Source of the DNA: Scilla litardierei | Lineage: Eukaryota; Streptophyta; Magnoliopsida; Asparagales; Asparagaceae | Assembly (NCBI GenBank): GCA_030789695.1 | Contig: CM061136.1 | Coordinates: 131,230,648 to 131,294,647, forward strand | Length of the DNA: 64,000 bases | Direction: 5' to 3' | Shown: piece after piece, positions 1 through 64,000 of the stretch | Numbering within the stretch: the first letter of the stretch is position 1 | Layout of the letters: every line of letters starts with the position of its first letter | Notes under the pieces: model-generated | What the model saw: only the letters and a program-made list of their open reading frames with translations | Told to the model about the DNA's origin: nothing | Database searches by the model: none | Position numbers and translations under genes: made by a program

Positions 1-160
1 GAGTAACCATGGCACTAGGCCATGGTTCTCTATATATTCATGTAGAGAGTGGAGATGGAGGGCCTCAAGGAGACCAAGGGTCCCCATTACTCATAGTAAT
101 GGGGACCAATGAAGTGGGTAATGAAGGAGGGGAGGCCAAAGGCCTTCCTCATTCATAACA
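1..160 (-). repeat. LTR of copia element A, cut by the window edge
   Basis: On the minus strand this stretch begins TGTTATGAAT at 160, the same terminus as the LTRs of the related element B. It is directly preceded, in element orientation, by a purine run (161-170) that fits a polypurine tract. The far end of the LTR is outside the window, so its full length and any target duplication cannot be read. Confidence 0.6.
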
Positions 161-339
161 CTCCCCCTTACCCATTCATCACTTTGGTCTCAGCTGAAGA
201 GGTAAGAGGGGTGGATACTTCTGGATCCAGAGTAAGTGTGTTTGCCTCGTTAAAACCTTAGCTGTGGAAAACCCAGTGGGAAAACCCAACAGCTTAAGGA
301 AAAAGAGTGCAACCTACAGGTTACTCCCCCTGATCCGTA

Positions 340-3300
340 CAAGCTTCAGGCTTGCAGGTCTTTCAATTGTTGCATACCAATGTTCTTTACAAGCTTTACA
401 AAAGTACATTTGGGCAAAGACTTAGTAAAAAGATCAGCTAAGTTGTTGCAGGACTGGATCTGTCAAACTTCAATCTGCTTGTCCTCCTTTAGCTCATGTG
501 TCAAGAAAAACTTGGGAGATATGTGCTTTGTCCTGTCGCCCTTGATGTAGCCCTTTTGAAGTTGATCAATGCACGCAGCGTTGTCTTCAAACAGGACGGT
601 AGGCTCCAAATCACCGGTCTTCAGGCCAGTAGATTGAAGAATGTGTTGGACGCCGGATCGTAGCCAATAACACTCTCTGCTTGTTTCATGGATCGCAATG
701 AGCTCCGAATGGTTGGATGATGTAGCTGTTGTGGTTTGCTTTACAGATCTCCAGGAGATAGCAGTACCTCCGTAGGTAAAAACAAAACCTGTTTGGGATT
801 TTGCCGTGTGCGGATCTGAGAGATAACATGCATCAGCATAACCAAATAATTTGGGGTGGCACCTCTCTGGTAGTAAAGTCCAAGATCAATGAAACCCTGG
901 AGGTATCGCAGAAGATGCTTTACTCCGTTCCAGTGGCGCTTTGTGGGCGCTGCACTGTGTCTGGCTAGAAGATTAACTGTAAACGCTATATCGGGACGCG
1001 TACAGTTAGCCAGATATAGAAGTGCTCCAATGGCACTGAGGTAGGGTACTTCAGGACCCAGTATCTCCTCCCCCTCTTCCAGTGGCCGGAAGGGGTCCTT
1101 ATGTACATTTAGTGATCTTACGACCATAGGAGTACCTAAAGGATGACATTTATCCATATGAAACTTGCGTAGAAGTTTCTTTGTATAATTAGATTGGTAT
1201 AATAGGATTCCACCTCTTAGGTGTTCTATCTGTAAGCCAAGACAATACTTTGTTTTGCCTAGGTCTTTCATTTCAAAACTATGTTTTAGGCTTTCAGATA
1301 TCTCATTGATCTCTGTAGGAGATCCTATGAGATTTAAGTCATCTACATATACAGTTATGATGACGAATCCTGTTCCCGTTCTTTTGATAAAGATACACAT
1401 GCAAACTTCATTATTCGTGAATCCTTGCTGTGCAAGGAAATCACTAAGTCTGTTATACCACATCTTGCCCGATTATTTTAGACCATATAATGATCTATGT
1501 AGCCTTACAGAGAATACGTCCCGAGGTATCTCTTTCATCTCTGTGGGTAGATTAAACCCATCAGGAAGTCTCATATAGATATTTTTATCTATATCTCCAT
1601 ATAGATATGCAGTCACAATGTCCATGAGCTGCATTTCTAGGCTTTCCAGAGAAGTTAAGCTTATTAAAAATCGGAATGTGATCGAATCCATGACCGGGGA
1701 ATACGTATCTTCGTAATCAATCCCCGGTCTTTGAGAAAATCCCCGGGCTACAAGGCGTGCCTTATAGCGAACGATCACATTAATTTCATCTCTTTTTCTT
1801 ATGAAAACCCACTTATATCCCACAGGCTTTACACTTACTTGTGTTTGGACTACTGGTCCAAAGACTTTGCGTTTCAAGAGTGAGTCCAGCTCTACTCTTA
1901 TTGTCGCGTCCCACTTTGGCCAATCATCTCTGCGTTTACATTCCGCTAGAGATCGTGGTTCGACGTCATCGTCATATTCAGTGACGTGAACGGCAATATC
2001 GAACGCAAAATCGTCGTCAATGACTATGCTATTTCTGTCCAGTACTTCTCCAGTACGTGCAAAATTTAATGATGTTTCTCCTATTGTTTCCTCTGTCGGA
2101 GAAATCAGGAGGGGAGAAGTAGCTGGATTGAGCTCAGCATCCTGTGGAGGGATAATCTTAGTATCTCCAGGAGTCTTCCTCTTTCGAGGAACTTTATCTT
2201 TTGAACCTGGTGGACGTCCTCTTTTCATTTGAGGTACAGCCAATTCTGCTGCCGGTGGATTGCATCCATCTATGGGATGTCAATCCTAGCTGGCGTATTG
2301 GCAGCAGGGACGTGTGACCTTGAACTTATCCGGTAAAAGATGTACTGTATTCTGAATGTGAAGGATCTTCAGGATCTCATCTTCACACAGATTAGTATGC
2401 GGATCATATAGGGACAAAGACTTCTGGTCCCAACCAATGGTCTCAGTAGCTTCTGGCTTCTTAGACTGTGTGCCCAGTTTAGGAAAAATTTTCTCATCAA
2501 ATTCACAGTCAGCAAAATGTGCCTTGAATGCGTCACCCGTCAGGGGTTCAAGGTATCTGATAATAGAGGGCGAATCAAACCCAATATATATACCTAGACG
2601 ACGCTGAGGACCCATTTTGGTCCTCTGAGGTGGTGCTATTGGGACATATACCGTACAACCAAACACTCTCAAATGAGAGATATCCGGAGGTGCGCCATAT
2701 GCTAGTTGCATCAGGGATAAAGTATGACCTCCAGAGGGTCTTATCCTAATAAGTGATGCGGCATGTAAAATAGCATGCCCCAAGCATCCACCGGCAACTG
2801 GGATTGCATAAGCAATGGACGTGCAATCCATTGGAGTCTCTTTATAAGGGACTCAGCTAATCCGTTCTGGGTGTGAACATGTGCTACAGGATGTTCAACT
2901 TCAATACCCGTTGCCCGGCAATAGTCTTTGAAGACATGTGAAGTAAATTCTCATGCATTATCAAGACGTAGTTTCTTGATATGGTAATTGGGGAAATGAG
3001 CATGCAACCTTATTATTTGTGCCAATAGCTTTGGAAAAGCTAGGTTGCGGGTGGACAAGATGCACACATAAGACCATTTGGTTGATGTATCAATCAGTAC
3101 CATGAAGTACCGAAATGGGCCACTTGCGGGGTGAATATGCCCGCAAATGTCATCATGAATCTCTCAAGGAAGCCAGGAGACTCTAATCCCACTTTCAGGT
3201 GGGATGGTCTCGTTATAAGTTTTCCCTTGAAACAAGGGAGACAAGGAAATTCACCCTTTTGAAGAATCTTTAGGTTCTTCAATTTGTGTCCACGGGATTC

Positions 3301-3792
3301 AGTGATGATGCGTCACATCATTACTGTTCCAGGGTGACCAAGTCTATTGTGCCAGAGTTGGAACTCTAGCAGTGATTGGCACGTCTGGTGCTCAGTCATA
3401 TTGGCTTCTATTGGTTGAATGTATGTTTGATAGAGACCCGACGGGAGTCCCTTGAATCGTTCGCAGATGATCTTCTGGTCATCTTTCTGACGAGTTACAT
3501 ACAGATATTCAACCTTATTTACATCTCTGGTTTCTAAGTGATATCCGTTTAAACGGAAGTCCTTGAAACTTACAAGATTCCTATTTGATTTAGGAGAGAA
3601 TAATGCATTATTTATTTGAAGTCTTGTGTTATTTGGGAGCAATATAATTGCTTCACCAGATCCTTCGATTATTTGGAATACTCCTGAAATTGTGATAACA
3701 GGACCGTCATATTTATTTACGCTATTAAAATAGCAATGATCGCAAAGGATTGTGTGCGTCGAGGCACTGTCCACTAGGCACTCATACTTCAT
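340..3792 (-). pseudogene. copia pol pseudogene of element A
   Basis: This is a remnant of the polyprotein that matures, copies and integrates the element. From 3792 downward I see the aspartic protease motif LVDSASTH, the GAG-pre-integrase motif LWHNRLGHPG (about 3350), and integrase pieces between 3282 and 2286. Reverse transcriptase follows, with VTAYLYGD and IYMRLPDG (2243-1473) and the catalytic YVDD at about 1338-1349. RNase H comes last, with a frameshift near 830; its motifs (TGFVFTYGG, ISWRSVKQT) continue in another frame. An in-frame TAA interrupts LYGLK/SGKMWYNRL at about 1470-1475, and the integrase core between 2835 and 3090 is broken. The reading frame is clearly inactive. Confidence 0.85.
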
Positions 3793-3840
3793 CTATATAA
3801 GCAAAAACGAAATTTTATTTGAGCGAAATGTAGACAACAT

Positions 3841-4242
3841 TCAAAAATAAAAGTTCGTTTTAAAGCAAATAAAAGATGAAGATACATCGAATTCTAAATG
3901 CATAGATAAAAGATGATGCTCAATCGAGCAGGTCATCGTTCTCGAAGTCTTTTGCAGTAAACATTGTTGGCGGCTGAACAACCGCCAAGTTTGTTTCAGG
4001 TAGAGACTTCTGGCTCGCCTGGTATAGATCCTGGAGGTGGCGAGGAGTGGGCAGTTTCTGGACCAATGGCCAGTAATGCCGCATATATGGCATTTATCCT
4101 CCCAGTTCTTTTTAGGAAGTGACACTTGCTCGGTGTTCTTTCGCTTCCAAGTGAAGTTTGGCTTTCCCTTATTGTTTTTGCTTGTCTGGGGAGCTGCACC
4201 TCTTGGTTGCTTCATTACAGCTTTCCCTTTGGTGTTTTTCAT
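3841..4242 (-). pseudogene. copia gag fragment (CCHC zinc knuckle) of element A
   Basis: A 133-codon frame has a basic segment followed by CHICGITGHWSRNC, a C-x2-C-x4-H-x4-C nucleic-acid-binding knuckle typical of copia Gag. It matches the C-terminal part of Gag in element B (CSKCGMTGHWSRIC). After the knuckle the frame slips, because the expected continuation lies in another frame. The N-terminal Gag core is absent, so this is a fragment and not a working protein. Confidence 0.7.
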
Positions 4243-4260
4243 TATTACATTAAGTTTTTA

Positions 4261-6662
4261 AAGACCATATTCACTCAATCCGTCTATAAGGTTACCATCC
4301 CCTTTTACACATCTCTCTCTTTTAAACAACGCACATGAAACAAGCAATAAGCTCTACACTTATTATCATAGATTCCAAGCAATTCTGTTTGCTACCATGT
4401 TGTAGATGAATATGTGATTATCCGACTTTGTCATGTTATCTCTTTGTCGAGTGAATATAATCATCAAAAGTGACTTCAGTCGGGAGTTTAAAGACTAACA
4501 AAAATGCATGCTTTCACAATGACTAGTTTATGTTCCTATTCGCAAGAAGCCTTGTCTAACACATGTGAAAGTATAATATAAACCTCTAAACACAAGTAAT
4601 ATAAAAATTTGGTAGCAACAAACATGGCCGAAACTGTAGACGCATGGATTCTTGCGGGGCCAGAACGGGCCGTCGGGCGCCTGGACCGATCCGCAGATAC
4701 GCGCAATCCTACAACAGGTTGAGCCCGGAGAGGCCGGTTTCATCGGGCTATTGAGATCGGGTCTGCGGGGCCCCCAGCCTGAGCTGTGTGTTTTTGTTGG
4801 AGACAACATCGTTGGGGGCTGGCCTGAGTGGTGGGCCACGTCGGGAGCTCGGGGATGTGGATTACCGAGGGAAGAACCGCTGAGATCGTTCCATAGAGCG
4901 TGGCTCGGGAAAGGATTGAACCTAGGGTAGTCCATAGGAACTTGGAATTGCAAGATCTTGGGTTTTTTTCCACGAAAGGATAAGGTGAAAAGTGGGCTAA
5001 CTGGTGTAGATCTGAGTTGAGATCAGAAGGATATCTGCACGGAGATGCTGGTTTGAAAGCCTACGTGACATATGTGTTGTCACACAAGGCTCTCCTTCTG
5101 GTGCCTAGTGTTGATGCATGGATTCTCGTTGGATCGGATCCGGTCACCGGGTGACTGGATCGGTCCATGGGGATGAGCTATCCCGCAACAGGTTGAGCCC
5201 GAACAGGTCGGTTGAACAGGTCGGTTTCGTCGGGCTATCCTCCTTCTTCGGTATCTGAAATGGAGAACAAAGGCGTCAGAGGTCCAGGGGGCGCGACCCC
5301 CGGGTTGGTGGGGCGGGCCCCAGTCTTCCCTTTGATGCCTAAGTCAGGAGAGATTGTAGGAGGAAGGGAGGTGATGGGCGTAAGCTAGACCATGTTTGGC
5401 GGCGCATGGGTTGAGAGAGGTTGTGTCCATGGCCGTTGGGGTTTGAAAGATGGTGATGTCTTGCTAGGGTTTGAAGACCCAAAGAGAGCATAACTTGCGG
5501 AGGGTGTTCTCTCATGCTTATGTAGATGCCAGTGGCCAAGGTATGCGTGTCACGTGTAAGGCTGCAGACTCTGGGTACATCAGACTTTTGTGCATAAGAT
5601 GTGGCTGACCGTGTCTGCAGATAAGACATGCATTGAATGCCGCTGATATTTAAAGAGAGAATGCTGGTCACTTGCTTGAGATTGTGTCATGTGGGTGACG
5701 TGGGCCAAGCTGGGCCGCTGAGAGCTGGACTCGAACAACGAAATCATCATGTGGGGAAGCAAGCCGCAGACCGTGAGGGCAAGTTGTCTCAGTGGGGCTA
5801 TGCCAAGGTTGGGTCTGGCGGCCCCTCGAGCCAAGCAGGGAGGTACCCACTGATGGATCCCATTCGAAGCGTTCGGCCGGGCTCCGCTGCCAATAGGCCA
5901 AACCCAACTGCTGAAACGGGTATCTACATCAAGTCAATTTGTATGTAACCAAACCGTCCTTCTAGCATGTTTGATTCATATAACAGCATTAGGAGACACG
6001 AAAACAAGGCAACAAAACTGGTTGAGTGAAAAAAAAATGCAGAGTATATTTTCTCTCTCACGCCTAAAGTGAAGTTTGTCCCATACTCTTTTGAGGGTTC
6101 TCAGGCCAAAAGGGTGGAAAACGTATGAATAAAGAAATTGCCGTTGTCGGCATCAGTTGGCTCTCGGGTGGACGAGAAGAACTTGGAGGCAAAATAGCAT
6201 GTTTCAATGACGCATGCACAACGTTTATCATATGCAAACGAAAAACTTGTGGCTCTCTCTTCTCGTTGACTTCGTCAAGATTGGCATTTCCCACCGACTA
6301 CAATCTTTTTGTGCAAGTCTTCAACTACAAACATGGTCGATTCGTAGTCGAAATTTGATAAATTCCACCGACACGCCGTGTACCATAACTAGTAGATGTT
6401 AATGCCCATGTGCCAATATAACAAGGGTGATGTCTGCTACTTTTAAGGGCATTTTTTGTTAATGTTACAGTTCAGATCTATTTAGTGACACATTGATCAT
6501 ATTTCAAGAAGGCGAATGAGAGAGGAGAGAGAGAGAGAGAGAGATCTGCATGGGTTGACGATTGACTAAAAAATCTGACCTGTTAGCTTCCATCTTCAAA
6601 TTCTGTGGCAGTCTTCCAGTCACGTTAAAATCGTTGTAGCAAGTTATTGGGATTATAATTTT
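4261..6662. other. unassigned repeat-like region without a supported gene
   Basis: I see no gene here. A motif around ATGGATTCT...CAACAGGTTGAGCCCG...CGGGCTAT occurs twice in the same direction, at about 4641-4755 and 5114-5233. The GC-rich sequence around it resembles the leader or LTR of a decayed LTR retrotransposon, but no matching LTR pair or target duplication could be found. Reading frames here lack recognisable domains. 5940-6510 is plain AT-rich sequence. Confidence 0.35.
6518..6544. repeat. (GA)n microsatellite
   Basis: A run of GA dinucleotides lies about 120 bp left of copia element B, with one interruption near its start. Confidence 0.8.
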
Positions 6663-6667
6663 CATTT

Positions 6668-6788
6668 TGTTATGAAGGGAAATTTAGGGAGAATAGGTGT
6701 AGAGGGATAAGAGCCCCCTACCCTCATATATATAGCTTTCAATAGTGGGCTTGGATACCCAATGGGCCTCATGGGCCTATTCATAACA
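6668..6788 (-). repeat. 3' LTR of copia B (121 bp)
   Basis: TG...CA termini with a short inverted repeat (TGTTATGA/TCATAACA). It differs from the other LTR at one position, GGGATAAG here against GGGGTAAG. At 121 bp it is very short for an element with full coding capacity. Confidence 0.95.
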
Positions 6789-6799
6789 CTTCCCCTTAT
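6789..6799 (-). promoter_or_regulatory. polypurine tract of copia B
   Basis: Minus-strand AAGGGGAAG directly abuts the 3' LTR, as expected for the plus-strand DNA primer. Confidence 0.75.
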
Positions 6800-7064
6800 C
6801 CAATCAACATTGAATAAGAGGTGAATTCTTCAGGATCCGAGTTAGGGAAACTGCCTTGTTAAAGAAAGAACAGTTAACCCATAACTTCCCCTGTTTTAGG
6901 GATGTGTCTAGTGGTGGATACTTCAGGATCCAGAGTCAACGAGGTTGCCTCGTTAAAACCTTGACTACGGAAAACCCAGTGGGAAAAAACCTGTAGCCAA
7001 GGGAAAAGAGTACAACTCTGCAGTTGACTCCCCCTCATCTAACCAATCTTCAGGCTTGCAGATT

Positions 7065-10000
7065 TCCTATAAATCTATACATCAGTCTCCTATGTATCTA
7101 TGAGTTCATAGTTCTCTCATCCTGACCCAGTTTACATTTACTCACTCTCCTCATCCCAATCCCATATACAAGTTTCTCAAAGATACTAGTAGGCACGGAT
7201 TTGGTAAGCAAATCCGCCAAGTTATTACATGATTGGATCTTCTGTACCTCAATCTGCTTTTGCTTCTGAAGATCGTGCGTCCAGAAGAACTTGGGGGAGA
7301 TATGCTTCGTCTTGTGGCCTTTGATGTAGCCGTCCTGAAGCTAGGCTATACATGCTGCATTGTCTTCATGGAGTGGAGTAGGCGCAAGAACGCCGGTCAT
7401 CAGGCTGGTGGAAGTGAGGATGTGCTGGATCACAGAGCGTAGCCAGAAGCATTCCTTGCTTGCTTCGAAGATCGCTATGAGTTCTGAGTGAGTGGATGAG
7501 ACGGTCGTCATGGTCTGCTTTACAGATCTCCAGGATATGGTTGTGCCGCCGTATGTGAACATGTATCCGGTCTGAGACTTCTCTGTATGAGGATCGGACC
7601 TGTAACCTGCATCAGCATAACCAACTAAAACAGTTGATGCCCCTTTCCTGTAGAATAGACCTAAGTCTATGGACCCTTGGAGGTAGCGCAGAAGATGCTT
7701 AACTCCGGCCCAGTGCCGCTGTGTAGGTGCAGAGCTATATCTGGCTAGTAAGTTTACTGCAAATGCTATGTCGGGGCGAGTGCAGTTAGCCAGGTAAAGG
7801 AGTGCACTGATAGCACTTAAATAAGGCACTTCGGGGCCTAGTACTTCCTCACCCTCTTCCAGCGGCCGGAAGGGGTCTTTGTGTACATCCAATGATCTGA
7901 CGACCATCGGAGTGCTGAGGGGGTGGCACTTATCCATCTGAAACTTTTTCAATAAGTTCGATGTGTAAGTTGACTGGTGTAACAGGATCCCATCTTTAAG
8001 ATGCTCTATCTGAAGACCTAAACAGAATTTTGACTTTCCGAGGTCTTTCATCTCGAAGGTTTCTGTCAGGCTTCTAGAAATCTTTGTGATCTCTTCAGGA
8101 GATCCGATGAGGTTTAAGTCGTCTACGTAGACGGCTATAATTACAAATCATGTTGCCTTTGCTCTTATAAAGATGCAAGGACAGACTGGGTCGTTTGTAA
8201 ATCCTTGTTTTGTAAGGAAATCGCTCAATCTGTTATACCACATCCTTCCAGATTGTTTTAGACCATATAATGATCTTTGCAGTTTCACTGAGTAGATGTC
8301 ACGTTCTCTCTCTTTTAGTGCTGCAGGCAAAGAATAACCGTCAGGCAATCTCATATAGATGTCTCGGTCTTGGTTGCCATATAGGTATGCAGTAACCACG
8401 TCCATGAGTTGCATATCTAAACCCTCTTGGGCTGTTAAGCCAATGAGGAATCGGAAGGTGATCGCGTCCATGACCGGGGAGTATGTGGCTTCAAAATCCA
8501 CCCCAGGACGTTGGGTAAAACCCTGCGCTACAAGCCTTGCTTTATAGCGAACGATCTCATTCTTTTCATTTCATTTTCTAACAAATACCCATTTATAACC
8601 CACAGGTTTTACACCTTTTGGTGTCTAGACTATGGGTCCGAAGACCTTGCGTTTGGTGAGTGAATCCAACTCCACTCCTATTGCCGCTTTCCACTTTGGC
8701 CAATCATCTCTGCTTTGACATTCTGTCAGAGAGCGTGCTTCAATATCATCGTCGCAGTACGCGACGTTGATGGCAATATTACACGCAAATGTGTCATCTA
8801 TGGTTGTGCTTTTTCTGTCCCAATACTCCCCAGTTCGTACATAGTGTATCGATACTTCATTTTCTCATGGTTTTCCTCTTCATGAGAGTTTGGGAGAGAT
8901 GGGGTAGCAGGGCTTATATTAGCATCCTGTGGTGGTATTTGTTTACCATTGCCAAGGGTCCTACTCTTTCGAGGGACTTGGTCCTTGGATCCCGGTGGTC
9001 GCCCTCTCTTTTTGAGAGGTCCAACCATTTCTGCTGCAGGCGGATTGCATCCATTTTGCGGTATGTCAATCCTAGCTGGAGTGTTAGCAGCAGGGACGTG
9101 TGATTTGACCTGGTTGTCAGTAAATTTGTCCGGCAAGAGATGGACAGTGTTTTGGATGTGGAGAATCTTCAGGACCTCCTCCTCACACTGGCTTGTTGGC
9201 GGATCAAAGTGACATAATGTCTTTGTATCCCAAGTGATACTTTCTGAAGCTTCGGGCTTCTTTGTCTGTGAGCCTAGTCTTGGAAACGATGTTTCATCGA
9301 ATTCACAGTCTTCTAGACGTGCCTTAAAGACGTCTCCCGTAAGGGGTTCTAGGAATCTAATTATGGTGGGGGTGTCAAACCCAACATAAATGCCTAGGCG
9401 ACGTTGTGGACCCATCTTTGTCCTTTGCGGTGGTGCTATGGGGACGTATACTGCACAACCAAATATTCTCAAATGTGAGACAATTGGTGGGGCTCCAAGT
9501 GCTAGTTTCATTGGAGAAGATGACTGACCTCCAGAAGGTCTTAATTTTATTAAAGATGCAGCATGCAAAATTGCATGACCCCACGCATTCACTGGCATCT
9601 GGGATTGAAGTAATAATGGACGAGCGATCCATTGCAATCTCTTAATTAGAGATTCTGCTAACCCATTTTGGGTGTGAACATGCGCTACAGGATGTTCGAC
9701 TTCAATTCCCTGAGCTTGGCAATAGTCTAGGAAGACTTGTGACGTAAACTCCCCCGCATTGTCCAGACGAAGTTTCTTTATCTGGTAGTCGGGGAAGTGG
9801 GCCCGTAACTTGATTATCTGAGCTAAAAGCTTAGATAGTGCTAGGTTACGGGTGGACAGTAGGCACACATGTGACCACTTAGTAGATGCGTCTATCAGGA
9901 CCATAAAGTACCTGAACGGACCACTTGATGGGTGAATCGGCCCACAAATGTCTCCGTGGATTCTTTCCAGAAAACTGGGGGACTCCACGTCCACTTTCAG

Positions 10001-10624
10001 TGGGGAGGGTCTCGTGATCAGTTTACCCTTGTAACAGGGTGGACATGGGAATTTGCCTTTTTGAAGAATCTTCAGGTTCTTCAGGTCTATACCCCTGGAG
10101 TTCTTTATGATGCGGTACATCATAACAGAACCAGGGTGTCCCAGTCTACTGTGCCAGAGTTGGAATTCTGGTGTTTGGGGGCACTGCATGTGCTCCGCCA
10201 TGGATGTTTCTGGAGTTTGTATACTTGTTTGGTAGAGTCCCGAGGGGAGTCCCTTGAAACGTTCCACAATGGTTTTTGAACCATTTGTAAGAGACGTTAC
10301 AAGCAAGTATTCCCTTTTATCTTCCTCGACCGTCTCTAAGTGATATCCGTTTAAACGGATGTCTTTAAAGCTTAGGAGGTTTCGGATGGATTTAGGGGAG
10401 TATAACGCATTTTTAAGTGTTATTTGTGTGTTGCCGGGGAGCAATATAATTGCTTCCCCTGATCCTTCGATTATATTTGCTGGTCTTGATATTGTTCTCA
10501 GTGGTCCAGAATAGCTACTTATGCTCGTGAAGTAGTCTATGTTTTGAAGGATCGAGTGCGTCGATGCACTGTCCACTAGGCAGATAAGTTCCATATCTAA
10601 AAAAAAGGAAAGATATTCAAGCAA
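7065..10624 (-). pseudogene. copia pol pseudogene of element B (protease-integrase-RT-RNase H)
   Basis: A long open segment (10624-8798) carries protease (VDSASTHS near 10576) and LWHSRLGHPG. It also has an integrase with the DDE acidic residues in HGDICG, LDNAGEF and NGLAESLIKR. Reverse transcriptase follows at 8501-8148 (VTAYLYGN, IYMRLPDG) with YVDD at about 8117-8128, then the RT C-terminus and RNase H to 7341 (ISWRSVKQT, SSTHSELIAI). Breaks are a frameshift near 8850, in-frame stops at 8625-8627 (TAG), 8571-8573 (TGA) and 8148-8150 (TGA), and a stop within RNase H near 7341. The C-terminal end is traceable to about 7065. The RT active site is kept, but the polyprotein cannot be made in one piece. 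Confidence 0.9.
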
Positions 10625-10751
10625 TAAATGAAGAGAAAAGATCCACTTTCATAAAAAAATAAATGCTTGAAATATTATTCGACATGGAAATAAGACTAGA
10701 TACGATGCATAAATAGAAGATACATTGCTAGTGCATAGAAGTGGTCCAGAT

Positions 10752-11775
10752 CTAGAGAGTGTCATCTCCCATGAAGTCTTCGGGAGTCCATAAGGTCTCT
10801 GCCAACGCTGCGCTCTCCATCAGGTTTGTCTCAGCTCGAGGCTTGAGGCTTGCCTGGTAGAGGTCCTGGAGGTGTTTTGCTGTGCGGCAGATTCTGGACC
10901 AGTGGCCCGTCATTCCGCATTTAGAGCACTTGTCCTCCCAGTCTTTCTTGGGAGTGCCACCTTTGTTGGGAATCCTCTTCTGCTTCTTGTCCACGAACTT
11001 CTGGTTCTGAGGAGGAGCTGGGGGAGTGGCCTTCTTCTGCTGCTTCTGTTCTTTCCATTTCTGGAATTTTGCCTTTTTGTCCGTCTTCTTCTTCTGGGAA
11101 GACTGGAAGTGAGCCTCTGCAGGAGGTGGCAATGGAGCGGAGCCAGGAGGGCGCAGGTTGTGGGTGGCAACCAACAGGTCTCTGTTCTATTCAGCCATAA
11201 GCAGGCATGAAAGCAGGTCAGAGTACTTAGTGAACTTCCTCTCGCGATATTGTTGCATAAGGATCATGTCCTTTTCGTGGAAAGACGTGAACGTCTTTTC
11301 CAGCAACATTTTCTCTGTCACTGGTTCATCACACAACTTCAGGCGTGAGGTGATGCGGAAGAGAGCTGAGTTGTACTCCGCTACGGTTTTGAAATCCTGT
11401 ATGCGGAGGTGAGTCCACTCGTACTGTGCACGGGGGGAGTATGACATCCCTCTGATGTCTGTACCTCTCCTCGAGTGCATCCCACAGCTCGTAAGGGTCC
11501 TCTACAATGAGGTACTCATCCTTTAAGGTCGAGTCTAAATGTTTCCTGATATATATAATGGCTTTCGTCTTTAATATATCGGAAACTTCCTCTGTATGAG
11601 GTGCTTCCACTGAAGCCTCCTTGTTCGCTGAGGCAGTACTTGTTGTTGCCTTTTCAGTCTGTGTGAGACTTAAACCATGAGAGCGCAGATGGAACTTCAG
11701 GTCCAACTGCCAGCTCATGTAGTTTGACCCGTCGGCCTTCAGGACCAAAAAGTCGACATTTGCGAGTCTGGCCAT
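10752..11775 (-). pseudogene. copia gag pseudogene of element B
   Basis: The start at 11775 (MARLANVDFLVLKADGSNY) opens the usual copia Gag N-terminus, which coats the element RNA. The Gag core follows (DPYELWDALEERY, then YEWTHLRIQDFKTVAEYN in a shifted frame near 11440, and LLEKTFTSFHEKD). A Lys/Gln-rich linker and the CCHC knuckle CSKCGMTGHWSRIC end the protein. There is one frameshift near 11440. An in-frame TAG at 11187-11189 sits in LLMAE*NRDLL, where a one-base change from CAG would explain it. Gag and pol are in different frames with a gap of about 130 bp. Confidence 0.88.
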
Positions 11776-13186
11776 TTATCATTAAACCTGAGTAAAATAG
11801 ACATCCACGCATGTAATGCAAACATTTTTCATAGCATGGATTTATTTAATGTGAATTTAACATACATGCCTTTTACAGATTCATAATGTGAATAATTAAT
11901 AAAGGTTAACATTCACGCATGTTGTTAAGTAGTTTCATTGTAACATTAAACATGGTATTAAAATAATTAACATCCACGCAGTTAATGTATAAGCAATGAA
12001 GCAGAAAAATGACTTAGGACTATGGGGATCAGCCAGCCGACACCGAAATAAAAAGAAGTACAGTCCGAAGTTACATCAAAAAATAATTGCATGAAAGAAT
12101 AAATTACAACTCGGGAACTTCAGAGAGAAGCCCCTATCTTCGTTGTGCAAACGCCTTCAGCTCCTTTTTGGTGTCCTTCGGTCTTCTTTTTACATTTATA
12201 TCCTCACTTACAAATTTCTCTCAAAAAAGAAAAATTGCAGGAAATTAAAAAGGTGTCGGAAACCTGGCTGATCCCTAAAACATAGCCTAATTTGCACATC
12301 CACGCAGATAATATATTTGAAACAAACAACCACGCAGATAATCAATCACAGGCATGTACAGATTAATTTAAATAATCTAACGTGTGTGACGTGCAAAAAT
12401 TTATTTTGAAAACTTTTACCTTTTGATCCATATTTTAATGTTTTGTTTACCGCTTAAAAACCCTTTAAATTTTCTTTTAATTATTTTGGGCTTTTTAGGG
12501 CCAAAAACAAAAAGAAAAATTATTTATGTAAATGGGCTAATTTTCTGGCCTTTTGGGCCATGAAAACAACCCATTAGGGTTAATTGGGCCTCCCCCGAAA
12601 AGTTGGCCCGTTTAGGGTTAGGGTTTCGGAAAACCCTAGGGGGGCCCGCGGCGTGTCGCCGCGACGGCTAGCCGCGCAGAAACGCGGCCGCCGTGGCGGC
12701 GACGGGCCACGGCTGCGGGCCGCGGCCGCCGCAGCGGCGGGCCGCGGCCTGAGGCCGTGGCTGCTGGCCGCGTCTTCAGGCCGCGGCGTGAAAATCGCAC
12801 CGGCGGCGCTTGTGAAGCGCCGCCGTTTCGCCCTATGGGCGTGCGGATTTTTGGATCAATGGTTGGGGGTAAAAAAACAGATTTTTCGAGTATTCAGATC
12901 GCTAAAAACAGATTTTTATTGTTTTTAGGCATGCAGATCTTAAAAAAATTGATTTTTACCGTGTTTTTAAACTGTTTGATCCTAAAACATGCAGATCTTA
13001 CGTGAAAAGCAAGTTTAGATCTAAAAAGTTTTGATTTTTACCTCTAGATTCGACAAGGGAATCTAGTCGACGGTTGGTGAAGGATACCCTTTTCGCTCCC
13101 CGTTGAGAAGATTACGATCTTCTTGAATCTGAGCGATTGATGGATCTCCTTCCCCGTGAGCCGCTGTCTCCTCCAAACGAGCGTGA
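11776..13186 (-). other. long untranslated leader of copia B with a GC-rich block
   Basis: There are 1.4 kb between the 5' LTR and gag without a supported gene. It holds a very GC-rich block (about 12600-12830, rich in GGCCGCGGC) and AT-rich sequence with spaced copies of a CATCCACGCA-like motif at about 11802, 11909, 11970, 12297 and 12328. The reading frames in the GC-rich block look like composition artefacts. Confidence 0.7.
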
Positions 13187-13200
13187 TCGTGCTGATAACG
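13187..13200 (-). promoter_or_regulatory. primer binding site region of copia B
   Basis: Immediately inside the 5' LTR the minus strand reads CGTTATCAGCACGA, sharing the TATCAG core of methionine-tRNA-type primer sites. The match is partial, so the tRNA assignment is tentative. Confidence 0.5.
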
Positions 13201-13321
13201 TGTTATGAAGGGAAATTTAGGGAGAATAGGTGTAGAGGGGTAAGAGCCCCCTACCCTCATATATATAGCTTTCAATAGTGGGCTTGGATACCCAATGGGC
13301 CTCATGGGCCTATTCATAACA
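13201..13321 (-). repeat. 5' LTR of copia B (121 bp)
   Basis: Upstream LTR in element orientation, followed on the plus strand by the CATTT target duplication at 13322-13326. Confidence 0.95.
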
Positions 13322-13326
13322 CATTT

Positions 13327-13659
13327 TATTTATTTATTTGAATAAGGATATGCTTGGCTAGGCAAGAATAGAGTGCAAGAAAGTCTTTTTTTTCTGTTGA
13401 AAAGATAATTTCTTTTATTAATTAACGTCGTCGCCGACTACTTTTATTCTCATTTAACCAAATTACGTTTTAGTGCACCCCTCTTTCTGATTGGTATTTT
13501 GAAAGAAAATTTGTAATGAGAGCTTCAACTGCCATCTATAGAGAAATTGTACAAGTGATTGAGAGATAGGGAGAGAGGAAATGTGAGAGAGAAAAGTGCC
13601 TGCAATGAAATTGGATTAATTGGTATGTTTGATTGTTCTGTAGAAAAGATCATTGCATT
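13327..13659. other. short unassigned spacer
   Basis: AT-rich sequence between copia B and a hAT element. No gene or repeat is recognised. The last eight bases, ATTGCATT at 13652-13659, are the target duplication of the hAT element. Confidence 0.6.
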
Positions 13660-15509
13660 TAAGGGAGAGCACAGTCTCAAATCGGCGGTTTGGGACCAAA
13701 ACCGAACCAGACCGTATAAGTAGCGGTTTATCACAGGCCAAACCAAACCAGACCGCCAGACCGACGGTTTCCGAGACGACGAAAACCGCTTGGAGCGGTT
13801 TGGTTCGGTTTAGAACCGCGGTTCAGACATATGATGACGGAAGAACCCCTCGTATACCCAATTTTGTTAAATATAGACTTTGTCATTAAAATAATTTCAT
13901 GGCATGGCTTCATTTCTATGCTCCTTATCAAACCAGGGAAAATTAGGCACTGTATCGCTTGCAAGAGTTCTAACTGTGACTGCGACAGGTGCGGTTATTA
14001 TTGTTCTATGTATTTTCATTTTTCTATAGCAGTTAGAGTGCATTCATCACTAGAAGTTGTATCAAAATGGTATTTGATGCTGAATTGCGTTAATCATGTT
14101 AATTCACTAATGTTTCTACAGATAGGAACATCACATACAAACTCATTGTCAACTAAGCACATCCCATTTTCTTCTCCAGGTTAACAAAGGCTATATGATG
14201 CATTAAGTGCACAGATCACAGTATTAAACCTGAGGACTTCATGGCTGCAGACTCGCATGTCAGTACACTATAGAGTACAGAGAAATGCTTGAGATTTCAA
14301 GGAGTTTCTTGTTGCAGCCCAATAATGTAAAGCAATTAGCAAATTTCAATGGGGCAAAGGCAAAAAATTGAATAGTAATAGTGGTTCACAATGGTCATCT
14401 CCAGCACCAAATGAGAAGGAAACATAATAAAAAAAATTTCAGCAAAAAATTACCATCACATAGCTAACTTTTAGAATTCTAAATGAGAAGGAAACAGAGG
14501 CCAGCACTTGGAAGGACATATAAGCAAAGAAAATCCCAACTCAACAACATATAGTAGGCTAGTAGCAAGTCTAATATCTACGTAGCTACTCCGTTTTCAG
14601 GTTTATTCAGAGTTAAAAACATAAAACTATCAAGCATGTCGAAATCTAAATAATTTGAAATGAATAACAAGCAAGAGTGTAGAGTTTTGACATGAACAAC
14701 CAAATGACATATGTCCAGCAGGAAAATTCTTGTGCATGGCATGATCACGCCCCCTGTTTCATGTGGAAATCATGGCTAATACATATTTCTGACATAACCT
14801 ATATGCATCTTTTTGACAAACTGCAATAAAAATACCAACTTATTCAATAATAAAAGCCCCAACCAGCAGATCTGAGATCCAAATCAGTAGCTTAAACGAC
14901 TCATTACCTCAGTTTCTCGTTCCCCTAGCGAACCCACTACGACCACCGAAGACGGGTTGACTGCGTCGGACAACTTCTCAACGCCGGCGTCGGACTGCTT
15001 CTCAACTGAAAGAGAAGAATAAATAAGAAGATGAATACAAATAAAAACAAGAAGAAGAAAGAATAAGAACGAGGTGGAGGGGTTTACCTGGTCCTGGTGT
15101 TGGCGATGGCCGATGGGCTGACCGCTGATGGAGAATTAGCGATGCTCAAACGGAAAAAAACGAATGCAGTCTGAACTCTGAAGAGTGAGGACTGGAGATT
15201 GAAGAGGGTAGATAGCCAAATAGGGTCGGCGTGGCGCCGCTCAGTCTAAAGGCCTTAGGCTAGGGTTCCTAGTGACTATGGTTAAAATCCCAACAGATTT
15301 CCAGCACAATATATAATATATGTTAAGAGTCAGTTCGGTTCGGTTTAAACGGTTTCAACAGGGTGAAACCAAACCAGACCATATAAGTGGCGGTTTCCAA
15401 CGATTGAAACCAAACCAGACCGATGGAGAGCGGTTCGATTCGGTTTTTGCCTCGGTCTGGTTCGGTCCGGTTCGGTTCGGGCGGTTTGAGCAAACCGTGC
15501 TCACCCCTA
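13660..15509. mobile_element. non-autonomous hAT element with CGGTTT-rich ends
   Basis: The ends are imperfect inverted repeats (TAAGGGAGAGCAC on the left, TAGGGGTGAGCAC read inward on the right), flanked by the perfect 8-bp duplication ATTGCATT at 13652-13659 and 15510-15517. The first and last 170-190 bp are packed with GGTTTGGTT/GGTTCGG-like subterminal repeats, as in hAT Tip100-like elements. No transposase is recognisable inside. A GC-richer block (14930-15260) could be remnant exon sequence of an autonomous parent. Confidence 0.88.
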
Positions 15510-15614
15510 ATTGCATTTCAAAGTAGACTTTAGATTAACAATAATAGGTGGTTCGTGCATGAATCTTGATATAAGAAAAAATAATAACAAATTGATGTTA
15601 GTTACAATTGTCTA

Positions 15615-16357
15615 TGGGTGTTTTCTCACCACTGATATTATTGGATGATTCTTGATGATGGTACGGTTTCAATAGTTGGCGTAGGATGACGTTGGTAGCT
15701 GACTAGGTGCTGGGCGAGCTAACCCTGTGCTGAATAGACCTCAACTCGAGCTATTTTTGCCAAGTCCGAGCTATTTCTGGGCAACCTTCAGCTTCATGAG
15801 ACACGAAGAGCTCATTAGGAAGGGTCGGATTTGGGGTTCGACCTAATCCTCTCCAATGCTTAAGTCAGATAGTGACTCAAAGGATGCTTGTGGAAACTAT
15901 GGCCAATTTGTTAGTAGTTTCACCGATGGTTATTGTGTCGAGCTTTGGAGGAAATGTAGAATTTTAGGTCGGAGCAGATACCGGTATAGGAGTACCTAAT
16001 TTTTTTTTCTCTATAGTTGTTCCTTCTCTCATTGTCTGATAGATTACTTATATGCGATTGCTTTTTGAGGGAAGGGTAACGTCCGAGCCGTTTAAACTAC
16101 TTTATTGCTTTTGGCCTGAGCTGTTGCCATTGATGACGAGCTTAACGGTCAGTCATTGAATGCCTTTGTTCTGAGCTGATGATTTAAAAGAAGAAGACCA
16201 ACGGCCGACCGAATTGTCGTCTAAATGAAGAACAGGTCGGCCTCATGTGAGGGCCTTTTGGCTATTGGGCTAGAGCTCTGGACTTTACTATGCTTTTGGG
16301 CCTCTCCGCTCAAATAAACCACTGAGTGATCATTGGACGGGCCAAGTGCCTTTATAA
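15615..16357 (-). repeat. 3' LTR of Tat-like element
   Basis: It aligns along its length with 39631-40381. The inner end is followed by a purine-rich minus-strand tract (GGAGATGGGGGCC, 16358-16372) that fits a polypurine tract. Confidence 0.8.
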
Positions 16358-16372
16358 TGGCCCCCATCTCCA

Positions 16373-17149
16373 TAGCTCAACCATCACGGCGGTTGAGGTC
16401 GGATGAAGTGGAACTCATTAATTGGATGGGTATAGCAGTTGTGGTGACATATTTAATTTTGGCTCAGAGCTAGGGCAGAAGATTCGTGATTACTCCAAGT
16501 CTTAGTTCGGAACTTGGATAGGAAGCTTCGAAATTGGCTCGTCTCAGGTCATAGAGGATATCTGAGCCATGCAGATACTCTGCATTAGGTAGAAGACCTG
16601 AAGCAACTCCAAGGCTTGAAAAAACTCCCAAGACAAAGGTCATATAGGACCGAGCTCGGCCCCAGTGATATCTCTGTGCCCCCTCGATGGCTCGAGCTCT
16701 CGCACTATAAAGGTGGGGATCGCGAGATGTGGAAGAGCGTCCCCCATGTCCATGACCAAGTCGGACATAGAGAAAAAGTGGCCCCGACCTATATGGCCAG
16801 AGCGGTTCGGCAAGGAGAGCAAAGACGAACTGGGCATCAATGGCTCGCTGATAACATTGTAACCGAGCATGCTGACTTGGCATAATGGAAAAGAGATTAT
16901 CCCTGTCACATAGCTAGATCGGCCCATGAGGGCAACAACGTATTTGTTGAGGTATCCATGCTGATCTGTAGATCTGTGCACTTTAGAGAAAGTAAAATGG
17001 GAAAATCCGATTATGTTCTTCACATTAATGCTCTCTTGGAGTACATTTTGTCGAAGATATATTAGCTCGACAAGATATAATCTTCTTTGAAATGAAAAAC
17101 AAAGACACCGAAATAAAAAATAGCATAAGGGTTTGCTCGGTTTACTTTT
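16373..17149 (-). other. noncoding 3' tail of the Tat-like element
   Basis: Sequence between the integrase end and the polypurine tract. Frames here show no domain, and nothing else is recognised. Confidence 0.6.
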
Positions 17150-17740
17150 TTACCAATAATATCTCTGCAGATGCTCTTCATTCCAAGGATGGACGAGTTC
17201 TCTTTCGTCCATTATTGAGAGTCTATATGGTTCGAGACCAAGAACTTTAGTAATCTTTTACAGACCTTCGCACTTGTCAATGAGCTTGCCTTGACGGATG
17301 ATCTCTGGGAAGAATATGCCTTCCTCAAGACTAGGTCACCCACACGGAAGCTCCAGCCTCTGACTCTGGAATTATAGTAGAGAGCTACCTGATGCTTAAG
17401 CGGCTTCCTTTAGCCGAGCTTCTTTCTTTGCTTCAGTTTGAGATTTGGAAGTGCCCCTTTACATGTGGCTAGCACCTCCTCTGCCATCATTTACCACTCC
17501 GCTTTGGTAAGGAGCTGATCCAAGCTACGTGACGGTTTATGGTGTAGAGATTTCATCAAGTCTTCACACTGAACCCCCTTCTTGATTGCGGCGAAGGTTA
17601 CCTCGTCACTACAGCTCTCGACATTCAGCCTCTCAAAATTGAAGCACTTTAGGATGCTTACTAATGTCTCCCCCTCTTTCTACACCATAGTGAATAGGTG
17701 GTCCGAGCACCGCTTCCTCCTTCTTCCTACCATAAATTGT
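17150..17740 (-). pseudogene. gag segment joined to integrase C-terminus (Tat-like), internal deletion
   Basis: From 17740 downward the minus strand encodes Gag-like EGETLVSILKCFNFERLNVE and SLDQLLTKAE, with scattered stops. From about 17440 it encodes the C-terminal part of a gypsy integrase: VALYYNSRVRGWSFRVGDLV, GKLIDKCEG (17273-17290) and ELVHPWNEEHLQRYYW. In a full element more than 3 kb of protease, RT, RNase H and integrase core separate these parts, so a large internal deletion has joined gag to the integrase tail near 17470. In-frame stops such as CEGL*KITKVLG show decay. This is a fossil, not a functional fusion. Confidence 0.75.
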
Positions 17741-17743
17741 TTC

Positions 17744-18493
17744 TGTTGGATCGTGATCTAAGCCTAAAGGGAGGTGAATAGGCTTATAAACAATGTTAAC
17801 GAATATAGAAATAGTAGCCTACTCGGTCACATAATCACATAGCAAATACGTGCAGATAAAATATCACAGAAGTAGACACGGAGTGAACACGATATTTACC
17901 CTGGTTCGGTCACCCAACGACCTACTCCAACCCCAAAAATACTCACTAGAATAATAATGTCAAGATACACAACACACGGAAATTCATGCCCTAACACCCA
18001 GCTCACCAAGTCTGTATCTCTCACCAAAAGTGTCAACACTACTATTCTAGTAAATACTCTCTTTTGACTTGTCCCAACAAGTCAAAACGCCAAAAGAACC
18101 CCAAAAACGAAAGTGTAAAGTACAGAGGATCTAAAATGATTCAGTCACAAATAAAAATAGTGAAAATAGTTTACAGTGATCAGTTTGTGATGAATGAGTA
18201 GTCCTTGTCGTTGTTCTCATCGTCAGCTTCGCGCAAACAGTGTCTCAAACCGATGCATGAATCAAAAGATATGGTTCTCCAAAGTTGGTTGCGCAAATCT
18301 GTCTAAAAGCGGTCTGTACGCAAAGCAACTGAAGTTAGCTCGCTATGCCAACTAGTCATGCCCACGGAATTTTGGAGTTCTGCTCGGTCAGCAAGAGGGT
18401 CTGGCGCTGCTTGATGTGATGTGGTCTGTGTTCAAAGCAACTCTCTCCAATGGGTCAGCACACTGTCAAGCCCACAAACAATTTTTAACTTAT
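17744..18493 (-). repeat. solo LTR, SIRE-like copia, distal part
   Basis: This part begins TGTTGGATCGTGATCTAAGC on the plus strand and its partner (37569-38585) ends TTGTATCCAACA, giving TGTTGGAT/ATCCAACA termini. Together they form one LTR of about 1,760 bp with no internal region, inserted in the gag of the Tat-like element and split by the Athila element. Flanking pentamers GTTTC (17739-17743) and GTTGA (38586-38590) match at three of five positions, so the target duplication is decayed. Confidence 0.68.
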
Positions 18494-20020
18494 TGACGTC
18501 CCCTAGATTTGAGCATACAAGTGCAATAAGATCCGGGATACCAGATTTAAATATTTATACCGCAAGCGCACGGTGTTGTAGTGTGGCTTGGGGGTCGAAC
18601 TCAGGGAGACGTGTGTTTTGCTTGTCTCAAGGAGGAACCGGTTCACCCAATGGGTGAGCTAGCCCGAACAATCGATGGTTGTCACAGAATATAGATACGA
18701 AGGATAAATGATATAAAAGGAAACCTAGGACTTCGGTTTCCACCCTATCATGTGCTCTCACTATTACGACCGATGGATAGGAACACGATTGGATTTAGGG
18801 TTTAGTGGTGGGACGTTGCCTCTAAGAGTGATACCTAGCGTCCTATGGGCCCGATATTCCGGTCGATACCTAGGATGATACGCAAGGACTATCCGGGTTC
18901 GGTCGGTGGGCATTCCCATGTCCATTAACACCGACCGACTCCGAGAGTAATAAGCTCGCAACGATTACTCCCAACACTCATTCTGTCGCTCCCATGCGCT
19001 AGGATTCAATGTCTATGCTAGGGGCGTGAGCTGTGGCTAGGGAGTCAACCGCCAAGTTTATTCTCCCTTGGCCCGACGGTCAGAGGCGGTCTTTCTCCCG
19101 TCAATGACAATGAAACACCCCGCGTAACCATCTAAATTCCTAAACCCTATCGAAATCCTAATCCTATAGTCGTTCTAGGGAGAACCCACGAAGGGGTTTC
19201 CACCAAAATCCCAGATTTGGGAACTACTCATAATTCATGGCAAAATCACAATCTAAACAAAATTCAACGGTAGAAATCATGATCAAGCAATAGAAAACAG
19301 TTGCTAGCAATTGTATTAAGACAATATTAAAGTTTCGAAGTAATCAGAACACTTACAAAATAGAAGAAAATTCCAGCCGTCACACCCAAGAAAAAAGACA
19401 GAAAATAATAACGTCCGTTTTTGAAAACCTTAGGTCAGCTATATATAAAAACAAGGTCACCTGATCGGTTGAAGCATCAACCGATCGGGTGAGCTGCTTG
19501 TCGTGATGGCCATCGGGCTTCAGAAAGCTTCAACTAGGCGTTGAGGAGAGCGGGTGGCGTGACCGGGTCGTCGCTTGGGAATTTCAGCTTCAGATGAACC
19601 GATCGGTTGAGTTTTCAACAGATCGGTTGGAATTAAGCCTAAAAAGATAGAAAGCTCGGTCGATCTCACCCGATCAGCGAACCGATCGGATGAGTTGCCC
19701 TTCTCTTCAGCTCCTGTCCGGGTCGGATACGCATGCACCAACCGATCGGTTGGCTTTGTCCAATCGATCGGTTGGGGGCTGTAATATGGGTATCTTCGTC
19801 GTTTGGCCCTCTGGATCATGCGTGACTCCTCCCGTTGCTCCAGGGACTCATGATATCTTCTTTATATGTCCCCGACGCTGGAAATCTCCTGCATTTACAC
19901 AAAAACAAGGAGAAAGTGAAAAGATACAAAAAACACAAAAGAATGGGTATGAAACAACAGAAAACGGCAAAAAATCACGAAGAAGACGTGCGTGAATATA
20001 TAAAATATAAACGCACGTCA
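18494..20020 (-). repeat. 3' LTR of the Athila element
   Basis: Pairs with 36040-37568. It contains four pairs of ACCGATCGGT-like palindromes at 19460-19775. Confidence 0.93.
19460..19775. repeat. paired ACCGATCGGT palindrome array in the Athila 3' LTR
   Basis: GATC cores of the palindrome-like units lie at 19463/19483, 19601/19621, 19662/19684 and 19744/19766, so pairs are spaced 20, 20, 22 and 22 bp. The same array is at 37007-37320 in the other LTR. Related units recur inside the element at 32678-32952. Confidence 0.8.
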
Positions 20021-20035
20021 AAATCCCCCAAGCTG
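20021..20035 (-). promoter_or_regulatory. polypurine tract of the Athila element
   Basis: Minus-strand AGCTTGGGGGATTT abuts the 3' LTR. Similar AGCTTGGG boxes recur upstream at about 22380-22393 (AGCTTGGGGGAGT) and 22640-22652 (AGCTTGGGAAAGT). Confidence 0.75.
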
Positions 20036-20904
20036 AACCCTTCCTCGTCCTCGAGGAAGACGAGTGAGAGTAGGAGCTCGGAAGAAAAAATAGAGAGAGA
20101 GAGAGAGAGAAACAGAAAAAGAAAACAAAATCCTAAATCGCCCGTCAGAGCCAACAAAATCAAACACACCACACCAAGCAAGTATACGACAAAAACACAA
20201 CACTAAACCAGGGAATATGAGTCCAAACAAGTGTCATGGGCCCACGCGGTGAAGCACGAGTGAGTGTGGTCGTGTGCTAGCAAACGGTGTTACTATCTAT
20301 ATTGTGCATTAAAGCTCCATATACACACACCCAAGGAATGACCCAAATATCGATTCAATCTGAAATAGCGGTGGAAATAGCTCAAGCATGCATGAGAATA
20401 GAATCATAAATGAAACGTATCATGCGTTGGGGACTCCACAGCTAGGGACTAGGAAATCACCACACCATCGCCTAGATAATCGCTGAAAAGTTCCTATGCC
20501 AAGTGTTTTCGAAAACGATGGAGGTTGAGAAGGTGTGGAGTAGAACACTCAGTGCAAACTCCCGCCTCCCCTTTATTCTCGGTAGGAATTTTTTTGGGTT
20601 TTGGGTATTTGTATATATATATTTTTTGGCTATACATATATTATTATTTTTTTCTTTTCTCTTTTCTTTTCTTTTTTTTGGGTTTTTCTATTCTCTCTTT
20701 TTTTGGATTTTGGATTTTTGGGGTATATACATGTGTACTCTCCCAAGTGGGAGAACGGTACACGACGAGGGGATTTGCACCAAGTAAAACAAAAAAGAAA
20801 TCGGAATCTAAACACTTGGGCAAAGGAGAAATTTCTCGCAAATCAGAGCATAAGCTAAATGGGTTATCCTCGTCCTATTTGTGGAATCCCAACAGATGTG
20901 AATT
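20036..20904 (-). other. noncoding tail of the Athila element, proximal part
   Basis: No gene is supported. It contains a short GA run near 20091-20110 and T-rich sequence at 20585-20720 that yields only low-complexity frames. Confidence 0.65.
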
Positions 20905-20907
20905 AAA

Positions 20908-20966
<59 letters not shown>

Positions 20967-20981
20967 TATATATATATATAT
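20905..20981. repeat. (TA)n microsatellite with GTGA interruption
   Basis: An almost pure TA tract that forms the left edge of a row of foldback elements inserted in TA repeats. Confidence 0.85.
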
Positions 20982-21360
20982 AGTGATCTTCCATTGCGAA
21001 AAAGGGGCTTTTCGCACCATGCGAAAAGAATTTTTTTTTTTTTGAAATTTTTTTTTTCAAAAATTCTTTTTTTGATGTTTAATCCATACAAATATATACC
21101 CCAGGGAAAATAATGGGTGAACCCGTTGGGCATTAGAGCACCCATCCACCCGTTACAAATTTAACGGTCTCAAAACGTGCGAATTTGATGAAATGCCTTG
21201 GTCAAAGGCCAAATGACATTATTTCTCAACGATTATTTTTTGAGGGGGGTATAACAACATATAATGAGGGTGGAAAAAAGAATTTTTGAAAAAAAAAATT
21301 TCAAAAAAAAACTAAAAACATTTTCGCACGGTGCAAAATGTTTGCATTTGAAAATTTTCC
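20982..21360. mobile_element. MITE family X, copy 1
   Basis: The ends carry TTTTCGCAC near 21010 and its partner (TTTTCGCACGGTGC) at about 21322-21335. Inner T/A-rich arms are followed by a centre with AAAATAATGGGTGAACCC and AACGTGCGAATTTG. A diverged copy in the opposite orientation is at about 59620-59960. It lies between (TA)n tracts. Confidence 0.65.
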
Positions 21361-21379
21361 TATATATATATATATATAT

Positions 21380-21738
21380 GAGGAGGGATCAAATGACCCC
21401 CAAAAATAACCCCTATCAAAAATCCTATGCCCCAATTTTTTTCGAAAGATCCGAACCGTTCATCTTGATCTCCACCCTCTAAATACCCGACCCACTAATT
21501 TTCAACCCGATCCCATGTGTTTTGCCTGTTCATCAACCATTCGCAAAAGTTCTGTTCATATGAAACCGTTAAATTTGGGTCGGATGGATGAACGGGCAAA
21601 ACACATGGGATCGGGTTGAAAATTGGTGGGTCAGGTATTTAGAGGGTGGAGATCAAGATGAACGGTTCGGATCTTCCGAAAAAATGGGGGGCATATGATT
21701 TTTGATAGGGGTTTATTTTTGGGGGTCATTTGATCCCT

Positions 21739-21740
<2 letters not shown>
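21380..21740. mobile_element. foldback MITE family Y
   Basis: A near-perfect inverted repeat spans almost the whole element. The left end GAGGAGGGATCAAATGACCC is mirrored by the right end GGGTCATTTGATCCCTCC, and the arms extend about 150 bp with a small unpaired centre. (TA)n tracts lie on both sides, at 21361-21379 and 21741-21823. A related element (W) is at 59213-59582. Confidence 0.82.

Positions 21741-21823
<83 letters not shown>
21741..21823. repeat. (TA)n microsatellite
   Basis: About 80 bp of uninterrupted TA between foldback elements Y and Z. Confidence 0.95.
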
Positions 21824-21829
<6 letters not shown>

Positions 21830-21833
<4 letters not shown>

Positions 21834-21996
21834 ATAATGGCTATCATACGCCATATGAGAGCATCTCCCATACGCCCTCTCACATAAAGCACTCAAGTAC
21901 AACCAAGTACAATCCCATGTGGGCTTGTACTTAGGTGCTTTATGTGAGAGGGCGTATGGGAGAGGCGCTCATATGGAGTATGATAGCCATTATTCT
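21830..21996. mobile_element. foldback MITE family Z, copy 1
   Basis: A hairpin element beginning GAATAATGGCTATCATACG and ending CGTATGATAGCCATTATTC-like sequence, with arms of about 75 bp around a very small loop (TACAACCAAGTACAATCCCA region). Four more copies lie at 58673-60155. It is flanked by TA tracts. Confidence 0.85.
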
Positions 21997-22019
21997 ATAT
22001 ATATATATATATATATAAG

Positions 22020-22767
22020 CAGACAGTAGAAGCAAATACCGCATTTTCAGAATTGAAACATGATAATCTAGGGGGTCAACCATAGATAGGTATATAAATC
22101 AAATTCACAAAGCAGAAGCACACTATAAGCTAGCCACGACAAGCAACTCACACAAAGGCAAAGTGGACCCACGAAGCATGAAATGCAAGAGGACTCATAT
22201 TCCTAGGGTTAGGGAATGTGATTATCGTAGCCATGCTAGGTGTGTGTGTAGTTTTGTGGCAATTCATCATATGGGGTCATCTCTAGGAGAGGGAGAATGA
22301 AAAGAAAGAAAGAAAAAAAAACACGATGAAAACGACTCAAAAACGAAGAAAAAGATACAACTGACGCACGAAGTGCGACTCCCCCAAGCTGAAACTTGCA
22401 TCGCCCTCAATGCAATAATAGTGAATCAGGAGGGCAATGAAAATGGGGGAGAATACGCACCGACACAAAAAGATGAAAAACAAGGAAATCACACAAACGA
22501 AATAGAAAAATAAAAATAAAAATAAAAAGAAGGAAAAAAGAAACACACAAAATAAGAGATAGAAAAGCACACCCAAACTACACATGTAAACAAGCACACA
22601 ACGAGGAAAAACACACGACAATACACACAAAAATCGACTTTCCCAAGCTGAACATGACAATGCTAGCAATATGATATGATCATGGTGATGCAGAGATATG
22701 CTAGGGGGAAGATCAGAAAAGAAAAAGAAAGAAGTCAAAATGCAGGAGAGGAACTGTCCTCGTCCTC
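22020..22767 (-). other. noncoding tail of the Athila element, distal part
   Basis: No supported gene. Two AGCTTGGG boxes resembling the polypurine tract lie here (about 22380 and 22640), each followed in element orientation by AGTCG. Confidence 0.6.
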
Positions 22768-24731
22768 CTAGGTAGATGATGGAGGGGTGTGGGCAGGATA
22801 GGTGATGGGTGTGCAGAGAAGTGGGGAGAGGAGTGGAGGTGGTGGGTGGATGGATGCGGAGGTGTGAACAATCGGTGGTGTGGTGGTGATGATGGTGAGT
22901 GGTAGGGATATGGCGACCGATGCGGTGGAGGATGGGTAAGATACGGTGATAGAAGTGGATGGTGTGGGAAGTGATCTCGAGCGCACCGGTAATTTCTTGC
23001 GGCGCGAGTATGCGGTGATGGAAGTGGAGGGTGGTGGATCTGTGGGGTCGATGGTAGTGGTCGTGAGTGGAGGTGTAGTGGTTGGAATGGAAACAGTGGT
23101 GGCATGAGGGGAAGATCGCGTAGGGGGTGATGGATGTGGTGATGAATGTGATGGGGGAGGTGATGAATGTGATGGGGAAGGTGAAGATCGTCGAGAAGGT
23201 GAAGGGGGTGCCGAGGTTGGAGGAGTGGGTGGAGGAGGACCGTAGATGTGTGTGAGGTGGCGGAGAATGGTGGCCACGTTTCGCTCGAGTGCGAGGAAAC
23301 GTGGGTGCGAGAAGAAAGAAGAGGACAGGTCCGAGGGGATAAAGGCAGATGCGCCAGCGTGCAGAGAAGCTAAATCAGTCTCTAGAGCGAGATGAGTGGA
23401 GGTGGCTCGATGAATAGAAGAAGTAGTGGCCAGACGGACAGTGGAAGTGGTGCCAGTAGCAGTGGTCGTGCCGGCACCGGAGGCAAGGCCAAAGAGGGCC
23501 GAAGTCAGAGCCTCAGAAGAAATAGGGACAGAAGCCGGGATGGCACTACTGGGTCCAGCCCCGGGGTCTCCTCTAGACGCAGGGATGTCCTGCACGCCTA
23601 AGTAGGCGGCAGGGGACGGTGGGAACTGAAGATGTAACCCCCTAGAAACTCTGGATCAGGAGGGAACGTCCAATCTGCCACAAGAACGATAGACATACGA
23701 CCAGAGTTGGACAGAATGGTGTAAGGAGCAGGGGTGACCGTAGTAGAAGGTAAAACGACTGTCGCCACGAGGCTTGATCATATGAGTGTGCTGCGGGACA
23801 TCAAGATTTAGACATGTAGATCCTGCGGCATGTGGCAAATCTCGGGGGATAACGATATTGAACAGGGGATGTGAAGCAATGATGGTAATGAGGCCCACGC
23901 AACAATACTTGCCCTTGCCGGCACGACTTCTATCAAGTAATTTATGAATAAGCCAAGTGCCAACATTAATAGGTATGACAGGGGCCTCAAAAGCAATCCC
24001 GTCAGCACCATGAATAAAATCGAAAGCCATAGCACATAGGATAAAAAGGTCATGGATAGTCACGGTACCTGACTCATCCCTGGGAAAGAAAGTGCTAGAT
24101 AAGATGCGGTGAGCTAGACGAAATACTGGGTCAATGATCGAGTAGGCCTTGGCCTTGCCTCGAGGATATCGGTCGTAGAGGGTGAGGCGACCCCAAAATA
24201 TATCGACATCGAAGTCGCGGTGATATTCATAGGGATGGATGATGTTGCCGTCAAGAATGGGGAAACCGAAAATGAGATTGATTTCGTTCAAGTGTGTGCG
24301 GATGTTTCGGTTTCAAACGCGGAAATTGATAATGGACCCCGCCTCACATTTGAGGGAAGATAGGAATTCTAGTGTGAGGGCGGGTAAGATTGGGTGTGGG
24401 CATTTAAGAAAGGTATCCATCTTAAGTTAGCGAATATGGTCTCGACCTCAGAGAAAACTCCGAGATCGATCAGAGTTTGGGTATGTGCAAACTTAGTGGA
24501 TAGGTGTGACCGTTTGTTGAGTCTATTATAAAAATCTTTCTGATCACGACGCAGGAAACGGTATCCACGCGGTCCCATCAGTGGGTCCTCGGGAGGGATA
24601 ATTGTTTGGGGAGGGGGTTGGGTAGGGGAAGGTGGAGGTGCACGTGTATGTAGATGTGTAGATTTATGTCTCTTGCGAGACGGCTCTTCTTCGCTCATGA
24701 TACCCTTACCCTTGTCCATGTCCTTAACCAT
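22768..24731 (-). pseudogene. ATHILA ORF-type protein at the env position, broken
   Basis: The start at 24731 (MVKDMDKGKGIM) is followed by a basic, proline-rich segment and a region like the ATHILA ORF-1 family: YRFLRRDQKDFYNRL, then LTLEFLSSLKCEAGS and NEINLIFGFPILDG. The middle part continues (PVIPINVGTWLIHKLLDRSR), then comes a short helical segment (FLALERNVATILRHLTHIYG) and a Ser/Pro/Thr-rich C-terminus ending at 22768. Breaks are a frameshift near 24415, an in-frame stop near 24320, and an in-frame TGA near 23656. No signal peptide or transmembrane segment is seen, so membrane-envelope function is not supported. Its role in the family is unknown. Confidence 0.72.
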
Positions 24732-25085
24732 AAGTGTGTGGGTGTGTGATGAGAATGCAAAATGTTATGAATGCACACAAACAAGCAACAATTTGCTCAA
24801 AAATACAAATACTTGGGTAAAGTAAATATGTAAGATTAGGAACGAATTTACCCAATGTAGAAGTGATTCTTTGCTCGCAAAGGATCTCCCACAACGCAAT
24901 GGAGCTATTCGTGAAGCCGTAGCACGTCGATCCAACAAAAAGAGAATTTTCGAAATTGGGGAAATGGGGTTAGGGTTAGGGCGAGAATTAGGGTTGAATG
25001 GAGTGGATGGGAGTGGATGATGGTAGAGAGGGAGATGGAGGAAGTGTGGGAGAGGTCGTTTGAGAGAGAGTGGAGATCGGGCGGG
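24732..25085 (-). promoter_or_regulatory. leader upstream of the Athila second ORF
   Basis: Purine/pyrimidine-skewed noncoding sequence with TTAGGG repeats (about 24968-24995). Together with 32569-33139 it formed one roughly 0.9-kb intergenic stretch between protease and the second ORF before the SIRE-like insertion. It may be the transcript leader of that ORF. Confidence 0.4.
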
Positions 25086-25090
25086 GGTTG

Positions 25091-26906
25091 TGTAAGGATC
25101 CTGTCTATGGGGAAAACGCTAGAAGGGGGATTGAATAGTGTTTATGCAAATTTAATAGGAATTTACGCCAAATAAAATGCAATCCAACAAATAGTGCGGA
25201 ATAGAAAACAACCCAAAGAGAAACACACGCAAACACAGTTATGTTTCAAGGGTTCGGATTACCCAAGTCAACTCCCGACTTGTTCCCGGTAATCCTACGT
25301 CCCTACCACCCGGATACCACCGGATACTCAAGTTAGAACCCTAACTTGAGGTTTCCTTAAACCCCACTTGTAGCAACCCTACAAGTGCAATCGAAGACAA
25401 TCGATGTCCTTGACTCCCACAACCCGGGAGCAAGCAAAAACCACTCTCACAACCGAGAGCACAATTCAAATAATGAAGTTATGAAATCTGAAAGCAACAC
25501 TTACAATCACATATGCCTTGAAGTAGAACTTGAAGGAGAAGTGTGATGTGTGTTGAAGAACTCTCTTGGAAGAGAGGAGGAAAGCCCTTTCTCTTGACTG
25601 TACTAAATGCCTAGAGGATCAATCTTTGGTTCTAGGTTGGAGAGCAAGAGAATCAGATTTAGAAATGCTAAGGGCTTTGGATTTGAAAGCTTTGATCTTT
25701 GGAAATGAAAGCTTGAAAAATTTTGCAATGAATGAGTAACCTTCCAATGAAACAGTAGAAGCTCTATATATAGCTTTCTCAAATCCACAAAACAGTTTAG
25801 GCAAAAACCCAATCGAAATCCGTGAGAAAAATCTCAACGGATATAATCTGAACTCGCAACAATCGACTGATGAACAAAACACAGTCGACTGCTGCACAGT
25901 CAGCAAGGGTAGGTGAGAATTCATAATGGTAACTTACCACGTGGACAGTCGACTGATGAAGCCAAGACAGTCGTCTGTAAAACCAATAGGCGACTGTACA
26001 TTCTTCGACAGGCGACTGACCGAGAGAAGAATAAGTTAGAAGAAGTACTGGAAATCTCACAAGATACAGGACAGACGACTGATGCAAGGAACACAGTCGA
26101 CTGTTAATCAGAACAGGCGACTGTATAACCTTAAACAGACGACTGTCACAGACAGGAGAAATTTCCAGAGAGCTAAGTCAAAGATTAGACTTACAGACAG
26201 GCGACTGTTGCAGCATAGACAGTCGACTGATCTAATATACAGTCGACTGTATATACAGCATAAGTCGACTGGCCGTAGAAATCGGATCAAACAGAGTTTG
26301 GGCAAGGAGAGACAGGCGACTGATGAACCACTCATAGTCGACTGTCGCTAAGACAGGCACCTGATAAACGTTCAACAGTGGCCTGTGCGAGATAATCAGA
26401 GAGGATCCAAAAACTGCATTATAATAGTCTGTGCATAACAGGCGACTGTAGAACAAAACACAGTCGACTGTTTTTGAGACAGGCGACTGCAAACTGTTAA
26501 GCAGTCGGCTGTTATAAACAATCCTAGCACAAACAAAAGAGAAATGGATTGCGATCAAAGGACGAAGGTCTAGAGATGTCCTATGGCCGAAAGTAAATGT
26601 GTGTACGTGCTCCATCATAGTTCTACTTCTAAGCTACATACTAGAAGAGATAAAAGAAAAATTACATTGACGAATAATCTCTTCTTTCCATCGTATGAGC
26701 TTGAAGTCTTTACGGAGCTTCAATCATCAATCTACGATCATCCAATTCATCTCATTAGCCTTCAATCACGTTTGTGAGTCATACATTGCTAGTTGATCTT
26801 CATAGTAAGCTTAGACAATGGATTAACTGCAAAATAGGGGATTAGTCACAAGTATTTATGTTTGCTCATCATTAACACCAAGTAGGGAGAAGTCCAATAC
26901 TCAACA
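25091..26906 (-). repeat. 3' LTR of the SIRE-like element (1816 bp)
   Basis: Termini are TGTAAGGATC and ATACTCAACA on the plus strand (TGTTGAGTAT...GATCCTTACA in element orientation). It abuts a textbook purine tract at 26907. It contains the phased palindrome array at 25860-26511. Confidence 0.9.
25860..26511. repeat. phased CAGTCGACTG palindrome array in the SIRE-like LTR
   Basis: There are 22 units of CAGTCGACTG or variants (CAGGCGACTG, CAGACGACTG, CAGTCGTCTG). Unit starts are 25860/25882, 25946/25968, 25987/26009, 26072/26094, 26114/26136, 26198/26220, 26240/26262, 26313/26335, 26354/26376, 26439/26461 and 26480/26502. Every pair is exactly 22 bp apart, and adjacent pairs are joined by 19 or 20 bp. 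Five quartets result, with starts 126, 126, 115 and 126 bp apart. The 12-bp spacers vary. Confidence 0.9.
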
Positions 26907-26921
26907 TTCTCCCCCTTTTTG
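26907..26921 (-). promoter_or_regulatory. polypurine tract of the SIRE-like element
   Basis: Minus-strand AAAAAGGGGGAGAA directly precedes the LTR start TGTTGAGTAT, as usual for SIRE-type copia elements. Confidence 0.88.
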
Positions 26922-27781
26922 ATGATGACAAACAAACATAAACAAAAAGATAAATAGTTATGCGTAATGAAAACATACTCCCCCTACACAGATGCCAATC
27001 AAGTTAGTCAACAAATATTAGAGCATTTATAAAGTAATTGAAGCAAATGAGTGAGATAAGAATGAATTTAATTCAAGGAATCTAGGAAGTAAAATCCCTA
27101 TTCATTGTAATCTTACTCCCCCTGAATCTAAGGCATCGAAAATCTTAGATTCAAGCGTTAGAACATACTTAGCACATCCATTATGAATCTTGTATGTTTA
27201 TTTCTCTCCCCCTATGGTATTATCCAAAAAGGCGGGAGCAAATAACAACAACAATAATAGTGCTAAAATACGAACTAACAACAATCAAGGAGTATAAAGA
27301 TATATCGAATCAAAAAAACTCATAAAATCTCATCATATACACATGTGAGTAATGGAATTGAAATCCAATATCAACATTTTAGATATTCGAAATGAAAATA
27401 ATTTTCACAAATTCAGCACATCAACGAAAGAGCATGAATTAACCAATATCAAATTTGTGTATTGTCTCAAAAGCACATCAAGAAGAGTGAAGCATACATA
27501 GAGACAATATATCATACATCACACAGAAGTTAATCAATATAGCATAGTGTGATACAAGAGAGGGATGCAACATCATATATATAGATATAAAGAAGCTGAG
27601 TACATCAACGGATGGTCATCAACATGGCCATCCCAAAAAGATACATCATGAGCAACAAAAAAATAGCTACATCATGACAACATCAAAGACTGTATCAATA
27701 CACATATAAAAAAGTATCACATACATCAGCATCCATCATACAACGACAAAACATATAACAAAATCACTCATAAATATCGAT
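26922..27781 (-). other. noncoding 3' region of the SIRE-like element
   Basis: AT-rich sequence between the accessory ORF and the polypurine tract. Short AG-rich CTCCCCCT boxes (27115-27123, 27207-27215) resemble the tract itself. No gene is seen. Confidence 0.6.
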
Positions 27782-29227
27782 CTAAGGGTGAGTGTCTCCA
27801 GGGTCTGTGGACGAGGGGGCAGGCTCTGACGCAGCAGGAGTGTCCTCTGGAGAAGGATCAGATGGAGCAACAGCAGCAACAGCAGCAGCAGCATCCTGTG
27901 TAGAGGCAACACCAGGAGGCTCAACGTCACTAGAAGGCTGAGGAGGCACATGGGTCTGAGGAAGATACTGTCTCAAATCCTCAGGGAAGGGAATTCCATG
28001 ATGGAGGAGAGAGAGAGACAGCAACCGGTAAATACCAGAGATCATCGACAAAATAGTATCCTGAGACTGTGGAGCAGATGATGATGAAGGCAAATCGGCT
28101 GGAGGCACAGTGGATGAGGGTGGAGCAGAAATAGTCTTCCTCTTCTTCGAGGCAGTCTGCAGAGCCGAAGAGGACTTCGACTTCGCAGAAGCGTCGAGGA
28201 GAGGGCCAAAGGGCATGGGCTCGTAATGGGTCAGGTCAATACCAAAGTGACGGAAGACACGAGTCAAAAGACCACCAAAGGGAATGTGAGACGAGGAGGA
28301 CGTGAACTCAACCTTGTCCATCCTGTCAAGGAGGACACCGGCCCAGTTCACGGGCATGCCAGAGAGAATAGCATACATACACTTTAGTATATCTTGAGAC
28401 GGCTGATCGGACGATCTATATCTCGGTAGAATGTTGGACTTCACCACTAGGTGAACAGCCCAATCCCGTGCAGAGAACATGGATGATCTGACACCCGAAT
28501 CAAGAGCTAAAGGAACCTCTCGAAACATATCCCGGAGAACAGACTGATCAAGATCGTCAATCTCAGAGAAGCTGATATCAGTGGGGAGGGAACCGACAGA
28601 AGGAATCCTAAGGATAGTCCCTAAAAGAGAGGGAGTGAGCAGAATGTGGGTTCCCTGGACGACAGTATCAAGGATGCCAGTAGTCGAATACTCACCGCGA
28701 ACGCGGTTCGCATAGAAGAGCTTCACCAGAAATGGGTAGGCTCTAGGGGACTCGCTCTGAGAGAAGCGAAAAAGATCGGCCAGATGAGTAGCGGACAGAA
28801 TGTCAGAAAGTCTCTCAGCAGTAAATGCGGGGAAAGCAATGTACCGCTCCCTAAGCAGATTGATCCCAAGAAGAGAATGGAACTTTGCCAGACAAAGATC
28901 GTCTCTGCAAACAGGAACCAGGGGATTAGAGGGGGGTACTGCAGGAGTTTCTTCAGACGAACTGGATGCAGAAGGAGACACATGAGGACTCTCAGCAGCA
29001 GGCTCACTGATGTGAACACCAGTAGGCTTGCGCTGACGACGAATCAAGGGCTGAGCATCACTCGACGAAGAAGAAGGAGAATAACCCGGTGACAATGAAC
29101 GTATGGGTGACTGGGCAAACTTGGTTCGAGCTTTGTAGGGTTTCTTTCTCTTGGCGATGAGTTTCTTAGGAGCCTTAGGTTGTTTAGAAGCAATGATCTT
29201 CTCTTTTCCCTTAGGTTTAGGAGCCAT
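27782..29227 (-). CDS. intact 481-aa accessory protein of the SIRE-like element (putative plant transposon protein domain)
   Basis: A single uninterrupted frame starts at 29227 (MAPKPKGKEKIIASKQPK). It has a strongly basic N-terminus with runs suited to nuclear localisation, a Ser-rich linker, and then a globular region of about residues 110-350. That region includes YPFLVKLFYANRVRGEYST and HILLTPSLLGTILRIPSVG, the pattern of the putative plant transposon protein domain found in extra ORFs of plant retrotransposons. A second basic patch (SKKRKT) and a Ser/Pro/Ala-rich tail follow. There is no signal peptide or membrane segment. It occupies the env position of SIRE-type elements. It is the only unbroken element protein in the nest although the element around it is dead. 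Biochemical function is unknown; a nuclear nucleic-acid-binding role is inference. Confidence 0.72.
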   Translation of the reverse strand: MAPKPKGKEKIIASKQPKAPKKLIAKRKKPYKARTKFAQSPIRSLSPGYSPSSSSSDAQPLIRRQRKPTGVHISEPAAESPHVSPSASSSSEETPAVPPSNPLVPVCRDDLCLAKFHSLLGINLLRERYIAFPAFTAERLSDILSATHLADLFRFSQSESPRAYPFLVKLFYANRVRGEYSTTGILDTVVQGTHILLTPSLLGTILRIPSVGSLPTDISFSEIDDLDQSVLRDMFREVPLALDSGVRSSMFSARDWAVHLVVKSNILPRYRSSDQPSQDILKCMYAILSGMPVNWAGVLLDRMDKVEFTSSSSHIPFGGLLTRVFRHFGIDLTHYEPMPFGPLLDASAKSKSSSALQTASKKRKTISAPPSSTVPPADLPSSSSAPQSQDTILSMISGIYRLLSLSLLHHGIPFPEDLRQYLPQTHVPPQPSSDVEPPGVASTQDAAAAVAAVAPSDPSPEDTPAASEPAPSSTDPGDTHP

Positions 29228-29574
29228 GGGAACAAGAGAGGAAAATCAAACACAACAACTGGAAACGATGGTCGAGAGAGAGAAAACACACCAACCGAAG
29301 GAAGATAGACGATCGCGAAGATGAAGATCAAATACGACGGTAGAGCACGACTAACAGCGACGATTGGGAGGAGATCGACGGTTGAAGACACGAAATCGAT
29401 TGATTTTGTAGAGAGAATCAAGCGGGAAGTTGAACGGTCGATGCGGAGGAGAGAGAAAACGACGTGGGGAAATGATCGCGTCGGTTGAATATAAGGTCAG
29501 GAAAAACATTCTGAGCCGTTGGATCAAAGAATCGACGGCTCGGATCAAATCAAATGAACCGACACAGCAGGAGA
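29228..29574 (-). promoter_or_regulatory. spacer between palindrome array and accessory ORF
   Basis: About 350 bp just upstream of the accessory start codon, without a gene. It would contain the 5' leader if the ORF has its own promoter. No convincing TATA box was picked out. Confidence 0.35.
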
Positions 29575-29927
29575 CAGTCGACTGGAGAACAAAAGTCAGT
29601 CGACTGTAAGAAATGATAAAATTAATTCTCAGAAAGATGGGCAGTCGACTGGCAAGTAAAATGCAGTCGTATGTCTGATGGACAGTCGACTGACATATAC
29701 TCAACAGTCGGCTGGCCGAGAATTAATACAGATCACAAGAAAAAAAACAGAGAATACTGTAAAAGGTTCGACAGAGAGTACAGTCGCCTGATGACTAAAT
29801 TGCAGTCGCCTGTTACATGAACAGTCGACTGTAATACAGTCTACAGTCGGCTGTGCGAAAGATATCAGTTTTCATATGAAAGATATAGAGTAGGGCAGTC
29901 GACTGTCAAAAGAAACACAGTCGTCTG
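29575..29927. repeat. second CAGTCGACTG palindrome array, upstream of accessory ORF
   Basis: There are 12 units with starts 29575/29597, 29642/29664, 29683/29705, 29781/29803, 29822/29844 and 29896/29918. Every pair is spaced 22 bp, as in the LTR array, and two quartets have offsets 0/22/41/63. The array lies between the end of pol and the accessory ORF, about 350-700 bp before its start codon. Confidence 0.9.
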
Positions 29928-30196
29928 TCCTGGTCCAAAAATGCACAGTGAGATAGAATTCCAGAGAATAAGAACACTCACCCTAGGACCTATACTCTAA
30001 ACACAAATACATATTAAAATCCTTATGAAAACAATAAATCTATTGAAACACAAATTATTCCAATCAACTTGAAAACTCATGAAATCAAATAAGTCACAAT
30101 TGCCTTTCTTAATCTCATAAAACAATAAAGCACATGAAGAAAGACAATCAAATATATATGAGCTCAATAAGGAGTTATAGCATGAAAATTGAGCTT

Positions 30197-32553
30197 CTAG
30201 ATTTCAGATTCACCCATAATTCCCAATTCTCCACGCAACCTCACAAATGAATCTTCTTTAAGAGGTTTAGTGAAGATATCGGCAATTTGTTTTTGGGTTT
30301 CAATGTACTCTAAGATGATGTCCTTCTTAGCTACATGATCATTTATAAAATGGTGTCTCACGTCTATGTGTTTGGTACGGGAGTGGTGTACCGGATTCTT
30401 GGAAAGACAAATAGCACTTTGATTATCAACCATGATAGGGCAAGTATCACAATTGACACCATAGTCACTAAGAGTGTGTCTCATCCAAAGAACTTGTGCA
30501 CATGCAAGACCTGCGGCAATATATTCCGCTTCAGTAGTGGACAATGAAACCGAATTCTGTTTCTTAGAGAACCAAGAAACCAAGGAATTTCCTAATAAAT
30601 GGCATGTGCCACTAGTACTTTTCCTGTCGGACTTGCATCCGGCAAAGTCGGCATCACTATATGAGATTAACTCATATGTGCTAGACTTAGGGTAAAGTAA
30701 CCCATAATCTAGGGATTGATTGAGATAACGAAATATTCGTTTAACCGCAATCAAGTGTGACTCCTTAGGTCTTGCTTGATATCTAGCACAAATGCATACG
30801 GAAAACATGATATCGGGCCTACTAGCGGTTAAGTAAAGTAAGCTACCGATCATACCTCGATATAGACGAACGTCAACATCTTTTCCGCTTTCATCCTTGT
30901 GCAGATGAGTAGTAGTACTCATGGGAGTCCTTTTTCTTGAAGACGATTCCATCCCGAATCGCTTAATAAGCTCCCCTGTGTACTTTGTCTGATGTATGAA
31001 AGTGCCATTCTCCATTTGTCGAATTTGCAATCCAAGGAAGTAGGTGAGCTCTCCCATGTGGCTCATCTCAAACTCATCCTTCATAGATTTGGAAAATTCT
31101 TGACAAAGATGAAAGTTAGTAGAACCGAAAATAATGGCATCTACATAAACTTGAATCAAAAGAATGTCATTTTCATAATCTTTAATGAAAAGTGTAGAAT
31201 CAACTTCTCCCATTTTAAAACCTAAATTCAAAAGAAAGTTCTTAAGGCGATCATACCAAGCTCTAGGAGCTTGTCTCAATCCATACAACGCTTTCTTAAG
31301 TTTGAAAACATGGTTTGGAAATTTCTCATGAATAAAACCGGGAGGTTGAGAAACATAGACTTCTTCATTTACAAACCCATTTAAAAATGCACTTTTAACA
31401 TCCATTTGGAATAACTTAAAATTCTTATGGGATGCAAAAGATAAAAGCAACCTAATAGCTTCTAATCTAGCTACGGGGGCAAAGGATTCTTCGAAATCAA
31501 TACCTTCCTCTTGCCGATAGCCTTGAGCTACTAACCTTGCTTTGTTCCGTGTGATTACCTCGTTTTCATCCGTCTTGTTCTTGAAGATCCATTTGGTCCC
31601 AATAGCTTGGTGACCACTTGGAAGAGGTACAAGTTCCCAAACTTCATTTCTCTCGAATTGCGCTAGTTCTTCTTCCATAGCAACTATCCAAGAACTATCC
31701 TCACAAGCTTCTTGAATGTTCTTTGGCTCAATGGTAGAGACGAATGCGCAATGGGAGAATTCTTCAATTCTTGATCTCGTTCGAACACCCACACCAATAT
31801 CTCCAATGATTTGGTTATGAGGATGGTTGCGAACGGTTGGATAAGCTTTGGCTAAACCTGGATCACTAGGAACAACTTCAACAACTTCGTTAGAAGTGTT
31901 AGTCTCAACAATATTATCATTAATCTTGACATTATTAAGAGAATCACAAAGAATGTCTACATTATCATCATCAACATGAGGAAAATCAAAATCTTCATAA
32001 AACGATACGTGAAGTGATTCCTCAATCGTTGAAGAAGTTTTGTTGTATATCCGGTAGGCTTTGCTACGTGTGAAATATCCAACAAAGATTCCTTCATCGG
32101 ATCTTGGCTTAAATTTGTCTAAATTACCAAAGGTGTTCTTTATAAAACATTTTGAACCAAAGACACGAAAATATTTCACTTGAGGCTTTTTATCGTAAAA
32201 CAACTCAAAACAAGTTTTGTTTGTTCGGGGTCTCACTAGGATTCTATTGAGCACATAACATGCCGTGTGCACCGCTTCTGCCCAAAATTGTAGTCCTAAA
32301 TGACTATCATGGAGCATAGTGCGAGCACACTCAATAAGAGTCCTATTCTTTCTTTCTACAACACCATTTAGTGGTGGTGCACGAGGAAAGGAAAAGTTTT
32401 GAGTTATCCCGGAGTCATCACAAAACTTAGTAAAAGATTCATTCTCAAATTCTCCTCCATGATCACTACGAATAGTGATAATGGTGGATCCTAAAAGATT
32501 CTGAATCTTCTTTGCAAATTTGGTAAACTCTTCATGAGCTTCATTCTTATTAG
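30197..32553 (-). pseudogene. SIRE-like copia pol, integrase C-half to RNase H, 5' truncated
   Basis: The frame is open from the deletion junction (about 32553) to 30197. It starts inside integrase ([16 protein letters not shown]), keeps IRSDHGGEF and [10 protein letters not shown] with the last two acidic residues, then the integrase C-terminus. Reverse transcriptase follows ([52 protein letters not shown]), then RNase H ([17 protein letters not shown]). The RT catalytic box reads YVDA instead of YVDD; the changed codon, GCC on the minus strand, is at 31136-31138. With no gag, protease or integrase N-half, and a mutated RT centre, it cannot work. Confidence 0.9.
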
Positions 32554-32568
32554 ATACTCAACAGGTTG

Positions 32569-33139
32569 TAGATGGCAGGTTGAGGGAGTTGGGAGACGAA
32601 ACGACGGAGAGAGAGAGAGAGTTCGGGTGAAGAAATGAATCGGGTGAAGTCGAGGGTTATTTTTAGGGTTTAGGCGAACCGATCGGGTGAGATCTCACCC
32701 AATCGGTTTGTTATTTTTCGAAAAAAATTTGTTGGAAGGTAGCTACATGCGAACCGATCGGTTGGCCGCTTCACGAATTTCCCGAGAGGACTGTCGACTT
32801 CACCCGAACAGCGACACGACCACGGATTCAGCTCACCCGATCGGTTGACTTAATCCCAAATTTTTCCGAGAGCACTGAAGATCTCACACAATCTATCACC
32901 TGGTCAGCTATTTTTGCCACCCGATCGGTTGATGCATGAACCGATCGGGTGGGGCTATTTCCTGCAAAAAAACACAAAATTCATCTAAGTTCTTCCGACG
33001 AAACCCCCCTTTGCAGAATTTATTCATCAAAAAATAAGAAAAATTATCCTAAAAATAACGACGAAGGTTTAGAACATAGGTTGCCTCCCATGAAGCGTTG
33101 TTGTTCAACGTCGTTTGCTTGACTCCCGGTATGTGATTC
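32569..33139 (-). other. Athila spacer between protease and second ORF
   Basis: Noncoding in all frames. It contains the Athila internal palindrome array and, at 33080-33089, GTTGCCTCCC, which is also found next to the primer site at 36009-36018. RT and integrase would be expected here in a complete Athila element and are absent. Confidence 0.65.
32678..32952. repeat. internal ACCGATCGGT palindrome array of the Athila element
   Basis: Units with GATC-type cores lie at 32681/32701 (20 bp), 32756, 32806, 32839 and 32923/32943 (20 bp). The last pair closely resembles an LTR pair (GATCGGTTGA.GCAT.AACCGA). Once the SIRE-like insertion is removed, the array lies about 470-750 bp upstream of the second Athila ORF. 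Confidence 0.75.
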
Positions 33140-34177
33140 TTAAGGTGGTTGGTGCGGGTGATGCCCGATGATTGGCATCCCATCAGCTCTTGGTGCAGCG
33201 GTCCTCGTCAGTGGTAGGGGTTGCAGGTAGACGCTCTCCACGATCCTCCCGCTGGTGGTATCCGGGGGCTTCTCCCTCATGTTGGCGTCTACCGCCACTC
33301 TTTGAAGTATCCGGACTTCCTCAGTAGTGAGTCCCATGGGATCTTTTCCTTTTCTCCTTGTCAGAGCAGCCTTCTGGAATCCAGGAGGGGTCGTCACGGA
33401 GGGAGACACTTCTCCGGTAACTTCTTCTTCTTCTAACCCAGCATGGTCCTCCAGGGTTCCCAAGCTATCAGGGGGGTTCCTCGAGAGGATCTCCCAAGCT
33501 CCAGCTTCTACTACTCTTTCCTCTTTAGCTTCCAGCACGTTGCAGCTTTGCTCCTCAGACGGATGCTTCATAGATAGTCCCAAATCAAATTCGACCTTCT
33601 GGTCGCCCATATTTAGGGACAGCTTCCCCTTCTTCACATCAATTAACACGCCAACGGTCTCCATGAAAGGCCTCCCGAGGATGATCGGAGTATGATTTTC
33701 TTCTGGCATGTCCATCACAACAAAATCTACAGGCACATGCACGCCTCTGACGTTTACTGGCAGGTCATCCACAATCCCCATCGGATACTTGACTGATCTG
33801 TCTGCAAGCTGTAACGTCATACCGGTGGGTTCAAGGTCCCCCATTCTGATCCTCTTGAATAAAGATAGAGGCATCAGACTAACGCTCGCACCCAAATCGA
33901 CGAGCGCCCGATTTATCTTCACTTCTCCTATCGTGCATGGGATAGAGAAGCTACCTGGGTCCTTGAGCTTGGGCGGATTCGCTCGCTGAATCAGGGCGCT
34001 GCACTCCGCTGTGAGGACGACTTTTTCTTTTCTTGACCCTCTGGTCACCAAGTCCTTCAAGAATTTTTCATAGGACAGGATAGTCTCTATAGCCTCGAGG
34101 AAAGGGATCTGCAAGCTCAAGTCTTTGACCATATCAAAGAACTTGCCATATTTCTCATCAATCTTTGCCTTGGCAAG
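33140..34177 (-). pseudogene. Athila aspartic protease domain
   Basis: From 34177 the frame reads a gag linker (KYGKFFDMVKDL...LSYEKFLKDLV), then a retropepsin-like domain. The active-site motif ALVDLGASVSLMPLS has its Asp at about residue 79 from 34132. The flap region (QLADRSVKYPMG) and the C-terminal ILGRPFMETVG follow. The DLGAS form is usual for Athila/Tat-type gypsy elements. The segment is open for 330 codons but separated from gag by a stop near 34178, and no RT follows. The C-terminal stretch to 33140 has no recognised domain. Confidence 0.8.
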
Positions 34178-35873
34178 TCATTGGGAAAACGGCACAACAG
34201 GCTTGAAGACTCTCAAATCCCCCTCTTCGTTCTTCTTCTTCTCTTCCTCAGAGACTCCCTCTGGAGTCGTGGTCTTTGATGACGAAGCTCCATCGTCATT
34301 TGCTTTTGCATTTGGTCGCCCAAAGACCAATGGAGCTTCGGGTACCTTGGCGGGCTCCCTAGTTGGAATCTGAGTCCTGCTTCTCAATACTATAGCAGAC
34401 ACGTTGGCATGATCATGTGTTAAGGCCAACGTTTGATTCGGCCCCCTAGGATTTACTTCCGGCTGACCCGGCAATTGGCTCTGCGCCCTCTGAAGGTTCG
34501 CCACCTGCAACCCCGGCTGGGTTACTTGGTCGGTAAGGGCCTTCTGTGCCATCTCCAACCGCAAGTTAATCTTCTCCTGGTTCGTAATGTATTGGGTCAA
34601 GAAGCTATCGACCGGGGAGATTACTCGTTGTTGGCCATATGGTTGCTGCTGTTGTGGGGGCTGCTGGTTCCTGGGGGATACTGCTGGTATATTTGTTGGG
34701 GCTGTTGTTGTTGCTGGTACTGATGCTACTGCTGCTGCCGAGGTGGCTGATATAATTGTTGATGCAGTTACTGGGGCTGCTGATATGGTGCCCTATAGCT
34801 CAGATTGTGGTGGTTCTGGTTATTGGGAGAATAAGCCAAATTTGAGCTAGTCCTTGGTGGATAGGGCGCGTTGCCCGTCGGGTTGTAGAAAAGTGCGCTA
34901 GCTTGATCCACCGGTGGTGAGACATCACCACCATCAAAGTCTCCCAGGACTTCTGCTTCCACCACTGCTACTTGTTGGGTGTTGGAACCACCAGCTCCTA
35001 CCATAAGTGCCTAGATCTGAGTCGATAAGCAAATCGAATTTGCTAGATAATTTGTCGACCTCTTCGAATCTGTGTATTCAACCAGATCTGGGCGTGGCAT
35101 GCTCATCACACCACCTCTCATTATTTGATGCCATGTTCTCCAGAATTTTACCGGCATCTTCCTCGCTTCTCGACATAAAGGACCCCCCAGCCGCGGCATC
35201 CATCGAAGATTTCAGGTTGTCCCTCAACCCATTGTAGAACAGATTTATGATCTACCATTTTAGGAGCTCATGGTGAGGGCATCTCCTTGTATCTCATCCA
35301 TGCCTCGTGCAGGGATTCGTGGCTGGCTTGGGAGAAGGAGGAGATCTCGCTCCTCAACTTCATCGTCTACCCCGAGGGAAAGAAGAAAGCGTTGGATAGC
35401 TTCTCCCAAGTCGTGAAGGTATTGGGGTCCTTTTCCCTTAGCCATTGCTTGGCCTTATCCCGTGGAGAGAAGGGGAACAGTTTGAGCCGGATAGCTTCAG
35501 TTGTGACACCGTTGATTCTGAAGGTGTCACACTTCTCAAGGAAGGAGTCCAGATGCTCAATTGGGCTCTCCATGGGTGCCCCTGAAAATTGATCCTGTTG
35601 GATCCACGTCACTAATGACGGCTTTAGCTCGAAACTCCCGGCCGTAATAGCCGGAGGTTGGATGTTAGACGTGGACCCGATGGATGGCATCGAGTACTCC
35701 AGCAGGGATTTCTGGGAAGGAGTATTCTCTCCCATGGTTTCAGCTTCTTCCCTTCTTCTTCTTTCTGCGTTTAGATGCCTCACGGTGGCGTTAATCTCTG
35801 GGTCAAGAGGAATCAAGTCGTCAAGACTCCTTATATTCATGCGCATGAAAAATAAGAAATACCCGTGAAGCAA
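34178..35873 (-). pseudogene. Athila gag pseudogene
   Basis: The frame opens near 35873; DPEINATVRHLNAERRRRE marks the N-terminal part. The retrotransposon Gag domain follows (DQFSGAPMESPIEHLDSFLE, IRLKLFPFSPRDKAKQWL, KLRSEISSFSQASHESLHEA). An in-frame TAG interrupts FFPSG*TMKLRSE near 35365, with a further TGA near 35265 and frameshifts after 35000. A Gln/Asn/Pro-rich middle and a 140-codon tail (34600-34178) lead to the protease. No zinc knuckle was found. Gag would form the particle that packages element RNA; this copy is dead. Confidence 0.82.
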
Positions 35874-36014
35874 GTATGGTATAGCAACAGATAAAAGCAG
35901 AAAATAAAGAAAAAATAAAAAATGAAAATGTAGAATGCGAAAATTATCGCGAGGTAAGGATGTGAACTAGACTCTAGGGTTCACAGGGTCCTAAAAGAAA
36001 ACAAACACGTTGCC

Positions 36015-36032
36015 TCCCTGACAACGGCGCCA
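36015..36032 (-). promoter_or_regulatory. primer binding site of the Athila element
   Basis: Minus strand TGGCGCCGTTGTCAGGGA lies seven bases inside the 5' LTR, the classical Athila-type primer site. Confidence 0.9.
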
Positions 36033-36039
36033 TAAAGCT

Positions 36040-37568
36040 TGACGTCCCCTAGATTTGAGCCTACAAGTGCAATAAGATCGGGGATACCAGATTTAAATAT
36101 TTATACCGCAAGTGCACGGTGTTGTAGTGTGGCTTGGGGGTCAAACTCAATGAGGCGTGAGTTGTGCTTGTCTCAAGGAGGAACCGGTTCACCCAATGGG
36201 TGAGCTAGCCCGAACGATCAATGGTTGTCACAGAATATAGATACGAAGGATAAATGATATAAAAGGAAACCTAGGACTTCAGTTTCCACCCTATCATGTG
36301 CTCTCACTATTACGACCGACGGATAGGAACACGATTGGATTTAGGGTTTAGTGGTGGGACGTTGTCTCTAAGAGTGATACCTAACGTCCCATGGGCCCGA
36401 TATTCCGGTCGATACCCAGGATGATACGCAAGGACAACCCGGGTTCGGTCGGTGGGCATTCCCATGTCCATTAACACCGATCGACTCTGGGAGCACTAAG
36501 CTCGCAACGATTACTCCCAACATCTCATACTGCTGTTCCCACGTGCTAGGATTCAATGTCTACGCTAAGGGCGTGAGCTGTGTCTAGGGAGTCAACCGCC
36601 AAGTTTATTCCCCCTGGCCCGATGGTCAGAGGTGGTCTTTCTCCCGTCAATGACAATGAAACACCCCGCGTAACCATCTAAATTCCTAAACCCTATCGAA
36701 ATCATAATCCTATAGTCGTTCTAGGGAGAACCCACGAAGGGGTTTCCACCAAAATCCCAGATTTGGAAACTACTCACAATTCATGGCAAAATCACAATCT
36801 AAACAAAATTCAACGGTAGAAATCATGATCAAGCAATAGAAAACAGTTGCTAGCAATTGTATTAAGACAATATTAAAGTTATAAAGTAATCGGAACACTT
36901 ACAAAACAGAAGAAAATTCCAGCCGTCACACCCAAGAAAAAAGACAGAAAATAATAACGTTCGTTTTCGAAAATCCTAGGTCAGCTATATATAAAAAACG
37001 AGGTCATCCGATCGGTTGAAGCATCACCGATCGGGTGAGATGCTTGTCGTGATGGCCATCGGGCTTCAGAAAGCTTCAACCGGGCGCTGAGGAGAGCGGG
37101 TGCCGTGACCGGGTCGTCGCTTGGGAATTTCAGCTTCAGATGAACCGATCGGTTAAGTTTTCAACCGATCAGTTGGAATTAAGCCCAAAAAGACAGAGAG
37201 CTATGTCGATCTCACCCGATCAGCGAACCGATAAGGTGAGCTACTCTTCTCTTCAGCTCCTGTCTGGGTCGGATACGCGTGCACCAACCGATCGGTTGGC
37301 TTTGTCCAACCGATCGGTTGGGGACTGAAATATGGGTATCTTCGTTGTTTGGCCCTCTGGATTGCGCGTGACTCATTCCGTTGCTCCGGGGACTCATGAT
37401 ATCTTCTTTGTATGTCCCCGACGCTGGAAATCTCCTGCATTTACACAAAAACACGGAGAAATTGAAAAGATACAAAAAAAACACAAAAGAACGGGTATGA
37501 AACAACGGAAAACGGTGAAAAATCACGAAGAAGACGTGCGTGAATATATAAAATATAAACGCACGTCA
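36040..37568 (-). repeat. 5' LTR of the Athila element
   Basis: Pairs with 18494-20020 and is followed by the CTTAT target duplication at 37569-37573. It carries the palindrome pairs at 37007-37320 with GATC-type cores at 37010/37029, 37147/37167, 37208/37230 and 37290/37312. Confidence 0.93.
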
Positions 37569-38585
37569 CTTATGCTATAAACTGTCAAGCAATTCTCCAT
37601 GATCGAGATCCTCATCTTGATACTTGTTTGACCCCGTATTAAGTCTCAGGACTTTACCTATGTTATAAATACTTAGGTAAATTCTTACCAAACAGCTTAC
37701 TGTTATTTTGAACAAGATATTTGTACATATACATAGAGATAAATTGCCTCAAGGGCATACACATCTCCCAACATTGGCAGCCCCCAAGCTCTGCAGAGAT
37801 GAAGCTTCTCCTGATGTTGCATGAGTAGCAAGTTCTTAGAAGAGTCTTGGGGCCTTGTAGCTTGATGAAGGATGCTTGGAGAACTGATGAACCTTCTTGC
37901 CGTGAGCTAGAGAAGATGTTTAAGTTTGTTGCATGCCATGGCCGAGAGCTCTTCTTGTTGCTTGGAGATGAAAAAAAATTTGGCCTAAGGCTTTGAAGGA
38001 GATGACTTTGAGAATTTCTTGGAGTTGATTGCAGCCAAAACTTTGAGGCAATAGTAACTAGGGCCGGCTATGTGCTTGCTCCCTTTGGGTTTTCATTGTA
38101 GGACTAGGATAGATATATATAGCATTGGACCAAGAATTATGATTGAATCAAAAACCCCTTTGCTCTCATCTTAAAGATAAACCCCACTTTAAATTAATTT
38201 GACTTTGATTCTCCTAGATCCCTTGGGACTCTTTCAAAATTGATGACCAATCAATTTATCTCATTGGTGCAATGAACTTGTTCAATCCTTGGATAAGTAG
38301 GACTCCTCAAATTTTATTTGAATCTTCAATTTGGCTCTCCTTATCTACTTATCCCTCCATGGAATTTGTGGACTATATTGACCAAGTCAAATGTCATTAA
38401 TCACAAGTTTGACATCTCTCCTTTTCTTGCTCATAATTTACAAGCTTGCCATTGCTCATAATTTACAAGCTTCCCACCATGTTCTCCTTGTTTATTTGGT
38501 CCTGAAAACACTTTAAAACGTATCAAAAATATTCATGGAGGTTTGTTATCATCAAACAAGAAATCATAGATCGTTGTATCCAACA
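37569..38585 (-). repeat. solo LTR, SIRE-like copia, proximal part
   Basis: Continuation of the LTR that begins at 17744. It ends ATCCAACA at 38585, immediately before the Tat gag sequence resumes. No palindrome array of the CAGTCGACTG or ACCGATCGGT type is visible in either part, unlike the two inner elements. Confidence 0.68.
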
Positions 38586-39090
38586 GTTGACAGAAGACGT
38601 GGGTCAAGTTCTTGAACTACCCAATAGACCGATTGGGAAGTCCATTGTACCACTCCTTCGTGGCCTTTCGCATAGTTGTTTGGAAATCCCGACAGAGGAG
38701 GGAGTCGTCGGCCCCATGTATTTACATCACTCCTTTATAGTCTTGGACGTGTTCACGCAGATTGCCTAAACCATCATATTTGTCTAGGCCGGACATCTCG
38801 GATCTGGTCGGCAGCAGGGCTGAGGTGATTCTCTTCTTCAAGAGGGTTTGCTCCTCATCTGAGCTTCCGACGTGGAGCGATGTCATCGTACATCACCTCG
38901 GCATTTAGATCTCTTAAGTCGACTGTTGGAAGCACTAGAAGAGTCACATTGATCCTTATCCAAGCTGTTGGAAGAGCTCGGATGACGGAGGCTGTCTCTC
39001 TAAGCTTTTCTTTTGAGGCATGAGTGAGACAAACGATGAAGGCTGTGACTTCGCCCATGATGGCTTTCTCTATATCGATCATCAGCTAGA
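38586..39090 (-). pseudogene. Tat-like gag, N-terminal segment
   Basis: On the minus strand I read IDIEKAIMGEVTAFIV in one frame. Nearer the junction, typical Gag text appears: LDKYDGLGNLREHVQDYKG and ATKEWYNGLPNRSIG, then FKNLTHVFCQ, with stops in between. It breaks off at 38586 and its continuation (QQKQFMVGRRRKR) is at 17743, showing that the 20.8 kb between them was inserted in this gene. Confidence 0.72.
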
Positions 39091-39610
39091 GTAGGGCGGT
39101 TGTCCTTAGCTCCATCAACTGAGGGTCGCATGCCCTTAAGACCCATTGTAGTTGAGATGTGGCCCCCAGTCTCGTCGCCCTGAGCTTTTTCGGGACGAGG
39201 AGAGATGGTGATCTGTTGTTGTTTTGGAAAAGAAGGCAGGATGAACCGTCACTCCGGGCTAGGAGGTACAGTTTATTGGCCCACTGGCATGTAGGGTGGT
39301 ACTTCTGGGTGCTGCTGAGAAGGAGTTGGGATGACTGGTGGGATCACGGTTGGTTGGGACTACGAACCCATCAATCGTTCTATCACGGCAGTCAGCGCTT
39401 GAATATTGACGCTCACCTTCCGTGAGAACACATGGAACTACTCCAAAGTCTTTAATTGCAGCTCGTGCATTCCATGAGTGGAAGAACTGGGATCCACTGG
39501 GTGCGGCGTAGCATCTGTCGTCCTACGGTAATTGGACTTTCAGGCCTTGATTGGTGGGTCGAGTCATCGTCACTTTGGCTGAAGACGTGGATGTTAACTC
39601 GAATTTTACA
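39091..39610 (-). other. untranslated leader of the Tat-like element
   Basis: Sequence between the primer site and gag, with no supported gene. Confidence 0.5.
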
Positions 39611-39622
39611 CAGACAGCGCCA
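39611..39622 (-). promoter_or_regulatory. primer binding site of the Tat-like element
   Basis: Minus strand TGGCGCTGTCTG, eight bases inside the 5' LTR, of the TGGCGC type used by many gypsy elements. Confidence 0.65.
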
Positions 39623-39630
39623 AATTTTTA

Positions 39631-40381
39631 TGGGTGTTTTCTCACCACTGATATTGTTGGATGAGTCTTGATGATGGTACGGTTGCAATAGCTAACGTAA
39701 GATGACGTTGGTAGCTAACTGGGTTCTGAGCGAGCTAATCCCAGGCTGAATAGACCTCAATTCGAGCTATTTTCGCCAAATCCGATCTATTTCTGGGCAA
39801 CCTTCTGCTTCCTGCAACACGAAGACCTCAGTATGAACGGTTGGATCTGGGGTCCGATCTAATCCCTCCGTTGCTTAAGTCAGATAGTGACTCAAATAAT
39901 GCTCGTGGAAACTATGGCCGATCTGTTGGGAGATCCCCCGATTGATAGCGCGTCGAGCTATGGAGGAAATGCAGGATTTTAGGTCAGAGCAGATACTAGT
40001 ATAGGAGTACCTGACTTTTTTGGTTTTCCGGAATTGTTCCCTCTCTCATCGTCTGAGCGACCAATAATGGGCCATTGTTTTTGAGTGGCGTTAGAGGGTA
40101 ACGTCAGAGCCTTGTAAACTGCTTTATTGTTTTTGGCATGAGCTGTCGACATTGATGGCGAGCTCAACGGTCAGTCACTGAATGCATTCGTTCTAAACGT
40201 GTGCTTTAAATGAAGAAGCCCAACGGTTAGCCGGGCTGTCGTCTTAAATGAAGAAACGGTCGGCCTCACGTGAGGGCTTTTGGGCTGTTGGGGCGAAGCT
40301 GTGGGCTGTACGGGGCTTTTGGGCCTGTTTGCTCAAATAAACCACTCGGTGATCATTGGGCCGGCCCAATGCAGTATCAAA
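39631..40381 (-). repeat. 5' LTR of the Tat-like element
   Basis: Aligns with 15615-16357. It is followed by GTCTA at 40382-40386, matching the pentamer before the other LTR. Confidence 0.8.
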
Positions 40382-41226
40382 GTCTAATCACCTTAGATAC
40401 AAGACAGAATTTAATACCCTCTGAATCATTTAAAATCGAAAGATACTTTACTTGCAAGTCGTCAAACATACACGCGTACTTACACAAGAGATGAGCACGT
40501 GAGACCCACAAAATAAAATGCAAATATGGGTCTCTCGTGCGGCTACGTCAATGGGCACTGGAGTCCACCAAGATGGAGGGAGGAACACCTCGGCCTACCG
40601 AATACATTTTTTGCCTTCTTTGGATTGGTTGGCAGCTTCTTGATGTTTAATGAAACCCCAACGTTATGCATACTGCATTTGTTTTGTTTAATTCATCTTC
40701 TGTTTGCTTGCATTTGTGTGCATGCATGAGTTGGTATCTTTGTCTTCTTCTCTCCTTTTCTTCTTTGTTTGTTTTTTGCCCAATTTTTGTTCTTTCTTGC
40801 TCTTTTGGTTATAATAAGCAGTGTCGTCACGGCAGTGCTCCCTCGAGAAGGGTAGTGTCGTAATCCGGTGGATTTGCCAAACAAACTACATTTCTCTGCA
40901 GGTTTGCTATTCCATTTGTTAAACTTCCGAATGATAATGGCAATCTTGTAAATAAATGTACCTTGTTTAGGAAAATGCGTAGGGCGACTAGCATTACTCC
41001 ATAGGATGCCTTCACTAAAAACCCTTCCATTAATGGGTTTCAGGCAAGATCTCTTGGCATATTGGTTTTGCTTGCAATAAATATAAAACTCTTTGAAAAT
41101 TGAGAGTTGTCTATGTATTTAATGAAGCCAACACCATGAAAGTTTTAAAATTGAATTGATAAATTTTAGAATTAATTTTTTTTTAAAAGAACATTTTAAT
41201 GAACGCGTCTAAATTGGTTATTTTTT

Positions 41227-41404
41227 AAGAGAAATTCTATTTGCACCTCAAAAAATGAGGTGCATATAGGTTTTAGTGCTATTTTTTGCTAATTTTGGAA
41301 AGTATGGGACTTGATTGGAAGTGTTGATGTGATATATTCACTTTTTTTGGATAAAAAAGTTAACTGTACCTCAGTATCTGAGGTGCATAGAGCACATCTC
41401 TTTT
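41227..41404. mobile_element. small MITE with GCACCTCA inverted ends
   Basis: The left end AAGAGAAATTCTATTTGCACC is mirrored by AAGAGATGTGCTCTATGCACC read inward from the right. Each is followed by a second TGAGGTGCA/TGAGGTACAG fold. T-runs on both sides may be the target duplication, but its exact extent is unclear. Confidence 0.55.
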
Positions 41405-42448
41405 TTAATGTGGATGCATACGCGCGCAATGGTGAATTTCAGTGCATGTGTATAAAAAACAATTATTAAAAGGATGAAAAGAAATTTTACAATATAGTTT
41501 CATGTTTTTAAAATTGAAAGGATATCTTGTCAGCATTATCCCAGATTGTTTTTGATTTGTATCTAATTTTTTTTAAAAAAAACTACAGCAAATATGACAC
41601 TTCTTGAATTCCAAATAAATTGATGGCAAACTTGAAGTTCCAAGCAACCTTTCGAATGTGGCATAGTAGTACTTTCCTACAAATTTTTATTTATTTTTTT
41701 TTTGTTGCTAACCTTGTGGTTATTGAGCTATCTATTATGCAGTTAAGGGATGTTTTTAAATGAGGTTGCTAACTAGGACAAAAGAGTGGGTAGAAAGACG
41801 GCTGGAATTGAATCTTAAGGAATCAATCTGTAAATTTGTTTAGGTATGGAGGAGAGAGATTTTTAATGAGTTGAAATTTTTCGGGGGAATATTTTGATTG
41901 CCATGTGACCTATGATCATGGGTTACGACTAGTGCGTACATTTTTTAGATATTAGAATCACATGCTTATTTGGTTGTCTATGAATAAACAAACTTGAGTC
42001 TCAAGCATGCAACGGTGGACTTCGACATGCTATTTGTAATGGTAATGGTGATGGTAATAGATTGGCCTAAATTGGAATGAACTTTGAAAACGTACCAAAA
42101 TAACAGTGGTATAGAGATTATTCGTACCTCTCACCATAAATTCAAAGTTTTTGATACGATGAGCATGCATTGGGACAAGAACAATCTAGATTTTAATTAA
42201 GACAGGGCATGCAGTTTCTGAAAAAATGGATGGAAAAAAGAGCTGGAGAGAGAGCATCTTTTACTTGATTCGATGCCCAAATCTCTACCAAATGAAGGAG
42301 AATAGTATACCACCTAAAAATTATTGGGGGTACATATCTATTATTCAATGCAAAAACAAAAACAAGATATATGCCATTATTAGGTTAACCTACAGCATGT
42401 TGCAAACACTAAAATAGTAACTACTAAGATGGCATTACATGCATAGGT

Positions 42449-42537
42449 GGACCTATCTCACCTCCGTATATTCCTATGAATGTGCTGCGTTTAGGTGGGG
42501 CCCTATCTCACCTCCGTATATTCCTACGAATGTGCAC
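42449..42537 (+). repeat. two-copy direct repeat, about 50 bp apart
   Basis: CCTATCTCACCTCCGTATAT followed by TCCTAYGAATGTG occurs at 42452 and 42502 with one base difference. It has no coding meaning. Confidence 0.8.
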
Positions 42538-43388
42538 AAAATGTTTGTTTTGGTGGGCAAAAAGGAGAAGGGCAATGTAGAGAAAACAGCTGTCGATAAG
42601 TATGCATTCATGGGTGGTCGGAAGGCCAATTGGGGGGGGCAGGTGATAAGATGATTGAGAATGTAAGGTGATGGTCCAAGAAAATGATGTGTCCAATTGA
42701 CATTCAAGACAAATAATGGTTGGCCATCGTTGAACCAGCAGGGATTGCATATGTTTGCTTCTAATAAATCCACTCAAGTTGAGACATCGACTTCAGTAGC
42801 CTTCAACCTTTTCAAAACGAGGTGTGACAAAATCCATTTAAAATAGAATTTCACAAACATGACGAGTAGGAAAGGAGACACCGTCGCCAAACACTCGATT
42901 TTATTACCTGAAAGAAACCACAAGTTTATGAAGCCCAGGGTTTCATTCATGAACGCAAATCGAGGTTTCCTTTTTTACTCAAATCAAATGAAACCCCCAA
43001 ACTTGAGCCTAAATAGTCGGGCCTAGAGTTTTTTGGAGCAGCTTCAAGCCTTCAACTGTGGTTGTTGTCTTTACGGCCTAGATCCATGGGCCTAGAGTTT
43101 GTTGTAGCATCTTCAAATGTAGCCCAATTAGCGGGCCGCAGGCCCAATAAAACATTTGCTGGACCTGCGCGCAACAAAGATTTTAAAGATAAAAGAACTT
43201 AGATGTTTTCGCACCAAACTTTAGCTAATTAAAGAAACTAATATCCTCATCTTTCCCTAAAATCACATTTAGTTGCTTGCTCAGTACACAAAACACTCAT
43301 ATGACTTCCCACAGCCAAAAATGGGATCCCCCAAAATCTTTCCTCAGAAGTTAGCAGCTGAATATTGCATGGGCTGGGGGCTCCTCCC

Positions 43389-43397
43389 ATATATAAA
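43389..43397 (+). promoter_or_regulatory. TATA box of the thaumatin-like gene
   Basis: ATATATAAA lies about 190 bp before the start codon, followed by a CT/CA-rich leader typical of plant 5' UTRs. Transcription start was not determined. Confidence 0.55.
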
Positions 43398-43588
43398 TTT
43401 CTTCTTTGATTTCATCCAATAAGAATTAAGGTATTTCTTTCTAGTGAGGCCACCCAATACATGCAAAATACCTAGTCCAAATAAACCTCCCAAAGCAACC
43501 TCTCTAACTCTTTACATTTTCTCCAACCTCCAAAAACAATTTATACTCCCTCCAATGCCTCCTCCCAAAAACTCCCCACAATCCCCAC

Positions 43589-46500
43589 ATGGCCTCGAAA
43601 CTCTTTTCCATCCCCTTTCTCCTCTCAATCACATGCCCAATCTCACTCTGCTACACCTTCACCGTATCAAACAATTGCCCTCACATCATCTGGCCCGGGA
43701 CCTTGGCCGGGTCGGGCATGCCCCAGCTCCCCTGGACCGGGTTCACGCTCCACCCGGGCCACTCCGTCCGTATTCCGGCCCCGCCTGGATGGTCGGGCCG
43801 GATATGGGCCCGGACCGGGTGCAAGTTCGACGGTACAGGTGCTGGCACGTGCCAGACGGGTGACTGTGGAGGAAAGATGCAATGCAACGGAATGGGGGCT
43901 CTCCCGCCCGCTACATTGTTCGAGATCACCCTCGGCGAGGGGACGGATCAGGATTACTACGACGTGAGCCTTGTGGACGGGTACAACCTGCCGGTTTACG
44001 CAACACCCAGAGGGCAGCGAGGATCCTGCAACGCTACAGGATGTGCAACTGATCTCAATTCGAGTAATCTTCTTCAACTTACAGATTTTAGGCAGTTGCA
44101 ACCAAAACAGTACTCCATATAAAAGAATCATCAAATGCAGATTGAGTGGAAACAATACCTCATCTAACAGCCAAGCTAGCTGGATATCTGCAATGACATT
44201 GACAGATCGTAAAAATGTTACAGGAGAGAAACTACCAAGCTATAATTGTTTCTAACTGAACACAACAGGAAACACTAGAATTAGAAATTAACTACTGTTT
44301 CTCCCTTGTGGTGCTCTAGTTCTGAAAATAGCACATCAGCATAATCCCATACAAAGGGAACCTCAGAACATGCATTTCAAGATGACGCCAACAACAAACA
44401 TGGCAAAAATGGCCACAATAGCAGTATCACATCATAGTAAGCAATCTGGAAACGTCTGAATGCTTACTGATCTGGAGCCTGTGATGTCTACAGGCTGCCC
44501 AAAAGAGCTTCAGGTGGAAGACGAACGTGGGGTGGTGGCGTGCAAGAGCGCATGTGAAGCATTCGGACTGGACCAGTACTGCTGCAGCGGGCGGTTTGCA
44601 AACCCAACTTCATGCAAGCCTTCTTTCTACTCGACCATCTTTAAGACTGCCTGCCCGAGGGCTTATAGCTATGCTTTTGATGACGGAACGAGCACCTTTA
44701 CTTGCAAGGCCACCGACTACAACATTGTCTTCTGTCCGACGTTTGGGTAAGCATGCATTAGATAAACAAAACTCTCTCCCATTTCAGATACAACACATGA
44801 ATAAGTTTAAGTATCGATTATAAATACAAAGCTATATCTAACATAATTTATAAAGCTATATCTAACATCTATCGATCTATCAACATGGAGAAGATGGTCT
44901 TTAAGATGCAACAACCAGATTTTCATTATCGGTTTTAAGGACTAATGTTCACTTTGTATCAGTTGGCGGATTAACTTACACAGCCAAAGGATGGCAAATC
45001 TTTGATCTTCCACTGTATGTTCAAGAGAACTTAAACCTTTCACGGTATATTCAAGAAACTTAGACCTTTCACACTGTACATGCCCAATTCACCACATATT
45101 GACGGCCTTAAACAACAGGGGCAACACCCTTGCCTTCGTATTAATTTTATCATGTAATATACAAAACAAGGGTCATATTGCGTTACAATATCATTTCCTT
45201 TATCATTTTATAATCTACATCATAGTTCTCTTCGCTGTTATCTTGGGCTTGCTCGTTTATTTATACAGATCTGTATCATGCATGATGCAAATCACTTAAC
45301 AGATACCCACTGGACATTCTTTCATGAGGTGGATTGGTCGAATTAGTCCAGAGGTTGTCACCCTGTGACCACCTCCGCTATATACATAGGCATGTGTACA
45401 TTACATCCACGTAGTTGTCTACCAATCTTAAAAGTAGATAATTTTGAATTTTGGTGTGTTTGGCATTGCTTATAATAAGTGTTTTTATGACTTTTAAAGC
45501 AGAACACCCACCCCCCATGCCCACACACCCACCAATTTACACACACCGATGCACACACACCCCACACACACACACACACTCCATGCACACACACAACCCC
45601 CCACACCCCCCACGCACACACTCCATCCCCACACACCCAATGCATACACCACACACACAACCCACCCACCCCACACACACCCACTCACCCACCCCATGCT
45701 CCATCCCACCCCCAGAGAGAGAGAGAGAGAGAGATGTGAGGAGGGGCAAACCGGTCCAATTTAACACCGTCAGCCCATAATCCGTCACATGATATCAATT
45801 TATCACAAAATGAACCTCAGAATATTTACTTAAAAATGGCCCAAACATGAGGGTATTTTTATGCAATTAACCCTTTTTAAAATTGATTGCCAAACATCTT
45901 TTTGGTGTGTGTGCGTGGGGTGTGTGCATGGGGTGTGTGCATTGGTGTGTGTAAATTGGTGGGTGTGTGTGCATGTGGTGTGGATGTGTGTGTATGGGGG
46001 TGGGGGTGTGCATGGAGTAGGTGGGTGGGTGTGCATTGGTGTGTGTGCATGGGGGTGTGGGTGACACCAGTGTTCTATATCGGTCCGATATCCGATACAT
46101 CGGACGCAATATCGGTTTTATCACTAGGCCGATATGATATGCGCTTATATATAGATATTTCCAATATTTTGGGAAATATCGCCGCAATATCGGGTTGCGG
46201 CCAATACCGCGGCCGATATCGTCGCAATATCGAGTTACGACCAATATCGTGGCCGATATATCACTTTGAAATATCAACCGCAATTCATAACTTTTTAAAA
46301 ATAAAGTTAACGGGTCGGTCTATCTAAAAGTGGATCCGACCCGAGTCACCCGACCCAATCATTTACTTAAAACGACAAGAGCCATCGGAATTTTAAGAGA
46401 TAATCCCTGCTTTTTCCTAATTCTAATCACGCCGCTACGCTCCTCTCGACACTGCTCCTTACGCCGCGCAGCTCAGCTCAGCTCCGTCCGGCGAAAATTT

Positions 46501-49500
46501 TCGACGACAATCAATTGAGCTTCGGAGTCCGGCATTCAATCTTTGCCAGGAAATGTTTTCCGATCAAGGAGTAGTCGAGCCCTTTTTCAATTTTTCATTT
46601 TTTCATTTTTTTCAGTTTGATTTATTCCCTTCCAGTTTTGGGTTTTTTTCCGTCGATCGACTTTAACATCTGGTGTTCGATCTTCGCAAGGGATTTTCTA
46701 ATCAAGTTTAGTATTTACTACTTAGTATTCTTTCTCCTTTTCATTTTTTTCATTTTTTCATTTTTTTCTTTTTCTGAATTTTTTCGGTTGTTGGTTTTTT
46801 ATTCCAGCGTTTGTTCTTCTCAAGAGAGGGTTTTCCAATCAAGGTGAGTATTTTTTCCTTTTTTCCATTTTAAATTTTTTTTTCAATTTATGATTTTCAT
46901 CTTTACACTGTTAATATTGATCCACGTGAATCATATTTTGTGGCTATTTAACTCGCTTGGTTTGTGATCACTTAAAGAAATATTCTACCAAGTGGATGAC
47001 CAGTATTCACGTTTAATGATGTAAGTATACTCAAAACATACTTTTATTTGAGTTTCTATAGTTTATATTTTCTTAGACACATATGCCTTTATTTGACATC
47101 AATTTTTAGCCTCTGATATGATTCTCCGATATTTAGTCAATATCCCCGATATTCATGTTTAACGAGATAAGTATAACCAAAACATACTTGTATTTGAGTC
47201 AGTATAGTTTATATCTTCTTAGATACATCTTTGCTTATATATAAGCCTCCGATATGACACTTCGATATTTAGTCAATATTTCTAATATATCCCCGATATC
47301 CGCAATCCGATATCAAATTTCCTAGGCCGATACGCGATCGATATCCGATATTTAGAACACTGGGTGACACCCACACGCACATACGCACGCACACGCACAC
47401 GCGCACTCACACACACACACCAATGCACACACACCCATCCCAAGCACACACCGATGCACACACCCATGCGCATACCCATGCACACCCTAACCCTAACATA
47501 CCCAATGCGCGCACACATGCAAGCACCCACACCCCATGCACATACCCACCCACCAATGCGTGCACACACACACCCATGCACACAACACACCCCACCCATG
47601 CACACCCCCCATGCAAGCACCCACACCCTACGCACGCGCACACACCCACCCCCATGCAAGCACACCCCCCATACATCCAAGCACCCCACCCCCCATGCAT
47701 TCACCGACCCACCCAATGCACACAAGCCACCCCACCCATGCACACACCCCCCCACGCGCACACACCCACCCACACCACATGCACCCCCATGCACCCACCT
47801 ACCCCAATGCGTGCACACACCCCCACTCCAAGCACACACACCCCACGTGCGCATGCATACACCCCCATGCACACACCCCCATCACCCTATGCACACACAC
47901 CCGAGAGAGAGATAGAATCTGTAGAGATAGAGAGAATTGGAGGGGAGAGAGAATCTGTAGAGAGAGAAATGGGAAAGTTAGAGAGAGAGAGAATCGGTAG
48001 AGAGAGGATGTGTAGAGAGAGTATGTGAGTGTGTGAGTGTGTGAGTGTGAGGGAGAGAGAGGGAGAGAGAGTTGGCTGGAATGAGAGGAGGGGTATTTCC
48101 GTCCAAATTTATTGTTTTCTGGACGGAAAATTAAAAAAGGTATCAACTTGAAACCGGAGCCAAACGTTTGGGTATTAAAATTGATCAAAGTGAATATCAT
48201 GGTAGTTACTTTAAAATGGCCCAAACGTGAGGGTATTTTTATGCAATTTACCCTTTAAAAAGGACTTTGGGATACGCAAAAGACAAAAAACTGCTTTTCT
48301 AATACATTTGTTTCTTTTGACTTTGTAAAAACCAAAAATCCACTTCTCTTTCCTCTAGTATTTTCCTCCTCCTTGTCTCACTAAATACGTTCTCTAACTG
48401 AAATAATTTCATTCTCTTTTTTCCTTGACTATTTAAAAAAAGCATATAGAATCTTATCCAAGTCTTTTTTTATTTAAATACTAATTTTTACTAATAAGCC
48501 CTTAAAAAATTTAAAATTATCAAACACCTAATTTAGTTAAAAGCCATCTTCCAAAAAACACTTTGGATACAGGTATGATTGGCATTGCTTTTGCTTCTAA
48601 AAATTTTCTTTTGAGAAGACTTCCTTAGAAGTGCTTTTTTTAAAGAGCTTTTAGATAAATTATATGTTTGGTGGTTTTGGAATTCTAAGTGCTTAACAAA
48701 TAATAATATTTGAAATAAGCTTGTTCTAAAATATTAGATAACAATAGATATGCACGAAAAGTGCAGGTAAGATTTTTAAAAATAGATAGGGAATACAAAG
48801 AGGAATATGAAAGTTCTCAGTTAGAGATAGGATTTATTGAGGTGTCATCATGGTGAGAAAAAAAAACAAGAAAAATAGAGAATGAGTTTACGGCTTTTAC
48901 AGTGAAAAGCTAAGATTCGGTTTGGCATTGTTTAAAATAAGTGTTTTCACAACTTTTAAAGCAAATAAGTCTTTTATTTGAAAAAACAGATGTTGATTAC
49001 CAATTTGAGAAGGTAGTGTAGGAATAAGTTAAAGCCAAAAGGCTACTCTTTTGAGAATCAACTTGTTTTGACTTCTCCTTTAAAAGTCAAAAAACGATGT
49101 CCTCTTTTCTTTCCTGTTTTTTCTTTTAAGTGACACCACATTTCACCAACTAATTTTTTTTCCATTTTTCCTCTTTTATATCTAAATATATCTAGACTCT
49201 TATCTAAACTCGCTTACATAAAGTTTAGAACCTTATTCTAATATTTTATATTCATACATAAATTCTTCTAATAAGCACTTGGAGATTTAAATTACCAAAC
49301 ACGAAATTTATCAGAAAACCCACCACTATAGAGTACTTTTAGAGAGATCATTTTTCAGTACTTTGTAAAAGTACTTTTAGAGAGATCATTTTTCAGTACT
49401 TTGTAAAAGAAAAAATAACACCAAACACAATCTAAAAATTAGCTTCAAAAAAAAGTGACATCTGCTTTTCCCCACGTCCTTTCTAAAATCAATTACTAAA

Positions 49501-50557
49501 TATCCCATTCTTCGGGGAAAAATAGTTATTTGCTTTAAAAGCCATAAAGCGTCTATTATATAAGCAATACCAAATGCACCCTAACTCTTTTCCAAACGGA
49601 CATTTAAAAGCAAAAACTACAACAAGCACACCCATGGCTTCTCTGAAAGTACTTATTTCACTTATTTGCATATATTATTTTATGTATCTCCACCAATTTA
49701 CAGCTATGCCTTCAACCATGCAGTAAATCCTAAACCTTGCCATGTTTCACCACTCGTCCACCTTAATAGTCAATCTGTCTCTTTTTCTCACTGCCATTGC
49801 TTCTTTTTTCTAATGTCAACTTCAACAGGACCATGTTTTTCATACCCTTCCCTCATCTCTTACTTATTTTGCATCAGAGAACATTCCCCGCCACTTTCTC
49901 AAACCTGATCCTGCAGGCCTAATAATCCCAATCCGTCCAGCACTAGTTTTATACCGACGCAATTCATACGCTTACTCTAGTGTATTTATTTCTCAATCTT
50001 CACATTAGCTCTAATGAACTGAGAGGGTCTTCAGCAAGACACAGGAAAAGGCCAGCCTAATTTGATTGAGAGGAAACTTGCTTTTGATAGATAACAGTCA
50101 CTTTTAAAATAAAAGTGAAAATATCCTAGAGCAGACTACATCAAAAAGAAAATAAATTGTGCTGATCTTTCCTCTATTTTGGCCTTCTTTGTGTGCACAC
50201 AAGTGCAGTGTTCACATCTGTGAGGGTTAGCAGTTGTGAGGCACACTGGCAAGATGGGACTAAACTACGGCTTACTTCATTTAAGCGTTAAATATATGCA
50301 GGACGAGGAGGTCAAATGGATATGCTGATGGAGAACCTTCTGGTGGCATTGTTGGCCAACCAACTGGTTATTCTGGTGGCCAACCTACTGACAATTCGAG
50401 TGACAAACCAACCAGTTATTCTACCGGCCAACCTAATTATTGGAATGGTGATGAAGGTGGCGATCAGGATATCACTTCATCTGCAAGCTCCCAAAAGATC
50501 CACCTAGTTTTTTCCGCCGTAACCACCCTCTTCATTGCATTGGTTATGATTAAGTAA
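43589..50557 (+). CDS. thaumatin-like protein (PR-5 family) with predicted GPI-anchored tail, three exons
   Basis: Exons are 43589-44063, 44494-44746 and 50302-50557, with GT-AG borders and compatible phases; joined they give 327 codons plus stop. Residues 1 to about 21 form a signal peptide (MASKLFSIPFLLSI). The thaumatin domain has all 16 cysteines (CDS residues 30 to about 240), an ARTGCKFDGTGAGTCQTGDC block, DYYDVSLVDGYNLP, and CKSACEAFGLDQYCC. Exon 3 adds repeated GQPT motifs and a hydrophobic end (LVFSAVTTLFIALVMI) after small residues TSSASS, fitting a GPI-anchor signal. The protein would be secreted to the cell surface or wall; family members act in defence or development. Reading through the intron-2 donor (GGGTAAGC) instead stops at 44748-44750, giving a 243-aa secreted form. 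Splicing is inferred, not observed. Confidence 0.88.
44064..44493 (+). other. intron 1 of the thaumatin-like gene
   Basis: 430 bp with donor A|GTAATC and acceptor TCTACAG|GC, phase 1. Splicing restores TDLNSSCPKELQV, the expected continuation of the domain. Confidence 0.85.
45495..45735. repeat. CACACCCA/CATGCACACA minisatellite followed by a GA run
   Basis: A CA-rich minisatellite with ACACACCC and ATGCACAC units, ending in (GA)n at about 45715-45735. Long His/Thr/Pro frames on both strands are by-products of the repeat. Confidence 0.85.
45905..46067. repeat. GTGTGTGCATGGGG minisatellite (inverted relative to its neighbours)
   Basis: The GT-rich mirror of the CA blocks at 45495 and 47371. 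The hAT MITE inserted exactly at its junction with the following CA block. Confidence 0.85.
46068..47362. mobile_element. non-autonomous hAT element (CAGTGTTCTA ends)
   Basis: Terminal inverted repeats CAGTGTTCTATATCGG and CAGTGTTCTAAATATCGG are flanked by the perfect 8-bp duplication GGTGACAC (46060-46067, 47363-47370). Subterminal regions are rich in CGATATC-type motifs. The ends closely resemble those of the larger hAT element at 52369-56746, so it is probably a deletion derivative of that family. No transposase is present. Confidence 0.9.
47371..48070. repeat. CA-rich minisatellite (47371-47905) followed by GA-rich tract (47906-48070)
   Basis: CACACCCATGC and CACACGCAC units, then GAGAGAGA with GAATCTGTAGAGA repeats. 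It mirrors the order at 45495-45735. The following sequence ATGGCCCAAACGTGAGGGTA (48216) also matches the one after the first block (45837), showing a duplicated module. Confidence 0.8.
48570..49590. mobile_element. MITE remnants with TTTGGCATTGCTT-type ends
   Basis: GTTTGGCATTG-like sequence followed by AAAATAAGTGTTTT and TTTTAAAGC occurs at about 45458, 48580 and 48908. The inverted form (TAAGCAATACCAAATGCACC) is at 49559-49580. The last two may be the ends of one element (48900-49585). Target duplications were not resolved. Confidence 0.45.
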
Positions 50558-52360
50558 TTTGAGATTGAAATGAGCGAGATGAACCAGAACCTACTGCCAG
50601 GAGAAAGGAAGAGCTTGCAGATTTTCCTCGCAGTATAGGAACTCAAACCAGAGACATAGAGGAAGCACAAAATGAACCAGAGAACAAGGTCAGCATCCAC
50701 TACCATGTGATGGCTGTGAATTTAAAAACAAGATGGAATAGACTTACAGTACAAGAATCTTGAGGTCATCACAGTAAATTCATTGTAACTATATGTATAT
50801 GATGTACCAAGCCATGTATCAAACAAATGAACTGACGGATGGAAATAGATGAGAAGATTTTCATGACAGTTCACACGATACTGCAATTGACAGTATTATT
50901 AATAATCTAAAAAAGAAAAGAAGTAGATTTGCATTGTTGAATGATTACATGATGTTATATGGCAGATTGTTATTATATTCCCCTTGGCATCATCCTGCAA
51001 CTCAATAATCGCACATGGGGATTCGCATGCAAACCCTAATGATCTTTGCGTATACAAAGAATTTATTATTTTCTGAAACACTACTAAAGTCATCATACTT
51101 GAATGTAATAAAGAAATAACATTGAGCATTTGCTCATAAATAAATCTGACGTATGCAAAATCATCTAAATATCTTATCGTTGGAGTTAGTTAATGGAAAT
51201 TCTACAAACAGCTTCAATATTTTATACACACCTGATGCTAACAGGGAAGAGGAGCTGAAGAGACCAGATGATACTCACAGAAGGGCATACCCAAAAGAGA
51301 TGAGACATGTAAAGACAAAGCTAAACAGGAATTCATGAACACTTAAAGGAGTAACTAACTGGAGATGCATAATATTATAATGAGTTTGTATCGTGTGCAA
51401 GATCCATTGAAACTACATGTATATGCTTCACAAAATTTGTGAATGGAAGAGTTCATGACAACAAATTGGAAGAGAAATTTTGAGGAGAATATATTAATAT
51501 GTACAATATAGAATCCTACAACGGTACTAAATATCAATGCCTCTGATGAGTATATAGTTAAGGTATTCCATCTAGTTTTGAGCACAAGGGGTACCAGGAA
51601 ATAGTTTTTGAGGGGATTGTGCAAAAAAATCAGCAAGAATGTGCGTACAAGATATTAGAGTTGGAACTAAAACTTCTGATATGGCAACTTACATGGCACT
51701 CCAGTTTTTAGTAGTCCACACCAGATTTATGTACCCATAAGCATATGTTGAGCAGTTTTCATTTATTGCCAAAGAGTAGATGATCTGGAAGTAGGATAGC
51801 CAAGAAAAGAAACAGAAACCACACTGCCTAGATTTATCAAATTTAATTTGTTACAGCTAAATTTAAGGGAGAATAATAGCCTTGTACTGAAATACAACTT
51901 TCATTTTCTTGCCTTGTAAAAATCAAGGGGGGCATGTTGTAGATTTTTTGCCTTTAGAAATATATGTGAGGGGTATTATCTGCTTTTTGGCAGTTTGAAA
52001 CCCGGAGGAAGGGCCTGCCCTGTCCTCCCCGAGTTTTACTTCTACCCTCGAGTAGGCATGCAACTAGATAAAAAATTGAGGAGGTAAAGTATTTTTTAAA
52101 ATGAAAATGTCTCCTACAATTGCTAAACATGCAGAAACATGTCAAACTGGCAGTTTATAACAATTCTACTTTGACATGTAAAACTAGTACAATGAGATCT
52201 GTATTCTGTGGTTATCCTTTTCCTCGTTCATACAAGCAAATGGGTGGTATATGTAGCAGTCTAAAACATACATGATATCATTGTGACCACTTTTCTTTTT
52301 GTTCTCTAAATGTTATAACAAGATGCTCACATATATGCCTTTGAACAGATATTTGGTTAA
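50558..52360. other. 3' flank of the thaumatin-like gene, intergenic
   Basis: The first few hundred bases are the presumed 3' UTR. The rest is AT-rich, and no gene or defined repeat is supported. Confidence 0.55.
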
Positions 52361-52368
52361 CATGGGAA

Positions 52369-52621
52369 CAGTGTTTTAAATATTGGCCGATAAGGCCCGA
52401 TTTATCGATATCGGACCCATTCCGATCTGTTACCGTGAAAGTTGGAAGGAAAAATCCCGATATTTATATTTATCGGCCATATCAGCTAATATATCGGGCC
52501 AATAACGGCCGATAAGGGCAATTATTGTTCATAGCGATTTGCAAATTTTTTTAAACGTGTTTGGATCAATTCGATACAAACCCATTTGATTAGACCACAG
52601 ACGCCCCAAATCCTCGCGTTA

Positions 52622-52670
<49 letters not shown>

Positions 52671-55600
52671 TCTCTCCCTCCCTCCCTCCCCCGATCCGTT
52701 CGCTTGTCTGACGATTCTTCTGGTTTTTATGTTTCGATTCTTCGCTCGTCCTCGGCCGACGAAAACTTTAGGTAAATCGAAAAAGTGTTCCTAATTTTTT
52801 CAACTTAATTCTAAAGTTTTTGCAGGTTTTTTGGAAAAAATTTCATTACTTCTTCGCTCTCTTCTTCTTCTTCTTCCTTCTCTGCATCTGATGTCACTTC
52901 TTCTTCTTCCTCCTCTTCTTCTTCTTCGCTGCGGCTGTTGCCGCTTCTTCTTTTCTTCGTTGTGGCAGCTGCCGCTTCTTCTTATTCTTTGATTTTTCTG
53001 ATGTTGGGTTGAGATTTGAGACTTGAGATGATATTCTTGGATAATGTTGTTGGGTTAAGGCTTGAGAAATTTTTTTCCGATGACGATATTGATCTCAGAA
53101 AAAATTGCCGGTTGGAGAAATATTATTTCGATGATGACATTGTTGATTGTTCTCATGTTCTGCGAATAATATTGTTGGGTTGAGACTTGAGAAATATTTA
53201 TTTTGATGACGACATTGTTCTGAGAAAATAATAAATATTGTTGGGTTGAAAAATTTTATTTCGATGATGATAGTGTTCTGGAAAAATTGTGGGATGTATA
53301 TAGATGATTATAATCTCTGTAGTCAAGTATTGGGCCATAATATTGCATTATTGCCTTATTGGAGATATTTTGATGATGACATTGGTTCATGCATTCACTT
53401 GTATAATTGGATAACTTGGCTTATTGGATATTTGGAATTTTGGATTATTGGATAATGGATATTGTATCAGTTTTGGGTTGACACTTGGCATGGAGATTAT
53501 GGCGTGGATATTGTCCCTTACCGGCTACTGCATATGTCCGATTCTTGACTATAGAGATTGATACAATGATATTACTTTTGGGCTACAAATAGAGACATTG
53601 TCTCCTGATTTTTGAATATATAATATGTACATGAAATTCACACAATGATTTACAGGCATGACTCATTAGTCATAATATGTTTTATTATTTTTTGATATGT
53701 TTTACTTTTTGTAAATTTTTTATATCTTAAATTTTAATTTAATAATTTTTCAATATTTGTGATATTTAACAATAGATATCAAAAATGTCTTCAGGAGCAT
53801 CTAGCAAGACATCATCAACTACAGGAGGAACAAATTTTTGGGATCATTAGGAGAGGTTGGCATCTACTATAGTGAGGTGCAAGTTTTGTGAGCATGTCAT
53901 GAACGATGGTGTTAGCCGTTTAAGACCCGTCTTGCATGAAAGAAAGGAAATGTCGCTCCTTACACAAAGTTCCTGAGAAGGTTAGGCTGAATGTCATTGA
54001 TGCATTAAAAGACATACAGCCATCGAAAGAGTTGAAGGAATCAAAGCTTCAAGCTCTTAGAGATGAGGAAGCCACACGGTCATTGAAAAAGGTGAAGGAA
54101 TCAATACTTCAAGCTCTTAGAGATGAGGTGATGATTAGAGATGAGCATGTTAAAGTGGAGTCCTCTCATGATGCCAGTCATGGTTATATAAGTCAAAAGT
54201 TCGAAGGACCGATGAACAAACATGTACAAGAAGCTGGAGCGGCTGTGGAAGGATAAAGGAAAATGAGTGCAAACCCCCCTTAGTGAACATTGGAAGGAAG
54301 AAACAAAAGATGCATACAAGCTGATCACACGATACATTTTTGAGACAGGTTCACCATTTTTATGGTGAATCATTCATCTTTTGGACAGATGTTGTAAGCT
54401 ATTAGTAAATATAGACCGAATTTAAAAGTCTTACATATTACGAGATAGCTGAAAAGTATCTTCCTAAGAAAGTAGTTTCTAAGGAGAAGTTGGAATCTTT
54501 TCTTGAGACATGTAGGCTGCATGGTCGTAGTCTTATGACAGATTGTTGACTGACAAGAGGGGTATGAGCATAATGAATATTGTCATTCATGCTTATGCAG
54601 GAACGATATTCTATGATTCTGAGAACACATCTAATGATGTGCATGATGACAAATATATCTATGATCTAGTGAATGCAACAATTGAGAAGTTGGAAGAACA
54701 ATCTATCATGCAAATAGCGACCAACTATGCATCGAACAATATGGCTGCAGTGAAATTGTTAGTTTTGATGCGTCTCAATTTCTAGACTTCTTGTGCTGCA
54801 CACATTGAACCTTTTATTGTAGAATATTGGAAAACGCAAGCATATCTGCAATGCAATTTTAGATGCAAGAGTTGTCACAGTCTACATGTATGTCCACACC
54901 ATTATTCTTGATATGATTAGGGGACAGATTGGGACGAACTTATTAGGCCTGGTGTTATCTGCTTTGCTATAACCTTTTTTCATGCATAGCTTGCAAGAGA
55001 CGTCCAAATAAAGGCTTTTGTCAATTCAACTGAATAAGAGTTTGAAGTTCTCCGGGACTCCTCGAGCAAGAAGCGTAAAAAACAAATATCTAATCTAATT
55101 TCAATTTGTTATTTAGTTCACATACTATCGCAATTAAAAGTTAATTAATTGATGTTTTTGATTAACTTTGTCCTTTATATGTTACATCATCATCAATAGC
55201 CATTTATTTTGAAAGAACGTGACATTGGCATTGAACAATGTTCTTCGAAGGGTAGATAGTGACACTCCATCAATAGGGTGGTTGTCTGGAGACTAGGACA
55301 TAAGCAAGAAAGAGATCGTGATTAATTTGAAGCATAATGAGAAAATAGTCAGGACGATCTCCATTCTAATTAATAAAAGATGGAATGATAAGCTGAAGAC
55401 TCATTTACACAAACAGGTCATTTATTGAACTCGTATTTTTATTATCAAAGACGAGAGGCTATTGCTGGATATGACGCCTTTGCAGATGGATTCACAGAGT
55501 ACATGTTTAAGATGTATGTCCATGATCCTGAGATGCAAGACAAAAATAGTTTCCAATTGCCTCTGTATCAAAATCAAAGCAGATCTTTTGGTAGGAAAGT

Positions 55601-56746
55601 AGCGCAAAGGCAAACTAAAATCATGCACTTGATCCATGTATAGCTAAGAAAATAATATCAATATTCTTTTATATCAGTTTTTAATATTTTAAAATTAGAC
55701 TAATTAAAAGAAATATAAAATTGGTTTTTTATTTTTGGTTACTTAGTGGCTTTTGCATGATGGTACAACGCCTGATTTGAAGATGGCTACGAAAATTTTG
55801 GGATTAACCACTATCTCGAGTGGTTGTGAAAGAAATTGAAGTGTTTTTAGATGGTAAAAATTTTAATAAATTTTCTTTTATACCATCCATTCATCATAAA
55901 CTCATTTCTCATGAAGACAAATTGGTTAATGTATTTTTCATTAACAGATTCACACAAAAAGAAAGAATAAACTGAAAGAAAGATTTGAGAGCAGAAACAT
56001 GGTATCTTATCTGCTCGGTCCATGATGGAAGGCAAGATGGCCAAGTGGATGGTTTTAAAATCAGTTAATGCTTCTATTGCTTCAAATGAAGAGATTGATG
56101 ATGACGTCTTTCTTGAAGAAAGGTTGACATGAAGGCAAGTTGAAGAAGTGATGTGGGTTAATCCAACGTCAAGAGCTAGTAAAAGATTAAAGACTTCAAA
56201 GAAAGAAAAAGTCATCGCATGATCATCAAGTGGATGGGGAAGAAGCAAATGCTTGAGGAGGCTGTAGGTTCTAATTCATGGATTAAATCATCTTCTTCAG
56301 ATTGTTAACCTTCATCTGATGCGGAATATGCTAAGATATTCGTCCAAGAGATTTGAGCAGAATGAGCTTGTTACATAATGTAGGGGCAAGAGATGTGCGC
56401 AAATGAGCTTGTAACATAATGTAGAGGTAAGTCACTCTTTCTGGTAATCGCTTAATTCATTTTATATTTATCAGTATTTTAAATTTTACTATTTTGTTAA
56501 TTTGTAGACTTGTAGTATTACATACTATTATGTTAGTGATTGCGCTTAATGTATTTATCGTAACTTTATGTTATCATATTGATGATATTTTGGTGATATG
56601 AGCAAACATAGATATTTATGATATTATAATTGTATATGTATACTATCCGATACGAGTGATCCGATATTGACGTGTGTCCTCAATTTATCCTCCGATATCC
56701 GATATCTGATATGAAAATTAGCAGATATCTGATATTTAAAACCTTG
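52369..56746 (+). mobile_element. hAT transposon with degenerate transposase
   Basis: Ends CAGTGTTTTAAATATTGGC and CAAGGTTTTAAATATCAG (read inward) form imperfect inverted repeats, flanked by the perfect 8-bp duplication CATGGGAA (52361-52368, 56747-56754). Subterminal CGATA/TATCGG repeats, a (TC)n tract (52624-52690) and CTTCTT-rich leader sequence precede the transposase remnant. Length (4.4 kb) and content fit an originally autonomous element. Confidence 0.92.
53785..56307 (+). pseudogene. hAT transposase pseudogene
   Basis: The likely start is ATG at 53785. An N-terminal BED-type zinc finger remnant is visible (ERLASTIVRCKFCEHVMND), then VPEKVRLNVIDALKDI and a duplicated SKLQALRDEEAT/SILQALRDEVMI stretch. 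The catalytic region follows in pieces: YYEIAEKYLPKKVVSKEKLE, the DxWLTRG-like segment near 54540, and KLEEQSIMQIATNYASNNMA and CAAHIEPFI around 54680-54810. The C-terminal dimerisation region is traceable as DGTTPDLKMATKILGLTTIS then SGCERN near 55830. Numerous stops and frameshifts inactivate it. The transposase of such elements cuts at the terminal repeats and makes 8-bp duplications. Confidence 0.85.
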
Positions 56747-56754
56747 CATGGGAA

Positions 56755-57408
56755 CTACAGAGTACATGGCTTACACGTTAACTAATGGGGAGACATTAAA
56801 ATCATATGAAGTTTGAAATTATGAACACAAACAAGACAAATTTGCAAATGCAATGACTTAGAATAAGACCACCTTATAACTTCTAGTTACTAGGAAAAAA
56901 TGCGTCCTTATAGAATAATACGATTTTGTTATCGAATTCTGTTTGAATGGACACTAGCTACCTCACAGATATCACTTTAAAAAGGAAAAAAAATATGGCA
57001 GTAAATCAATAAAAGCTCCTAAATACTACAGTCAATAAAAGGATCTTGATATAATTTACAAGCATTTTAAGAAGGCCATCTATTTTGCAGTTATTTACAA
57101 TGTATATGCACAACGAAGTTCAAATTAACTAGGCAGTTGATAGATGGAGAAAACCATAAAACAAGAATCAATCACATACACAGCCGCCCGCTCAACACGA
57201 AAGAATGAGAAGGCAATGGACCATAACATAAACGCTAAAAAGTAAACTAATAAGAAGTGCTCAACTCAAACTTCTTCATTAACATACCAAAATTCATTTT
57301 CTACATAAGTTCATAAGGTAATAGCCAAGTATATTGGGTCACCCTTGTCGAAATTTTGAAGCAGCAAAAGTTGCAGACAGATAAAGCGGGAGAGCCAATA
57401 CATTCACC
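56755..57408. other. unassigned sequence
   Basis: AT-rich, no gene seen. If the exon at 57409-57486 is real, part of this would be its 3' UTR. Confidence 0.4.
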
Positions 57409-57486
57409 TTATTTCTTTGACTTTTTTGTTTTCTTTGATGTCTTGGTTGGCCTGCCAGCAGCTTTTGCCTTTTTCTTGACCGCGCC
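57409..57486 (-). CDS. possible terminal exon of a lysine-rich protein
   Basis: On the minus strand a good acceptor (TTTTTATGCAG|GGCGCGG) is followed by 25 codons and TAA. They encode a lysine-rich end with AKAAGRPTKTSKK, whose GRP core resembles an AT-hook. This composition is typical of C-termini of nuclear or chromatin proteins. Upstream exons were not found within 57487-58600, so the gene identity is unknown and the exon could be a fragment carried by a repeat. The call rests only on codon pattern and acceptor quality. Confidence 0.28.
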   Translation of the reverse strand, partial: GAVKKKAKAAGRPTKTSKKTKKSKK

Positions 57487-57916
57487 CTGCATAAAAACTT
57501 ACTTGATCAAACTGTGGCAAGTTCAGAAGCTTGCTTGCCAGAACAGTGCTCATTGCTGAACATCTTTATAATGATTAGACAAGATCCATCTCTTTAGTGT
57601 GCTCATAAGGATGACACATGTAATGCATCTTTGCTTCAAATTGATGAAAAGGTCCATTTCATTGTCAATTTAATCAGACCGTTACTACTGATGTTGCATG
57701 ATTCACACCAACCCCCTCAAATTTCAATCCAGTACATCCTACCCCATTCTTGCAGGATGACAAACCAGCAACCTGAAACTAAACTAAGGAAAAGTGAGCA
57801 CTTGATTTTCAAAGCTATGTCCACCTATTTTACTTTATTATCCAAGTTTTGCTATTCGACTTATTTTTCAGTTTCCGAGGCTACACCATCAGCTTTGAAG
57901 ATAAATTTTGAACTCT

Positions 57917-58330
57917 AAGTCAAGGCCATGGCTCTATTTTTGTGGATAAGTAGCAGATTAGGGCTTAATAGAGATACTGAAAGATGTAAAGTACTATTAT
58001 CACACTCCTTAATTTTTTCTTGCCTGCATGTATGTTATGTATGTATCAGATATGAATTCCAAGTCAAAGCCATGGCTCTATTTTTGTGGATAAGTATCAG
58101 ATTAGGGCTTAATAGAGATACTGTAAGATGTAAAGTACTATTATCACACTCCTTAATTTTTAGTAGCCTGCATATATGTATGTTTGTATGTATCAGATAA
58201 AGTCAAAGCCATGGCTCTATTTTTGTGGATAAGTATCAGATTAGGGCTTAATAGAGATATTGCAAGATGTAAAGTACTATTATCGCACTCCTTAATTTTT
58301 GCCTGCCTGCCTGCATGCATATATAATGTG
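57917..58330 (+). repeat. three tandem copies of an approximately 140-bp unit
   Basis: AAGTCAARGCCATGGCTC...TTAGGGCTTAATAGAGATA recurs at 57917, 58061 and 58200 (periods 144 and 139). Short frames crossing the repeats (MALFLWIS...) are by-products. Confidence 0.9.
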
Positions 58331-58672
58331 TCATGTGTTGACGTATATATGCACTATATTTTTTTATTTTTTTCAGATTTGTTTTACACATCACGGATGA
58401 TCAAAATACCAAAAATCAAGTGAATCAAACAGTATGTGATCATCAATCCGATTGTTACAAATTCAACGCTTTAGAACAATAGAACTTTTTGTACTAAGTG
58501 GATCGAGGGTCAAGTCCCTAAATGGTTAACACATATTTGGGTTTCTAAGATTTTAGAATGTGTGCAACAATGTCGAAAAAATTTCAAAAAATATTGGGAA
58601 ATGATTTTTATACTATCAACGCAAGAAATTTCTTATGTTGCCAGCACATATTCAGTTTACTATATATATATA
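58331..58672. other. unassigned AT-rich spacer
   Basis: No gene or defined repeat before the foldback cluster. Confidence 0.5.
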
Positions 58673-58836
58673 GAATAATGGCTATCATACGCCATATGAG
58701 ATATGCTCTCATACGTCCTCTCACATAAAGCAACCAAGTACAATCAAGTACAAGCTCATGTGGGCTTGTACTTGGTTGCTTTATGTGAGAGTGCGTATGA
58801 GAGCATATCTCATATGGCGTATGATCCCCATTAATC
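58673..58836. mobile_element. foldback MITE family Z, copy 2
   Basis: A hairpin with arms of about 75 bp (GAATAATGGCTATCATACG on the left, mirrored on the right). TATATATATA lies on both sides. Confidence 0.88.
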
Positions 58837-58847
58837 ATATATATATA

Positions 58848-59012
58848 GAATAATGGGTATCATACGTCATATGAGGCACCCCCTCATATGCCCTCTCACA
58901 TAAAGGGGGCAAGTACAAGCCCACATGGGCTTGTACTTGGTTGTACTTACCCCCTTTATGTGAGAGGGCATATGAGGGGGTGCCTCATATGGCGTATGAT
59001 ACCCATTATTCT
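58848..59012. mobile_element. foldback MITE family Z, copy 3
   Basis: Arms match across the centre (CTCATATGCCCTCTCACATA and its complement), with a GGGGGCA variant in the inner arm. It lies 11 bp from copy 2. Confidence 0.88.
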
Positions 59013-59039
59013 CATTCATTCATATATATATATATATAT

Positions 59040-59206
59040 GGATTAATGGGTATCATACGCCATATGAGATAGGCTCTCATATGCCCTCTCACATAAAGCA
59101 ACAAGTACAAGCCCACATGGGCTTGTACTTGGTTGTACTTGGTTGGTTTATGTGAGAGGGCGTATGAGAGCATATCTCATATGGCGTATGATAGCCATTA
59201 TTCTCA
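59040..59206. mobile_element. foldback MITE family Z, copy 4
   Basis: Same family, ending GTATGATAGCCATTATTCTC, flanked by (TA)n. Confidence 0.88.
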
Positions 59207-59212
59207 TATATA

Positions 59213-59582
59213 TAATGGGTACCATATGACGTATGAAGCATAGTCCCGTATGCGACCTCAAAAAGTCTCACTTAATATTTTATCGAATAATCAAACTGTT
59301 CATATTGATCTTCATATTCTCAAACCCCAAAACACCCAATATTATGAACCCAGATGGTTTTGTCCATTCATACACCCGTCGTAAAAAGTTTCATTCTTGC
59401 GAAACCGTTAAATTTATGACAACCGGATGAATGAGCAAAACTAATTTTCACCCCTTTAATGTTAGGTTTGAGAACTGAAGATCAAAATGAACGGCTCTGA
59501 TCGTCCAAAAAATATGTGAATGTGAACTTTTCAAGATCGCATATGAAGCTAAGCTTTATACATCATGTGATGTATATTATAC
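59213..59582. mobile_element. foldback MITE family W (related to Y)
   Basis: Left arm ACCATATGACGTATGAAGC with GACCTCAAAAAGT is mirrored by TTCAAGATCGCATATGAAGC near the right end. The inner sequence (GTTCATATTGATCTTCATAT) parallels that of family Y at 21440. Confidence 0.65.
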
Positions 59583-59619
59583 TCACACATATATATGCGT
59601 GTGTGTGTAAATCTTCAAT

Positions 59620-59960
59620 TGAGAACATTTCGCACCGTGCGAAAAAAATTTAATTTTTTTTTGAAATTTTTTTTTAAAAAATTTCCACCTTCATTTTATG
59701 TTGTACACCCCTCAAAAAATAATGGTTGAAAAATAATATGATTTGACCTTCGATCAAGGCATTTCAACAAATTCGCACGTTGTAAAACCGTTAATTTTGT
59801 AACGGGTGGATTGGTGCTCAAATCTCCCCTAGGGTTCACCCATTATTTTCCATGGGATATATAATTGTATGGATAAACATATAAAAATTTGAAAAAAAAA
59901 CAATTCGAAAAAATAAAATGTTTTCACATCGTTCAAAAACTCAGTTTTTCACACAGGAAA
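59620..59960. mobile_element. MITE family X, copy 2 (inverted relative to copy 1)
   Basis: TTTCGCACCGTGCGAAA near the left end, T-rich and A-rich arms, AATTCGCACGTTGTAAAACC and GGGTTCACCCATTATTTTCC inside. These are the reverse complement of the centre of copy 1 at 21110-21200. Confidence 0.65.
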
Positions 59961-59961
59961 A

Positions 59962-59964
<3 letters not shown>

Positions 59965-60009
<45 letters not shown>
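59965..60009. repeat. (TA)n microsatellite
   Basis: Pure TA tract at the left edge of Z copy 5. Confidence 0.9.
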
Positions 60010-60011
<2 letters not shown>

Positions 60012-60155
60012 GGCTATCATAAGCCATATGAGAGCTTCTCTCATACGCTCTCTCACAAAAAGCACCCAAGTACAAGCCCACATAGGCTAGTACTTGGTTG
60101 TACTTGGGTGCTTTATGTGAGAGGACGTATGAGAGATGCTCTCATATGGCGTATG
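60010..60155. mobile_element. foldback MITE family Z, copy 5, split by a retrotransposon
   Basis: The left arm, loop and most of the right arm lie here (TGGCTATCATAAGCCATATG ... CTCATATGGCGTATG). The last bases (GTATGATAGCCATTATTCTC) lie at 62758-62777 after the inserted LTR element. GTATG is duplicated as its target site. Confidence 0.88.
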
Positions 60156-60443
60156 TAGTGTTGCGGCCGGTATTTGGGAAGAGGGGCATTTGGGTAAAAT
60201 GACTTTTGGGGGGTGTTTGGCTTATTTAAGGGGGTTGAGCCGGCCCTAATTCGAGGTGAAAAATTGAGAGAGTATTTTATTTTTATTAGTTTATCCCCTA
60301 GATTAATCCTTAGCTAGTCGTCCTTTTAAATTGTAGTTGTTATCTAGCGAGTAGTTGATTCGTAGTAGGTTTTTCTCTAATTTCAGATCTGAGATCCAAT
60401 AAAAATCCCATTTTTATCTTCAAATCCCTAGCGGATCGCATCA
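60156..60443 (+). repeat. 5' LTR of the gag-only element
   Basis: Begins TAGTGTTGCGGCCGG. A TTATTTAAGG stretch may serve as TATA box, and CAATAAAAATCCC near the end as the polyadenylation signal. Confidence 0.9.
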
Positions 60444-60446
60444 AAT

Positions 60447-60460
60447 TGGTATCAGAGCGG
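60447..60460 (+). promoter_or_regulatory. primer binding site, initiator methionine tRNA type
   Basis: TGGTATCAGAGCGG lies three bases after the LTR, a standard plant primer site. Confidence 0.9.
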
Positions 60461-60468
60461 TTTGATCC

Positions 60469-62414
60469 ATGGCAAACATGCGTGCAACGGAGCGGATTGA
60501 AATCTTGGAGGGGAAGGTTGAGAGGATTGAAGCCCAAATCAGCAAGGGTTTCATCGATCTAAGGAAGGAAGACGCGGAGTCGGCCGCGGAGATCCGGAAG
60601 GAGATCAAAGAAAATCAAGAGAAGACGGAGGCCAAGATGGCGGAGATACAAGCCAATCAAGTGAAAACGGATGCCAAACTTTCGGAGTTGACGGAGGCCA
60701 TAGCGGCGTTGACCGCTCATCTTATCCCAAAGGCGGATCCGAGCAAAAAGGAGCCACCTTTGGCGAACGACAAAGGTAAAAAGGCAATTTTTTTTGAAGA
60801 ACATCCGGGATTTGACGAAGACGGCGGCTTTGACCAAGAAGACAACACGTGGGGGACCCATCAAGACCGCGCATCGCCGCGTCGTGACGAACAAATGACC
60901 GGGGGTGTTTTTCCGACTCATCGACAACCCCCGGCCACCCCCACTTGGCCGCCGGCCCCCCAAAACAATCCTGGGGGGTCGGCGAACCTCAATGGAGGCG
61001 GCGGAGGGCCGCCGGGGGCTTGGGAGGGGCGGGCGAACCTGCCGCCCCCCGGCGGCCTCGGCAGGCCTTGCTGCCGCCGCCTGGGGCCTGCCGGCCCAAT
61101 TCCAGGGCCGGCCGGCCCAGGCGGCGGCCTGGGAGGCCTCGGCCGACCCCAGGTGGGGGACCTGAGGCCCACCTGATCACTGGGGGGGCCCACCGACCCC
61201 CCAGGATGCCCGACAGCCGCTTTCGACGATTGTTCGGCCTCCGGGAGGCCCGTCCGAGGTCCGTGGAGCTCAGTTTGGGGGATTACAGCCCTTTGGAGGA
61301 CCTGGCGGAGGATTTCAACAGAATGGCAGCCACCAGCAGACCACAGGGGGGCCACCGATTCAGCCCCCACCCTTTGGGGGGTTACAGGAGACTGGAGAGC
61401 GCACCAGGACTCCCCGGGAGGCCACCAGACGGAGTTTGGGTACCCTCCAGGAGACTGGCAGGGACATGAAGCAGGGGGGGTTACCGTGAGCGGGCTGAGG
61501 CTTACATTCCAGACAGGCGACAGGGATATCAGCCCAGGGGAGGTTTCCAGCCGCAGGAGAGAGGGGGATTTGCTGGCGAGAGGCGTCTGAGGAAGCTGGA
61601 GGTGCCTGTGTTTGAGGGAGGCGACCCAGACGACTGGCTGTACCGGGTGGAGAGGTACTTGGAGGTGTCCGCTGTACCAGGGGAGGATTGGCTGCGGGCC
61701 ATAGGGGTCTGTCTGGAGGGAGAGGCTTTGGGTTGGTTCCGTTGGACCGATCAGCAGCAGCCTTTTCAGACCTGAGCTGAGTTTACGACGCTCTTGACGG
61801 AGCGATTCGACGGAGGTCCGGCTGGCGGCGTGTTCGAGAGACTGTACTCGCTGAAGCAGGAGGGGAGCGTGGGTGATTACATCAAGAAGTTCGAGTCGCT
61901 CTGCCACCGAGTTCGGGGAGTCTCTGAGGAGTCTCTGGAGGGCTGTTTCATGAAGGGGCTGAAGCCCACGGTGCGGTCGGGGCTGAGACAGTTTGAGCCC
62001 GTTGGTCTGCGCGTGATGATGACGCTGACTAGGAAGGTGGAGGATCACCAGGAGACAGAGCGGAGAGCCCGCGAGACGTGGGGAGGCTCTACCTTTCGAG
62101 GGCCGGATCCTGGAGGAGGACAAAAGGGGGCCGCAGGAGGGGCAACATCCACTGACGGCTCAGTGGTTACCAAGGAGAAGGGGCTGGAACTACGACCTGT
62201 GGGACATACACGAAGAATGACCGAGGCAGAGATTCGTGACAAACGCACCAAGGGCATGTGTTTCAAATGCGACGAGAAGTTTACCCCAGGGCACCGGTGC
62301 GGAAATCGTACTCTTCAGATCCTGATAGTGAATGACGAAGAAGAGGGAGAAGAAAGTGTGATAATGTTGGAGGCTGGCATGGACGATGATCCGGAGCACC
62401 TGCACGTGGAGTAG
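60469..62414 (+). pseudogene. chromovirus-type gag, frameshifted
   Basis: The start at 60469 (MANMRATERIEILEGKVERI) opens a coiled-coil-like N-terminus. A Gly/Pro-rich GC-rich stretch (60930-61180) follows, in which the first frame ends at 61176. The Gag core is in another frame (LRKLEVPVFEGGDPDDWLYR, EGEALGWFRW), interrupted by TGA near 61771, and continues from 61794 (LYSLKQEGSVGDYIKKFESL). The knuckle CFKCDEKFTPGHRC is C-x2-C-x7-H-x1-C as spaced here, the typical chromovirus form. It ends at 62414. The TGA and the frameshift suggest that this copy needed Gag from a relative. Confidence 0.85.
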
Positions 62415-62470
62415 CTGACCATACCCTTCACGCACCACCTTGAGGACAAGGTGGTTTTTCCGGGGCGGAG

Positions 62471-62757
62471 TAGTGTTGCGGCCGGTATTTGGGAAGAGGG
62501 GCATTTGGGTAAAATGACTTTTGGGGGGTGTTTGGCTATTTAAGGGGGTTGAGCCGGCCCTAATTCGAGGCGAAAAATTGAGAGAGTATTTTATTTTTAT
62601 TAGTTTATCCCCTAGATTAATCCTTAGCTAGTCGTCCTTTTAAATTGTAGTTGTTATCTAGCGAGTAGTTGATTTGTAGTAGGTTTTTCTCTAATTTCAG
62701 ATCTGAGATCCAATAAAAATCCCATTTTTATCTTCAAATCCCTAGCGGATCGCATCA
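62471..62757 (+). repeat. 3' LTR of the gag-only element
   Basis: Nearly identical to the first LTR, with GGCTATTTAAGG against GGCTTATTTAAGG as the clearest difference. Confidence 0.9.
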
Positions 62758-62780
62758 GTATGATAGCCATTATTCTCATA

Positions 62781-62798
62781 TGTGTGTGTGTGTGTGTG
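62781..62798. repeat. (TG)n microsatellite
   Basis: Nine TG units between the end of the split MITE and the LINE remnant. Confidence 0.9.
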
Positions 62799-62799
62799 C

Positions 62800-64000
62800 T
62801 GCCTCCAAGGATCGGGCGGCCAGTAACAGCCTCCTACACTTGATTGGCCCTGATGGGGACCTTGCCACCAAGCTTGAATCTCTCCGTTCTGAGGCGGTTG
62901 AGTTCTTTACTTCACTCTTCCATCAGGACTCCTACGTATCTCCTTCACTGAGATGATCCCAAAGCGTATTTTATCCCCTGGTGCGTGTGGTTGGATAGGC
63001 AGCTGTGTGTCTTATCTGGAGATTAAGGAGGCCCTTTCCTCCTTGGACAAGTACAAGTCCCCTGGTCCTGATGGTTTCTTCCCACTGTTCTTCCAGGAAT
63101 TATGGGGGGTTGTAGGTAGGGACGTTCTTCTCGCAGTGCATTCCTTCTTCACCTCTGGCAGTATTCTCGAGAAGATTAATCACACCTTCCTCACTCTGGT
63201 CCCTAAGTCTCCCACCGTCTTTTCCCTCGGTGACTACCGACCCATCTCATGCTGCAATGTGATCTATAAGATCATCTCCAAGGTTCTTATTAGAAGGCTG
63301 GCTGTCGTCATCCCTGGCCTGATCTCCTGGAACCAGTCAGTATTCATCAAGGACCGTCTCATCTCGAATCCTCTCTCCTAGCACATGAGCTCATTTGAGA
63401 CTTCTCTGCCTCCATAGGTGTCAGGGCTTGCTCCAGTTGGATCTGCGCAAGGCTTTTGACTGTATCAATAGGGAGTTCATCTGTTTCTTCATGATGCGCC
63501 TTGGGTTCCATCCCTCGTTAATCCATTGGGTCAAGGTTTGTGTTGATTCAGCCTCCTTCTCTGTCCTCGTCAATGGTTCTCCTGGTGGTCTCTTTGGGAG
63601 CGATAGGAGGTGTTCGTCAAGGTGACCCTAGTTCTCCTTTCCTCTTCGTCATCATTATGGAGGCCTTTACCATTTAGATGGATTCTGCCTCTTTCTGGTG
63701 CTATCTATCCCCCAGGAGGGGGGTTTGGGGATCCAATCCCACCTTTTTGTTGATGACATGCTGGCGTTCTGCAAGGCAGATGCCTCCTTTGTTGAGCTTG
63801 GTAGAGTGCTCACCTCTTTTTATCTTATGACAGTGCTCGAGGTGAATAAAGGAAAGAGCAAATTAATTCTCAGTAAGGGATGAGGCATCGGTGACGAGCT
63901 CTCCCTCCTCCTTGGCATCCATATCGTCATCCACGGTCAAGTACCGTGGGCCTCCCCACTCTTCCACCTACCCAGCGGCGAAGCTGTACTCTAGTCTTGT
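62800..64000 (+). pseudogene. LINE reverse transcriptase, degenerate, continues past the window
   Basis: Pieces in several plus-strand frames follow the order of plant L1-like reverse transcriptase: SPGPDGFFPLFFQELW and GDYRPISCCNVIYKIISK, then LQLDLRKAFDCINREFI with the first catalytic Asp (about 63430-63480). After these come GGVRQGDP (63606-63630, in a shifted frame) and HLFVDDMLAF with the two catalytic Asp residues (about 63740-63770). Frameshifts and stops (63380, 63415, 63625, 63676) inactivate it. The N-terminal endonuclease is absent, since the homology begins abruptly after the (TG)n tract, so this is a 5'-truncated copy. Confidence 0.85.

Follow-up and report, generated by a model that had tools for sequence, protein, structure and literature searches.

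The closest described systems to the decamer arrays reported here are the repeated motif (RM) boxes of Sireviruses, the palindromes of maize Sireviruses and the target arrays of VANC proteins, for which the following is taken from the parts of the cited papers drawn on here. The RM boxes (Bousios et al. 2010, PMC2829016) are sets of at least eight palindromic boxes that start 200–400 bp past the LTR start, extend over 300–500 bp and lie upstream of the TATA box. Further boxes lie upstream of the env-like gene. They were reported to be CpG-rich, to define CpG islands and to have a CGG-CCG core; Tnd-1 in the 2010 set is, like the boxes described below, without this core (PMC2829016). The binder of the RM boxes was left open in that paper, which called for reporter tests. 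For maize Sireviruses, a hairpin and small-RNA role was proposed earlier, the palindromes being reported as small-RNA hotspots with strong structure (PMC10760457, PMC5311732). VANC binds arrayed 9-base motifs in the non-coding parts of its own element (PMC5735166; PMC10398659). Here we analyze two arrays of palindromic decamers in an element of a 3.68-Gb plant genome. We identify this element as a Sirevirus and the two arrays as its RM boxes.

The element and its surroundings

The window (the whole 64,000-nt stretch of DNA analyzed) contains a 5'-truncated Sirevirus copy of the Ty1/copia type on its minus strand. The 3' LTR spans 25091..26906 (minus strand, 1816 bp; the element sense is the minus strand), as given by the ends of sibling alignments. 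For the siblings, the 652-bp LTR array was used as the query and 40 of 4025 first-look candidates were scored (the window and 39 siblings, 97–98% identity). The alignment of 30/39 siblings halts exactly at 25091. At the other LTR edge, 14/39 halt exactly at 26906, 20/39 continue to 26999–27000, into the internal region, as 3' LTRs, and five end elsewhere. The window copy cannot show the primer-binding site (PBS) junction because it is 5'-truncated; among the 40 loci (39 siblings and the window), the PBS after the LTR end (TATCAGAG) was found in 13, and in these the Sirevirus junction CA / ATTGG / TATCAGAGC was present with the exact 16-mer (9/13) or with one change (4/13). Four polypurine tracts with AGGGGGAG in the linker have their sense starts at 27213, 27123, 26985 and 26920, and match the Sirevirus feature of several polypurine tracts upstream of the 3' LTR, compared by their multiplicity. 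The terminal polypurine tract (26909..26920, minus strand) is followed by AA and then by the TG of the LTR. This AA was found in 18/18 loci with the junction pattern among the 40 examined, whereas AT stands between the terminal tract and the TG of the 3' LTR in 20 Sireviruses, according to the part of the 2010 paper drawn on (PMC2829016). AA differs by one base from a feature that is common, though not universal, among Sireviruses.

The pol ORF (30197..32557, minus strand) covers the end of the integrase and the reverse transcriptase, the match to its relatives starting inside the integrase at 32557, and is of the copia type (RVT_2, PF07727, E 5.9e-78); placement within copia is by the junction features. 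Another ORF (27782..29245, minus strand, 487 aa from stop to stop) matches a putative plant transposon protein family and is a candidate env by position. Pfam returned Transposase_32 (PF20167) alone for this env-like ORF, and a protein search gave no match with the whole ORF and one match with its middle part. Relatives of the env-like ORF lie beside 3/6 other pre-env arrays inspected (7 stretches, positions estimated): they were found in L088, L089 and L090, and not in L086, L087, L091 and L092, the last two being the two sides of one array. Since L086 and L087 have other ORFs at the env position (240 aa and 226 aa, respectively), the env-like gene may be exchanged while the array stays.

The Sirevirus is enclosed by an LTR pair (18493-20020 and 36039-37568, 93.8% identical), and matches to ATHILA ORF-1 (23656-24312) and to an aspartic protease (33140-34177) were also found, which suggests that it was inserted into an older Athila-like element. 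Elsewhere in the window, direct repeats at 60148-60443 and 62464-62757 (98.3% identical), together with a primer site, ATTGGTATCAGAGC, at 60450 on the plus strand, make up a small LTR element of about 2.6 kb (60148-62757), and two more copia-like pol remnants are located at 355-3423 and 7146-10204 (about 25–36% identity to the pol-relative queries).

Two arrays of paired decamers

The LTR array (25860..26511) consists of 22 palindromic decamers in 11 pairs, each 22 bp apart. It begins 395 bp past the LTR start and spans 652 bp; in the element sense, the promoter TATA box follows 88 bp beyond its end. This box reads AGCTATATATAGAG in the sense orientation, and its TATATA is located at 25767..25772 (minus strand). 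Five quartets, each made of two inverted pairs, and one single pair (25860..25891) build the array. The centre between the two pairs is 9 bp in quartet 1 (25946..26018), quartet 4 (26313..26385) and quartet 5 (26439..26511), and 10 bp in quartet 2 (26072..26145) and quartet 3 (26198..26271); quartet 4 contains the two most degenerate neighbours, 26354 and 26376. A sequence-only reading of this DNA had given the same extent, the same 22 decamers, the exact 22-bp distance in 11/11 pairs, quartet offsets of 0, 22, 41–42 and 63–64, and successive quartets that begin 126, 126, 115 and 126 bp after one another, and our recount agrees with it on all of these. The second array (29575..29927), upstream of the env-like ORF in the element sense and missing from that reading, has 12 decamers in six pairs, all at 22 bp, arranged as two quartets and two single pairs. 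The exact 22-bp distance is thus found in 17/17 pairs of the window.

With 28 occurrences of CAGNCGNCTG in the window, 27 of them inside the two arrays, and 0.30 expected (100 shuffles), the decamer arrays are not a product of chance. Decamer 26354 has three mismatches to CAGTCGACTG, and the other 21 LTR decamers have zero to two. The consensus CAG-n-CG-n-CTG is nearly fixed at 8/10 positions (31 to 34 of the 34 decamers of both arrays), position 2 being always A and position 9 always T (34/34). In the LTR array, the identity is 0.85 among decamers and 0.40 among the 12-bp spacers within the pairs (shuffle null 0.31); over both arrays, spacer identity is 0.37 vs 0.32 when shuffled. CpG observed/expected is 0.85 in the LTR array and 1.00 in the second array vs 0.50–0.70 in other parts of the LTR and in pol, at a G+C content of just 0.45 and 0.42, respectively. 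A perfect G-box, CCACGTGG, is located at 25937-25944, one base off the decamer at 25946, and overlaps a near-palindrome, GGTAACTTACC, at 25928-25938.

Quartet symmetry and helical phase

The quartets are inverted repeats of pairs, not direct ones. In the window, the identity between spacer 1 and the reverse complement of spacer 2 was 0.476 in the same quartet, 0.375 across quartets and 0.27 when shuffled, and permutation across the seven quartets gave p 0.015 for this spacer complementarity. The same comparison in 38 related sequences gave 0.498, 0.451 and 0.31, respectively, with the same-quartet value above the cross-quartet value in 32/38. Furthermore, the spacers have an orientation, their identity being 0.42 when oriented vs 0.33 in random orientation.

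The 22 sites of the LTR array showed a phase coherence of R = 0.87 at a best period of 10.50 bp over 61 turns (P = 0.004, with one shared random shift per gap class). The second array fitted best at 10.69 bp, and at 10.5 bp gave R 0.42 and P 0.31. The proposal that four sites face one side of the helix is supported for the LTR array and does not hold at 10.5 bp for the second, in which phasing near this period is weak. The best period was 10.30–10.60 in 39/41 arrays, with R at exactly 10.5 ranging from 0.23 to 0.87; the 41 arrays are related by descent, and phase coherence across them is not independent. Ten hand-listed classes of pair-start distances gave R 0.57 at 10.5, but 0.52–0.57 at 10.3–11.0 as well, and 22 bp corresponds to 2.1 helical turns, not exactly two. 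At one locus (L057, G000 C1:2942190-2942259), perfect decamers are repeated at steps of 20, 20 and 20 bp, which looks like recent growth by tandem duplication.

Pairs across the genome

Perfect pairs with any gap of 4–34 bp were found at 42,017 places genome-wide (16 in the reversed-pattern control). A 12-bp gap accounts for 25,691 places (control 0) and a 13-bp gap for 36 (control 0), the latter apparently mostly with one or two copies per spacer and without having founded a large family. In 42 array sequences, 40 of which were chosen for holding at least one perfect pair, the distances between neighbours within 15–28 bp were 22 (300 times), 21 (6), 20 (26), 19 (84) and 18 bp (24), and none of 23–28 bp was found. 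Indels that freely change the 22-bp distance, named beforehand as a refuting result, were not seen (25,691 places with a 12-bp gap vs 36 with a 13-bp gap genome-wide, and 21 bp 6 times vs 22 bp 300 times in the 42 sequences).

The Vitis box, CGGTCGACCG, formed eight such pairs in this genome vs ten in the reversed control. In viral contigs, neither the exact pair pattern (0) nor a match to the pol was found, and a three-decamer pattern gave 0 matches both in viral contigs and in genome contigs.

Rates of change between diverged lineages and among young siblings

To compare rates, 40 loci (20 + 20) were taken from the listed perfect-pair places on contig 1 (0–7.4 Mb); every locus has one perfect pair or more, and some are the two LTRs of one element. 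Pattern and BLAST matches served to sort the loci into two LTR groups, A (that of the window) and B, and one of pre-env arrays; this grouping (A, B and E), like the ten distance classes, was set by hand. Among the first 20 loci, seven of group B match the window LTR inside the array only. The annotation of pairs needs decamer matches in the query, a bias that we checked by annotating with a third sequence, and many of the 217 alignable pairs share loci, so disjoint draws were used.

At a flank divergence of 0.12–0.18 (112 non-independent pairs), transversions per site were 0.043 in decamers, 0.202 in spacers, 0.119 in the rest of the array and 0.076 in flanks. Between diverged lineages, decamers thus accumulate transversions at about half the rate of the flanking LTR and nearly five times below that of the 12-bp spacers, and the constraint that had been suggested for the decamers themselves is backed by these values. 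Disjoint pairs (divergence 0.10–0.20, median 15 pairs, 200 draws) gave 0.040 in decamers, 0.189 in spacers, 0.117 in the rest of the array and 0.076 in flanks, and indels per substitution in these pairs were 0.037 in spacers vs 0.156 in flanks and inter-pair DNA. At a divergence of 0.10–0.22, the rates of decamers, spacers and flanks were 0.039, 0.181 and 0.078 in group A (58 pairs), 0.045, 0.196 and 0.073 in group B (74 pairs), and 0.023, 0.185 and 0.080 in the pre-env group (8 pairs). With the third-sequence annotation (12 loci), the same order was obtained above a divergence of 0.10 in the two higher bins (16 + 37 = 53 pairs); at the lowest divergences (two bins, of 5 and 3 pairs), the decamer rate was not below that of the flanks, and in the second of these bins spacers were not above decamers. 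Group A at 0.05–0.10 (6 pairs) showed no rate difference, and at a flank divergence below 0.03 (8 pairs) decamers (0.0135) and spacers (0.0159) were similar, with flanks at 0.0093. The least variable positions in the LTR comparison were A at position 2 (0.03) and T at position 9 (0.01). Spacer differences were rich in transversions (154/210 over the seven comparisons of the window with L048 and L055–L060, of which 27/30 in that with L058; flanks 476/882).

Meanwhile, the decamers were not slower than the spacers among the 39 young siblings and the window, which were ranked by similarity to the array itself, a ranking that lowers array variation relative to flanks. Variants other than C>T/G>A numbered 34 over 220 decamer sites, 18 over 132 sites of the 12-bp spacers, 5 over 47 loop sites, 36 over 253 inter-quartet sites and 255 over 1164 flank sites. 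Variants of the C>T type were densest in decamers (54 in 220 sites vs 17 in 132 spacer sites): after insertion decamers are quick to decay, and even so they remain common to diverged lineages. The sibling arrays showed an insertion within a decamer and four deletions of one base each in the DNA between quartets, and no indel was found in the 12-bp spacers among the 39 siblings and the window. Because the siblings are nearly identical, we read the young copies as mostly recording decay after insertion, so that they do not test selection; decamers no slower than spacers are what dead copies would show. Decamers that diverge as fast as spacers across copies, named beforehand as a refuting result, are seen among the young siblings and in some low-divergence bins, and not between diverged lineages. 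As the contrast between decamers and spacers appears with lineage depth, the decamers and the 22-bp distance look to be held by selection in reproducing lineages, with spacers that would be free or faster than free.

A putative pair-binding enhancer and its rivals

We consider it probable, on the pattern of conservation and spacing, that the decamers are U3 enhancer sites bound in pairs by a putative dyad-symmetric protein. From the sites, their rigid distance, conservation pattern and placement, and the inverted quartet, all observed directly, we infer protein binding, its stoichiometry and promoter activation as follows. The arrays would be RM control regions, one in U3 just upstream of the TATA box and one upstream of the env-like ORF. 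The dyad symmetry of each CAGnCGnCTG decamer suggests a site for a homodimer, and the pair, whose sites are separated by 22 bp or about two helical turns, would be the working unit of a dimer of dimers. A distance that stays rigid while the spacer changes in sequence but not in length suggests a protein that would touch the two decamers and leave the intervening 12 bp free. Pairs placed head to head with an 18–20 bp step into quartets suggest a larger symmetric assembly, and in the LTR, where the quartets lie on one helix face, such complexes could stack and activate the promoter. The low variability of A2 and T9 would be explained by base-specific contact, and not by mere CHG context. We count against the pair-binding reading the kinship of the arrays, the R range of 0.23–0.87, the 10.69-bp period of the second array, the 2.1 turns of 22 bp, and the young siblings and low-divergence bins without slower decamers. 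To our knowledge, some plant factor motifs share a few bases with the decamer and none fits it as a whole, and the naming of a specific transcription factor was dropped for this reason.

A more tentative reading, which we think rather unlikely, is that a cooperative, perhaps element-encoded protein demands the decamers and the 22-bp distance while the spacers diversify to escape small-RNA-directed methylation, because any 21–24 nt guide must read through a spacer. Spacers that change 2.5 times faster than the flanking LTR between lineages, mostly by transversions and with few length changes, speak for this; against it, the difference may simply come from constraint on the flanks. Were the spacers driven by escape from small RNAs, an arms race would have left a visible mark within a promoter.

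The main rival to pair-binding is that the selected feature is a hairpin of RNA (or extruded DNA), with a d1:d4 and d2:d3 stem and a 9–10 nt loop, which would feed or dodge small-RNA silencing. For the LTR array, folding of the sense transcript is 8.4 sd better than that of 20 dinucleotide-shuffled sequences, and both the spacer complementarity within quartets described above and the maize palindromes reported as small-RNA hotspots (PMC10760457, PMC5311732, in the parts drawn on) fit this proposal. However, when the decamers were kept and the spacers shuffled, the folding excess was moderate for the LTR array (z −3.0 to −3.1), and for the second array was z −2.3 on one strand and −5.8 on the other. 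Decamer variants were not compensated in the partner arm (window p 0.87), and in 38 sequences the compensation was 0.801 in the same quartet vs 0.793 across quartets, with the former higher in 19. Moreover, a hairpin needs equal arms, not 22 bp, and the three single pairs of the window also keep 22 bp; the spacers pair at only about half their positions and change fastest. We therefore think it unlikely that a hairpin is what selection maintains. Tandem duplication without function, in which the regularity would be a memory of copying, had been named beforehand as the alternative. It is in line with the shared ancestry retained in spacers (oriented 0.42 vs random 0.33) and with young siblings without slower decamers, but not with spacers that are far more diverged than decamers between lineages and show few length changes, nor with the 13-bp-gap pairs, which arise (36 places) and founded no large family. 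Duplication is probably how the array grew, and is disfavoured for the decamers, as whose full explanation we hold it to be very unlikely.

A reading that we give very little probability treats the decamer as a methylation-context island that packs CHG-CG-CHG and is kept via host methylation or its avoidance. CHG allows A, C or T at position 2, yet A is found in 34/34 decamers, as is T at position 9, and the 22-bp distance is left unexplained, although the CpG values of the arrays (0.85 and 1.00 vs 0.50–0.70 elsewhere in the LTR and pol) and the density of C>T type variants in sibling decamers would agree with such an island. It is also highly improbable that the binder is encoded by the element itself and, like VANC, binds motif arrays in non-coding parts and removes silencing. 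For such a protein speak the binding of VANC to arrayed motifs of its own element and the position of the arrays here, one in the LTR and the other ahead of an ORF with a match to a putative family of plant transposon proteins. Pfam, however, shows only Transposase_32 in this ORF, whose relatives are found beside just 3/6 of the other pre-env arrays (7 stretches, positions estimated); RMs are retained in the LTR by Sireviruses that lack an env ORF (4 of 13, PMC2829016 Table 3, in the part drawn on), and the motifs of VANC21, which are non-palindromic, all point the same way in their arrays.

Comparison with known systems

The pair-binding reading can be set against the literature searched. No work on helical phasing with retrotransposon palindromes was found, and for Sirevirus with helical, the sole use in the available text of the 2010 paper (PMC2829016) is a reference title. 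A search for the Sirevirus repeated motif with transcription factors gave just the 2010 paper and a review of repeats in humans. Among the matches listed for binding to one helix face in LTRs, none was on Sireviruses by title, and the decamer as text led to unrelated animal, human-cell and microbe work by title, among the matches listed. In the text of the 2010 paper drawn on (PMC2829016), 22-bp pairs, inverted quartets and helical phasing were not found. The box sequence, and the strict geometry with separate rates, were thus not found in the literature searched; the maize palindromes are represented in it by citing papers, and the 2016 Genome Research paper on them may describe their spacing. 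The geometry provides a sharp handle, namely a 32-bp probe (decamer, any 12 bp, decamer) with wrong-spacing controls, and tens of thousands of natural copies separate the fixed parts (decamer and distance) from the changeable spacer.

The arrays are similar to the VANC target arrays of VANDAL elements in having short arrayed motifs in the non-coding parts of a plant transposon, with repeats that diverge between relatives; unlike here, the VANDAL motif is non-palindromic, has one orientation and has a known element-encoded binder, the binder here being putative (PMC5735166, PMC10398659, in part). With the maize Sirevirus palindromes they share a cis-region in the LTR, rapid sequence evolution and hairpin potential (PMC5311732, PMC10760457, in part), whereas the maize motif is CACCGGACNNNGTCCGGTG (PMC10760457). 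In the arrays described here, decamer, spacer and distance evolve at different rates, a comparison with maize that is made through the citing papers alone. The closest match is to the RM boxes as described in the part of the 2010 paper drawn on (PMC2829016). There are 22 boxes, the first 395 bp in and the TATA box 88 bp beyond the last, over a 652-bp span that exceeds the published range; a second cluster of 12 boxes lies upstream of the env-like (by position) gene; and the boxes are dyad-symmetric, high in copy number and located in U3. The core is CAG-CG-CTG here and CGG-CCG there, and, in terms of symmetric transitions, the box is intermediate between those of Vitis, CGGTCGACCG, and Tnd-1, ACAATCGATTGT (PMC2829016). 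The kind of feature is therefore one already known, the Sirevirus repeated motif.
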